In this document: positions 1 through 64,000 of the stretch, piece after piece | How the letters are laid out: the number at the start of each line of letters is the position of its first letter | Numbering within the stretch: the stretch's first letter is position 1 | The notes under the pieces: generated by a model | Database searches by the model: none | What the model was told of the DNA's origin: nothing | Seen by the model: the letters and a program-made list of their open reading frames with translations, nothing else | Translations under genes and position numbers: made by a program | From: Mytilus galloprovincialis | Lineage: Eukaryota > Mollusca > Bivalvia > Mytilida > Mytilidae | Direction: 5' to 3' | Length of the DNA stretch: 64,000 bases | NCBI RefSeq assembly: GCF_965363235.1 | Contig: NC_134849.1 | Location: 57,183,122 to 57,247,121, forward strand

Positions 1-1
1 T

Positions 2-988
2 TACGATTCATTTGAGTGTGCAGTACTAGATGAAGGAATACAATCAGATTGGTTCAAAGTAAAAACAGGAGTAAAACAAGGATGCGTGATGTCTGGCTTC
101 TTATTTCTGATAGCCATTGACTATGTCATGAAGCAAACAATAAAAGACCATGAAACAGGAATTAGATGGAAATTTACCACCAAACTAGAGGACCTTGATT
201 TTGCGGATGACCTAGCATTACTATCTTCCAAATTCCAACATATACAGTTAAAAACAAGTAAACTTCAAGAAAATGCCAGCAAAATAGGATTAAAGATAAA
301 CGCATCCAAAACAAAAGTAATGCGGATGAATACCACGAATAACAACCCGGTGAAATTAAATGAGAAAGACCTAGAGGATGTCGATACCTTCACTTACCTA
401 GGGGGAATAGTTACAACAAAAGGTGGCTGTGACAATGATATGGACAACAGGTTCAAGAAAGCTAAAGGCCAATTCAGCAGGTTAAGAAAAATATGGAGAT
501 CATCGGTACTGTCTTTTAAAACAAAGGTCAGACTATTTAACAGCTTAGTAATATCAGTCCTACTGTATGGATGTGAAACCTGGAAAACAACTGAACAAGA
601 CAAAAAGAAATTAAACACCTTTCAAAATAGATGTCTCAGACAGATATTGAAAATAAGATGGCCCAATACAATTTCAAATGAAAACCTCCACATAAGAGCT
701 GGAACAAAGAAGCTAAGCGATGATGTTATAGAATGGCGTTGGAGATGGATTGGCCATGTACTTAGGATGGATGCCAACAGTATATGTTCAGTTGCACTGA
801 CATGGAAACCAGAGGGGAAAAGGAAAGTTGGACGTCCCAAAACCACCTGGAGACGGACTGTAGAGACAGAACGAACATCACTTGGATGGAACAGCTGGGC
901 TTCAGCAAGAACAGTAGCTAAAGACCGTGTGAGATGGAAACAATGTATCAGGGCCTTAAATGCCGACCGGCATGAAGAGGATAGGTGA
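2..988 (+). mobile_element. LINE (non-LTR retrotransposon) reverse transcriptase, C-terminal part
   Basis: One open frame enters from the left edge (codons run from base 2) and ends at 988, giving about 328 residues without a break. It begins inside the reverse transcriptase domain: TGVKQGCVMSGFLF is the usual motif before the catalytic box, and FADDLALL is the catalytic box with its two aspartates. It continues through a thumb-like region (VDTFTYLGGIVTTKGG) to the tail found in many invertebrate LINEs: LLYGCETW, RWRWIGHVLRM and GKRKVGRPKTTWRR. Endonuclease and N-terminal parts lie outside the window. Just after the stop region comes a short TGAGG-like tandem tail, as RTE-type LINEs often have, and the element then abuts a family A repeat at about 998. 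RTE-like is my best guess for the clade. The long intact frame suggests a young insertion. Confidence 0.9.
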
Positions 989-997
989 GGTGAGGTG

Positions 998-1440
998 ACA
1001 GTTTATCTCTATCTATAATAATAATCAAGATAATAACCAAAAACAGCAAAATTTCCTTAAAATTACCATTTCAGGGGCAGCAACCCAACAATGAAATGTC
1101 CGATTCATCTGAAAATTTCAGGGCAGATAGATCTTGACCTGATAAACAATATTACCCTGTCAGATTTGCTCTAAATGCTTTGGTTTTTGAGTTATAAGCC
1201 AAAAACTGCATTTTACCCCTATGTTCTATTTTTAGCCATGGCGGCCATCTTGGTTGGTTGGCCGGGTCACTGGACACAATTTTTAAACTAGACACCCTAA
1301 TAATGATTTTGGCCATGTTTGGTTAAATTTGGCCCAGCAGTTTCAGAAGAGAAGATTTTTGTAAAAGTTAACGACGACGGACGACGGACGCCAAGTGATG
1401 AGAAAAGCTCACGTGGCCCTTTGGGCCAGGTGAGCTAAAA
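998..1440 (-). mobile_element. Family A repeat (Helentron-like), truncated copy
   Basis: This is one unit of the repeat arrayed at 58183-61277, in the opposite orientation. It carries the shared blocks AACATAGGGG-type, GGCCGCCATCTTGG-type and CAAAAACTGCATTTTACCCC-type, then a GACGACGGACG stretch at 1370-1392. It ends with a hairpin at about 1406-1436 (AGCTCAC...GTGAGCT around GGCCC/GGGCC). The other end is cut by the LINE on its left. Confidence 0.75.
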
Positions 1441-1989
1441 ATGTGAAATGTTTGACCGAAATTACTTCCCATATTTTGACACAAGGTTTATATGTTTTAC
1501 GATACTTTAAGTTGACACTGGTATAATGGTTTTTATTAGTGTAGTCTGATTATTCAAACATCCCTGTTTCCAAAACTTTGGCTTTTATTTTGTTAAAAAC
1601 ATCTGTGATATATATTTTTTTCAAATTCAAATACCTTACTTATTAGATGCTCGTCTGTCAATAAATGTTATGATAGCAACAGGTTCATAAAATCTTGCCA
1701 CATCATTGTAGGTACTTATATAAGCCTGTTTAAATTGTATTTCATAATGTACATTAAACATACACATTTTGGATCTTTCAATTTACTTTATTTAATCAAT
1801 AGTTTTATCAAATCTGTTGCTAACAGAATTTCTGTCAAACTTGTCATTTTATGTTAGCAACATTTGGATGTGCTACAAATTAGAGTTATCTGTCCTGGGT
1901 TGAAATCTTTTTAAATTTCAGGCAGCAGTATTTTGCAGGAGTTCTTAATATGACTTTCAACTAGGATAAGATATCCAATGTTGGTTAAA
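1441..1989. other. Gene-free AT-rich stretch
   Basis: No convincing reading frame is present. Scattered single copies of the TTATGTTAGCAAC motif (about 1660-1690 and 1815-1870) are outliers of the minisatellite at 2020-2302. Confidence 0.5.
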
Positions 1990-2019
1990 AATCTCAAATA
2001 TACATTGTCCGTCAAATTT

Positions 2020-2302
2020 ATTTATGTTAGCACAATCTTATGTTAGCAACAAGTCCGTCAATATCTTATGTTAGCAACACTATTTAGTCTGTCAAATTTT
2101 ATGTTAGCAACAATAATGTCCGTCAAATCTTATGTTAGCAACAAAAAAGTCTGTCAAATATTATATTAGCAACAAAAAAATCTGTCAAATGTTATGTTAG
2201 CAACAAAATAGTCTGTCAATTCTTATGTTAGCAACAACTTAATTTCTGTCAAATCATATGTTAGCAGCATTGTTCATGTCTGTCAAATCTTATGTTAGCA
2301 AC
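2020..2302. repeat. Minisatellite, about 36-base unit
   Basis: Eight or so imperfect units each carry the pair TCTGTCAAAT and TTATGTTAGCAAC, separated by a short A-rich spacer. Unit spacing is close to 36 bases. An inverted pair of the same motifs lies at 3219-3279. Confidence 0.85.
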
Positions 2303-2992
2303 TCCAAGATAATCCTTTTTTAAAGTTATTCCAATTCCTTTTTTATTGGTGCAGATGTTCAGAAATGCTTTATTCCAATATAATTCTTATATCATTTGCA
2401 TATCTATAAATACTTGAATTGGATTGGTCAAGTAGAATTTTTCTCTTGGTTTACACTTCGATAAACCATGTTTCCGAAACTACTTTTGTAATCTATTCAT
2501 GCGCAATTCACATTCTTGCAGGGATACTGGGATTTTCAGCAAGTTGAGATTATAAAACAATTGCATAACAGTTGTTTATATTTTAATGCATATATAACAA
2601 AAAAAAAAGAAATAAAATAAATGCACTACAGCTTCGAAAATGTATAAAAATAAAATTTAAATCAAATTCTGGGAAATTTCACGAATGATTTGGCGAATTT
2701 ACGTCATGGCAAAACACGACGTCATACGATTGAAAACTTTCAGACGGAAGATTATTTCGTTACTTGTACGCTTCAAATTCGGATAGTATCGAATTAAAAT
2801 GAAGTTTTTGAGGTAGGTGCTAGTTCATTTTAGATTCTGTTGCATTTATCGAACATTTAAGTTTTTTAGAAAGTCTAGATGGCGGCGTACTCCTTAGTTA
2901 ATACATGCCATTGTGCTTCTGATGGTACATATAGTAGCCATCAAAGTAATAATGTAAATTAATAATCGGGTATGTTTGGCTGAAGAATTATA

Positions 2993-3148
2993 AGGATTAA
3001 ACATATTTTTTCTAGAGGTTATTGATGTGTAAACCGGGTCTCTAACTCACAAACTTGACATAAAAGTCCTTCGGACTTTAATTCAGTTTGTGAGTTAATC
3101 GCCCCGGTTTACACATCAATAACCTCTAGAAAAAATGTGTTAAATCCT
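2993..3148. repeat. Long hairpin (about 75-base arms)
   Basis: The two arms are nearly perfect reverse complements. CTAGAGGTTATTGATGTGTA on the left is mirrored at about 3105-3128 on the right, and the outer ends AGGATTAAACA/TGTTAAATCCT also pair. The centre carries a small inner stem, AAAGTCCTTCGGACTTT. It could be the end of a foldback transposon or a recent inverted duplication. Confidence 0.85.
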
Positions 3149-5739
3149 ATATTGCCTTTCATATTAAATCAAGATATACATCCAAACCTTGAAAATACTG
3201 AAAATATCAGAATTTTTTGTGTTGCTAACATAAGAATTTTCCGTCAAAATGTCTGTCAATTTTGTTATGATAGCAACATTTTTTTAAGGCTAAGTGTACG
3301 TAATATAACTACTCAATGGATTTTTTTTAAATTTTACATGTGGATTCTGCTTGTAAAAATACATCAGAATATAAAATAAAACAAGAGGCTCTCAAGAGCC
3401 TGAATCGCTCACCTGGTAAACAATGCCTTCGGCCATGTTTTTTGACGAAATAGAAAATAAAACACAAACTTTATTTTATACACCCTACTGATCATTCAAA
3501 TGAAGTTTGGTTGAATTTGGTTGAGTAGTTTTAGAGGAGAAGATTTTTTAAAGTTAGCAAATATGATGAACAAATTGTGAAAAATTGTCATTAAAGGACA
3601 ATAACCCCTTAAGGGGTCAATTGACAATTTTGGTCATATTAACTTATTTGTAGATCTTACTTTGATGATCATTTTTGCTGTTTACAGTTTATCTTTATCT
3701 ATAATGATATTCAAGATAATGACCAACAAGAGGCTCTCAAGAGCCTGAATCGCTCACCTTAAATTTTTTGGTTAAATCTCTCATCAATGATTATTTTGGC
3801 TTTTCAATTTATTTAAATGTTCTTTGAATCGTCCTATTTTCTTCAAAAGCAAAAAAAAAATCATTTTCTCCTATGTTCTATTTTAGCCATAGGAGCTATG
3901 TTTCTGACATACAAGGAAATGAAATATAAAATTTATACTAGATACTCTGAAACTCATTTAGCCTAAGTTTGGCTGAAATTGATACAGCAGTTTCAAAGAA
4001 GATTTTTTTTAAGTAAGTCAACATGATGAACAAATTGTGAAAAAAGTCTTTAAAGGGCAATAACTCCTTAAGGGGTCAATTGACAATTTTGGTCAAATTG
4101 ACTTATTTGTAGATCTTACTTTGCTTAACATTTTTGCTATTAACAGTTTATCTGTATCTATAATAATATTCAAGATAATAACCAAAAACTGCAAAATTTC
4201 TTTAAAATCATCAATTCAAGGGCATTATACCTGAAAAACCAGTTACCCAATTCGGCTGAAAATTTCAGGACAGGTAGACCTTGACCTAATAAATACTTTA
4301 ACTTCTTGTCTTATTTGCTCTAAATGCTGGAGTTTTTGAGATATAAGCCAAAAACTGCATTTTACCCTTTTTCTATTTTTAGCCATGACGGCCATGTTTT
4401 TTGACGAAATAAAAAATAAAGCACAAACTTTATTTTATACACCCTACTGATCATTCAGTTGAAGTTTGGTTGAATTTGGTTTAGTAGTTTTAGAGGAGAA
4501 GATTTTTTAAAGTTAGCAAATATGATGAACAAATTGTGAAAAATTGTCATTAAAGGACAATAACCCCTTAAGGGGTCAATTGACAATTTTGGTCTTATTA
4601 ACTTATTTGTAGATCTTACTTTGCTGATCATTTTTGCTGTTTACAGTTTATCTTTATCTATAATAATATTCAAGATAATGACCAAAAACTGCAAAATTTC
4701 CTTAAAATTACCAATTAAGTGGCAGCAACCCAACAATGGTTTGTTCGATTCATCTGAAAATTTCAGGGCTGATAGATCTTGACCTAATGAACATTTTTAC
4801 CCTGTCAGATTTGCTCTAAATGCTTTCGTTTTTGAGATATAAGCCAAAAACTGCATTTGACCCCTATGTTCTATTTTAAGTAACAGCGGCCATGTTTTTT
4901 GACGGATCAAAAATCAAAGCACACACTTTGTGCAGGATAATCTAAGGAACAATCATGGTAAGTTTCATCCAAATCCATTCAGTAGTTTCAGAGGAGAAGA
5001 TTTTTTAAAGTTAGCAAATGTGATGTACAAATTGTGAAAAATTGTCATTAAAGGACAATAACCCCTTAAGGGGTCCATTGACAATTTTGGTCATATTAAC
5101 TTATTTGTAGATCTTACTTTGCTGATCATTTTTGCTGTTTACAGTTTATCTTTATCTATAATAATATTCAAGATAATGACCAACCAGTTGCTTCTGCGAA
5201 GCGCAGCATTATACGACCGCAGAGGTTGAACCCTGAACGGTTGGGGCAAGTATGGACACAACATTCAAGCTGGATTCAGCTCTAAATTTGGATTGTGATT
5301 AAATAGTTGACACAGCATAGGTTTCTGACACAGAATGAATGTGGTCTAATGAACTTAAACAACAAATTTTGCCTTTGAGCAATTCACTATGCTGTTGAAT
5401 ATTAATCCTCTCAAAAAAATGTTTGAAGAAATTTTCTTTTTATTTATGAAATCTGAAATGAAAAAAATTGACCCCCCAATTTTTTTTCACATCCCCCTTT
5501 CCCTTATTTCAAAACTGATCTCAATTCAAATTTCTAATGAAGTTTGCAACAATAACTACTCATTTAAATACATCATAAAATATTAAAATGTAAAAAAAGT
5601 GCTTGTTATTACTGAATGGTAAAGATTGTTTTAATCTATCAGTTGGTAGTAAAAGTGAATATACATTGTATATTGTATAAAACAATGATTTAAGTTGATT
5701 CAACTACTATTCTGGACAAAGAAAGATAACTCCAATTGA

Positions 5740-5955
5740 AATCCAATTGGAATTTCTTGCTATTGCACAATATTGTGCAGTTAGATATTTCTTGCTATTG
5801 TGCAATACTGTGCAATTGAAAATATTTGCTATTGCACAATACTGTGCAATTGAAGATTTCTTGCTATTGCACAATATATTGATACTGTGCAATTGAAGAT
5901 TTCTTGCTATTGCTGAATACTGTGCAATTGAAAATTTCTTGCTATTGCACAATAC
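5740..5955. repeat. Palindromic minisatellite, about 38-base unit
   Basis: About five units carry TTTCTTGCTATTGCACAATA and the palindrome-like TTGCACAATATTGTGCAA. It is the first of three arrays inside the family C element. Confidence 0.8.
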
Positions 5956-6489
5956 TTAATATAATAATTTTGGATCCTGATTTGGACCAACTTGAAAACT
6001 GGGCCCATAATCAAAAATCTAAGTACATGTTTAGATTCAGCATATCAAAGAGGCCCAAGAATTCAATTTTTGTTAAAATCAAACTTAGTTTAATTTTGGA
6101 CCCTTTGGACTTTAATGTAGACCAATTTTAAAACGGGACCAACAATTAAGAATCTACATACACAGTTAGATTTGGCATATCAAAGAACCCCAATTATTCA
6201 ATTTTTGATGAAATCAAACAAAGTTTAATTTTGGACCCCGATTTGGACCAACTTGAAAACTGGGCCAATAATCAAAAATCTAAGTACATTTTTAGATTCA
6301 GCATATCAAAGAACCCCAAGGATTCAATTTTTGTTAAAATCAAACTAAGTTTAATTTTGGACCCTTTGGACCTTAATGTAGACCAATTTGAAAACGGGAC
6401 CAAAAATTAAGAATCTACATACACAGTTAAATTCGGCATATCAAAGAACCCCAATTATTCAATTTTTAATGAAATCAAACAAAGTTTAA

Positions 6490-6960
6490 TTTTGGACCCT
6501 TTGGGCCCTTTATTCCTAAACTGTTGGGACCAAAACTCCCAAAATCAATACCAACCTTCCTTTTATGGTCATAAACCTTGTGTTTAAATTTCATACATTT
6601 CTATTTACTTATAATAAAGTTATGGTGCGAAAACCAAGAAAAATGCTTATTTGGGTCCCTTTTTGGCCCGTAATTCCTAAACTGTTGGGACCTCAACTCC
6701 CAAAATCAATACCAACCTTCCTTTTGTGGTCATAAACATTGTGTTTAAATTTCATTGATTTCTATTTACTTATACTAAAGTTATTGTGCGAAAACCAAGA
6801 ATAATGCTTATTTGGGCCCTTTTTTGGCCCCTAATTCCTAAAATGTTGGAACCTCAACTCCCAAAATCAATCCCAACCTTTCTTTAGTGGTCATAAACCT
6901 TGTGTCAAAATTTCATAGATTTCTATTTACTTTTACTAAAGTTAGAGTGCGAAAAACTAA
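6490..6960. repeat. Family C core tandem array, about 161-base unit
   Basis: Three units start near 6503, 6665 and 6826. Each carries CCTAAACTGTTGGGACC, CAAAATCAATACCAACCTTC and a block ending in AAAACCAAGAA. Diverged copies of the same core lie at 27270-27960 and 28385-28774. Confidence 0.8.
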
Positions 6961-7686
6961 AAGTATTCGGACGACGACGACGACGCAGACGACGACGCCA
7001 ACGTGATACCAATATACGACCAAAATTTTTTTTAATTTTTGCGGTCGTATAAAAACAGCAAAATTTCTTTAAAAATTACCAATTGTGGGGCAGCAACCCA
7101 ACAACCCATTGTCCAATTCCTCTGAAAATTTCAGAGCAGATAAATATTGACTAGATAAACAATTTAACCACTTTCAGATTTGCTATAAATGCTTTGGTTT
7201 CAGAGTTATAAGCCAAAATCTACATTTTACCCCTATGTTCTATTTTTAGCCATGGCGGCCATCTTGGTTGGTTGGCCGGGTCAATGGACACATTTGTAAA
7301 CTAGATACTCCAATGATGATTGTGGCTAAGTTTGGTAAAATTTGGTCTAGTAGTTTCAGAGAAGATTTTCGTAAAAGACTACAAAATGTACGAAAAATTG
7401 GTAAAAAATTACTATAAAGGGCAATAACTCCTTAAGGGGTCAACTAACCATTTTGATCATGTTGACTTATTTGTAGATCTTACTTTGCTGAACATTATTG
7501 CTGTTTACAGTTTATCTCTATCTATAATAGTATTCAAGATAATAACCAACAAGAATGTGTCCCCAGTACACGAATGCCCCACTCGCACTATCATTTTCTA
7601 TGTTCAGTGGACCGTGAAATTGGGGTAAACCCTCTAATTTGGCATTAAAATTAAAAAGATCATATCATAGGGAACATGTTTACTAA

Positions 7687-9836
7687 CAGGGATGATTCCA
7701 CTATATAGTTTAGGGCCGCCTAGCGGCCCTTAAATTTGCCAGCGGCCCCAAAAAAATATTTGTGAATATAAATTCCTAATTCGTGAAAATAAAATAAAAA
7801 TCTGTTTTCCAGAAAAGTTTAGGACTTTATTCGTTATAGGTTGAAAAATATATGCAAAGTATAGATGTTTACAGTGTCCTATATTTTGACTTTAGTGGAA
7901 GATTTGATTCTGTCATAGATATCTATGATTATGTCAACATTTGGTAACAATTTTAGCAGCCAGATTCAATTGATTAAAATGTTATTGGATTATTTGATCT
8001 CGTAAAAGGTTAATCAAAAACATGTTTGTCAAAATTGTTGTGAAAGCAGACCTCGGCTAAGAGCAAATTCAAATTTTGATATAATATTGATGAATCCATT
8101 TTAATGGGTGCCGATCTCGTAAAAGCAGATCGCCCAGAAGAGCTGCATGGTTATATAATTTGATGAAGATACCAGTAAATTATTTTATATTTGGCTCTAT
8201 TTCATCAAAAGATAAAAGTTTGAGCATTTTGAATAATAATGTTGATGATTAGACCATTCATGAAATATGATATGTCACCATTTAATATGGAACTTTTTCA
8301 AAAGTTATGAAAATGATCCTTTCTTCTTCTTTAGAATACCATCAACTTTTTGGGAATTACTTTCCGGCGCATGCATAAATAGTTTTAAGTTAATTTCAAA
8401 TATTCTTTTATTTATTTATGAAATTTACATTTTTTCTAAATAATTTTAAAGTTCACTGGTCAATTGCTTTAAATATCTTATATATTAAGTATATAAACTT
8501 TTGTAATTGTCTTTCTGAATACAACAATGGACCAGTTCAATTTGAAATCCATTTTAATCAAGGTAAACTTATAAAGATGACCTGTTGAAAAAAAAAACAA
8601 ATGTATGATTTTTTCTTCATTGGTTTATATGGCAAGCCATTTTGCTATTTAATTAAATTTCAAGATATCTAAGATATCTTGTATAGTTTATAAGATATTA
8701 TATGAAATATCTTACAGATTATATAAGATATCTTATAAAGTTTTTGAAATTTACAATTTTTAAAATAATTTCATAAAATATAAGAGATATCTTATAAACT
8801 AAATGAGATATTTTATTAACTATATAAGATATTTTATAAACTAAATGTATTGTTTATAAGATATCTTATATGAAAGATATTCATAAGATGTATTAATAAC
8901 TATAGGAGATATATTTAAAAGTATATGAGATATCTATAAAATATATAGTTTATAAGATATCTTATATAAATTTCTTTATAAACTATACAAGATATCTTAA
9001 AGATATCTTATAAACTATCTTATAAACTCTTAAATATATCTTATAAACTATACAAGATATCTAATCTGAAATATATTCATAAGAGATCTTTAAAACTTTA
9101 GGAGATATCTTATCAAGTACATTTTTTTGTACATGTATATAAGATATCTTATAAAATATATAGTTTATAAGATACCTTATATAATTTTCTTTATAAGATA
9201 TCCCATAAACTATACAAGATATCTTAGAAACTATATGAGATGTCTTATCAACTATATAAGATGTCTTGTAAATTATAAAAGATATCTTGTAAATTATAAA
9301 AGATATTTATAAGATATCTCATATACTTTATGGTCTCTAATAAACTTGACATTTGATTAAATAGTAAAACGGCTTGCCATAGATTAATGTAAGCTGATAT
9401 ATATGTATGTTTATGTATATGTTATATGCCTAGGTTACTTTGAAGTAAGGCGTCAAAGAAAAAAAAATATAATAGCCTTTCAAGACGTCATACTTATTTG
9501 GACTAGTGCATCATGTGCACTGATATTCATGTAATACAACTTCCCTAGTCATGCTAGTCTCAATCCAATAACTTTCAAGTAATCTGGTGATCATATCTAT
9601 GTGATCAGAATAATATATATCATAATCAGTAGCTCATCCATAATTATTCAAAATGTTACAACTTCTTAAATCAGTGTAGAGGTTAAACTTAATATACATT
9701 TCCGTTTTTACAGGAAAATGATCATGATGATATGATTTCGTCTTAGATTTTATGCATAAAAAAAATCCCAATTGGGATAAAAATTCCCAATTCGATGTTC
9801 AAGGGACCTATTTGAAAACACCTGGAATCATCCCTG
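7687..9836. mobile_element. hAT-like non-autonomous element, 2150 bases
   Basis: It is bounded by the perfect 14-base inverted repeats CAGGGATGATTCCA and TGGAATCATCCCTG. The flanking direct repeat ACTAA (7682-7686 and 9837-9841) reconstructs the uninterrupted family B sequence when one copy is removed. CAGGG ends fit the hAT superfamily, and 5-base duplications are known for some hAT groups. No transposase frame is visible inside, but another TIR element (8630-9379) is. Confidence 0.75.
8630..9379. mobile_element. TIR element filled with AGATATCTTATA satellite
   Basis: About 30-base inverted repeats start TGGCAAGCC at the left and end GGCTTGCCA at the right, each flanked by TA (8628-8629 and 9380-9381). 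The interior (8660-9340) is a dense array of palindromic AAGATATCTTATAAACTAT-like motifs. A TA duplication fits Tc1/mariner-type mobilisation. The short frame at 9127-9312 is only the satellite read as protein. Confidence 0.75.
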
Positions 9837-10242
9837 ACTAAGTTTTAAGTCGATTGGACTTCAACTTCATCAAAAACTACCTTGACCAAAAACTTTAACC
9901 TGAAGCGGGACAGACAGACGAACGAATGAACGGACGAACAAACAGACACACAGACCAGAAAACATAATGCCCTTCTACTATCGTAGGTGGGGCATAAAAA
10001 CTGCAAAATTTCCTTAAAATTACCAATTCATGGGCAGCAACCCAACAATGGTTGTTCGATTCATCTGAAAATTTCAGGGCTGATAGATCTTGACCTGATA
10101 AACAATTTTACCCATGTCAGATTTGCTCTTAATGCTTTGGTTTTTGAGTTTTAAGCCAAAAACTGCATTTTACCCCTATGTTCTATTTTTAGACGTGGCA
10201 GCCATATTGGTTGGATGGCCGGGTCACCGGACACATTTTTAA

Positions 10243-11631
10243 CAAGAATGTGTCCACAGTACACGGATGCCCCACTCACACTATCATTTTCTATGTTTAA
10301 AGGACTGTGAAATTGGAATAAATTCTCTAATTTGGCATTAAAATTAGAATGATCTTATCAAAGGGAACATGTATACTAAGTTTCAAGTTGATTGGACTTC
10401 TACTTTATCAAAAACTACCTTGACCAAAAACTTTAACCTGAAATTTGCACTATCAATTTCCATGTTCAGTGAACCGTAAAATTGGGGTCAAAACTCTAAT
10501 TTGGCATTTAAATTAGAAAGATCATATCATAGGGCACATGTATACTAAGTTTCAAGTTGATTGGACTTCAACTTCATCAAAAACTACCTTGACCAAAAAC
10601 TTTAACCTGAAGCCAAAAACTTTAACCTGAAATTTGCACTATCATTTTCTATGTTCAGTGAACCGTAAAATTGGGGTCAAAACTCTAATTTGGCATTTAA
10701 ATTAGAAAGATCATATCATAGGGCACATGTATACTAAGTTTCAAGTTGATTGGACTTCAACTTCATCAAAAACTACCTTGACCAAAAACTTTAACCTGAA
10801 GCCAAAAACTTTAACCAGAAATTTGCACTATCATTTTCTATGTTCAGTGAACCGTAAAATTGGGGTCAAAACTCTAATTTGGCATTTAAATTAGAAAGAT
10901 CATATCATAGGGCACATGTATACTAAGTTTCAAGTTGATTGGACTTCAACTTCATCAAAAACTACCTCGACCAAAAACTTTAACCTGAAATTTGCACTAT
11001 CATTTTCTATGTTCAGTGAACCGTAAAATTGGGGTCAAAACTCTAATTTGGCATTTAAATTAGAAAGATCATATCATAGGGCACATGTATACTAAGTTTC
11101 AAGTTGATTGAACTTCAACTTCATCAAAAACTACCTTGACCAAAAACTTTAACCTGAAGCCAAAAACTTTAACCTGAAATTTGCACTATCATTTTCTATG
11201 TTCAGTGAACCGTAAAATTGGGGTCAAAACTCTAATTTGGCATTTAAATTAGAAAGATCATATCATAGGGCACATGTATACTAAGTTTCAAGTTGATTGG
11301 ACTTCAACTTCATCAAAAACTACCTTGACCAAAAACTTTAACCTGAAGCCAAAAACTTTAACCTGAAATTTGCACTATCATTTTCTATCAGTGAACCGTA
11401 AAATTGGGGTCAAAACTCTAATTTGGCATTAAAATTAGAAAGATCATATCATAGGGAACATGTGTACCAAGTTTGAAGTCGATTGGACTTCAACTTCATC
11501 AAAAACTACCTCGACCAAAAACTTTAACCTGAAGCGGGACAGACGGACGAACGGACGAACGAACGGACGGACGAACGGACGCACAGACCAGAAAACATAA
11601 TGCCCCTCTACTATCGTAGGTGGGGCATAAA
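10243..11631 (+). mobile_element. Family B element with six core repeats, nested in family A
   Basis: The same ends as the 7550 copy enclose a tandem core. Units start near 10437, 10626, 10815, 10984, 11173 and 11362. Spacing is 169 or 189 bases because a 20-base stretch (CTGAAGCCAAAAACTTTAAC) is present in some units only. The GACGGACGAACG microsatellite lies at 11530-11585. Confidence 0.85.
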
Positions 11632-11905
11632 AATAGATACCCCAAAGATGATTGTGGTCAAGTTTGGATTAATTTGGCCCAGAAGTTTCAGAGGAGAAGA
11701 TTTTTGTAAAAGATTACTAAGATTTACGAAAATTGGTTAAAAATTTACTATAAAGGGCAATAACTCCTAAAGAGGTCATCTGACCATTTCGGTCATGTGA
11801 CTTATTTGTAAATCTTACTTTGCTGAACATTATTGCTGTTTACAGTTTATTTCTATCTATAATAATAATCAAGATAATAACCAAAAACAGTAAAATTTCC
11901 TTAAA

Positions 11906-12637
11906 ATTAATATATTCACCAAAGTTTCATAAAATCCCCCTTTTTTAAGTATAAAAATTCATTACTTAAGAAAACGTAAAATCTAAAATTTATAAAAATG
12001 GAAAGGGAGCTTATGTCAATAGATATAAACAATTTATCAAAGTTGCATAAAATTTTGTGAAAGTGTTAGTTATCGTCCCAAAATTGGAAAATCCCCCCTT
12101 TTTTAAGCATAAAAATTCATAACACGGAAATGTAAAATCTGAAATTTATAAAAATTGAAAGGGAGCTTACATCAATAGATATAAACAATTCACCAAAGTT
12201 TCATGGACATTGGTGAAAGCCTTTTTGAGTTATTGTCCGAAGTGTTGAAAATCCCCCTTTTTTTTATGAATAAAGCCCCATAAATCCAAAACTTAAAATC
12301 TGAAATTTATAAAAATTGAAAGGGAGCTTACATAAATAGATATAAACAATTCACCAAAGTTTCATGGACATTGGTGAAAGCCTTTTTGAGTTATTGTCCG
12401 AAGTGTTGAAAATCCCCCCTTTTTTATGAATAAAGCCCCACAAATCCAAAACTTAAAATCTGAAATTAAAAAAAAACGAAAAGGGAGCTTACGTCAATAG
12501 ATATAAACAATTCACTTAAGTTTCATGGAAATTGGTGAAAGTGTTTTTGAGTTATTGTCCGAAGTGTGGACGACGGACGGACAGACGGACGGACAACGGT
12601 ATACCATATGTCCCGTCTAAAAGACGACGGGCGTATA
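11906..12637 (+). mobile_element. Family D tandem element
   Basis: About four units of some 160 bases share GAAAGGGAGCTTA, ATAGATATAAACAATT and AAAATCCCCCTTTTTT. The right end has a GGACGGACAGACGG run at 12566-12596 and a terminal hairpin CCCGTCT...AGACGACGGG before GTATAAAA. An inverted copy lies at 36389-36860. Confidence 0.75.
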
Positions 12638-12669
12638 AAAACAATACTTGCAATAGTTGTTAATTTCTG

Positions 12670-12725
12670 GGTTATTTGGTCTCTTGCAGAGAGTTGTCTT
12701 ATTAGCAATCAGACCTTATGATGGC
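12670..12725 (-). repeat. Fragment of an abundant mussel-type repeat
   Basis: On the minus strand it reads as the motif that also occurs at 35560 and 57462 (a GATGTGGTATGATTGCC-like part, then GAGACAAC and AGAGACCAAA). Only a short 5' piece is present. Confidence 0.5.
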
Positions 12726-13039
12726 TTATCTTCTTCTTTTTATTGATTGCATTTGAATAAACTTTTTTCAACTTAAAAATCAAAACAGAATACAAATCCA
12801 ATGAGTGTACAGGCCTATCAGATGGTGCCTCATGTTTAGAGTCTGATGAGACTAGCATTGATAAAAACTAGAACCTAATTCCTGTGACATGACTAGTTTC
12901 GCAGTTGTACTTGACTCATATTTTTGAAAAGTGTTTCAAAAGAAATACCTCAAATTCTGTTATATTGTTTAAATACATTTTTTTGTACGTTTTGCTCCTT
13001 TAATCAACTAAAAATGTAAAAAGGTTATTTTTAATGGAA

Positions 13040-13434
13040 TTTTTTTGGACAAGTAACAATTTCATTCGGACAAGTAAATTTTGGTATGTACTTGTCCTAA
13101 AGGACAAGTTGAAAAAAAATTTATTGTAGAGGCCTGCAAAAACTGATGCAAAATCGTCCTCTGCATGTTATCTCATTGATTGGTTTGCTGTTAGGTTTCT
13201 GTCCCATTGATGTTAACCCCTTTCCTAAATTTTTACACAATATAAACAAATGGATTTCATTTGTTTGTGATGCAAAAAAGTGCTTAGAATCATATATTAG
13301 CTAACAATGAAATACTTCAATATTTATTGGGACCATCAGGGCAAGTAACTTTTTTTCCGGACAAGTAAAATTTAGTTTTACTTGCCCAGGGACAAGTGCC
13401 CACAACAAATATTTCCACACCCCTGATCATCAGT
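13040..13434. repeat. Inverted GGACAAGTAA motifs
   Basis: Two clusters (13050-13110 and 13330-13400) pair GGACAAGTAA with TTACTTGTCC or TTACTTGCCC. The right edge reads CACCCCTG, whose complement CAGGGGTG resembles a hAT-type terminus. I could not place the left end. Confidence 0.45.
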
Positions 13435-13740
13435 TAAACATACATGTACAATCATTCCATTTAAAATTGTCATGTCATATGTTTATATCGTGATGCATAT
13501 ATATGTGACACCTTGAATAAAAGATTAAGGTTCATCATAACAAACGGACAAATTTGGCTGTATTTACATGCCAAAAACTACTCTGAGTAAAGACTTACCT
13601 GTGAAGTTGGAAAAGTTTTAATGTCTAGCATCCACTGGATATATAAAAGTTAAATGCATTTTGTGTTTCAGAAAGATAAAATCTCTTTTGGATTTTGATG
13701 GGCATTTTTTTTCCTTCATGTATAAGGTGTGAAAATTAAC

Positions 13741-15003
13741 GAATCCGGGTCCGTTCGCGCCCATTCATGTTCACACCCACTCATGTTCGCCCCCTTTTCA
13801 CTTTCGCACCCTACATGTTCGTACCCTACATGTTCGCACCCAAAGTCTGTTCGCACCCTACATGTTCGCGCCCAATTTTAATTGGTTTTGGGTTTAATAA
13901 CTTTGTAATCAAGTTTTGGCAAGTAGTATTCTTATAAGTTTAATTGTTTTCGTTGTCTCAAAATAAAGTGAGACAGCATTTTTTATTGTGTTGAATAAAT
14001 CTTAATTATGTTTTGGACAGTGTATTGTTAAAAAAAATAATATTCCTTTCTAAATAAAGTGGGATTCTGTCAATGTTTTATTTTGTGTTGAATAACTCTT
14101 AATTATGTTTTGGTTAGTTTATTGCTATAACTTTGTTTCATTGACTTGTTTCAAAATGGAGTGAGATTCATTTGGTCCGAGACCACAATTGTCGTCCCTT
14201 GATTTTCGTTGTTCACAAATATAGTCCCTAGTGTTGACAGTGGGTTACTTGCCATTAATTTTAATACCCCTTCCAAATTTATTTCTCCATGTTTAATGCC
14301 TCATATTGCAAGTAGGGGGGTGAAATTACACTGTAAAAAAATTTGGGTCCAGAATTTTAAAGGAAAGTAGTGAATTGGTCCTGGTGAAAAAGGTTGAAAA
14401 ATAGCACTTCGGAAGCTGTCAAAAGATTTCAAGACGCCCTAAAGATAAAATTGTCCATATTTTGAGTTAGAGGCCATGAAGTTTTCGATAATTTTGATAT
14501 AATTTGTCCCAAAAGTAGTACAACACACTGTAAAAGTTTCTTTGAGAAAGCGCAGGTGGGATTTTTTTTATTTTCATTTATGTTCTAAAAGAAATGCACT
14601 ACGAAATAATTGTGGTCTCGGACCTTCTGACTACTTTTTTTTTTGTGTGTTAAATAAATTTTATCATGTTTGATCATGTTTTGGTTATAATAAATAGTGT
14701 ATTGCTATATTTTATTGTTTCATTGTTTCATATCAAAGGGACCAAGCTGTTAAAAACAATTATCTTTTGTGTTTTTCATTTAAAATCTTCAATCTTTTAC
14801 TCTGACATACCAAGCTATAAATACATTCAGTATTTACACGAAAGCAATTAAAAACAACAATCATGATTTTCCAATTATTCAACTGGAATTTGAATTAAAA
14901 TTGGGCGCGAACGTGTAGAGTGCGAACGGACCTTGGGTGCGAACGTGCGAGGTGCGAACGTGTAGGGTGCGAAAGTATATTGGGCACGAACGGACCAGAT
15001 ACC
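13741..15003. mobile_element. Mutator-like foldback element with 9-base target duplication
   Basis: The 9-base direct repeat AAAATTAAC lies at 13732-13740 and 15004-15012. The uninterrupted neighbouring copy (about 15655) has the site once. The terminal inverted repeats are imperfect and made of short tandem units: GTTCGCACCCTACAT-type at 13760-13880 and the complement GTGCGAACGTGTAGGG-type at 14900-14975. A 9-base duplication and long TIRs fit Mutator-like elements. No transposase is present. The core has diverged repeats of TTGAATAAATCTTAATTATG-like sequence, and a second TIR element (14174-14624) sits inside. Confidence 0.85.
14174..14624. mobile_element. MITE, 451 bases (GGTCCGAGACC ends)
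   Basis: The left end GGTCCGAGACCACAATTG is mirrored by the right end AATTGTGGTCTCGGACC. It is non-coding and nested in the 13741-15003 element. I could not settle the target duplication. Confidence 0.8.
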
Positions 15004-15452
15004 AAAATTAACTAAGTTGTGGTACAACTTTGAGATGCTCCCTCAGGTAAAAGACCGGTTTGTATTGTTTTGATTGTCCTTAATTGACATGAACAAGAGG
15101 TATCTTCACAACTACAGGTGAGTTAAAGAGTTTATCTGAGTCAGTGAGTGGACAGTATCAAAGAAATTCAGGTGTTTGTTTATTTTTACACCTTCTGGCA
15201 AGTTCTGCAGAAAGGGGAAAAAAGGCCCATCAAAAACCAAGAAAGATGTTTTCTTTCTTAAACATAAAATGCATTTAACTTTTATATATCTAGTGGATGC
15301 TAGGCCTTAAAACTTTCCAAACAGCAAAGGTAAGTCTGTACACAGAGTAATTTTTGAGGTGAAAATACGGCCATATTTGTCTATTTGTTATGATGAACCT
15401 TAATAACCTATATGTATTGTCTGTGACTACTATAGTCTCAGGTATTGTTTAT

Positions 15453-16034
15453 TTAAGGTTCATCATAACAAACGGACAAATATGGCTGTATTTACATGCC
15501 AAAAATTACAAACTTACCTGTGAAGTTGGAAAACTTTTAATGCCTGGCATCCACTAGATATGTAATAAAATTAAATGCATTTTGTGTTTTAGAAAGATAA
15601 AATCTCTTTTGGATTTTGCTGGGCATTTTTTTTCCTTCATGCAAAAGGTCTGAAAATTAACTAAGTTGTGGAACAACTATGAGATGCTCCCTCAGGTAAA
15701 AAACCGGTTTGTAATGTTTTGTTTGTCCTTAATTGACATGGACAAGAGGTATCTTCACAACTACAGGTGAGTTCATCTGAGTCAGTGAGTGGACAGTATC
15801 AAAGTAATTCAGGTGTTTGTTTATTTTTACACCTTCTGCAGAAAGGAAAAAAAATGCCCAGCAAAAACCAAAATTTTTTTTATCTTTCTTTAACACAAAA
15901 TGAATTTAACTTTTATATATCTAGTGGATGCTAGGCATTAAAACTTTCCAAACAGCACAGGTAAGTCTGTACACAGAGTAGTTTTTAAGGTGAAAATACG
16001 GCCATATTTGTCCATTTGTTATGATGAACCTTAA
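15453..16034. mobile_element. TTAA-flanked inverted-repeat element, copy 2 (intact)
   Basis: Its arms match copy 1 (13525), starting TTAAGGTTCATCATAAC and ending GTTATGATGAACCTTAA. It holds the unoccupied target GAAAATTAACTAAG at about 15653. It is about 580 bases and non-coding. Confidence 0.85.
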
Positions 16035-16041
16035 AAAAAAA

Positions 16042-16135
16042 CCCACAATACCTCCAATACTGGTATAATACTGGAATACAATTCTGATACAAAATTGATA
16101 TACCAGTATTGCGATCACCAACTACAGGAGATCCG
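16042..16135 (-). mobile_element. Terminal fragment of the GGATCTCC TIR element
   Basis: It ends in CAACTACAGGAGATCC and carries ATACCAGTATTG motifs, as do both ends of the complete copy at 50126-51463. Only one end is here. Confidence 0.75.
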
Positions 16136-16831
16136 ACTTCGTCCCCTTATTATATTTATCATATCATATCACGGATTTTAGAATAAAGGGGGAGGGCTAA
16201 AAAAAATGTCCTGTCCCCAAGTACCTATGATATTCTCCAGTAAGTTTCCTACAGTCTGTTATAAACTCAACTGTCATATAATGTCTCTTATCACGGAACT
16301 TACTATTCCACTGACTACTTCCAATTTTATGCACAATCTGCATAATGTTTTCTATGTTTTCCACACTTTATGCACAATGGCGCGAATAAATATAAAAATA
16401 TGCCAGTCAGGCGGAAAGGGATGAAACAGTTAGAGTTTCGTTACCGCCAATTTTCAAATTTATCTTTTCCCCCTTTTTTCACTTTCTCTCTAGTCTCATG
16501 GCGTTTTTTTTTGTTTCCTTTTTGAGCAATTTTATGAAATATTCCTACCTTTTCCTAAGATTTCTTCCCCAAAACGACAAACGGTCACTTTTTTTGACTA
16601 CTTTCTTGAAGAAGAGTACCGTCACCGGAAGTGAAGACCAAAAAAAATAAATTTTTCCGCAGCAAATAATTCTGTTCGGAACTTTCTAGAGTCTACATAG
16701 GATTTACAGTAGGTCCACACACAAAGTAATCCAAATGAAATCATATGCTGAATATACGCTATTCAGACCTGTATAAACTGGTCCGCCGTTCTATCTATAG
16801 CTTTGCACATGATGCACTAGTCTCGTCGAAT
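16136..16831. other. Unassigned stretch
   Basis: No domain-bearing reading frame, tRNA-like box or repeat match was recognised. Confidence 0.4.
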
Positions 16832-17890
16832 TACAGGGCCGTAACTACATTGAGGCAAATGAGGCAAATGCCTCATGTTAGAAATTTAAAAAAAAAAATG
16901 AAACAAAAGATTGTCTTAATATCAAATTGTTTTAACAAGAAGCAAGTTCTCTTCATTCTCTGGTGTTGCCCCTTTCGTGATCCATGTTTCTTTCTTACTT
17001 TTAGTTTTCAGAGTTGATGGTCTATTGTTTGAACTTCTGTGTCCCAGGTTTGTCTTTTGCTCATTTTTTGTCCTACTTTATGACAATAGTCTGAGTGTTG
17101 ATTTTCATTTGTAAACGTGTGGTTTTCCAATGTTGCATGCCCACCGAAGTCCAGATATTGTGCAGGAAAATATTTTTAAGAATAAACAAGACACAGAAGA
17201 AAAATGGTCGTTTCTGCATGGGGAATTGAATTTGATATTAAAGAATTCACAACTGGCTTCTTTTGGTTGATAAAACTAGATAGCTGACATGGTTTAAATT
17301 AAAGTAAGGTCACAAATTTTCCGGTATCAAATAATTTGAAAAAAAAAGCAATAATGTATTCAGGGCCGTAACTACATTGAGGCAAATGAGGCAAATGCCT
17401 CATGTTGGAGATTTCAAAAAAAAAAATGAAACAAAAGATTGCCTTCATATCAAATTGTTTTCACGGAAAGTGTCTTGCAAGAAGCAAGTTATCTTCACTC
17501 TCTAATGACATCATGTAGCCCCTGCATGTTTTTCATGATCAATGTTTCTGTTTTACTTTTAGTTTTCAGAGTTGATGGTCTATTGTTTGTACTTCTGTGT
17601 CTCGGGTTTATCTTTTGTTCATTTTTTTCTCTGTATGGCTATAGTCTGAATGTTGATTTTCATTTGTAAACGTGGTTTTGCAATGTTGCATGTCCACCGA
17701 TGTCCAGACATTGTGCTAGAAAGAATATACGATGCTACTGGACACAGAAAATAAATGGTCGTTTCTGCATGGAGAATTGAACTTGATATTAAAGAATACA
17801 GAACTGGCTCTTTTTTTTTTTTTTGTAGATATAATTGTCTAGACAGCTGACATGGTTTAAATTAAAGTAGAATCATCAATTTCCCGGTAT
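16832..17890 (+). repeat. Direct duplication of about 529 bases
   Basis: The sequence starting AGGGCCGTAACTACATTGAG at 16832 recurs at 17362. Both copies run through GAGTTGATGGTCTATTGTTT and GATTTTCATTTGTAAACGTG to a common end near ATCAATGTATT-like sequence. The left end CAGGGCCGTAAC has the look of a hAT-type MITE terminus. The two short frames inside (near 16745 and 17439) are parallel and look like chance. Confidence 0.8.
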
Positions 17891-20800
17891 CAAATCATCT
17901 ATATAAAAACATCAATGTATTGCAACATGACCTTTCACATTAAAGGGTTAACTGACTTGCATTAATTCGTGTTCAGACCCTTTAACAGAAAATATAGGAA
18001 TATGGAGTAAACTTGCAGGGGACCTAATATCACACGAAGTCAATGCATAGAAAAAATACAAATGATCAATGGTCAAAGTTTTTATTCCCATTCTTCATCT
18101 TGATAGTTGCTGGAGGGTCTTCAACAATGAAAGAATCATTAATAAATAGGTCAATATGGTCCATAGTGTCGACTTAAGCAGTACTAGTACTTAAATTATA
18201 ATACTGCACTGTCACTATATTTAAATCTAGTTTTAGATTGAGTTGGAGAAACGAGAACATGCAAGGCCTTTAAAGATAAGTTTACTTCTTGTGTATTTGT
18301 AACGGGGTGTCATGTGGCTAACAAAACCAATCCAGTAAAAGTTGATAATTTTATTATTGGCACCAGACGTATTCAATATAATGAAATAAACGCCCTACAA
18401 AACATAATAAATACAATTATAATTATCTGCCAATATCTGTATTAAAATTATAAATATAATATTCAACATATATAAACGCATTTACATAACACAATGCACA
18501 ATAAAACAAAGTATTTATATTTCTCATTTTTTCCTAATCTGTATGAACTATCAAAAGAAAATAACTTTAACTTTACGAAAATGTTCTCGGAACTTTATCA
18601 TTAAAAATACACCAAGTCGAATACTCCCGTGAATATGATCAATAAGTACATACGATCGATATTACTGTTATCACGTAATACACATGAAAACTATTATATA
18701 TAACTCTACAAAATATACCTCCTCGTGCAATTATAATTTGCACACATGTATCAAACTAAGTAAAATATAATTATCTTAGTATTCTCGACAAAAAGGTGTC
18801 GGCAATCACTGTATGTAAACAATGAATTATTTCTTCACGCTCATGTTAAACTGTATGTATTTATTTATCGTAAAACGGTCTAAATGCCAATCCTTCTTAA
18901 TTTGTAAATACTTTTCAATGTAATAGAATAAAAATAGAACATAGAAAACATTTTCTACATTAACATACACATTTCACCCGAAATATGGAGAAAATACGCT
19001 CACGCTAAAATATTATGTTTTTATAAAACATTAATATACACATACCAAAATTATGGATTTTAGGCTCACTGACCACTCATACTTGTGCGTCAAGGATGTG
19101 CATTCACTGTAAAAATAAGGAACATGCATGCAATAAAGTGTTAGTTTAACAATAATAGCGAATCCCGCATTACTAGAACTAATTTGACAAATGCGCGCTA
19201 AATGAACTATATCAAACCGAAAAATACAGAAACCCGACAATAGAAATTATCCTAACATACCTGATATTTTCAACTATAACAACCACATGCCTTTGGACAA
19301 ATCTTCAATACAAAAGAACATCCAACCCCGTCAACTTTCAGCAGCGAACTAGCTAGATAACTATCTACCCGTAAAACGAAAACAATAACCAAGCGTGCAT
19401 GACTAGCGGGAAATCTACCCGGACTAAACTCATTTGCATAATAATGTAAAGGTAATTCACATTATATAAAGAGACCAGTTTCTATACAATAAATGCTAAC
19501 ACTTTAATTAAATGATTAAAACAATTTATTAAAAGATTTAACTGCTATCTTTTTATTATTTATGTTCTGACTTTTATTATTTTTATAGCAATGGTTTCAC
19601 AATAAATTATTTAGATTTTTTTAGTAACTTTTATTTCATAAAATAAAACACATATATAAAATTATATTCACAAACATCACAAGACCACTAAAAATGTCAC
19701 TATTACATATTCTTTATTGCAACAATTTTTTTTTTATATTAGATCTCAACCTGGGTCCGCCAACGAGACACACACACGTAGAACTATTTTCTCTTTTTTA
19801 AGATACTGTTTCGGATTTTCGTTCCTTCTCCAACTTAGTTTGTTGTATTAGTATATTTAAATTATCACTGGTATTAAAGAGATAATAGTAACTGCAATTA
19901 CGATTATCCCAATATGGCTACGGTAGATATAGGTAAAATCTTTACACTCGTTTTTAAAGCAATTGCTTTTATGTCGTCGCGTATGGCCATCTTTGTGACC
20001 CAGATCAGAGACTCCGCCCAGATCAAGCCATAGTATTTTGTTAAACAGGCTCCTGGTCAGTCATTCTTTAACACCTATGTATGTTTTCTAATGCAATACA
20101 TAGCTTGAAACTTTAAAAAAAAGTTAGTGGATTTAAGAAGTTTCAGAATATGTTCTTGTAGATGTATTTTTGTATTTAAAGGGTCAACCGTTTGACTATC
20201 AAATAACATAGAAGTCCGAGTGAAAAAAAGTACATTTTTATAAATGCGATTCCGTTTTCCGCCGTTCGTACGATGTTTCAACAAAATATGGATTCATTTC
20301 AGTTGTTGATTTAGTATTGAAAATTTAACTGAATTATCTCCTAATAAATACGGTTTTATATGTTTAATTTGTGTTTCTTTAAGAGGTCAGGTGCTCTTGT
20401 TCATTCATAAAATTATCGTTCATTCATACATTTATCGTAAAATCAAAATCACTACACAGGTTAATGCGTAGTGTCAAATTATTACCTGTAATCTAAAAAT
20501 AGACAAACTTTATTTGCGCAAATAATTTAGCGGAACGAAACCCTTGTTGAAAACACATAACAATAAGTTCGTTTTCCTTTTCTGTCAAAACTCCGTAATA
20601 TTTATCGATCACCTTACTAATGAAATGGACCCGTCCAAACGTAGTAGATGCAAAGTCGGTCCAGATGAAGAGATATTTACAATTTGGAATTTTCTAGTTT
20701 ATTAATACATAGATTGAAAAAAGTACGTCTGTTTAAATATCATGATCAAAACTGGGTTTGCATAACAAATGTCAGATGAAACCATTATCCTCGTCTTTTC

Positions 20801-20964
20801 AGTGAACAAGTCTACTACGTTTGTTGACACTCGACGGTCCACCGTGTTAGCAATTTTATTTCACATGTTTTCGAAATATTGAAGATCATTTTTCGCAATG
20901 TTTCCTGAAAATTGATAAATATCAAAGCAACGTAGAGCTGTTTGTTCTTGTTCGTATAATAAAA
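17891..20964. other. Long AT-rich stretch without recognised genes
   Basis: Both strands have only short frames with no family signature. A 13-base inverted pair, CAAACGTAGTAGA and TCTACTACGTTTG, lies at about 20637 and 20810. Confidence 0.45.
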
Positions 20965-21050
20965 TTGAGAATGGAAATGGGGAATGTGTCAAAGAGACAA
21001 CAACCCGACCACAGAAAAACATACAACAGCAGAATTAATGTCTGTGATGA
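20965..21050 (+). repeat. Fragment of an abundant mussel-type repeat
   Basis: It contains GGAATGTGTCAAAGAGACAA followed by CAACCCGACCA, a phrase whose complement recurs at 47432-47492. It is short and truncated. Confidence 0.55.
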
Positions 21051-21099
21051 CCCCCCTTTTCGGGATTGCATGAGAATTGTAGTTATCTCGTACCCACAT

Positions 21100-21187
21100 G
21101 CACTTGTTTCTATCCATAGGAAGGTCGACTATCCATATAAAACTATTTATATGGATAATCGACCTTCCTATGGATAGAAACAAGTGC
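21100..21187. repeat. Near-perfect 88-base palindrome
   Basis: Two 42-base arms differ at one position and enclose a 4-base loop at about 21142-21145. The outer ends are GCACTTGTTTCTATCC and GGATAGAAACAAGTGC. The overlapping frames on both strands (20965-21222) are by-products of the symmetry. Confidence 0.9.
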
Positions 21188-22235
21188 CTGTGCTCGTACC
21201 GCATCAGAAGGACACATATCAACTGAGCAATAATGTTTGGAACTTAGTTTTAAAAATGATGACAAAGTAACATTATGAAAATATTTTTATTAAGCTGAAA
21301 TATACCTTTATTCTTTACATGTTTATGTCTTGTAAGATATTTTATTTATTTCCCGTTTTTTAACATTTGCGTCTGGAAAGTTGAAATGTTTTAACTTAAT
21401 CATTTGTGTTAATGGTTAAATATAAATTAATAATGAAAATTGTTAAAATTAAATCAATAAAGGAAATTATTGCCCAGTTACAAACACTACCAGGGGATAA
21501 TCCATGATGATTTCTTTTTGAGTTATATGTTTCAGCACATGTATATTTGACCCCAACCTTAGCCTGGTAAACGTGGTGTCTCCTTGTGAAATATAAAATA
21601 TATTAAAAATGACTTTCTGCTAAAGTCTTTTATTTATATAAAGTTAAAACCTTCTTACTTCTAACTAGACAACACTCATGTCAGGTTTAATTCTTGTATA
21701 TGTGTGGATGAAAAATAAAAGTCCCCAAACATTAACATGACAGCAATTGCTTTTACAGCCTTTAAGGCTTTGATTTTTAAATGTAGCATGTTTTTGTCAA
21801 TAGTTACTCAGCTGCAAGGTTTATCTATACCATTACATCATATTTGAATCGTAACGGTGCATTGGAATTGTCTAAGAGCTGTGAAAATAGCCGTTGAAAA
21901 ATTCGGGATGATAATCGTAACTCTATGGTATTTTTCTTCTTTGATAATCGTAATTTTCTTTATATGATAATAGTAACTGAAACATAATAAATGTGTCTTT
22001 CAGCATTTCAATGGTATTTTGTGTGTTAAAAATGTAAATGCCCAGTTAAACGATGACATTAACGTATATAAAAATAAATGAAGAAACTTCGTTACAGGTT
22101 AATATCTAGGATAAATTTACCTATATATCTCTAATTGATGAGAAAAAGGATGGATTAGCTATATTCCATATTCCAAAAGTGCAATCCTTTCAATTCATTG
22201 CTCAAAATGAAAGTCACGTATACCACATTTTCATA

Positions 22236-23125
22236 TGTCAAAAAAGATATATGCCTGTTTCATTGATTTCAGGAAGGCATTTGATACTATTAATAGAGAT
22301 GCCATCTTTTACAAATTGTCTTATTACAACATAGATGGAATGTAGGACAGAAAGTCACAGGACAAAAAGTCACAGACAAAAAGTCACGGACAAAAAGTCA
22401 CAGGACAAAAAGTCACAATTCATTTTTTCTGATTATTTTCTTTGAATAAAAAACGCTTATTTCTACAAAAATATTTTTGTATTTTTCTTAAACTATTGTA
22501 TATAAACCAACTTTTTAAACAAAATATATCAAAAAAATATCAAAGATTATCCAATAATTGTTAAAAAAAAAAAATGTCAAAGTGACTTGGCACTTAAATG
22601 GCTTCATGGTGCCAAGAAAAACATCTTTTGCATGATTAAAATTAAATAAATCTTCATTTTTCAAGTATAATGACACATTTCCTAAACTTTAATATGAATA
22701 TATGTATTCAAAAGTAAATAATTCAAGATATATTCTTATATATTAAAACAATTGTCAATAAATTATTTGTGACTTTTTGTCCTGTGACTTTTTGTCCTAC
22801 CAAATTTGTGACTTTATGTCCTGTGACTTTTTGTCCTGTGACTTTCTGTCCGTTTACCCATAGATGGTCCCTTTTTTTAGTATAATGAAAGATATGTATA
22901 AAGAGGTTTTGTACTTGGTAATGATCTCGGAAGGTATCACTGATTTTTTTAATTCCTCAGTTGGGGTAAAACTAGGGTGTATTTTAAGCCCTACATTATT
23001 TTCTTTATATATTAATGATTTACCATCTATTTTTGACTCAACATGTGAACCACCCAAGTTAAATGATAATGATATATCATATCTGTTATACGCTGATGAT
23101 TTAGTTCTTATCAATAAATTCAGCC
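22236..23125 (+). mobile_element. LINE reverse transcriptase fragment, split by a foldback element
   Basis: The left part (22236-22338) reads YACFIDFRKAFDTINRDAIF, the first catalytic block of a LINE reverse transcriptase. The right part (22868-23125) continues with the GVKLGCILSPTLFSLYINDL motif and the catalytic box LLYADDLVLIN. The two parts are contiguous in the family but separated here by the 520-base element at 22339-22858. The remaining ends of the LINE are missing. Motifs resemble CR1/Jockey-type elements and differ from the LINE at 2-988. Confidence 0.85.
22339..22858. mobile_element. Foldback element with GGACAAAAAGTCACA tandem arms
   Basis: Both arms are arrays of a 15-base unit, GGACAAAAAGTCACA on the left and TGTGACTTTTTGTCC on the right. 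The 9-base direct repeat CATAGATGG lies at 22330-22338 and 22859-22867 and rejoins the LINE frame when one copy is removed. The 9-base duplication suggests a Mutator-like origin. It is non-coding. Confidence 0.85.
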
Positions 23126-23280
23126 GTCCATATTTTTCCTTTGGATTCACTTTTTTCTATTTTATACTGATATATGATTTTGAAAATTAAATTCAAATGT
23201 TTTGATCAAATTCCCATGTATTTTAGGACGTTTCTTTAAACAGTGTGGATGGTAAAGGATCTAGAATAGTTACCAGTTTA

Positions 23281-23365
23281 TTGTTACTATTGTTTATTGT
23301 CACTTTTGTTTTTTGTTACTTTTGTTTATTGTTACTTTTGTTTATTGTTACTTTTATTTTTTGTT
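23281..23365 (+). repeat. Short minisatellite (TTGTTACTTTTGTTTA)
   Basis: About five units of 17-18 bases, imperfect at the ends. Confidence 0.75.
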
Positions 23366-25525
23366 TTTATTAGCCTTACCTATAGTCTTACGAAGCATTT
23401 GACAGACGAAAAAAAACACAAATATGTATATTGATAAATAACATCAAAGGGCCGAACATGTAGATTATTACAGTCGGAACTGGTTTAATTACAAAGATTT
23501 TTATAGATTTTAAAACAAATATTTTGTGCTTCAACACAACCAAATCACCAACCATGACAGCATTTTGTCCAATCACAGAAAGGATTTTCGAGCATGCGTA
23601 TTCTGTTGCCATAGTTAAGCGTCCTTAAGTTCAAAGGGCACAAATCGAAACTATACCGACTACGTCTGAAAAAGGACTACGCATTTACCATTCATGAAGC
23701 TCCTTGAAAAGTGCGTGCCTTCAGCATGTTCAGCTCCCTCCTCCCTCAAAAAATCTGCCTTTGCAATTTTAAACCCTTTTATGCTGTTTCTTCATGTAGC
23801 TCTACAGTGGAGCCTATGGGACTACAATCTAAGTAGACATTTGAATCACTGAAAATCAACCTATATTTTCATGTATAATTTGATAATTAAATTTTTAACA
23901 CATTTATACATTTTTTTAAATTTGATCTTGACAATTTTTTGTTCATTTAAAAATATAGGGACAACAGTCAGAGTTGGTGTATGTGGGTTCGATTCCCACC
24001 CTAGGCATTCATTAATATTGGCTGGTGCAAAGCGGGTAGTTTAGCTTTATTAGTGGCCCCACACTGACTCTGTTGTTCATATGTCACTTAAAAAAATCAG
24101 GTCTTGCCATCTTTATTTTTCTTTTCGAAAATCATACACAACAAAACCATTGAATAATTGTGAAAATTATACCACAGATAACAATGGTAAAACTTTAATT
24201 GTTTTTGGCATTAACCTTGGCTGCCATCCAAGATCCAAAAAGTTTTTATATTGATGAATTATATATATCAGATTTGGATTCTTTTGGTTACAAAACATTT
24301 TGGATGGTATGTGGCGGCCAAATCTTTATTTCTAAAGACTTAAAGCTTTCAGGTCTGAAAATTGCCCAAAAACATCACATTTTGACAAATTTCGAACACA
24401 AAATGTACTCTTATGAAAAGAACTGATTTATTGAGCGTTAAGACTTTTGAAATAGACCCATTTACGAACCAAATTGTGAACTTTTTGGAGTTTTTAGGGT
24501 AAAGTTTATATTTTAGGCCATTTCGGGCAATAAGTGAACCTTGTCCTTTGAATCAGTGGTTTCACAATTACCATAATACTAAGTATCTGTTAGAAGATAG
24601 CACTTTCACAGTACATTGTTAAACTTAAAGATAAATATATACCAACAATGACCAATATTAATGATGGAATGAGATTATATATATACTGTTTTATATTGTC
24701 ACATGTACATACATAAATAAAAATTAAAACCAAACTGTTGTCATTATTCACAAAAAAATAAACGAAAAGGGAGGTATGATTGGTAATCAGACACCAGCTC
24801 TAGACAAAATGATGAAAAAGAAATAAAGCTTACCATACAACATTTTTACAATCAGAAAAAAAACTATACATAAATCAGTTAGAAATAGCCATGAAATGAC
24901 AAATTTTAAACAATATAAACAAGAAAACTAATGACCACATCAATGTACAAACAGAAAATCAAGATATATACACAAAAAAATTACAAGCCCTGTTTTATAG
25001 GCTGCTTACTAAGGACCGACACATTCATATGGTAGTTGTGTTCTATATGTATGGTGCAAAATTTTCTCATGGCTAAATTAAACCAGTGGTATCCAAAGTA
25101 TTAAATCCAGAACAAAGTAAAAAAAAAAAACTTACAGTTGAAAAACTATCCAGATGTTGTGAAATTCAATTAACAAAAATACCATCATTAGTGAAAGGCT
25201 ATCTTCATATAATACTTTGTAATATTAACAATGAACCATTTAATAATTAGAAAACAGAACCTACAATGTACATGTATAGCTGCTGAATTTTTTTTTTTAA
25301 ATATAATGGATAAATGATTGACTGTGTTACAATAAAACCAAGATAACTGAGTGAAGCTATTTATGAAGATATAAAAAGTTTGTGTTGACTGCAACAAAAA
25401 TCTAGAATAAGGGATATTAATCTTGCTGTGTTAACATCCATTTAATTAGCAATTGATCTAAAAGCTAAAAGTTTCAGAAAATAGAAGACCTGGATACTAC
25501 ATGCACAAACATTGTTAATAAATGC
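23366..25525. other. Unassigned stretch
   Basis: No gene was recognised. At 23985-24003 the phrase GGGTTCGATTCCCACCC matches a tRNA B-box and T-arm, but no A-box or cloverleaf is visible upstream, so it may be a worn tRNA-derived SINE. A 75-codon frame at 24199-24426 has no family signature. Confidence 0.4.
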
Positions 25526-25700
25526 CATGTGTAGAGCAGGATCTGCTTACCCACCTGGAGCACCTGAGATCATCCCCAAGGTTTGGTGGGGTTCGTGTTG
25601 CTGACAGTCCTTAGTTTTCTTTGTTGTTTCTAGTGTACTTTTATTTGTCTGCATGTCTTTTTCAGTTTTAGTCATGGAATTGTTAGTTTATTTTCCTTAG
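25526..25700 (+). repeat. Abundant mussel-type repeat, 3' retroelement tail
   Basis: It carries GGATCTGCTTACCCACCTGG, GAGCACCTGAGATCATCCCC and GGTGGGGTTCGTGTTG, which I recall as a recurrent 3' segment in Mytilus genomes. There is no coding frame. Confidence 0.5.
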
Positions 25701-26553
25701 CCCTAATATTACAATTTATCTGTTTTAATATGATTGTCTTGAACCTCTTTTTCATAGTTCAGTGAGTGACTATATAGCTACTCGAAGAATTGTTTGCTAT
25801 GTTGATTCTCTATTATAAGTTATACGCTAACGATTTTTGTATGTGTGCAACTATATGGTCATAATGCCAATCTAACAGCTCTCATTTGACCACATAATCG
25901 TTGATAATTAACAAAGTTAAGTTTCCTAGTTCAAGTCAGTATCTCAGATATGATGATAGCAAATTATATTATTTGTACTATATTGTAAGGCGAACATTTC
26001 TGTCTGCAGGGATTATATAAACACCTGTCATTTATCAATAATTCAACATAACTTGAGGTCCTCTGATGTTTTTTGTACTTCAGTACTTTGATTAACATGT
26101 AATATGTGCGTATTTTTTTTTTTTGGTTTTCACCTGATAAACATGTGAAAAAAATCCTTTCTATATCTTTCTTGTAATATCTTTTTTAGAGTTCCTTTAT
26201 TATTCCAGACATGGTCAAAACGATTGAATTTTAAGAAACTGAAAAATGTGTTTATTGAAGGTACATGGAAAGGTGAAAAATTCAAAAGAGGGTCTTTATA
26301 CAAATATAGTCAGTATTTAAGAGACTGCAAAATAACAAATATAGAGAATGGATAACAACCAAGTTCTGTCATACTGGCAATATTAGAAGCATATTTAGTG
26401 GCACCGGGTACAAATTTACAAAATCGAATGTGAACCTTTTCAGGTACAAAATATAAAAAAGTTTTTTTCTAAATCATCATTTATCAATATGCATACTCAT
26501 ATGATTAATGACTTTTGTGTATATTCTAATGTACTGTATCTAATTAACATAAT

Positions 26554-26901
26554 TGAGGGTCTGGATGGGGGGGGGGGGGGGGTCTGTTATTCTGTAAACA
26601 TTTAATTTTCACCCCTTTTTGCTCTAATCTTCAAAAAATTAACCCCTTTTTTCTCTAATCTTTAAAAATTAGACCCCTTTTTTTCTCTAATCTTCAAAAA
26701 ATTAACCCCTTTTTTCTCTAATCTTTAAAAATAAGACCACACATTTCTCTAATCTTCAAAAAATTAACCCCTTTTTTCTCTAATCTTAAAAATTAGACCA
26801 CGCATTTCTCTAATCTTCATTTTTTTGGCCCATTATTCTCTAATCTTCATTTTTTAAGTGCATTATTCTTTAATCATTTAACCCCATCCAAACCCTCATA
26901 A
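26554..26901. mobile_element. MITE with GAGGGTCTGGATGGGG ends
   Basis: The left AATTGAGGGTCTGGATGGGG is mirrored at the right by CCCCATCCAAACCCTCATAA. The core has tandem ATTAACCCCTTTTTTCTCTA units of about 37 bases. A poly-G run follows the left end. A relative lies at 39155-39535. Confidence 0.75.
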
Positions 26902-27269
26902 TTGGAATGCGAGCGGACTGAGAAAGATTGGTATGAAAGTGTGACTAATCTTGTTAAATTTTGTAATGCCTGAAAGGGCCCTGTGTTTAGGAAATAAAGA
27001 ATTTGAATTTGATTTGAATTATACTCCGAGTGAAATTTGTTGTGTAAATACGGCATTATTTGTGAAAAGGTTATCTTAATTTCGGACTATTGATATGATT
27101 TAGTATGTTATAAATCTGGGAACAGTATTATGTCAATATATACGTTCCTGTATATATAAAAATCCAATGTGAGAATTTGAGTCAAATCGGTAATCATGAA
27201 TTTAACAGCTAGTGCCCCTTTTAGCATATTAATTTAAAGATCTCCAAGAATTACTTCATGACTTTAAAT

Positions 27270-27960
27270 TTTAAAATTTGGCCCCATTATTCATTAAAGG
27301 GAAAGATGATGAACCCCAAAAATCAATCATAACCCTTAATTTTTTGGTACAGAACTTGCCGTACACTTAATCTAGTCATAAATACTCAAGTTATTGTACA
27401 GGAAACCAGAAAGGCATTAATTTTTAGGTCCTATAAATTACTAAACAGTTATAGCAATTGACCCAAAACATTAAGCCCAACCTTCCTTTTTTGCAGTTAC
27501 AGAACTTATGGTACAACTTCATAGAAATTCATAGAACTTGTACTCAATTTATTAATTGTTCTTGAAACCAGAAAATCCTTGATTTTTGGTCCCCAATTCC
27601 CAAACAGTTAGGACATTAAACCCAAAATTCAATCAGAACCTTCCTTTTTTTTGGGGGGTGGGGGGGGGGGGGTGAAACTTGTGGTACAACTTTATAGAGA
27701 TCTATTGAGCTATACATAGACTTATTATTTATTAATGTAGCAAAGTTATTGTTCCTGAAACCATAAACTCCTTGATTTTGAGTTGGAACATTGACCCCCA
27801 AAATCAATCTTCATGAATCAGCAGTCAAAGTAGTTTGGTATACCAAGTTCTATGGTACAGAAATTATGTTCAGAATACAAATCAGACAAAGTTTTATTAG
27901 TTTTAGGGTCCAAGTTCAGAGTCATCAAACTTTGGGATATGACACATCCCATGGAATCCT
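27270..27960 (+). repeat. Diverged family C core array
   Basis: Three or four worn units carry CCCAAAACATTAAGCCCAAC and CCTTCCTTTTTT blocks, alike in order to the core at 6490-6960. A poly-G run at about 27654-27672 interrupts it. Confidence 0.6.
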
Positions 27961-28072
27961 ATGATGCAAATGCATAACATGTTTGGTTAGCCCAAGTTGT
28001 ACAGAAAGATGGATCCACAAACAGACACATATTACTATATTAGATACATGTAAAAGAGGGGCAACAAATCAT

Positions 28073-28231
28073 TGGCGGATCCAGGGGGGGGGGGGGGGTT
28101 CCAGGGGTTGGAAACCCCCCTTTTTTGGACGATCAATGCGTTTGAATGGGAGCATATAGTTGGAACCCCCCCCCCCCCCCTTTTACTCTGGGTTGGGAAA
28201 CCCCTTTTTAAAAAGGCTGGATCCGCCCCTG
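28073..28231. mobile_element. MITE with GGCGGATCCAG ends (hAT-like)
   Basis: The left GGCGGATCCAGGGGGG is mirrored by the right GCTGGATCCGCCCCTG. Flanks CAAATCA and CAAATAC may be an 8-base target duplication that has drifted. The proline- and glycine-rich frames on both strands come from poly-G/poly-C. Confidence 0.75.
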
Positions 28232-28384
28232 CAAATACCAGAGGGACAGTCAAACTCGTGTAAACTTTTAATTTGAAGTAGAGACATTATGATCCATTAT
28301 GATATCTACCAAATCTGTTACAGTTTTGTGAGACCATAATCAGAATTCTTTGAATATTTATTTTAATACCACAAAAAATTATGC

Positions 28385-28774
28385 AGTTCTAAAATGTTAT
28401 CATGTCATCGTCGTCTGAAGACCTTTGGTATTCGCACAATAACTTTAGATCAGTAAATAGAAATCTATGAAATTTAAACACAATTAGGTTTATGACCACA
28501 AAAATTAAACTGAACTTAAAGGTTTAGATTGATCGTGGGGGTTATGGTCCAAACAGTGTAGGAATTAGAGACAAAAAGCATTTTTCTTGTATTAAAATTG
28601 CGCATTAGATTTGTAATATCTTTGACTACATTTATTTTGTGTCAGAAACCTATATTATGTCAAAAATTAGATCACAATCCAAATACGCGAGAGTCTCAAG
28701 CTTGAATATTGTGTCCAAATTTGCCCCAACTATTCAGGGTTCGACCACTGTGGTTGTATCAGGTTATGCTCAGC
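28385..28774 (-). mobile_element. Family C repeat, diverged copy (target of the 6.6-kb transposon)
   Basis: In reverse orientation it holds the family C blocks: the GGTTCGACC/GGTTGAACC start with CCCAACTATTCAGGG, the TGTGTCAGAAACCTAT region, and the CATCGTCGTCTGAAGACC end. Its terminal GAA at 28775-28777 is the duplicated target of the 28778-35379 element. Confidence 0.7.
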
Positions 28775-28777
28775 GAA

Positions 28778-28908
28778 TAGTCCAGGGAATCTGAGGTGAA
28801 AAATGGCTCAACCTCAAAGTAATTGCAACAGAAATAATTTATATCAATTTTGTTTCAATGGATACCTGTTAGTGACATATTAAAAATCGGCGTTTCACAG
28901 ACCACGGG
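28778..28908 (+). repeat. Left terminal inverted repeat of the 6.6-kb transposon
   Basis: It starts TAGTCCAGGGAATCTGAGG and ends AATCGGCG...GACCACGG. It pairs with 35261-35379. Confidence 0.9.
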
Positions 28909-28948
28909 AAATTGGTGTTTTGGGGGTAAAATGGGGATTTTTATGTAA

Positions 28949-29300
28949 AAATCGCTAAAAACTGGAAAAAATGATTTTTTTTTTTAATTTTTACTCAAAG
29001 TCCCTATTTTTTTCAGAAAACGTTTCAATCATATGTATCATCGTGATCAAATATTAAAAATGCATAGTCTTCAGGTTTTTTTTCCAAAAAACGCTGATTT
29101 TGAATAGAAAATCGCTGAAAACTGGAAAAAATGAAATTTTTTTAAAATTTTTACTCGAAGTCCCTATTTTTTTCGGAAACTTTGCAATTATATGTATTAT
29201 CGTGATGAAATCTTAAAAATGCATAGCCGTAAGTTTTTTTTGGAGAAAAAACGCTGATTTTAAATAGAAAATTGCTGAAAACTGGAAAATTTATAAACCT
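28949..29300 (+). repeat. Subterminal tandem repeat, about 160-base unit
   Basis: The phrase ATCGCTGAAAACTGG recurs near 28951, 29111 and 29271, with TCCCTATTTTTTTC and TTAAAAATGCATAG between. It lies just inside the left terminal repeat and has no counterpart at the right end. Confidence 0.8.
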
Positions 29301-29575
29301 AAAAATTAAAAAAAAAAGTCATCTCGAATATTAACTAGAAGAATTTTAATCCCTCAAAGAAAGAATAGACTTCAACAGAAACATCGTATTCATTATTTTG
29401 ACACATTAATGTAGTTTGAATAAAAAAAAAAAAGTTACAGAAGAGGGAGACCAAATACAATATTTCTGAATTCACATTGTCATAAAAATAAATCTTATAA
29501 AAACAAAATTTCGTTCAAAGTTTTTGCTTAAATGTTATAGAGTCACATCACCAACCAATCATGTATATGTAAGAA

Positions 29576-32500
29576 TTAAATGTCACTATCGTCCTCGTCT
29601 TCATGAATCTCAAGTACTTTACAGTTTGAACAGTTCAGTCCCTTACATTCGCTACATGCTGAGCTACAGTCAAGACCGTTTTTTCTACAAGTGCATCTGC
29701 GTGTATCGCAACCAGATTTGCATTTACATCTAATCACGTGCAATAAATTATCTGGAGCTGGAGGCAAAATTGTTCTAATTGGACAAAGTGATGTACCTTG
29801 TAGAACCCATCCCCAGTCTGATGGACTTAACATATGGACAGAGTCATTTGTCCATTCTTGGATCTGATAATATGCACGCTTGCAGTGCTGAGACGCTGCT
29901 TCTGAGGTAGGTGGCAAGGACTGAACATGTACACAAGACAAAGAATTGGTAAGAACTTTATGGTTAAATTTTCTGTAGCGTAACTGGTCTAAGCTTTCTC
30001 CTGTCTCACCTCCGTATAATATAACAAGAGCTGACTGTCCTGATTGTATAACATCATCTGACGTTGCATCTTGTTTTAAAAATACTGAAGCTAACTCTCT
30101 AAAAAAGGCATTCTCACGCAACCGCTTTAGTCCTTCCTTCTTCCCTATACCGTAAAGTCTAGATGTCGTGTCACACCCTGTGATAGCATGAATAAATGGT
30201 AACAAATCGACTATTTCATTTCCAAGCAACTCTTTAGTCTTTTTAATGTCCCATACTTTAGACTTTCGAATTTTATCGGATTGAAAAACCAATGGTTTAG
30301 AATTTTCCTCTGCATGGAAAAGCAGTAGTATGAGAACATCAGTGTCTTCACCAACGACAACGGTAGGGTAACAAGATGCATATCGTACAGCAGTTGATGC
30401 AATAAGAACATCAGCATCAGCAGCAGCTTGAAGAGAAATAAATCCTTCATTATCCATTTTATTACAAAGCATATTGATAAAGTTTTGCTTGTTTTCTCCA
30501 TTAGCTAAGAAAATTTCCTTCTTTGATTTAAACGGTGTGCTATCTTTGAATGAGATGTGTGTACCAGTCACACCTTTCGATCTCCGTTCATGTACATGAT
30601 CTTTTGTCGTTGGTCCGGAACCATACCCATCAAAGACAATTATTGGAATGGGATATCTGTTATTAATATGGTCGATGTATAACTGACATATTTCTGCAAA
30701 TGTCGCACCTTTTTTCCATGGGATTCGCTGTATCAAGGAACCACCGTCGATTACGTGGCGAACATCGGTACCAAGGTCATCTGAAAATACACAACTTCCC
30801 GTGTTCCATATTTCATCTGCCAATGTTGATTTCTGTGCCTGTCGCATCAACCCAGACGGTTCAAACAAAGCAGCTGGTACAGCGCTTAGTTCGTACTTAA
30901 AGACTTGAGATACATCTGGAAACATGGTATTAGCAGTAGTAACTAGTCGTTGAAACAACAATTGTGGATCGACAGATATTTCTTCATTATCTACTTTGAT
31001 ATTTAATTTTGAAGATAGAGTTGTTACTTGGTTTTTTCTTTTGAATACAAACTCGTCAATACATTTACCTTCCATTGACGATATTATATTGTGTCCTATG
31101 ACCAGTGCATTGTCAGAATTTACGTTGCTGTCGCCAGTTGCTCCTGTTTCGATGTTCCTCAGATTTTTATCGATAGAAAATGGACTTCTTTCTCCAAGAA
31201 AGTCAAGAAAGGTTGTTGTGTCTTTGGTATCCCGTACCTTCCTTGGAATGCACATTTCTTTGTGCTGTTCGCTCGTTTCAAAATTTACACCAGTTACTTG
31301 TTGCATGGCCTCATTCATCTGAATACACTGTGGCATAGACAAAATCCACAATGATCTCTGCGCATCTGTCATCCCTCGACCTCTGGTGAGACCTCCAGTT
31401 GTTTTAATGCATCTCATCAGAACTTGCTCTATGATCAGATCCGATGATAAACCTGACCAAAACCGATCACTTCTTCTCATCACATGGAAGCCTGACATGA
31501 GAGCTTCGTTTATTGCAGGATTTGTTCTTGATAACCCATGCATTTGCTGCAGGTAAACATACGCAGATTTTAGATATAAGTTATGTCCTGCAGCAGCAAA
31601 GTATGGTAACATCTTTTGAATGGTTTGAAGATGAAGGGTCCAGTTTCCAGTTCTTTCAGCTTTGATGAAATTACGCAGCAAGTCCACCATATCCATATAT
31701 AGAAACCATAGTCGAGCTGTCCGGTTTTCGATATGTGATTTTCTAAAAGTTGATATACTGTCGCGTATTTTTCTCAATACCTCATTCTGATCAAGGGTGT
31801 CTACTGGAAGATGTCGTTCGAGGATTTCATCAAAAATATAACTCAATTTATTTAAATCCTGGATAAAAGTGTTTTCATTGTGAATTTCAGAGTCTTCAAG
31901 AGAAGAAAGATGTTCTACATTTTCAGTGTCATGATCTTTCAAGACAGTGGAAGATACATGAAAATGTTCGCACAACAATAATGAAGTTAAAGCATTGTAA
32001 ATCAAGAAATGACCACGCACTGCTCTCGCAACTGCCTTTCCGGTAAACATATGCGTAACAGCGTTAGGTGCATAGACAGTTTCCATGAGCTCTGCAAGTC
32101 CAGATCCGCTCATAATATTACCAATGGAACCAAGAAAGCTCATTTCGAGATGAAAACCTCCTAATCTAAGAACTATCGATTTCAAGTCGCTGTCCTTTGG
32201 TTCGTTGTCAATAATTGTAAGAGCTTTCCAATAAAGCGGTTGGTCAAATGTAAGCATGGGATTAGCTCTGTACTTAAACGCTTCGTTACATACGAACTTC
32301 ATGGTCGAAAAGATACATGAAAGGTTTCCCGGCTCAAGGTCTATCATAGGCAAAAATACAATTGTCGATTTACCAGGGTATGCTCCATCTTGCACTAAAT
32401 TACACATTGCTGACCACCCAATCCTTTTCTTTGGCCAAAGAGTACTACAGAGAAGACTGATGTTATCAGGTAACGCACCCGACTGTTGCGCTGCAAGTGA

Positions 32501-33328
32501 TTCGAATTTTAAACTAAGTTTTGATGTTCGGTCAAAGTTGTATTGATGGAGATCGATTTTCCCTATTTGTTTTATATCGTCAAGCGAAACATTTAATCTC
32601 TGCACAATAGTTTTGTGGTTATATCCTGGTGTGATGCCTGCTATTATCCCCATTCCATGGAATGTCCCATGACCGTCAAGTGTTCTGATGTTATGGTCCA
32701 CATTATCTGCCACGTGTTGAATACATCTCCCTTCAAGGTCTTGCGGAGAATCATCACCTTGAAGAGCAGAATTCACGCCGTGTTTTTGAACTTCCTTATA
32801 AGATGATGAAAAGCCAAGTTGGTATAAGGTATCGAGAAGGAATTTTGAACCAAAATGGTGATGCATTTGAACTCCTAGACCTAGCTGTAAAGGGGCAATC
32901 AGAGATCTTGGTCTTGTGGCTTGCATGATAGACTGGCCAATGGCTGCCACTTTAAGATCGCAATCTTTTTCAGAAAATATTCCACCAAGTAGCTGTTTAA
33001 GACTGTCAGGTAAGTATGCGATGTTTTCCTCACAAGATGCTATTGTAGCTGGTGATGGATACACCGCCCTTGAAAATTCCATTGATTTTATATCAGATTT
33101 GATCAGTTTAGCTGCTGTTTTGATAATATCTCTTTTTTCTGTTTCAGGATCGGAAGTTTTTTTACTCTGATGAAATTCTTGCAGAAGAACAGATGCCGTT
33201 TTACGAAGAGTGACCACATTTGGTTTTCCACAGACGTCGGTAATAAAAGCTTCATCACCAAAGTGTGTTTTGATCTTTGATTTCATGTGTACTGTTGTGT
33301 ATGCCAGATCTCCACAAAACTGTGTCAT
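29576..33328 (-). CDS. Large transposon protein: PIN/FEN-like nuclease plus CXC cysteine cluster
   Basis: An uninterrupted frame of 1250 residues, far longer than anything else in the window. Residues about 1-700 have no domain I can name. From about 890 to 1060 come acidic motifs in the order of PIN/FEN/XPG nucleases: VFDGYGSGPTTKD (about 895), DADVLIAS (about 969), GEDTDVLILL (about 992) and ITGCDTTSRLYG (about 1048). The last 55 residues hold a ten-cysteine cluster, CKCKSGC...CTCRKNGLDC...C..C....C..C (about 1197-1233), like the CXC motif of tesmin/TSO1 proteins. It would bind zinc and probably DNA. The frame stays open upstream of this ATG, as VKDLVHQM, toward the preceding ORF, so the true start is probably there. 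It is likely the transposase or main nuclease of the surrounding TIR element. I am sure of the frame and the inverted repeats, fairly sure of nuclease-like motifs, and unsure of catalysis. Confidence 0.85.
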   Translation of the reverse strand: MTQFCGDLAYTTVHMKSKIKTHFGDEAFITDVCGKPNVVTLRKTASVLLQEFHQSKKTSDPETEKRDIIKTAAKLIKSDIKSMEFSRAVYPSPATIASCEENIAYLPDSLKQLLGGIFSEKDCDLKVAAIGQSIMQATRPRSLIAPLQLGLGVQMHHHFGSKFLLDTLYQLGFSSSYKEVQKHGVNSALQGDDSPQDLEGRCIQHVADNVDHNIRTLDGHGTFHGMGIIAGITPGYNHKTIVQRLNVSLDDIKQIGKIDLHQYNFDRTSKLSLKFESLAAQQSGALPDNISLLCSTLWPKKRIGWSAMCNLVQDGAYPGKSTIVFLPMIDLEPGNLSCIFSTMKFVCNEAFKYRANPMLTFDQPLYWKALTIIDNEPKDSDLKSIVLRLGGFHLEMSFLGSIGNIMSGSGLAELMETVYAPNAVTHMFTGKAVARAVRGHFLIYNALTSLLLCEHFHVSSTVLKDHDTENVEHLSSLEDSEIHNENTFIQDLNKLSYIFDEILERHLPVDTLDQNEVLRKIRDSISTFRKSHIENRTARLWFLYMDMVDLLRNFIKAERTGNWTLHLQTIQKMLPYFAAAGHNLYLKSAYVYLQQMHGLSRTNPAINEALMSGFHVMRRSDRFWSGLSSDLIIEQVLMRCIKTTGGLTRGRGMTDAQRSLWILSMPQCIQMNEAMQQVTGVNFETSEQHKEMCIPRKVRDTKDTTTFLDFLGERSPFSIDKNLRNIETGATGDSNVNSDNALVIGHNIISSMEGKCIDEFVFKRKNQVTTLSSKLNIKVDNEEISVDPQLLFQRLVTTANTMFPDVSQVFKYELSAVPAALFEPSGLMRQAQKSTLADEIWNTGSCVFSDDLGTDVRHVIDGGSLIQRIPWKKGATFAEICQLYIDHINNRYPIPIIVFDGYGSGPTTKDHVHERRSKGVTGTHISFKDSTPFKSKKEIFLANGENKQNFINMLCNKMDNEGFISLQAAADADVLIASTAVRYASCYPTVVVGEDTDVLILLLFHAEENSKPLVFQSDKIRKSKVWDIKKTKELLGNEIVDLLPFIHAITGCDTTSRLYGIGKKEGLKRLRENAFFRELASVFLKQDATSDDVIQSGQSALVILYGGETGESLDQLRYRKFNHKVLTNSLSCVHVQSLPPTSEAASQHCKRAYYQIQEWTNDSVHMLSPSDWGWVLQGTSLCPIRTILPPAPDNLLHVIRCKCKSGCDTRRCTCRKNGLDCSSACSECKGLNCSNCKVLEIHEDEDDSDI

Positions 33329-33345
33329 TTGATGAACGAGGTCTT

Positions 33346-33981
33346 TTACTGAGTCAATTGGTCTTCTTCATTTTCTAGCAAGTAATCCATGGTTTTTAGA
33401 AAAGCTGTATTTGCTTCAGTGTGATCTGGTCTACCTTGCTTTTTTCGTTTTTGCTCTGGTGTTCCACCAATTGGTATATTTTTCCCTGTCCTGAAGTTGA
33501 CGCTACATTTCTGATGGTAAATAGCATCTGCTGCAGGTAAGTCTTGTGCATATTCAAGTTTTGCCAAAACGTCAGCAGCCCATGAATCTTTTCTGTCTTT
33601 GCATATTGCATCAATTTTCTGTTGGAATTCAAAAGTTCTCACTGGATATACTTCTATTCCATATTTTCTATCTGACATTTGCGCTGACTGTCCACAAAAC
33701 AAACAGTGTTCTCTAAAATCAAAATACTGTGATGATCGCGTTAGTCGATCAAATCTATCGTTATCAGTATTCTCTTTACCAATTTTCTGAATCTCTTTAG
33801 TATTAGTATATTTTTTTCGACATTCTTGGTGTAGTATTTGGCCGGCTACAACAAATACGTTTTGATGTCTATGTTTGCTGCTTACTTCATTGATTGTTTT
33901 TGCACCTTTTTCTCTTATCGTTATCAGAACTTGCCCATTCTCCAAAGGTTCGTTGCATATCACACAGTTACTTCCAGACAT
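33346..33981 (-). CDS. N-terminal transposon ORF with two CxxC...HxxC modules
   Basis: 211 residues from the ATG at 33981. I chose this start because TTTCAG, a splice acceptor, directly precedes it; a longer frame to 34014 would begin inside the intron. Two modules of the same form are visible: C6-x2-C9...H51-x2-C54 (ILHQECRKKY) and C93-x2-C96...H156-x2-C159 (IYHQKCSVNF). Each could bind one zinc ion. A basic stretch KRKKQGRPD follows near residue 180. The frame stops 18 bases before the next ORF's first ATG, and that ORF is open through this junction in another frame. The pair therefore looks like one protein separated by a frame change, or two products. It is transcribed with the large ORF. 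Confidence 0.75.
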   Translation of the reverse strand: MSGSNCVICNEPLENGQVLITIREKGAKTINEVSSKHRHQNVFVVAGQILHQECRKKYTNTKEIQKIGKENTDNDRFDRLTRSSQYFDFREHCLFCGQSAQMSDRKYGIEVYPVRTFEFQQKIDAICKDRKDSWAADVLAKLEYAQDLPAADAIYHQKCSVNFRTGKNIPIGGTPEQKRKKQGRPDHTEANTAFLKTMDYLLENEEDQLTQ

Positions 33982-34322
33982 CTGAAATGAATGAAGAATA
34001 TAATTTAGTTTCAAAGCAAAGAAAAGAATTATTTGTTTAGTTCACGCTCTACACATTGTTAATAAAACTTTACAAATAATAATTATTGTAGCATTAAAAT
34101 AATGTCATGTTTAATCACTGTAGTTCGTAACTGGATGCAAATCGAATTCGCTAGTTTTAATACTCAATTCTGCAGTTTTTCAAAATTTGTTTGACGGTTA
34201 TATTATGTTCTAATTGCTTAACAGTGAACATGATCGCGTGGGCAAACATACGGATGGTCATGTAAAAAAGAATAAGCTTCATCATTCAACTTCAAAGAAA
34301 TATATATTTGCATGAAACTTAC

Positions 34323-34414
34323 TATCACTCAATTTTGCTGCTCTAGTAGTGGTATAAACGGATAAATAACCATTGCTTTCTTTTTTCGGACTTCTCTTCG
34401 ATCACCATTTCATC
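34323..34414 (-). other. Probable non-coding leader exon of the transposon transcript
   Basis: On the minus strand TTTCTGTTTCAG precedes 34414 and GTAAGT follows 34323, giving a 92-base exon. It has stops in the frames that would join the downstream ATG, so it looks like 5' leader. It is inferred from splice signals only. Confidence 0.5.
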
Positions 34415-35090
34415 CTGAAACAGAAAGTTTTGATTTTTCAATCACAACCATATAAAAATTTAATTTGATTAAAAGTAAAATTACATTATTAGCCCATGAA
34501 TAGGTTAATTAAAAACAATAAAGGTATTTCATATTTTATTTGCAAAGTAAACAGTAAAAAACAATGTTATCCACACTGTTAAAATTTTTAAAAAATGGTC
34601 AATTTAAACATAAGTTATATATGATCCATAAACCGTACTCCTGGCGGCCAACCAAGGATAATAGAACGCCTAACACCACAGTGCGTACAGCTGGTCATTA
34701 TAAGATACTTAAAAACAACAACAAAGATTACTACAAAAGCATTTATAGGAATGAAAATACAAATACTTGTTTTTACTCGTTCATTCTTTGTGTCACAAAC
34801 GGCGTTCCATACTTTTTTTATTTTTGACGTAACCTCCCTATAAAATGTCGTTTTTTCAGTGAAAAGCGTTGGTAAACAGTTGTTATACATTTAAAACAAT
34901 TTCCAAGACTAGGAAACATGATTTATTGTAATAAATCAATGTAAAAAATGATGGAATTGAAAATGACAAGTGAAGGGGGAATACGGCAAAATAATGCAAC
35001 TGGGGGGAAACAAATACTTTTTTAAAGATTCAAAACATGATAAATGTATTTATTTTTATACATTTATTATAATAGTCAAGCGTTACTCAC

Positions 35091-35160
35091 CAGTTTTAAG
35101 TTCCACTGGGTCAAATCCAAGTCAAAAACAAATGCCGCTTGTTGACATATTGTAGTTGCA
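35091..35160 (-). other. Probable first leader exon of the transposon transcript
   Basis: On the minus strand ACTTAAAACTG is followed at 35090 by the strong donor GTGAGTAAC. The start is not defined, and the interval shown is a guess. It lies about 100 bases inside the right terminal repeat, a sensible place for a promoter. Confidence 0.35.
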
Positions 35161-35260
35161 GTGTACAAGTTATTTCCCTTTTGACGTATGGCGCGCATTA
35201 CGTTGCATGAAATTCAGTAGAATTTTACCTTTTTAATTCTCATAAATTATACAACTTTGC

Positions 35261-35379
35261 CGTGGTCCGATTTTTGCCGATTTTTGATATGTTAATAATA
35301 TAGTTGTAATCTTCGTTTTTCATGAAAAAATAATTCTGTTGCAATTTGTTTGAGGTTAAACCCCAGATTCTCTGGACTA
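35261..35379 (-). repeat. Right terminal inverted repeat of the 6.6-kb transposon
   Basis: It ends GATTCTCTGGACTA, complementary to the left start TAGTCCAGGGAATC, and is followed by the target copy GAA. Confidence 0.9.
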
Positions 35380-35559
35380 GAAGCATTTTATCAATATATA
35401 GTTACCATGCATAGTTAAAAATTGTATTTTTAATTATTACCCAAGGTTTCTTCTTCAAACAAAATTCTTATTTTCATTTGCAAATAGTGTAAAGTAAAGA
35501 TCAAAGATTAAGACTTTTGAATGAAGATCACTGTGACTGTCATGTCTTTTGCAGTCTTA

Positions 35560-35760
35560 TAAAAAAGAAGATGTGGTATGATTGCCAATGAGACAACTGT
35601 CCACAAGAGACCAAAATGACACAGACATTAACAACTATAGGTCACTTTACGGCCTTCAACAATGAGCAAAGCCCGTACCGCATAGTCAGCTATAAAAGGC
35701 CCCGATAAGACAATGTAAAACAGTTCAAACGAGAAAACTAACGGCCTTATTTATATAAAA
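35560..35760 (+). repeat. Abundant mussel-type repeat (GAGACAACTGTCC)
   Basis: It carries GATGTGGTATGATTGCC, GAGACAACTGTCCACAAGAG, AACTATAGGTCA and TCAACAATGAGCAAAGCCC, a phrase set I recall as one of the commonest in Mytilus DNA. It is non-coding; related pieces lie at 12670 and 57462. Confidence 0.65.
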
Positions 35761-36130
35761 AAATATGGCTTTTTGTAACAACTTTGGAATGTCTCCAATT
35801 TTAAGACACATTTTCAATCATATTTTTTATTTCAAATTTTGAGCAAAATAGCTTTTAAAACCCTTCTCCAACAATGAATAACCATAGACATACATTTAGT
35901 TGACATCAATTCTAAGAAATTTCGTGATCTGATATTAAACCACATTAAAGTTTTAGACATTAAATGGAAATCTGTTGAAGATCATTGTTGTGTTAGTGTT
36001 GCTACGATGTGTCTCATTGGCATATAATCCACATCTCCTTTCATTCATACAGCCTGTTATTTCAAAAAAGAAAATTAAAGAACCTTAGTGAGCATGCTCA
36101 CATATTACATGTTCTCTATGCACCAACATT

Positions 36131-37868
36131 GTCGAGGGGGGGCAAGGGGGGTCCCAATAACAGCAAACCAGCAAATTGATTTGGCTCATAACAGATAACA
36201 AGGAATTAAAATGGACAAAAACAGATAACAGTAAATGGAATATTAAAATAATTCGGTCTTTGACAAATCAGTATTTCGTATTACGGATATAATCCTTTGT
36301 AATGCATTCCATTTTTTATGACTATGTTTTTAGTATTAATTTATGTATCTAGAATGTGTTTAAATTACTACTCAATATATTATAATATTTTTATACGCTC
36401 GTTTACGGAACGTATTATGGTATACTGTTGTCCGTCTGTTGTCAACATGTCGGACATTAACTCAAAAACTCTTTAACCATTAAACTTTGGGAAATTGTTT
36501 ATATCTATTGACGTGAGCTCCCTTTTTGGTTTTTTTTTATATAAATTTTAGATTTTAAGTTTCTGGGTAATGGGTTTTTATTCAATAAAATTTGTGTTTT
36601 TTTTCTCAGTTTTCTGATAATATCTCAAAAATGCTTTCACAAAGCAAGGAATTTTGGTGAATTGTTTATATCTATTAACATGAGGTAACTTTTAGTTTTT
36701 ATAAATTTTAGATTTTACGTTTCCGAGTTAACGGGTTTTATTAATTAAAAAGGGGTGATTTTCCAGTTTTCAGACATTAACACAAAAATGTTTTCAGCAG
36801 TTCTCATGAAACGTTGGTGTATTGTTTATATATATTGACTGAAGCTTCCTTTGTTGCTAATCAAAAAAGTGACCTAAAAGAGTTTGAATATTCTGACTTT
36901 TTCTAAATGACTATTTAGTGAGGTGTGTGAATTTTTCTTAATAAAACTTTGAGGCAAAGTGGTATATAGGGTAGAAAAATCAAAAGCACCAATTATAAGC
37001 ATGCAATTTATCAAGTACTTCGAAAGAATTTTGACACTCTAAAAGCAATTTATTCCACTATTTTCAAAGGCCCTATTTGAACAATTTTTTATCAGTTGAG
37101 GTTTTTGATTGTACCAAGTGTACTAGTAAGTAGAATACATAGTTTAGTAGGGAAACAATTGCTTGAAACGAAATAAATCTTTGTTTGTAATGAGTAATGT
37201 GCAGCTTCGGACCCAAGTACATGGTTGGAACTTTCATTGTACAATGCATTTGGTTCTGCTTTGAAAAGAATTACAGAGCTGAGTCTATGTACCATATTAT
37301 ATAAAAGGTTAAGTGGTTGTTAGGACCTAGTCCGTAATTGAGATCCTTGTCAGATATTCCTGGCCATATGTTTTCCTTTTTGTCATATTAAGAATTGTTT
37401 TAATTTAATATGTTCGTACGGAAAACAAGGAACATTATTCTCATACAAAAAATTAAGATAATTCTAAATACACATTCATAAAAAGAATGGAATTTATTAC
37501 AAAGGATAATCATAAGATATACTTGAATTGTCCTGGACCTCACTTCTGTGATGGGTATATGTTAATGGAATCCTTCTCTGAATACGGGACAAACATATTA
37601 GTAGTGGTAGACCCCAATGGCCAATGATCTTCAATTTATACCGAATATTGACTGTCAAAAAAAATGCTAACATTCCAATTTTCAATAACAGTTAACAGCA
37701 AATACATTATCACAATAACAGATAACAAAAAAACTAAAAGCCCAATAACAGCTAACAAAGAATAAGACAATAACAGCTAACAGCAAATATATTTTCAAAA
37801 TAACAGTTAACAAAGAATTAAATTGCCCCATAACAGCATAACAGTTAAACCCCTTGCCCCCCCTCATT
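36131..37868. mobile_element. TIR element with GAGGGGGGGCAAGGGG ends
   Basis: The perfect 16-base inverted repeats GAGGGGGGGCAAGGGG and CCCCTTGCCCCCCCTC are flanked by ATTGTC on both sides (CATTGTC counting an overlapping C). Inside both ends, repeats of AATAACAGCTAACAAAG run in the same direction. A family D copy (36389-36860) sits within. The interior 36870-37680 has short minus-strand frames that I cannot assign. Confidence 0.65.
36389..36860 (-). mobile_element. Family D element, inverted copy
   Basis: It starts TTTTATACGCTCG with a hairpin ACG...CGT and a TTGTCCGTCTG stretch. The same approximately 160-base core as 11906-12637 follows in reverse, with AATTGTTTATATCTATTGAC and GAGCTCCCTTT. 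Confidence 0.7.
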
Positions 37869-38470
37869 GTCACTGAGCAAACAAAATCTCACAAAATTTG
37901 TAAGTTCAAAGACTTATAACTGCACAAATCAAGTTATAAAAATTTCTTGTGGATATGCAAATCAACATATCATCATGATCATGTCCTCATTAACTTTTTC
38001 AAAGATACATGAAATTCAGTTGACCTGTTTCAAAAGAGTTTATAATAGGATGGCAAACTGTAACAATAGTATAATTTTAGACCAAAATTCTAAGTTGTAA
38101 CCTGGTTCAGTGGTGTTTTAACAGAAAGATCTTAGAACTCGCAGTAAGAAGGAGTTTAATATTTATTGATTTTTGCAGTATAATTATTTTTACAAGAAAC
38201 ATATATTGTATTGTCTGTACAGGCGACAGACAATCAGTAAAAATCAGTTTAATATACTAGTATATCAAGTCTTGCAGTATAATTATTTTACAAGAAACAT
38301 ACATTGAATTGTCTGAATAGACATGTATAAACAAATGCTGAACTGAGCTTTTTTACTTCCTGGTTTGCTTACTTTTCATTTTAGTTGTCATATCAACATA
38401 TTGTGTGTATAGCTTTGTGTTTCTTTATTCTATATTGACCAAAAATATAGGGTATGATTTGTGATCTCAC
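37869..38470. other. Unassigned stretch
   Basis: A direct repeat of about 90 bases is visible: GCAGTATAATTATTTTTACAAG near 38176 and again near 38275, each followed by AAACATATATTG-like sequence. No gene was recognised. Confidence 0.4.
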
Positions 38471-38499
38471 AAAACATGTTTAACACTGCGGCATTTGTG

Positions 38500-38745
38500 C
38501 GCCTGTTCTGGCCTTTATTAGTCTTGTATGTATTTTTATTTTAGTTCATTTATATGTTTTGGAGTTAAGTATGACATCCATTTTTACTGAAGTAGTGCAC
38601 ATTTTTTATTAGGGTTCCAGCTAAGGCCTACCTAAGGGATTATCTCGTTGTCGTTGGTGGCCTTTGGCTGCTATCTGCAGTTAGATCAGATTGTTGTCTC
38701 TCTGATATATTCCCCATTTCCAGTCCAAATTTTATAATCATGACG
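38500..38745 (+). repeat. Abundant mussel-type retroelement tail
   Basis: It contains TAGGGTTCCAGCTAAGG, GGTGGCCTTTGGCTGC and GATTGTTGTCTCTCTGATA before CCCCATTTCCAG. Shorter relatives are at 46060-46200 and 47432-47492. Family name unknown. Confidence 0.55.
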
Positions 38746-39154
38746 ATACAGAATGCAAATAAAAAGTGTCTCAAAATAAGCTACAGAAAGAGAACAAAAG
38801 AAAATGTTGCAGCTATTATTTTTCATATGAAATCAATTAATAACATACAAGTAATTTGCCAATACAATTAATTGATTATTAGATTGTCTATCACTATTAA
38901 CAAATTACTAATATTTGCCATGATCAGAAATATATACAATAGCAATAAATCTGCCTAACAGTTCAAAGTTCAACAAGTCCATATGTTTGTATAATTCACA
39001 GTGAACAGAATATACAAAATAAATAAAAGTCTACAGTGGAATAGATTTCTTCAGCACCAATATATAGATAGGTATAAAATCAACATCTTCTACACAAAGA
39101 ATTGAAACAGATTGTGTCAATTATCTCTGTGTTTGGTGTAAATACATGTATCTG

Positions 39155-39535
39155 TGTCTAGATGGAGTTTAAAAAATAGAAAATAATGGGCAAAAAAATA
39201 AATAATACAGAAAAATGCTAATAATGCAAAAGAAAAAAATACTAAATAAGCCCGAAAAGTAAGAAAAGAGAAAAATAAAAAGCATAAAGAATCAAGAATA
39301 GCACTTGGAAAAAAAATAGGAATAGAGAAAAATGACCAAAAAAAATAAAATAATGAGTACAAAAATGAAGATCCCCACCACACTAAATTAAGCCCAAAAA
39401 GTAAGAAAAGAAAGAAATAATAGTAAGGCAAAAATTATAAAGAATCCAGAATAATGGACAAAAAAATATGGAAAAGAGAAAAATTGTAAAATAATGAATA
39501 CAAAAATGAATATCCCCACCCGGACCCTCAATTAT
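39155..39535 (-). repeat. Relative of the GAGGGTCTGGATGGGG MITE
   Basis: The right end ATCCCCACCCGGACCCTCAA matches the complement of the 26554 element's end. The core is a purine-rich set of AAAAATAATGGAC-like repeats. A 104-codon frame on the minus strand here is low complexity and I do not regard it as a gene. Confidence 0.55.
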
Positions 39536-40035
39536 ATTTCATGAGTTTCAGAAATTTTCATTCCTTGTCCTTTTTGTATATCTATTCTACAAAAATAACG
39601 AGGATTAATACATTAACCACATGGCTTAAAATCTAAAATTCATGCATTCAACTTTACATATTACTAACATAAGACAATAGTGTTAAAATTACACCATTCC
39701 ATGCACTTCTGTTTTCCACGTTTTTTAGTTACGAAGTAAATTCTAATAGTACATGTCAAATGTAGTATTCATTGAAGTGAAAACAGGAAGAGTTCAAAAA
39801 GAACAATTTTAAAAACAGAGTAAACTGTGAACCTTATAATCAGCATGACTTTATCAGATGAAAATGCCAATTCTATAAATCCAGGTTAAACAAAGATACA
39901 ATAATTCAGTGATGGACCAGAGATGTTGCGTGTTTGTTCTAATCATATCCGTCTTAATATTCTTCAAATTTTATTTATTTTTTAAATCCTCATGATCATA
40001 TAGTCATTCGCTGATAAAATATAGAATAACATATC

Positions 40036-40314
40036 AGGGAGCAACCATTTAATTTCAGGGGGGGTGGGTATTTCCCTCTCCCCCCCCCCAAGCATAGCAC
40101 AAGCATTTTAATTTTAGTTTTATCAAAACTATCAATGGAATCATTTTTTCCAAAATTAAACACTATAAGGTATGGAGAAAATCTGGATTCAGAATAGATT
40201 TTTTTTGTAAACTGCTTGAGCAGAATATATTTTTTTTTTATCAAATTGAGGATCAGAATATTTTTTTAGGAAACATGACCCCTCCCCCACATTGAAGTTA
40301 AATGGTTGTCCCCT
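40036..40314. mobile_element. MITE with AGGGAGCAACCATTTAA ends
   Basis: The left AGGGAGCAACCATTTAATTT is mirrored by the right AAATGGTTGTCCCCT. G-rich and C-rich runs lie just inside both ends. It is related to the element at 54551-54820. Confidence 0.75.
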
Positions 40315-41256
40315 AAATAAAGATTACAATGTGCAATGCACTAAGCTTATCTACATACAAGTATAAAGAAAGTGAAAATATATAACAAAGATTCCTCATA
40401 CCAGTACTTTAATGATTAGTTTTTGACAACAATAAAATAAACTAATACTTTCGGGTATAACACCGATTCTTCCTATTTTAATGATAAGTTTGGGACCACA
40501 ACATGATATAATACTTCTAGGTAGGAGGGAATGTCCCATTTAATAGAATATAAATAAATAAATATATCTGAGAAGATGAAAAGTACATAAAAAAACATCT
40601 GAATTTGAACTGCATCAGATAGAAATCCACCTTTTGTAGTGCACATATACATGTACATGAAATTGACTTTGGAACATTTAGATATGAAATAAAAGATGAA
40701 TTTCAATCTGTTTTGTAGAGGTTCTAGTATCAACAATGTTTTCAAACAATTTCAGGCTTTGCACAGACATTTTTCAACAAATAGGTGAATAGATGCAGCA
40801 ATATTTATTTGCCAAAAGTCAGTTTCAATCAGATGCAGCTCATTTAAGAAATCACACAAATTATCAAGCATCTCCTAAAAGTTAATAGCATTGGAACAGA
40901 GTAGAATATCTCCTTCACATTAACCAATCAAAATCTGGCATTTTAACATGAAGAATAATGAACATAATTAACTAATGACAATTCCATTATATTGGATGTG
41001 TAAGGATACAAATGGAAATTTATTTTTTGAAATAGACTATTGGTCTTTTATTATTGTTTATCCATTTGATGTATGTAGAATTATTAAAAAAAAGTATGAT
41101 GGTAATGAAGTAAAATTGAAGTCCCTTCCTACCCACCCACATTCATTTTAATGGAATAGTCCTATCACATCCATTTTAATGGAATAGTCATAAACAATAA
41201 TCTGAAACAAATATATAAAAATAAATACCTACATGTATGTATAAAACTTAACATAA

Positions 41257-41423
41257 TTATTCTCTAAACTTTATAAATAATAAAATTGTAACAAAAGATA
41301 ACATAGTAAAACCTAAATATCCAAATACAGGAAAACCAAAATATTGTAGCAAATATCCTCCGACTGTCGGTGATAAACTTCTGATAAATGAATTAACTGC
41401 CATGTTCAGTCCCAACATTACAC
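41257..41423 (-). CDS. Slc22a18: Slc22a18 coding exon 9 with stop
   Basis: It begins GVMLGLNMAVNSFIRSLSPT and ends LLFIKFRE. An open frame extends upstream to 41514 but belongs to the intron, since TTTTTTAG at 41424-41431 is the acceptor in the right phase. Confidence 0.92.
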
Positions 41424-44400
41424 CTAAAAAAGAATAGAAATCACAAATTAAGATATATGTCATTCTGTTTTTTTGTCTCGCCTCAACAAAGTCCCAAATT
41501 GTAGACTTCAGCATGTTGTTACTGTGTTACAAAAAGATTTGTATCAATCTGATGAGTTAAGCCTTTTTTCAACTGACCTTTTTTTATAACTGTTACACCA
41601 CTGTCCAAGGTTAGGGGGCGGTTGGAGTGTTTAGCCCGTCACATTATGTATGTGTTTGTCTGCCCCAAATCAAAAGCCTGTAATTCAGTGGTTGTTGTTT
41701 GTTGCTGTGATATATAATTGTTTTTCCATCAATTTTTAGAACTTGAACCACTCACTTCATCAAGCATTTAAAAAATTTCATTAGATATGTAACAGACTGA
41801 AATACACTAATTCTGATCATTGAGAAGCTTGATATTTCCTTTACAATAAAACCTAATTAAAACATTCAGCTGGTTTTTAAAGAGTTGTCTCCCTGTATAG
41901 CTGTGTACCATTTTTAGGTGCCAAAAAATGAATCTGTTCATATCTCTTCATTTGGGGTAGTAATGGTTCCTTTGCATTTAATTCCATGTTGTGTACTATA
42001 TAATCACTTTATGATAAAATAATTTGAAGACCGTCATTAATTTTGTGGCCTTCTATAGCAACTATATGTCCCCATTCAAAGGCATTGATCGTAAAAAAAA
42101 AGGTGGGTTTCCATCCCCCGAAACCCTCCCCCTGGATCCGGCACTGCATACTCAAGAAGACAAGTCTTTCAATCTCTTAAGAACAAAAGGGATGCTTGAC
42201 CAAAACCGAAATCAATCTTTGTACTGAATGTAATGCAGAAATCTACCAAAGTTTGTTGACTTTAACAATCAATGTTCTTATCAATTTTAGCATGGCAGTC
42301 AGATATTTGTGAAGGAAGCAGGAATGTCTGGAGTTACCACTGATCTTTGCAGGAAGACTGGCAAATCCTAGTCAATAAAGATTAAAGTTGAAGGATTTAA
42401 ACTTATAACATCTGTGTTGAAAGAATAGTCATACATTTGATAAGCTACTTGGATCTCTCAGGCACCAATGCTTCTGTCAGTCTTTGGAGTTCAGCACCAA
42501 GTTTGAGAGTTGAGTGTAGAAATAATACAACAAACTACATATTCCTATTTGGTGTTTATGAATGCAAAGAATACTCCATAACATAATTGTAAAAATTCTT
42601 GCCAGTTTTGTGAGAAAAAAATATTTATGTACTTTACTTTAAGGAATTGCTATGGATTAAATTACCTGTATCTAATGCTGAGACTGTTCTAGTTAGCGCA
42701 CTAGATATGACGATGTTTGATGAAGCTAAACCAACCACTAATGGTGTCATTACTAAACACATCTGAAAAATGTCTTTTACAAAGGCCTGAAAAACAAAAC
42801 ATGTACAATAAAATCTTTATAACACCTGTTACAAAACAAAACATTTAAATACTTAAATCAAACCACAATAACTTTTGAACTGTTCCATACAAATTGCACA
42901 TTTTGGCAATAATATATATTCATAAAATTGTATACATAGCTTTGTCAGTTGCTGTCTTAGTTTTAGTGTTTCAATTTTCTTGCATGAAGATATTTATCTT
43001 TAGAAGCAGATCCTCAATGTCGTCTCACAAGTAAATAAAAGATCTATTAAACCCATGTGAGATCAAATTACTGTGAATGCATTTATTTAAGGTGGTACCC
43101 AACACTTTCACTAAAATTAATTTGGCTCGTTTAATTTTCATAAAATTTTGTCAAAGTATTTACTTTGAGTCTTAAATAAAAATATAAAAATTTTAAATTT
43201 TTTGAACCAACCGTTTTGTCAGAAAAATTACACTGGTTATATAGCAATTTGACAAACACCAATTCCGATCATTGAGAAGCTTAATATTCCTTTTACAACA
43301 CAGTGTAATTAAAACGTTTAGCTGACTTTACAGAGTTATCTCCCTGTAGTGTTAGGTACCACCTTAAGTGGATACAGGTTTTCATGGATTGAGGAACAAT
43401 TATATTTTCATTAATATTCGATTTCATAGTTTTATCAAAGTCTACAGACAAATCTATTAAAAATTCATACTTAGTTTCAATTGGAATTCATGGTTAAGCT
43501 TTCAATATTGGTATCCATAAAAATAATATTCAATCCACAGTAAATGATATTTGTTTATTACAATTGTATTTAGGATTGAATATCATAATGACTTAAAAAT
43601 GTTTTTTTGGGATTGATTTTGTTGCTAGACTGCTGTCCCATTGAAATATATATACTCTACATCCGTGTTAACTTATATGTATTAAAGTTACAAAAATGAT
43701 TTTCCTATTATGATTTCAATAATTGTTTCCCATCTCTGACCACACTCACATATGCTTCACTTTACTACACATTCTTACTTTTTTTTTACCCCTTTAAACA
43801 TCTGATTATAACATGTATAAGGAATTTTGTTAAAAAAAATCTGTTCTACTTACTAAGGCTAGATAAGACCACACCAATAGAAAACTGGACCACTTTAAAA
43901 TGTCATTTTCTGAGAATTTCTTTGTTAAAACTTTTACTCCTAAACCCTGTACAATCTGTATAAAATAAAAATTATTCATAATATTAATAATTACACAATT
44001 CAAAATTGTCATACATTAGTAATGAAAAACAATTTCTTTTGTCATTTTGTCATTTTTGAATATTGATTTGCTATGGATTCATTTATTTTTGTGTGGATCA
44101 AATTCCTTGGATTCAAGTAACATTGTATTTTCCTCGAAACTCACTGTCCTTGTTTTTTTTTTTTTTTATCAATATGACTCCACTCTTATAACAAATTTAT
44201 ATTTCAAATTTTAGGTTATCCAGGAAATTTAGTATTACATTAGTATCGATTAATCCAAAGTACATATTTGTATCCATCCATAACACAAAATCAGTACATG
44301 AACAACAACAGGGCAAAAAGGACGCAAAAAGCAAAGACACGGCGCTTTGTTGTTTTATACCTTAAAAAAAATTTTCTTCATCCCAAGAAAAAATATATTG

Positions 44401-47400
44401 GGTTTTGCGGTTTTAAAACCAGAAAACGGTATATTTCATGTAACTCTATGTCACTTGGGAGTATATTGTTTTACTTTTTTATTTAAACAGAAGCAATGTA
44501 TTAAAACACTAAGTTGCAATTCAATATTTCAGATGCAGGGGGTCAAACTGGTCTCTCAAAAGCAACTTACCATTGTTAAAATTCCAACATATGACATCAT
44601 GTAGCCATTTTGTTCAGGTAATAATTTAAATGTTTCCATAGCAACAACTGAAAACATACTTTGGAAAACACCAATTGGAATGCCTGCAAAAAAATAACTC
44701 TTTAAAAAAGTGTCATTGAACAATTAAAACTTATTACCAGTAAAATGTAAATACCACATAGATGTTCATTTTGCTTCATAAGAAGAGGTTTGAACAGAAG
44801 TTATTAGCAAAAAAACAATTTTACTAATCCTGCTACATATTCATGTGCCAATCCAATGTCAGGAACCTTGTCAATGTTATTCTTTTATGATAACTTTTCC
44901 TGTTTTTATTGGTGTTGGAAAGCAATTAATGGCAGGTTCTCTATATATTGTCTTTAAAATTACAGGTTGTCTATAAATAATCTTTAATAAATTTTTCACA
45001 TTCTCTCTTCAATATGAACAATTTAGAGCTTGAAATATAGTGAAACAACTGTCTTTTGTTGAAGAGTCTCAGACCCTATGTTGACCTCTGGATGTCTTTA
45101 TATTTCATGAATTTTTCTGTGTCATTGAAGAATATTTTTTATATATCGTAAGGTACACAGACAAACCACATATAATTTCCTGTTGTGATGTTTTACACAT
45201 TTATATGATCACCTGTTTTGAAGAAAAAAATAGTAAAGCAGCAGTTACATAGTTAGCATCAGCTTCACTTCTATCTTATCTCTTTAAGGATGTACTTAGG
45301 TGAGGATAGGTAAAAATTAAGAAATTAAGAAATTAAAATTGATACTTTAAGCTGGTAGAGCATCAATTAAGAATAAAGATAAGCTAAACATATTGATAGG
45401 TCATGGACCTCTTTTTCAAGATATTTGAGATTTAAAATATGGCAGGAAAAGGCTGACTCGGACTTTTACCTTATATTTGCATTGGTTTTATTTGGGTCTC
45501 AAAACAAAAGAAAAAAATCAAAAATCTTCTAAAATTTTGGTAAATGACCTTTCATGAGCTTTTAAGTCTTATATGAAAAAATAAATGGGTGTTATGGGGC
45601 AAAATATTTTACATTGTATTGTATGGAAAAACACCAAGGAGTCCGAACATTTGAAACAAATTCCTAAACCTCACCTAAGTACATCCTTAATAACAATATT
45701 TTTCATTCTATTGATTCTGTTATCCATAAAAAAAAAACATTACCTGCAAGAGCTCTTACTGTAAGAAGAAACAGAGCACCAGGTGCTGTGGCTAACTGTA
45801 AGATCTTTTTTATACTCAATAAAGATTGTTCTTTCACTGCAAGTAAAAATGCATATAACAATGTTTATATCATCACTTCATGCTATACAAATTTCAGTTA
45901 TGCATTTTACTATAAAATATTTAATTTAATTGTTGAATTTTTTATTTGAATTTAAAGTGAAATTTGGAATGTTGAAACTTCCTCATGGTTAGTTGACCAT
46001 ACTGGTGTTGACTGTTCTGTTTTGGTACTTATGGATTTAATGATCTCAAACTTTTATTCTTGCAAGTAATTCAAGAAACATGTTTCTCCAGTGTAGGTTT
46101 TTCTCACTATGCTGAACACCCATTTGTAGCCTTTGGCAGTTTTCTGCTCTTTGGTTAGGTTGTTGTCCCTTTGACAAATTCTCAATTTTCATTTATAATT
46201 TAATTTGTGTATAAAAATAATCATATGTCTTTCCTGTTCATACCTTCTGATGTGACGACTATTCTCTTGGTCTTTTGTGGAATGAACTGCCATGTTAAAT
46301 ACACACTTAACAGAGAGCCAAGAAATGATGTATATGCAGCAGACTGTTCACTGTAAATACAGATATATAATATTTTAACATATAATAAGAGTCTGTGAAA
46401 TGTTTTATTATATATTAAAACCTGCTTAAGAGACCACCTGAATTAAGCAAAAACCTTTGTTCAAAGACCACCAATTTTAGATCCATCCCACTGAAGTAGA
46501 TTTCATATAAATTGAACCTGTATAAAAAGACCATAAGTGGTCTCTTAAAACGGGTTTGACTCTATATTAAATGAAAATGGGTGTTGTCCACAGTACAAGG
46601 ATGCCCCACTCGCACTATCATTTTCTATGTTTAGTGGACCGTGAAATTGGAATAAATTCTCTAATTTGGCATTAAAATTAGAATGATCTAATCAAAGGGA
46701 ACATGTATACTAAGTTTCAAGTTGATTGGACTTCTACTTTATCAAAAACTACCTTGACCAAAAACTTTAACCTGAAATTTGCACTATCATTTTCTATGTT
46801 CAGTGAACCATAAAATTGGGGTCAAAACTATAATTTGGCATTTAAATTAGAAAGATCATATCATAGGGCACATGTATACTAAGTTTCAAGTTGATTGGAC
46901 TTCAACTTTATCAAAAACTACCTTGACCAAAAACTTTAACCTGAAATTTGCACTATCATTTTCTATGTTCAGTGAACCATAAAATTGGGGTCAAAACTAT
47001 AATTTGGCATTTAAATTAGAAAGATCATATCATAGGGCACATGTATACTAAGTTTTAAGTTGATTGGACTTCAACTTCATCAAAAACTACCTTGACCAAA
47101 AACTTTAACCTGAAATTTGCACTATCATTTTCTTTGTTCAGTGAACCGTAAAATTGGGGTCAAAACTATAATTTGGCATTTAAATTAGAAAGATCATATC
47201 ATAGGGCACATGTATACTAAGTTTCAAGTTGATTGGACTTCAACTTCATCAAAAACTACCTTGACCAAAAACTTTAACCTGAAGCGGGACAGACGGACGA
47301 ACAAACGAACGAACAGACAGACAGACAGACAGACGGAAGTACGAACGGACGCACAGACCAGAAAACATAATGCCCCTCTACTATCGTAGGTGGGGCTTAA

Positions 47401-50400
47401 AAACATTTGTAACTGGACAAATTTTTTTTTTTTTTTTTATGGTCGGGTTGTTGTCTCTTTGACACATTCCCCATTTCCATTCTCAATTTTAAATGAATGT
47501 TTTAAAGGCTATAAAAATGACAACAGTTACTGTCTTCATTCTAATGGACATATCCGTGATGTTAGGCAGTCTAAATTTCACAGCAATATACAATATGTAA
47601 AAGCAGCAAGTGTACCAGAAGAGAGACAGTCTGCTGGCCTGTACAAAGTTTGGATAGTGGTACTATTTGATGGGTCAATACATTCATATACCTGAAAAAC
47701 TTTATGAAAAAACCTCCAATAAATGTTCCTATAACCATGCCAACACAGAGTTGGTTTCCTTTCTTTCTAATTACATGTACCTGAAAAACTTTATGACAAG
47801 ACCTCCAATAAATGGTCCTAAAACCATGCCAACTCCGTAAGATAATCCCAGCATTCCAAGTGCACCAGCTCTCTCTTTTTCACTGCTTGTGTCTGTCACA
47901 ATCATTTGTCCAGCTATAATCAAATATCAAATCTTATTGTTATTGTGAAACTTATTTTCTTTAACAATTTACAAAGCTATACATGAGACTACTTTTTATT
48001 ATATACAAAATGAAATAATTGTTTGTGGTTTTTTTCTTTTAAGGATTATTTTTTTTACCTGCTATGGCATTCAAGACAACATATACAATGTTTCCTTTTC
48101 TCTGATTCTTGATAATGGTTTTATGTTACTCTTTTTCATGCAGTTTAAGTGAGGTGAGTTGTCAATGTTCAGAAACAAATTGACTGTTTATAAGTTGCAA
48201 TGAATGAGGATATTTGAAATGTATATGCTACAGATTAGACATGTTCATTATACAAATTTTATTACTAGTACCTTGCATAGCATGCATAAAAACAGATGGT
48301 AATCTGGATATAAATAGCATCAGGAAAGTCCCTGACATCCCAAGCAAAAGATATGACAAACTTGCTGAAAAGAATGCCAACATCATGGCTGCTTGTCCGC
48401 CCATCTTGTCACCAAATTGTCCAAATAATGGTCCACCAGCAAGCTGTACAACTGCAAAAGTGGTCTGCAGGTAACCAAACATTACAGGGTCTACTCCAAG
48501 CTTCTTTGTTAAATACTGAATAAATAAAAGAATCTAAAATCAGTCTAATTAATTGCAAACGAGAGTCAACTAGTTGATGTCGCGGCACACATATTACATG
48601 TTACAAAACAAATGTCTGAGTCCTTAGTAAAACTTATATCATCTTGATTCAATATTTCAATGCATGTATACTTGGTACTGAATATAGATTTATTTTCTAA
48701 CTGATTGTTAACTGCTTAAGCAAATTGTTCTAAACATTGTTTCCATGGTTAAATATTAAACTTATTACATCTAACATTTATATATCAAGTATTCTTAAAT
48801 GAACACTTGAAAATTTCACGGAAAAAAAATTTGAAAACATGAAATTAAAGGGACATTGAGTGTAACCTAGTGCTGTAAATCATTAAGGGTCCCTTGAAAT
48901 TAACACGAAATACATGTAGTTGCCTATAACCATAATTCAATAATTGCTTAATAACACACACTTCATTTGAACAGTTGTCTCATTAGCAGTCATACCGACA
49001 TCTCCTTATTTTCTTATTAGTAAAGAATTATTTTTGTTCAGTCCTTGTAATTTTCAAAAGATGTGGGTCTTTTATAGGTTATGCTTTGTTTTTTTAATGA
49101 TAATGATTTTTTCATTTTTCCTTGTCAAAATCAATATTTCATGTATTTATAAAAATGTAAAATAAATGACGGCTTTTAATAAGTACAATTCACTATTTCC
49201 CTTTTGCTAAAAACTTTATTTTGATAAATATTCATATCGACTTTGTCCTCTTTCAGAGGTACAATGTAACACCTGACTTTTATGTTAACACTGGTGTTCT
49301 ATTGGTTAAGCTTCTAGCTATTAAAATGAAAAACATTGTCAACAAGTTTTTAGAAAACAAAGTAAAAACATACATGACATACCCAAATAACAAAAAAAAT
49401 GTAACAAATGTCCACTGACCAGAAATACATTGAAATATAGCTAAATATCATCAAGATAATACCAGATCTGATTCTGATATTCAGTAAGATTGTTTAAGGT
49501 TTTCCCGTATTTTTTTAAAAAGATGACTTTTAATGCATGTTGTTTGTTATTTCAACTTTACAAAAATTTACACAATTTATATCAATCAAAATTTTCTAAA
49601 ATTATGGAAATGAGAAATATCATGCATGTGTAGCGGGGTTGCTTCCCCTCCTTAGTACAGGTAGAACATACATTGTATAAAGCCAGTCTTAATCAACTGA
49701 GCTAGGGAATCAATTCTTTGGCTCAGTGGGTTAACACACTGACTGTCACGCAGGCAACTGGGGTTTCAATCCCGGTGGTGACTATATAAATCTGTAGAGT
49801 AGATTCATGCTCTCCGGTTACACATTTAAAGTAGAATCATAATCTTCAAATCTATGTCCTATATTTTGACATGCAGTATGTTCTTTTTAATACAACAGAA
49901 ACATTTGCTGTACAATAGGGCTCTTCACGGTTAGTTCGGCCATATTGGATAGGGGGCAGATTTTCATATTTGAGGTAAAAATGGTGTGAAAAATACGGGA
50001 AAACATCATTAAAACAGAGCTGTTGCTTGGAAACACACATAGGATTTCCCACACTTTCATACCATTTCCACCTCCTTCCAAAAAATCTGCCCCCTATCCA
50101 ATATGGCCGAACTAACCGTGAAGAGGGATCTCCTGTAGTTGGTGATCGCAATACTGGTATACCAGTATTGTCCACAATACTGGTATAAAAATTTTGTACC
50201 AGTATTGTATACCAGTATTGTACCAGTATTGTGCTTTTTTTTAAATAAACAATATAGGTAATTAATCTTTTATTAAAGCTGTCACATATATGCATAATGA
50301 AATTAACATATGACATGACCATTTTATTAGGAATGATTGAGTTTAACTGATGATGCCATAGATGTTTTACTGTGATTGTCATCAAATAAAGTTTTAAATC

Positions 50401-51697
50401 TTCAGATGTTTTTTTCTTAACCATTCTGTCTCAGCATTTTAACAAACTCTGTACTTTCTTCTATGTTTTCTTTCAGCTCTCTCTTTCCAAGATTCATGTA
50501 GTATATTTAAGTGAATTTTATATTGACATTAATGCTGTTATAGCTTCTGTATCATCAGCATTGGTATTGTCTATTTCTTCTTCAGATGTGATTTCTGCAA
50601 CCCCTCCCCCTTCCTATATTGGTATTTAGGTATTCAGTCTCTGTGGACTTTCTCTAATGCTTACTAGATTACAAGCTATTTCAGATAGCATTTGTACAGC
50701 TATCTTACTGTCAGAATGCTGGTCAAGTATTAGTATTTGTACCAGTAGATATACATGTATCTGCTACTAATTGTATTGTTCATGGTTCTGAATCAACTGC
50801 TTCAACCCGTAACATTCATGTAGACAAACTAGTTAATTTGATTATAACAAGGTTCCCCTAGCAACTTTTTATAATTAATGAATAATATTGATATCTTTTG
50901 TTGTCAAAGATTAATAAGAAAATAAAGACAAACAAATGCATATGATCTTAGGACACCAAAAATGTATACATGTATTAAAATATCTGTCAAAATATGTGAT
51001 GGCATACATGTAAATGCTGAATTTACAGTGTTAAAGTGTTAATAATTTGCTTGAATTTATTTAATTATTACTCAGATAATAACAAGCTTTTATTTTATTT
51101 TATCTTTATTGAATTAAATAAAATATAGAAATATGATAAAATTATTAGCAATTGTTTAAATAATAATGATGTTATGAGTTAATTTCAATAATCCTTTATT
51201 TGTGCAAGTATAGTAATGACTTTTAACTGGTTGTTAATTGATTTCACAATTATCCTCTATAATCATTTTGAGTTCATTTAATTTCCCTTTGATCTTCAAT
51301 ATAGTCTAGTCAACAATACAACTACAATACTGGTATATCAGTAATGTACCAGTATTGCTGTTTTTTTAATAAAAAGTTACAATACTGGTACAAAATTTTT
51401 ATACCAGTATTGTGGACAATACTGGTATACCAGTATTGCGATCACCAACTACAGGAGATCCTATTCTTGGCCATTCAACCTGTAAGAATATAAAAAAAAT
51501 ACCGGCAATGTGCCTGTCTGAATCCAGAAACATGTTGAATACAAAAAGATATTGATGTGAGTGACAAACACAGCTTTGTTGAACCTCCAACCAAACACTT
51601 TGACTTCGTCAGTCTTTTCTGGTGGCATCTCTTGTTTCATCTCAGGCGACTTATCGTCGTCTGATGCTTTGGGTTTCTCTGTCATTCGATTTTTCAT
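41257..51697 (-). CDS. Slc22a18: SLC22A18-like major facilitator transporter (nine coding exons)
   Basis: Nine exons on the minus strand, all with GT-AG borders and compatible phases, give 424 residues with a stop at 41257; as I recall the human protein is also 424. Exons: 51697-51503, 48515-48272, 47913-47781, 46350-46244, 45836-45744, 44683-44571, 43955-43854, 42786-42666, 41423-41257. Family landmarks are KKLGVDPVMFGYLQTTFAVV, the loop GGPLFGQFGDKMGG (MFS signature between helices 2 and 3), GQMIVTDTSSEKERAGALGM and, near the end, SPTVGGYLLQYFGFPVFGYL. The N-terminal 35 residues are charged, then hydrophobic helices follow. The product is a polytopic membrane protein, described in mammals as an organic-cation transporter-like MFS member whose substrate is poorly settled. 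A minus-strand AATAAA at 41019-41024 is a possible polyadenylation signal. Intron 1 (about 3 kb) is filled with transposons. Confidence 0.93.
41588..41730 (+). repeat. Abundant mussel-type repeat (GTTACACCACTGTCC)
   Basis: It carries GTTACACCACTGTCCAAGGT, a G-rich stretch and AAGCCTGTAATTCAGTGGTT. I recall this as a recurrent 3' retroelement segment in mussels. It lies in intron 8 of Slc22a18. Confidence 0.55.
42666..42786 (-). CDS. Slc22a18: Slc22a18 coding exon 8
   Basis: AFVKDIFQMCLVMTPLVVGL to SALDT plus one base, between TTTTTCAG and GTAATT. Confidence 0.9.
43071..43548. mobile_element. GTGGATTCATT-type MITE interrupted by a TTAA element
   Basis: Outer ends ACTGTGAATGCATT and CAATCCACAGTAA match the mirror-image ends of the MITE at 61938-62135. 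It is split by the element at 43087-43373. It lies in intron 7 of Slc22a18. Confidence 0.6.
43087..43373. mobile_element. TTAA-flanked MITE (GGTGGTACC ends)
   Basis: The left TTAAGGTGGTACCCAACACT is mirrored by the right AGTGTTAGGTACCACCTTAA. It is non-coding. A partial relative of the interior lies at about 41815-41920. Confidence 0.75.
43854..43955 (-). CDS. Slc22a18: Slc22a18 coding exon 7
   Basis: 34 codons, IVQGLGVKVLTKKFSENDIL onward, between ATACAG and GTAAGT. Confidence 0.9.
44571..44683 (-). CDS. Slc22a18: Slc22a18 coding exon 6
   Basis: Acceptor TTTGCAG; encodes GIPIGVFQSMFSVVAMETFK and EQNGYMMSYVGILTM; donor GTAAGT. Confidence 0.92.
45284..45690. mobile_element. TTAA-flanked MITE (GGATGTACTTAGG ends)
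   Basis: The left TTAAGGATGTACTTAGGTGA is mirrored by the right CACCTAAGTACATCCTTAA. 407 bases, non-coding, in intron 5 of Slc22a18. Confidence 0.85.
45744..45836 (-). CDS. Slc22a18: Slc22a18 coding exon 5
   Basis: Acceptor CTTGCAG; encodes VKEQSLLSIKKILQLATAPG and the next helix; donor GTAATG. Confidence 0.9.
46244..46350 (-). CDS. Slc22a18: Slc22a18 coding exon 4
   Basis: Acceptor TTTACAG; encodes SEQSAAYTSFLGSLLSVYLT and the start of the central loop; donor GTATGA. Confidence 0.9.
46414..46565. mobile_element. Short MITE (TTAAGAGACCACC ends)
   Basis: TTAAAACCTGCTTAAGAGAC on the left pairs with GTGGTCTCTTAAAACGGGTTT on the right as an imperfect inverted repeat. It lies in intron 3 of Slc22a18. 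Confidence 0.6.
46574..47400 (+). mobile_element. Family B element with three core repeats
   Basis: Core units of 169 bases start near 46771, 46940 and 47109. The GACAGACAGACAG-rich run lies at 47288-47350 and the end is CTATCGTAGGTGGGGC. The left end is worn. The minus-strand frame at 47224-47406 is the microsatellite translated. Confidence 0.8.
47432..47492 (+). repeat. Fragment of mussel-type retroelement tail
   Basis: GGTCGGGTTGTTGTCTCTTT followed by GACACATTCCCCATTTCC, following a poly-T run. Confidence 0.55.
47691..47743 (-). pseudogene. Partial duplicate of Slc22a18 exon 3
   Basis: About 53 bases repeat the last part of exon 3 (VGMVxGxFIGGxxIKFF) with a handful of differences and keep a donor GTATATG. 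No matching acceptor is evident. Reading on from exon 3 into it meets TAA three codons in, so it is probably a relic. Confidence 0.75.
47781..47913 (-). CDS. Slc22a18: Slc22a18 coding exon 3
   Basis: Acceptor TTATAG; encodes GQMIVTDTSSEKERAGALGM and the G-rich helix GVGMVLGPFIGG; donor GTACAT. Its 3' end is duplicated at 47691-47743. Confidence 0.92.
48272..48515 (-). CDS. Slc22a18: Slc22a18 coding exon 2
   Basis: It starts YLTKKLGVDP after ATTCAG and ends HAMQ plus one base before GTACTAG. It encodes helices 2-3 and the MFS signature loop. Confidence 0.92.
49712..49850 (+). repeat. tRNA-derived SINE-like sequence
   Basis: TGGCTCAGTGGGTTAACAC fits an RNA polymerase III A-box and GGGTTTCAATCCCGG about 35 bases on fits a B-box. 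No proper acceptor stem closes it, so I read it as a SINE head in intron 1 of Slc22a18. On the opposite strand just to the left (49690-49710), CTAGCTCAGTTGATTAAG also resembles an A-box. Confidence 0.5.
49921..50125. mobile_element. MITE, 205 bases (CTCTTCACGG ends)
   Basis: About 43-base, almost perfect inverted repeats start CTCTTCACGGTTAGTTCGGC and end in its complement. It directly abuts the TIR element at 50126. The 190-codon minus-strand frame that spans both elements is accidental. Confidence 0.88.
50126..51463. mobile_element. TIR element, 1.3 kb (GGATCTCCTGTAG ends)
   Basis: Ends GGATCTCCTGTAGTTGGTGA and its complement, followed inward on both sides by repeated AATACTGGTATACCAGTATT motifs, give arms of about 100 bases. 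No transposase. The right end lies about 40 bases from the donor of Slc22a18 exon 1. A one-ended relic is at 16042. Confidence 0.88.
51503..51697 (-). CDS. Slc22a18: Slc22a18 coding exon 1
   Basis: 65 codons from ATG, ending ...IQTGTLP before GTATTT. The charged tail SDDDKSPEMKQEMPPEK is followed by the first helix. Confidence 0.9.
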
Positions 51698-51976
51698 GTG
51701 TTTTCAGTATGTTTACCGAGAAAAGTAGTTTATGTTTTGCACCAAAAAACACGTCAATCTTTTTGTCAATGTAAGTTTTTTTCTTTATTTTTCCTTTCTA
51801 ATTTATCGTATTTTAAAACATCTAAATGAGACAGAATTATAAAAATATAATTCTTTTAGATTAAGACGAGGACGGAGTTCTATGTGATTCCGGTACAGAT
51901 TGTCAGTCAGAATAAATAAATTATAAATTGGTATTGTAATGCAATATGTAACAATTCAGAATTATTTATTCAGAAA

Positions 51977-52237
51977 TTAAGTCTTTTGGATTTCTTTGAT
52001 AAACAAACAAGGTTTAAGAAGTTTTTTTTTTTTTTTTTCAAAAGTTCCGTCCGGATTTCGTTGCCACTCCATACCTTTTCCACAATTATTACATTCATAA
52101 CAAAGCGGCGAGGTAAGCGTGAGGTGACACCTAAAGTTATGATTTTCTTTGTGATCAAAAGATAGTGTGCTGTCGGACACTATACATTTCAGATTAAAAT
52201 CCATTATTTTATCAATTGCAATGAAAGACAGTCCCAT
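51977..52237 (-). other. Unassigned minus-strand frame with oligo-A
   Basis: 86 codons lie between the two host genes. LCYECNNCGKGMEWQRNPDG has a CxxC pair, and the DNA then runs into 19 A residues on the minus strand. GGAAAAG|GTATGG could be a splice donor. It may be a first exon, a retrocopy with tail, or chance. I do not recognise a family. Confidence 0.2.
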
Positions 52238-52882
52238 GTAATGTGATGAATTTGATAATTATTTCTATTCGCATGGTTCGGCAAATGACCTTGCCCTTTT
52301 TCAGATTTTGTTCCTTTTCCAGATTACTGAATCCTTTTGTATGAACTGAGAATCGACAGTTTAAGCCAATCCTGATGATTGATATGATAATCAATAAATT
52401 CATCAAAACCAGTTTACCAGCTATGAGTTAGAAAATTATTTCTTTGTCATTTCGAGTTTTCTTTAGAATTTTAATTTTTATCGAATCATGCATAATTTTG
52501 GCCATTTTAGGTTCCAATTTACTGCAAGATCAGTTCTCCAAAGAACTACTCGAGTAGCTTGTATTGTGCAAGGAATTTATACACCAACTGCAAGTTAGCA
52601 TTTACTTCCCTGTGCAATGCATACATAGTTATATCATTCACCAATTTTGTTGCATGAACTGCTTTATTGTGCCATGAAACTGAAAGATTTTTCTTTATTC
52701 TAATTTCAAGGTACATTTTACAACCAATAAGTAAAGAAATGTCAATAGTATATTAGGCGACACTACTACATATTGTAAGACAAGCTTAATCTTACTTGCA
52801 GCCAATTTGTTGATTAATACCACTTTAATATAGAAGTTACCATAAAAAACATTAATACAATTAACTATATATTTACTTTCAG

Positions 52883-55800
52883 ATAAATCCTTTATAAGAT
52901 GGGTGATAGTGATGATGAGTACGATAGACGTAAGGGAAGAGATAAGTTTAGGCGTGAAAGAAACGACTATGAAAGGAGAGACGACAGGAGGAGGGATCCA
53001 AGGGCCTGGGAACATGATAGGTAAAATTGATGATTCGATAAAAAAAAGAGAGAGTTGCTTCCCCTGCATAGATGCCAACCATTACGATTTTTCCGTAATT
53101 TTTTCGATTGTGCGATCAAAGCTACGCTATTATGGTCAATGTTGAATAGTTACGGATTCAAATCCGGAATAGGAAAAATATTTTATTTTATCAGCCAAAA
53201 TACAGTTTAAACAAGCAGTTACACTAAACCAAGTTTCTTGTGAAGAACACTGGACATGCTGAAAACCAACATCAAATGAACAGGCATTTTCAGATAAAAA
53301 ACTTTTTAACCAAAACTGAAACTTTAACATAGTGTCATTATCCAATTTATGACATAAAATATGGTATAATTATTAAATACTGGAACACTTATAAACAAGG
53401 AATGTCATTATGACTAGAACTGTTTTAAAGAAAATATATTCAGACATGACTGTATGCTTCTTGACTAGAATGTTTTCATGAGTAGAGTATTTTCATCAGA
53501 AAAATGTAGATATTAAAGATTTATTATAAGACAATGTATTAAAGAGTGTATTTTTAATAAAAAAAGAATAACCATTGAATCTTCCTCAATTGAAAAAAAG
53601 GCAACTTGAAAAAAAAGTATTAAGACATTCGACTGTTTTCATATTTCTAACAATATTTAATTATATGTGATAGGTTATAGTTTTGCCAGGCTTTAATGAA
53701 AACCAAAGAAATCTAAAGTTTGGAGTGAAATCCATAGCACCCCATTAAAAGTAAATGGTCTGTACTGAAATGTTTTTAATGCATAAAAAAAATTGGCAGC
53801 ATAGCTCCAAAGGACATGTTTTAATTGAATTCACACAGGCCACACAGTTTGGGTACATTTAATATTGTAAGAAAGAGAATAATTGCAATGAGTGGGGCAG
53901 CCCCCCTTATCCTAAAGGAGCATACTCATTGCAATTGAAGATAGATTTAATATAGAGAGAGTATATTTATTTTTCAAGCTAACCATTCATTTTCTCTACA
54001 TCTTTGTGTAGTTAGGGTTGCTTCTTATTGATTTGGCATGATCTATATCCATTAACATTTCAAATGAGCCCTTCCTCCGTACAGGCGTGTTTACAGATAT
54101 CCATGAAGATTTAAGTCACGGAGGAGTGGTTTCATCTTTGTCGTCTTCACAACGATTTGTAGAAAATATGCCATACTTCAAGCTGCTGTCGAATTGTTTA
54201 ACCACTGAAATTGGTTCCATAAAGTCAGGCTCCACAGATTCTGTACCCGATTTGTTTGAGACAGAATGGTTATCGTGTCAGTTATGAATATCCGCTGCAT
54301 CATCGTCAATGATATCATCACACATCATTACATGTGCCTGAATCTGTATAAACAGTTTACTAATAAACTTTTTTGTTTGTTATTTGTCTTAAAATTGACA
54401 CGAGACGACAGCGTAAAGTACTCCTCCATGACTTCATGGATACCCGTAAAGGGAAAACGGTACTATTTCATTTTCCCAGCATTAGGTTGGCCTTTTGTGA
54501 ACCCAAGACAGGTGAAGGAAGTCAACTTGGGAGGGCTGTGATTAGATGTAAGGGAGCTACCATTTGATTTTTATGGGGGGCTAGGATGAAAAATTTTGTC
54601 CTGCATTTTTTTTTAGCTGTAATCTCTGTCCTGCCTTTTTATTTTTCACTCTAATCGGTCCTGCCTTTTTGTTTTTTAGTTTATCCTGACTTTTTTTTTA
54701 CCTAAATTGTCGTCCTGACTTTTTTTTTACTCAAAACTCCTGTCCTGCCTATTTTTTTCAAATTTCATCTTAGCCCCCCCCCCCCCCCCCCCCCCCCATA
54801 AAAATCAAATGTAGCTCCCTAAGGGTACAATATATTTTTTTAGTTATCTATGAATAACTGCAGTGTGTAAATTTGCAATATAAATTTTAAAACCTATTGA
54901 AATATTTTCTAGAGAATTATTCGAAGAGGCTTCCAAAATTTCAAAAATTTGGTGTAAAATGACGGTGGGCATGGCGGATAACATAAACAAGCTCCGTTGG
55001 AAATTGGTCATGATACTATTTGGCTTCAATTTTTAAAATAGAGTAATAAAGTACTAACACCACACATAACTGTTTTATCCAGGTTTTTATTATAAAAACT
55101 GGTAAATTTAGAAAATGTTAGTATTGTCGCCTGTGGCAGAATAAATAGTACCGTTTTCCTTATACAATTTCCATGTGCTTTATCATTAAATGGTCACATG
55201 AACGCTTGACAGGAAGCTAAGAAAAACCCTTGAAATGCGTAATTGACACAGACTTTAAATCATTTCCGGAAAGGACCCAAAGTTCCGGATCCCATCAATA
55301 GAAGTATTAAAAAAAAAATCTTCAAATTTAAAGCAATAAAATTTTTACAGTGGGGAGGATTTTCAAGGGTCGGTCGGTAAACTGCAAACAAACAATATTT
55401 TAATTTAAGCCTTACTTATCCAACCTGGTCCTTTATTTAGAAACCACCAATGTAATGTTTCCAGTTTCTTGGGAGTTATCTACCTATCACTTTGTAACTA
55501 AATGACTTCCAAAGATGCAAATTTGCGTTTTATGAAGTAGCTTTCCCCCTTTCTCTACCTCTCCTTGACAAGACGAAAATGTACGAGTCGAGAACATCTG
55601 AACAAATAATGAACCGAATACATACTACATGTACATATAACATGTTTAACGAAACTGTTAGTGCACATCACTTTGCAACCATTCATCAGTAATTTTTTTT
55701 GTTAAATGCACGTTTTGAATGATTACTGAAAACTTATCAAAATTATGGAAAATTTGATAGATTGTTACTGATTGTGTCAAACGGGGGTTGGCATCTATGC

Positions 55801-58800
55801 CCCTGTAAATTAATGGTTCTAGGCTTCATTTTGAAAGGGGAAAAATTGAAAGTAAAAAAAAATCTGGTAACATCTTTTTAGAGGCAAATTTTGGTTCTTG
55901 TGATTGTCACATTAGCAAATGTTGCTTTCAATATGAAAAACAAAGTTTAGTTATTCCATTTGTATCAAGCATTTACCTGAAGAAAAAATGTGTTAAAGAA
56001 CACGAAAAACCTCTCAAACTCGAGGATTGTGTTCAAAAATTTAATAATTTAAGCACATTCATTATTTATTTTTTATTAAAGATCAAATCGATCCAGCTGG
56101 GGTGGCAGTAGAGATAGAAGAGATCCGTACAGAGAATATGACACACATAGACGAGACAGGGCGTACAGTCCACCCCGAAGAGACATGAGTCCTCCACATG
56201 CTAAGAGAATGAGGAGAGATACATGGTTTGTACATTATGGGGATACTTTGATTAGTAGAACAATATACTATTTTTTATGATGACAGCGTTAGAAGCATCC
56301 TTTCTAGAGTTTATTTATAGTTTGCGAGTGAGTTAGTAAATTGAGTGTACACATTAATAAACTTTAGAAAATATGTCTCTATCATTACAATACTCTTAAT
56401 GGTTAGCCATGGGGTAAAATGTAGATTTTGGCTTATAACTCTGAAACCAAAGCATTTAGAGCAATTCAGACTTGGGGGGAGGGGGGTAAATTAGTAAAAT
56501 AGTCAAGATCTATCTGCCCTGAAATTTTCAGATGAATCCAACAACCGGTTGTTGGGTTGCTGCCCCTGAATTGGTAATTTTTAGGAAATTTTGCTGTTTT
56601 TGGTTATTATCTTGAATATTATTATAGATAGAGATAAACTGTAAACAGCAATAATGTTCAGCAAAGTAAGATCCACAAATAAGTCAACATGACCAATAAG
56701 GTCAGCTGACCCCTTAAGGAGTTATTGCCCTTTATAGTCAATTTTTAATAATTTTTGTAAATTTTAACAAAATATTTTCCTCTGTTACTAATGGGCCAAG
56801 TTCATTATAAATTGAGATAATTGTAAGAAGCAAGAATGTTCAGTAAAGTAAGATCTACAAACACATCACCATCACCAAAACACAATTTTGTCATGAATCC
56901 ATCTGCGTCCTTTGTTTAATATGCACATAGACCAAGGCGAGTGACACAGGCTCTTAAGAGCCTCTAGTAATATTACTTTCCGCAACAAATCCAAAGAGAT
57001 TTGTTTGGCGAGGCATCATAATCTGTATCACACATATTATTAAATATGCTAATTTTAATGTACAACTTAACAATAATTTTAAACGCATAACTGATAAATG
57101 GATTCATAGCTGTCATTAAAAAAAAACTGGGGAAAGAAAAAAAATCAGAAATAAAAAAACCACATAGAGACTAAATGCTGATTTCTTCAACCCCTCCCCC
57201 AAATGTAGGTTTTGTACACTTTGGAAAATTGATTGACAATTATCATGATTATGGATGACCTTTAGGTAATATTAATGATATAATATGCTTACACTACATA
57301 TTGATTTATCACTGCAGGGATGAAGGAAGTGCTTACCCTGGATACAGCTATAATGGTCCACCTAGTGGGGGAGCCAGTGGTAATGGACCACCTTTACCAG
57401 ACCCAGATGGACATCCGGGTCAAAATAGGTAAGAACGATACCATTTATCAGTATTTAATTATAAGAAGATGTGGTACGAGTGCCAATGAGACAACTTTTC
57501 ATCCAAGTCACTATTTGAAAAAGTAAACCATTTTAAGTATGGTCTTCAACACAGGGCTTTGGCTCACAATGAACAGGAAGCTAGTTTGGAAGAAGTGACA
57601 TATATCAGACCAAAATGGTTTTCAGGGACCAAAAAAAGGTTAATTTTATAATTTTGGTGCATTACTTGGTAAAAGGAGAAACACTGGGTTTGTGCGAAGA
57701 AAAATTAAAAATCCTTGCAGGGATTGACATATGCAACTTTAAGCTTGTTTGATGAATTAATTCACCTAAAAAACTTTTGTGTTGTGACACCAGGTGAAAT
57801 TTGGATATACCCGTATAGAGAGAAAAAAGATTTTTACTTAGTTTTTATAGAACTTGTATTTTTATGCCCCACCTACGATAGTAGAGGGGCATTATGTTTC
57901 TGGTCTGTGCATCCGTTCGTCCGTCTGTCCCGCTTCAGGTTAAAGTTTTTGGTCAAGGTAGTTTTTGATGAAGTTGAAGTCCAATCGACTTCAAACTTAG
58001 TACACATGTTCCCTATGATATGATCTTTCTAATTTTAATGCCAAATTAGAGTTTTTACCCCAATTTCACGGTCCACTGAACATGGAAAATGATAGTGCGA
58101 GTGGGGCATTCGTGTACTGAGGACACATTCTTGTTTATCCTATACAATATAAATGTTTCATTTTGAAGGACCAAATATTTTTAGCTCACCTGGCCCGAAG
58201 GGCCAAGTGAGCTTTTCCCATCACTTTGCGTCCGGCGTCCTGCGTCTGTCGTCGTCCTGCGTCCGTCGTCGTTAACTTTTACAAAAATCTTCTCCTCTGA
58301 AACTACTAGGCCAAATTAAACCAAACTTGGCCACAATCATCATTGGGGTATCTAGTTTAAAAAATGTGTCCGGTGACCCGGCCAACCAACCAAGATGGCC
58401 GCCATGGCTAAAAATAGAACATAGGGGTAAAATGCAGTTTTTGGGTTATAACTCAAAAACCAAAGCATTTAGAGCAAATCTGACATGGGGTAAAACTGTT
58501 TATCAGGTCAAGATCTATCTGCCCTGAAATTTTCAGATGAATTGGACAACCCGTTGTTGGGTTGCTGCCCCTGAATTGATAATTTTAAGGAAATTTTGCT
58601 GTTTTTGGTTATTATCTTGAATATTATTATAGATAGAGATAAACTGTAAACAGCAATAATGTTCATCGAAGTAAAATTTACAAATAAGTCAACTTGACCG
58701 AAATGGTCAGTTGACCCCTTTAGGAGTTATTGCCCTTTTTAGTCCATTTTTAACCATTTTTCGTAAATCTTAGTTATCTTTTACAAAAATCTTCTCCTCT

Positions 58801-61800
58801 GAAACTACTGGGCCAAATTAAACCAAACTTGGCCACAATCATCATTGGGGTATCTAGTTTAAAAAATGTGTGGCGTGACCCGGCCAACCAACCAAGATGG
58901 CCGCCATGGCTAAAAATAGAACATAGGGGTAAAATGCAGTTTTTGGCTTATAACTCAAAAACCAAAGCATTTAGAGCAAATCTGACATGGGGTAAAATTG
59001 TTTATCAGGTCGAGATCTATCTGCCCTGAAATTTTCAGATGAATCGGACAACCCGTTGTTGGGTTGCTGCCCCTGAATTGATAATTTTAAGGAAATTTTG
59101 CTCGTTTTGGTTATTATTTTGAATATTATTATAGTTAGAGATAAACTGTAAACAGCAATAATGTTCATCGAAGTAAAATTTACAAATAAGTCAACTTGAC
59201 TGAAATGGTCAGTTGACCCCTTTAGGAGTTATTGCCCTTTTTAGTCCATTTTAACCATTTTTCGTAAATCTTAGTTATCTTTTACAAAAATCTTCTCCTC
59301 TGAAACTACTGGGCCAAATTAAACCAAACTTGGCCACAATCATCATTGGGGTATCTAGTTTAAAAAATGTGTGGCGTGACCCGGCAAACCAACCAAGATG
59401 GCCGCCATGGCTAAAAATAGAACATAGGGGTAAAATGCAGTTTTTGGGTTATAACTCAAAAACCAAAGCATTTAGAGCAAATCTGACATCGAGTAAAATT
59501 GTTTATCAGGTCAAGATCTATCTGCCCTGAAATTTTCAGATGAATCGGACAACCCGTTGTTGGGTTGCTGCCCCTGAATTGATAATTTTAAGGAAATTTT
59601 GCTGTTTTTGGTTATTATCTTGAATATTATTATAGATAGAGATAAACTGTAAACAGCAATAATGTTCATCAAAGTAAAATTTACAAATAAGTCAACTTGA
59701 CCGAAATGGTCAGTTGACCCCTTTAGGAGTTATTGCCCTTTTTAGTCCATTTTTAACCATTTTTCGTAAATCTTCGTTATCTTTTACAAAAATCTTCTCC
59801 TCTGAAACTACTGGGCCAAATTAAACCAAACTTGGCCACAATCATCATTGGGGTATCTAGTTTAAAAAATGTGTCCGGTGACCCGGCCAACCAACCAAGA
59901 TGGCCGCCATGGCTAAAAATAGAACATAGGGGTAAAATGCAGTTTTTGGGTTATAACTCAAAAACCAAAGCATTTAGAGCAAATCTGACAGGGGTAAAAT
60001 TGTTTATCAGGTCAAGATCTATCTGCCCTGAAATTTTCAGATGAATTGGACAACCCGTTGTTGGGTTGCTGCCCCTGAATTGATAATTTTAAGGAAATTT
60101 TGCTGTTTTTGGTTATTATCTTGAATATTATTATAGATAGAGATAAACTGTAAACAGCAATAATGTTCATCAAAGTAAGATTTACAAATAAGTCAACGTG
60201 ACCGAAATGGTCAGTTGACCCCTTTAGGAGTTATTACCCTTTATAGTCAATTTTTAACCATTTTTCGTAAATCTTAGTAATCTTTTAGAAAAATCTTCTT
60301 CTCTGAAACTACTGGGCCAAATTTAACTAAACTTGGCCATAAACATCATTGGGGTATCTAGTTTGAAAAATGTGTCCGGTGACCCGGCCAACCAACCAAG
60401 ATGGCCGCCATGGCTAAAAATAGAACATAGGGGTAAAATGCAGTTTTTGGGTTATAACTCAAAAACCAAAGCATTAAGAGCAAATCTGACAGGAAGTAAA
60501 ATTGTTGATCAGGTCACGATCTATCTGCCCTGGAATTTTCAGATGAATCGGATAATCGGTTGTTAGGTTGCTGCCCCTGAATTGATAATTTTAAGGAAAT
60601 TTTGCTGTTTTTGGTTATTATCTTGAATATTATTATAGATAGAGATAAACTGTAAACAGCAATAATGTTCATCAAAGTAAGATTTACAAATAAGTCAACG
60701 TGACCGAAATGGTCAGTTGACCCCTTTAGGAGTTATTGCCCTTTTTAGTCCATTTTTAACCATTTTTCGTAAATCTTAGTTATCTTTTACAAAAATCTTC
60801 TCCTCTGAAACTACTGGGCCAAATTTAACCAAACTTGGCCACAATCATCATGAATCGGATAATCGGTTGTTAGGTTGCTGCCCCTGAATTGGTAATTTTG
60901 AGGAAATTTTGCTGTTTTTTTTGTTATCTTGAATATTATTATAGATAGAGATAAACTGTAAACAGCAATAATGTACAGCAAAGTAAGAACTAAAAATAAG
61001 TCACCATGACCAAAATAGTCAATTGACCCCCCTAAGGAGTTATTGCCCTTCATAGTCAATTTTTAACAATTTTTCTTAAAATTTGAAGATTTTCAATAAC
61101 ATTTTCCACAGAAAGTACTGTTAGAGATAATTGTAAGCAGCAAGAATGTTTAGTAAAGTAAGATCTACAAACACATCACCATCACCAAAACACAATTTTG
61201 TCATGAATCCATCTGTGTCCATTGTTTAATATTTACATAGACCAAGGTGAGCGACACAGGCTCTTTAGAGCCTCTAGTTATTATTGCCAATGATATTTAT
61301 TGGTACTTTTTGGAAAAGAAATGGTTTCATTCAATAACCAATCATATTTAACAATGCAATATGGGAAAGGAATGCCTAACATTCTGTAACCAATCAAATT
61401 AACCAATACATTTTTGAAAAAAAATGCCTTCATCCAGTAACCAATCAGATTTATTGATACATTTTCAGAGAAGAAATGCTGACACAACCAGCTATGATGA
61501 CATTTAAAGCTTTTCTCCAGTCATTGCCAGACAATATCAGTGACCAAGATGCCATTAAAAAGTTTAATGAGTATAAAGCAGACTTCAAGAAACAACAGAT
61601 AAATGAGTTTTTCCTTGCCCATAAAGAAGAAGAATGGTAAGATGATTATTATGCAAATTGTATTTAATAAATTTCAGTAAATTTTCATCCAGAAAATAAA
61701 ACTTATGTTGAATCAATTTTAGTGAGTGTATACTTTGTATGTTTGATTAGGGCTAACTCATTAAAATGAATGTCAGAAGGTAGGAAAAAATATTTTTGGA

Positions 61801-64000
61801 CATGGATTGTTTTTATCGTAAATTGATATGAACAATACTAATGTTTAAACTTTTTATCAATTTCAATGCTTTAAAAAATACCCTTAAAAAATTGCATAAA
61901 TAGAAATAATTAGATTCTATACAATTAATGATATATACTGTAGATTCATTTATTTTCATGGGTACCAATTTTCATGGAGCAAAAATGAAGGGGGAAAAAT
62001 GTATTTTTGAGATTTCATGATTTTAAAAACGTCTGCTAACAAGCTATATAAAATATGTAGAAATGCGTTCTTCTTCTGTACTAATGAATTCCACGAAAAA
62101 TTGGTATCCCACAAATAATGAATCCACAGTAGTTGTTGTAATATATTAAGCATGCAGTAGAGTGTAAGAGATAACCAGAAATATCTAGATCAAAGTCACC
62201 TCTAAAGTGAACAACTAGGGGAGATAACTGAAGTGAAATTTTTCTAAATTCGTCAAAAGTCCCATTTAACATGTTTATTTAAATGCAAGTCCTTTTTTTT
62301 TATTACAACTGATTTGCATGATTTGTGTACAAAAATGTTCTAATTTTGAATAATCAAATATTTATATTATTTATTTGAATCCAGGCCTTCATGATTTAGG
62401 AAAATATAAGATATGTTAGAAAATCTGTTTGAAGTTTATTTAACTTGTATATTGAAACCAATATTTTTACAACATTTCATTCAAATAACTTAAGTCATTT
62501 TGCAATTAAGATTGAGTATTTATAAGCATCAATGATAAGTCCCAACTGGAGAAAAACGAGCCCCTGGGCTTTGGTCTGATTTGTTTCAAAGTGAATGTAA
62601 TCACATGATATATGTACACGAAAATTTATTTTAGTGATTTTTTTCTTCCTTATATCATTAGCTTCTTGCAATTTAAAAGAATGTGTAAAAATTGAACATT
62701 TTAATTATAAGAACTACTTGATTTACAAAATTTGTACATCTTAAACCTACAGGAAAAATAGAATTTTATAAGAAAGTGATTCTGGTTTTCTCTACATTTT
62801 ATTACTCTATGTAATTTTTTTCCCTAAAGGAAACAATGGAGACAGCACGGCAGAAACCTCACAAGGACGCGTCATATATATTTTGTTAGGGGTCACTGCG
62901 CACAATGCAGTGTTTCTATAGAAACAAGTTGTTAGGTTTTTAAGTTAGGAATGTTTATAATGTTCGCGTTTAATTATGGAGGAATATATATATTGTCAAC
63001 GGTACATGTTACTAAGCAACTGAATTTGTAACCAAGCAACAAATTGGTTACACCTTGGATTACACATTTGGAGTAATAATTTGTTGCCTGTCATTTGCCG
63101 GGCAAGGTGTGAGGTAAAAATCAGGTAAATGAAAAGCGTAAGTTTAATCATTACATTTCCTCATCATGGGAAAGGGACATAACTCATCATGAATCATGTG
63201 GATTCCCTGAAAACTTAGATAACATGGAAAGCCTTGAACCCATTGTGAACCCAATCATTCATCACATAACTTGTTTATTGCAATTTTTTAAATGAAAAAA
63301 AATATGTGAGGTATACTAAAAAAACATATATTAATACTAAGTTTAAGACTTCTTAAAGATTTTGTTATAGAAACCATTTACAAAATGACAAAGCAGTTCA
63401 TTTAAAAAAAAGATTGTAAATTGGGATCACATTTTATTACTGAGGTATCTGCTTGTAAAATTGGAAAAAAAGCATGAAAGGAAGGTTCAAAGAATTATGT
63501 ATTAGTTGTTGTAAAGGAGCTCTAAGCTTGCCTGTAGGAGGTAGCCATAATATGACAAAAGTTTTCTCCTATATTTTCTTATCATGATCTTCAAATTTCT
63601 TAGGTCAAATCTTTTGGGTAATTTGTTTTGATAAGAATTCTTAATTTCAAGACGTGAACCTGTTTATAACTGATTATCAGCTTAATATTTAATAAACTTG
63701 CTTTCCTTAAAAAAAATGTGTAGATACCGTTATTACGAAAAAAAATGTAAATAATTCTTGTGTCTTTTTTTTTTAAAACAAACTGAAACTGGACATGTGA
63801 TCAGTATTCTTAATAAAGTGGTGTCCTTTACAGCAAGCTAGGCCATCTTGATAGTTCATAGTAGGCTTATTTCCCAAAAAGATCAGAGATAAAACATATT
63901 AGTTGTTTTTCACAGGTTCAAGACAAAGTACCACCCTGAGGAGTGTGCTAAGAGGAAGGAGGAAGTTAGGAAAGCATTACGTAAAAGGTGTGAGGTATTT
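52883..64000 (+). CDS. SRRT: SRRT (Ars2) N-terminal part, five coding exons, incomplete
   Basis: Exons 52899-53020, 56082-56225, 57318-57428, 61469-61636 and 63916-64000 (cut by the edge) join in consistent phase with GT-AG borders to about 210 residues. The start [20 protein letters not shown] matches the animal Serrate/Ars2 N terminus. RS/RD-rich sequence follows, then [13 protein letters not shown], a Gly/Pro-rich linker, and from exon 4 the conserved domain [35 protein letters not shown] and [20 protein letters not shown]. The protein links the nuclear cap-binding complex to processing of microRNA precursors, histone and other short transcripts. An acceptor (TTTCAG at 52877-52882) sixteen bases before the ATG shows a 5'UTR intron; the first exon was not located. 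It is head to head with Slc22a18. The remaining roughly three quarters of the protein lies beyond the window. Confidence 0.95.
52899..53020 (+). CDS. SRRT: SRRT coding exon 1
   Basis: It starts ATGGGTGATAGTGATGATGA and ends ...WEHD plus AG before GTAAAA. Acidic start, then an Arg/Asp-rich low-complexity stretch. Confidence 0.94.
54452..55159. mobile_element. TIR element, 708 bases (GGAAAACGGTACTATTT ends)
   Basis: A perfect 17-base inverted pair, GGAAAACGGTACTATTT and AAATAGTACCGTTTTCC. It is interrupted by the MITE at 54551-54820. Non-coding. Confidence 0.7.
54551..54820. mobile_element. MITE with AGGGAGCTACCATTTGAT ends
   Basis: AGGGAGCTACCATTTGATTT at the left is mirrored by AAATCAAATGTAGCTCCCT at the right, with G-run and a long C-run (54774-54797) just inside. 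The core has TTTTTGTCCTGCC units. Flanked by TAAG/TAAG-like sequence. Confidence 0.8.
56082..56225 (+). CDS. SRRT: SRRT coding exon 2
   Basis: Acceptor TTAAAG; encodes [20 protein letters not shown] and [18 protein letters not shown]. The donor GTTTGT is weak but phase-consistent. Confidence 0.92.
56403..56967 (+). mobile_element. Family A element, truncated, in SRRT intron 2
   Basis: It begins in mid-unit (TTAGCCATGGGGTAAAATG) and ends with the complete terminus: hairpin AGGCTCTTAAGAGCCT followed by CTAG. Confidence 0.8.
57318..57428 (+). CDS. SRRT: SRRT coding exon 3
   Basis: Acceptor CTGCAG; encodes [18 protein letters not shown] and [12 protein letters not shown]; donor GTAAGA. It is a linker segment. 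Confidence 0.9.
57462..57560 (+). repeat. Fragment of mussel-type repeat (GAGACAAC)
   Basis: GAAGATGTGGTACGAGTGCC, GAGACAACTTTTCATCCAAG and GGTCTTCAACACAGGGCTTT, in the order seen at 35560. It lies in SRRT intron 3. Confidence 0.6.
57860..58133 (-). mobile_element. Family B element, minimal single-unit copy
   Basis: Both ends are present: ATGCCCCACCTACGATAGTA at one side (hairpin with GGGGCAT) and GAGGACACATTCTTG at the other, with only one core unit between. It shows the basic structure from which the longer copies at 7550, 10243 and 46574 expand. Confidence 0.88.
58183..61277 (+). mobile_element. Family A element, complete, with five 501-base units
   Basis: The left end is a hairpin AGCTCACCTGGCCC/GGGCCAAGTGAGCT, then a GCGTCC/GTCGTC-rich stretch (58228-58270). 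Unit marks CTTTTACAAAAATCTTCTCC recur near 58276, 58778, 59279, 59783, 60284 and 60786. The right end is AGGCTCTTTAGAGCCT plus CTAG. Repeated 66-codon frames (58327, 58829, 59330, 59832, 60333) are the same repeat read each time. It lies in SRRT intron 3. Confidence 0.88.
61469..61636 (+). CDS. SRRT: SRRT coding exon 4
   Basis: Acceptor TTTTCAG; encodes the start of the conserved Ars2 domain, [20 protein letters not shown] to AHKEEEW; donor GTAAGA. Confidence 0.95.
61938..62135. mobile_element. MITE (CTGTAGATTCATT ends) in SRRT intron 4
   Basis: CTGTAGATTCATTTATTTTC and GGGTACCAATTTTCATGG are mirrored by AAAAATTGGTATCCCAC and AATGAATCCACAGTAG. Relatives lie at 43071-43548 and about 44068-44135. 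Confidence 0.75.
62136..63915. other. Remainder of SRRT intron 4
   Basis: AT-rich intron without a recognised element or reading frame. Confidence 0.5.
63916..64000 (+). CDS. SRRT: SRRT coding exon 5 (partial)
   Basis: Acceptor TTTTTCACAG; encodes [28 protein letters not shown] up to the window edge. Confidence 0.94.

Follow-up and report, generated by a model that had tools for sequence, protein, structure and literature searches.

Is the DNA at 28778-35379 of the window (the whole 64-kb stretch that was analysed) a transposon and, if so, which enzyme would move it? A first-pass annotation had described a transposon with sharp edges and a single protein system here, had seen no recognisable DDE transposase, and had raised the possibility of movement by a FEN/XPG-type nuclease with a chemistry unlike that of most cut-and-paste elements. 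We found the following features at its edges.

28778..28914, plus strand: left terminal inverted repeat (TIR), imperfect, ~137 nt long, with 18/20 identities to the right end over its outer 20 nt
35252..35379, minus strand: right TIR, about 128 nt, imperfect
28775..28777, no strand: left copy of the target site duplication (TSD), GAA, read directly
35380..35382, no strand: right copy of the TSD, GAA, read directly
28948..29289, no strand: subterminal tandem repeat, period 160, 2.1 copies, 86% matches

The bounds give an element of 6,602 bp, closed by imperfect TIRs of ~130 bp with the outermost bases TAGTCCAG; the outer ends read TAGTCCAGGGAATCTGAGGT at 28778-28797 on the plus strand and TAGTCCAGAGAATCTGGGGT at 35360-35379 on the minus strand. 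A pattern built from both ends, which matches them by construction, gave two matches with at most 3 mismatches in the 64-kb window (the two ends) and none elsewhere, with 0.02 expected by chance; two matches were reached in 0 of 100 shuffles. As a control independent of this pattern, we compared the left 200 nt with the whole window by BLAST; besides the segment itself, the sole match was the right end (73% over 63 columns, E 1.6e-6). Further in, the likeness is weaker and comes in blocks, up to ~137 nt on the left and 128 nt on the right. Globally aligned, the two 140-nt ends share 97 identities in 155 columns; hence, we call the TIRs imperfect. Random pairs of 140-nt segments scored equally high in 7 of 1,988 cases, and these pairs are taken to be other repeats of the repeat-rich window. 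GAA lies directly outside both ends, as had been claimed, in the one insertion examined; three matching bases by themselves would arise by chance once in 64 cases. These results bear out the sharp edges.

A candidate empty site was sought in a paralogue at 5211-5349, where an inverted repeat copy resembles the left flank (79% over 140). The right flank scores 25 against the continuation of this copy, below the median of 29 for random segments, and 2,215 of 2,945 of them score at least as high. Hence, the apparent continuity gives no support, and this candidate was rejected.

Other repeats occur in and around the element. The 160-bp tandem repeat just inside the left TIR is the sole one found within 28600-35600. 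Separate arrays at 10279-11587 and 46575-47419, ~35 kb apart, have a common unit of ~169/189 bp, with more inverted copies near 57.9-58.1 kb, and at 58246-61030 a ~501-bp unit is repeated in tandem five to six times and resembles the repeats at 1-12 kb in inverted orientation. No RNA family reached its gathering score in the window.

The element has only two frames of at least 130 aa (29576-33367 and 33346-34041), both on the minus strand, which agrees with the single protein system described earlier.

29576..33367, minus strand: long frame, 1,263 aa (stop to stop), with DDE transposase, FEN/XPG nuclease and CXC-like tail
33346..33981, minus strand: N-terminal part, 211 aa, two C2HC-type zinc modules, in a frame different from that of the long frame

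The first Met of the upstream frame lies at 33981, and the two frames share 22 nt (33346-33367) in different reading frames. The window's only other open frame of at least 130 aa, at 49852-50430 on the minus strand (192 aa, stop to stop), had no Pfam match at E <= 1.

We fetched 140 proteins including the window's own, which leaves 139 relatives, and computed conservation on 110. These 110 of the 139 have lengths of 1,430-1,600 aa and unite both parts in a single protein, with the N-terminal part at the N-terminus of the long protein. Since the coding is split over two frames here and continuous in most relatives, this copy is probably broken where its frames meet and would be inactive as it stands; alternatively, the break at 33346-33367 may be an assembly error or a programmed shift. 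The double zinc module of the first-pass annotation was recovered as C6-C9-H51-C54 and C93-C96-H156-C159, each position being conserved in 92-100% of the 110 relatives.

The absence of a recognisable DDE domain, by comparison, did not hold, as the long frame contains one in its predicted model.

31397..32725, minus strand: RNase H-like DDE domain with helical insertion, residues 215-657, acids D221/D224, D375 and E647

In the model, the domain occupies residues ~215-657 of the 1,263-aa frame; strand 1 carries D221/D224, strand 4 has D375 at its end, and E647 lies on the final helix. Its topology is the arrangement of P element, Hermes, Transib and RAG1. The spacing between D375 and E647 has a median of 280.5 residues. 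H406, between the second D and the last E, is invariant (110/110) within the stretch GGFH, that is, GxxH. Neither the PDB nor viral proteins yielded a significant E-value in Foldseek searches with the DDE half, and a PDB sequence search with the single protein gave no match; the DDE assignment rests on topology, conservation and comparison with the P element/Hermes/Transib/RAG1-like fold.

We also found that Pfam DUF6589 (PF20231) matches the part of the DDE core that follows its second D, at residues 387-610 of the window's protein, and in P0070 and P0121 too. This suggests that DUF6589 proteins are transposases or transposase-derived. A literature search for DUF6589 found no paper with the term.

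The nuclease of the first-pass annotation is also present, downstream of the DDE domain in the same protein.

29819..30835, minus strand: FEN/XPG-type PIN nuclease, residues 845-1183, acids D874, D913, D984, D986, D1008, D1010 and D1066

Its predicted model has the nuclease fold of the FEN/XPG family, and all seven acids are complete in 107 of 110 relatives. Four of them had been picked out before at 895, 969, 992 and 1048, which correspond, at an offset of 17-18, to the long frame's D913, D986, D1010 and D1066. Whether the acids come together was judged through fold matches. The fold and the conserved acids are real and would favour the earlier view that the element has no DDE enzyme and that this nuclease is the transposase; however, the same protein carries a DDE domain with an invariant triad, and to our knowledge FEN/XPG enzymes hydrolyse and are not known to join DNA strands. 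Hence, with a DDE domain present, the element need not, and probably does not, move by the FEN nuclease alone, and the earlier view is very improbable. The DDE and nuclease acid sets are both nearly invariant in the relatives, which poses a clean question of mechanism: what has preserved the fusion between a flap nuclease and the transposase in a DDE transposon?

The protein ends in a cysteine-rich tail.

29618..29734, minus strand: CXC-like zinc tail, residues 1212-1250, nine conserved cysteines

A ten-cysteine CXC tail had been claimed here. Its CXC-like character stands, with nine cysteines kept in 94-95% of the 110 relatives, and the tenth (C1249) falls away, being kept in 3% only. Pfam TCR was matched below its cut-off in two of three relatives' tails (E 2.2 and 0.68), and the window's tail was not listed. 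A literature search on a DNA transposon superfamily with a CXC domain and a PIN-like nuclease returned one plant paper only.

Relatives are numerous: a first protein search gave 386 proteins at E <= 0.001 and a profile search 825, the best 120 being listed from each. The hosts named among the matches listed are Mytilus edulis, M. coruscus, Mercenaria, Patella, Littorina and Porites corals, so the molluscan and coral relatives foreseen earlier were found, in several divergent lineages; the closest named relative among the matches listed is from M. edulis (53%), which makes a bivalve the probable host. Many of the listed relatives lie on contigs of ~4.7-8 kb, roughly one element's length, and these are presumably metagenomic. 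The window's protein represents a cluster of 26 member sequences, as would be expected of a multi-copy element, though this is no proof of one. Related loci were not confirmed in viral contigs (0 of 41 and of 13 pattern matches) or in prokaryote genome contigs (0 of 35).

A tree of 11 proteins is partly at odds with the species. Littorina groups with Porites (99/99), M. coruscus groups with Patella (100/99), and the two M. edulis proteins, 46.5% identical to each other, do not pair together; the two Mercenaria proteins pair, the three Porites proteins group, and the window's protein pairs with one from M. edulis, in line with the species. This bears on whether the locus could be a host CXC-domain gene (Tesmin/TSO1-like) lying between chance inverted repeats, as the database names of some relatives might suggest. 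Against such a host gene, the tree partly conflicts with the species, the only match of either end in the window is the other end, GAA stands at both edges, and Pfam TCR stays below its cut-off; we regard it as hardly credible. Some mollusc and coral database proteins named 'Tesmin/TSO1-like CXC' or 'uncharacterised' are most likely transposon proteins, which should be masked before gene counts.

How the parts may work together can be outlined from the observed ends, GAA, zinc-module residues and acid conservation, and from DDE and FEN/XPG folds that are predicted models. Binding of the TIRs would fall to the N-terminal zinc modules and possibly also to the CXC tail; the DDE domain would cut the ends and join them to the target, with a 3-bp stagger at joining leading to the GAA duplication; and the fused FEN/XPG nuclease would then process branched intermediates, whether flaps, hairpins or gaps, on either the donor or the target side. 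We tentatively propose, as one possibility that may well prove wrong, that this single polypeptide is a two-nuclease transposase, in which the DDE half makes hairpin or branched intermediates as P/hAT/RAG-type enzymes do; within one complex, the FEN/XPG half would open or trim these and so determine the short 3-bp length of the duplication. The element would then supply its own enzyme for end processing and not depend on host repair for this step.

Which group does the element belong to? Since the DDE domain, the nuclease, the TIRs and the 3-bp duplication all fit, it is very likely a cut-and-paste DNA transposon of the AcademX branch of the Academ superfamily with a DDE plus nuclease mechanism, an assignment made by described features. 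The earlier suggestion of Academ as the nearest named group is thus probably right, and the element fits a known group rather than a new kind of mobile element. That the assignment is by features, from a single insertion, with no empty site found and with weak Foldseek E-values for the DDE half, weighs more on the Academ label than on the identification of the domains. It is unlikely that the element belongs to a DDE plus FEN/XPG family outside Academ, which would be an unnamed superfamily in its own right, of the P element/hAT/RAG type, as every AcademX feature examined fits: DDE, nuclease, 3-bp TSD, TIR and length.

Academ is counted among the DDD/E superfamilies in PMC9587614. It has expanded in bivalves according to PMC10294476 (100 curated consensus sequences, mean 5,565 bp), which detected it by DDE/D profiles derived from a catalytic-domain survey of 2011.

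AcademX shares with the window's element the DDD/E transposase, a nuclease encoded in the element, the 3-bp duplication (here from one insertion), TIRs, a length of several kb and molluscan hosts of relatives; its nuclease is described as XPG-type in the Repbase literature. AcademH has the superfamily in common, and a DDE enzyme is expected there, but it has a helicase and 9-10-bp duplications, whereas here the duplication is 3 bp and a Pfam scan of both frames gave no helicase match at E <= 1. As stated in PMC10045372, duplications are 9-10 bp in AcademH and 3-4 bp in AcademX, and the difference seems tied to the encoded helicase and nuclease; of the published ideas we encountered, this one comes closest to the mechanism proposed above.

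The P element, hAT (Hermes) and Transib/RAG1 have in common with the window's element an RNase H-like core with a large insertion before the last acid, but the fused FEN/XPG nuclease and the 3-bp duplication belong to the window's element. Duplications are 8 bp in P and hAT and 5 bp in Transib; hence, the 8 bp of the P element superfamily differs from the 3 bp found here. The hAT and P enzymes have a C/DxxH motif where the window's element has GxxH; PMC9587614 gives this motif, between the second D and the last E, for hAT, P, MuDR, Kolobok and Dada.

FEN1, Exo1 and XPG have the fold and the acid pattern in common with the window's nuclease, at 10-16% identity among the matches listed, and we take its acids to match particular FEN1 residues. 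Unlike these enzymes, the window's nuclease forms one part of a transposon protein that also has DDE and zinc domains.
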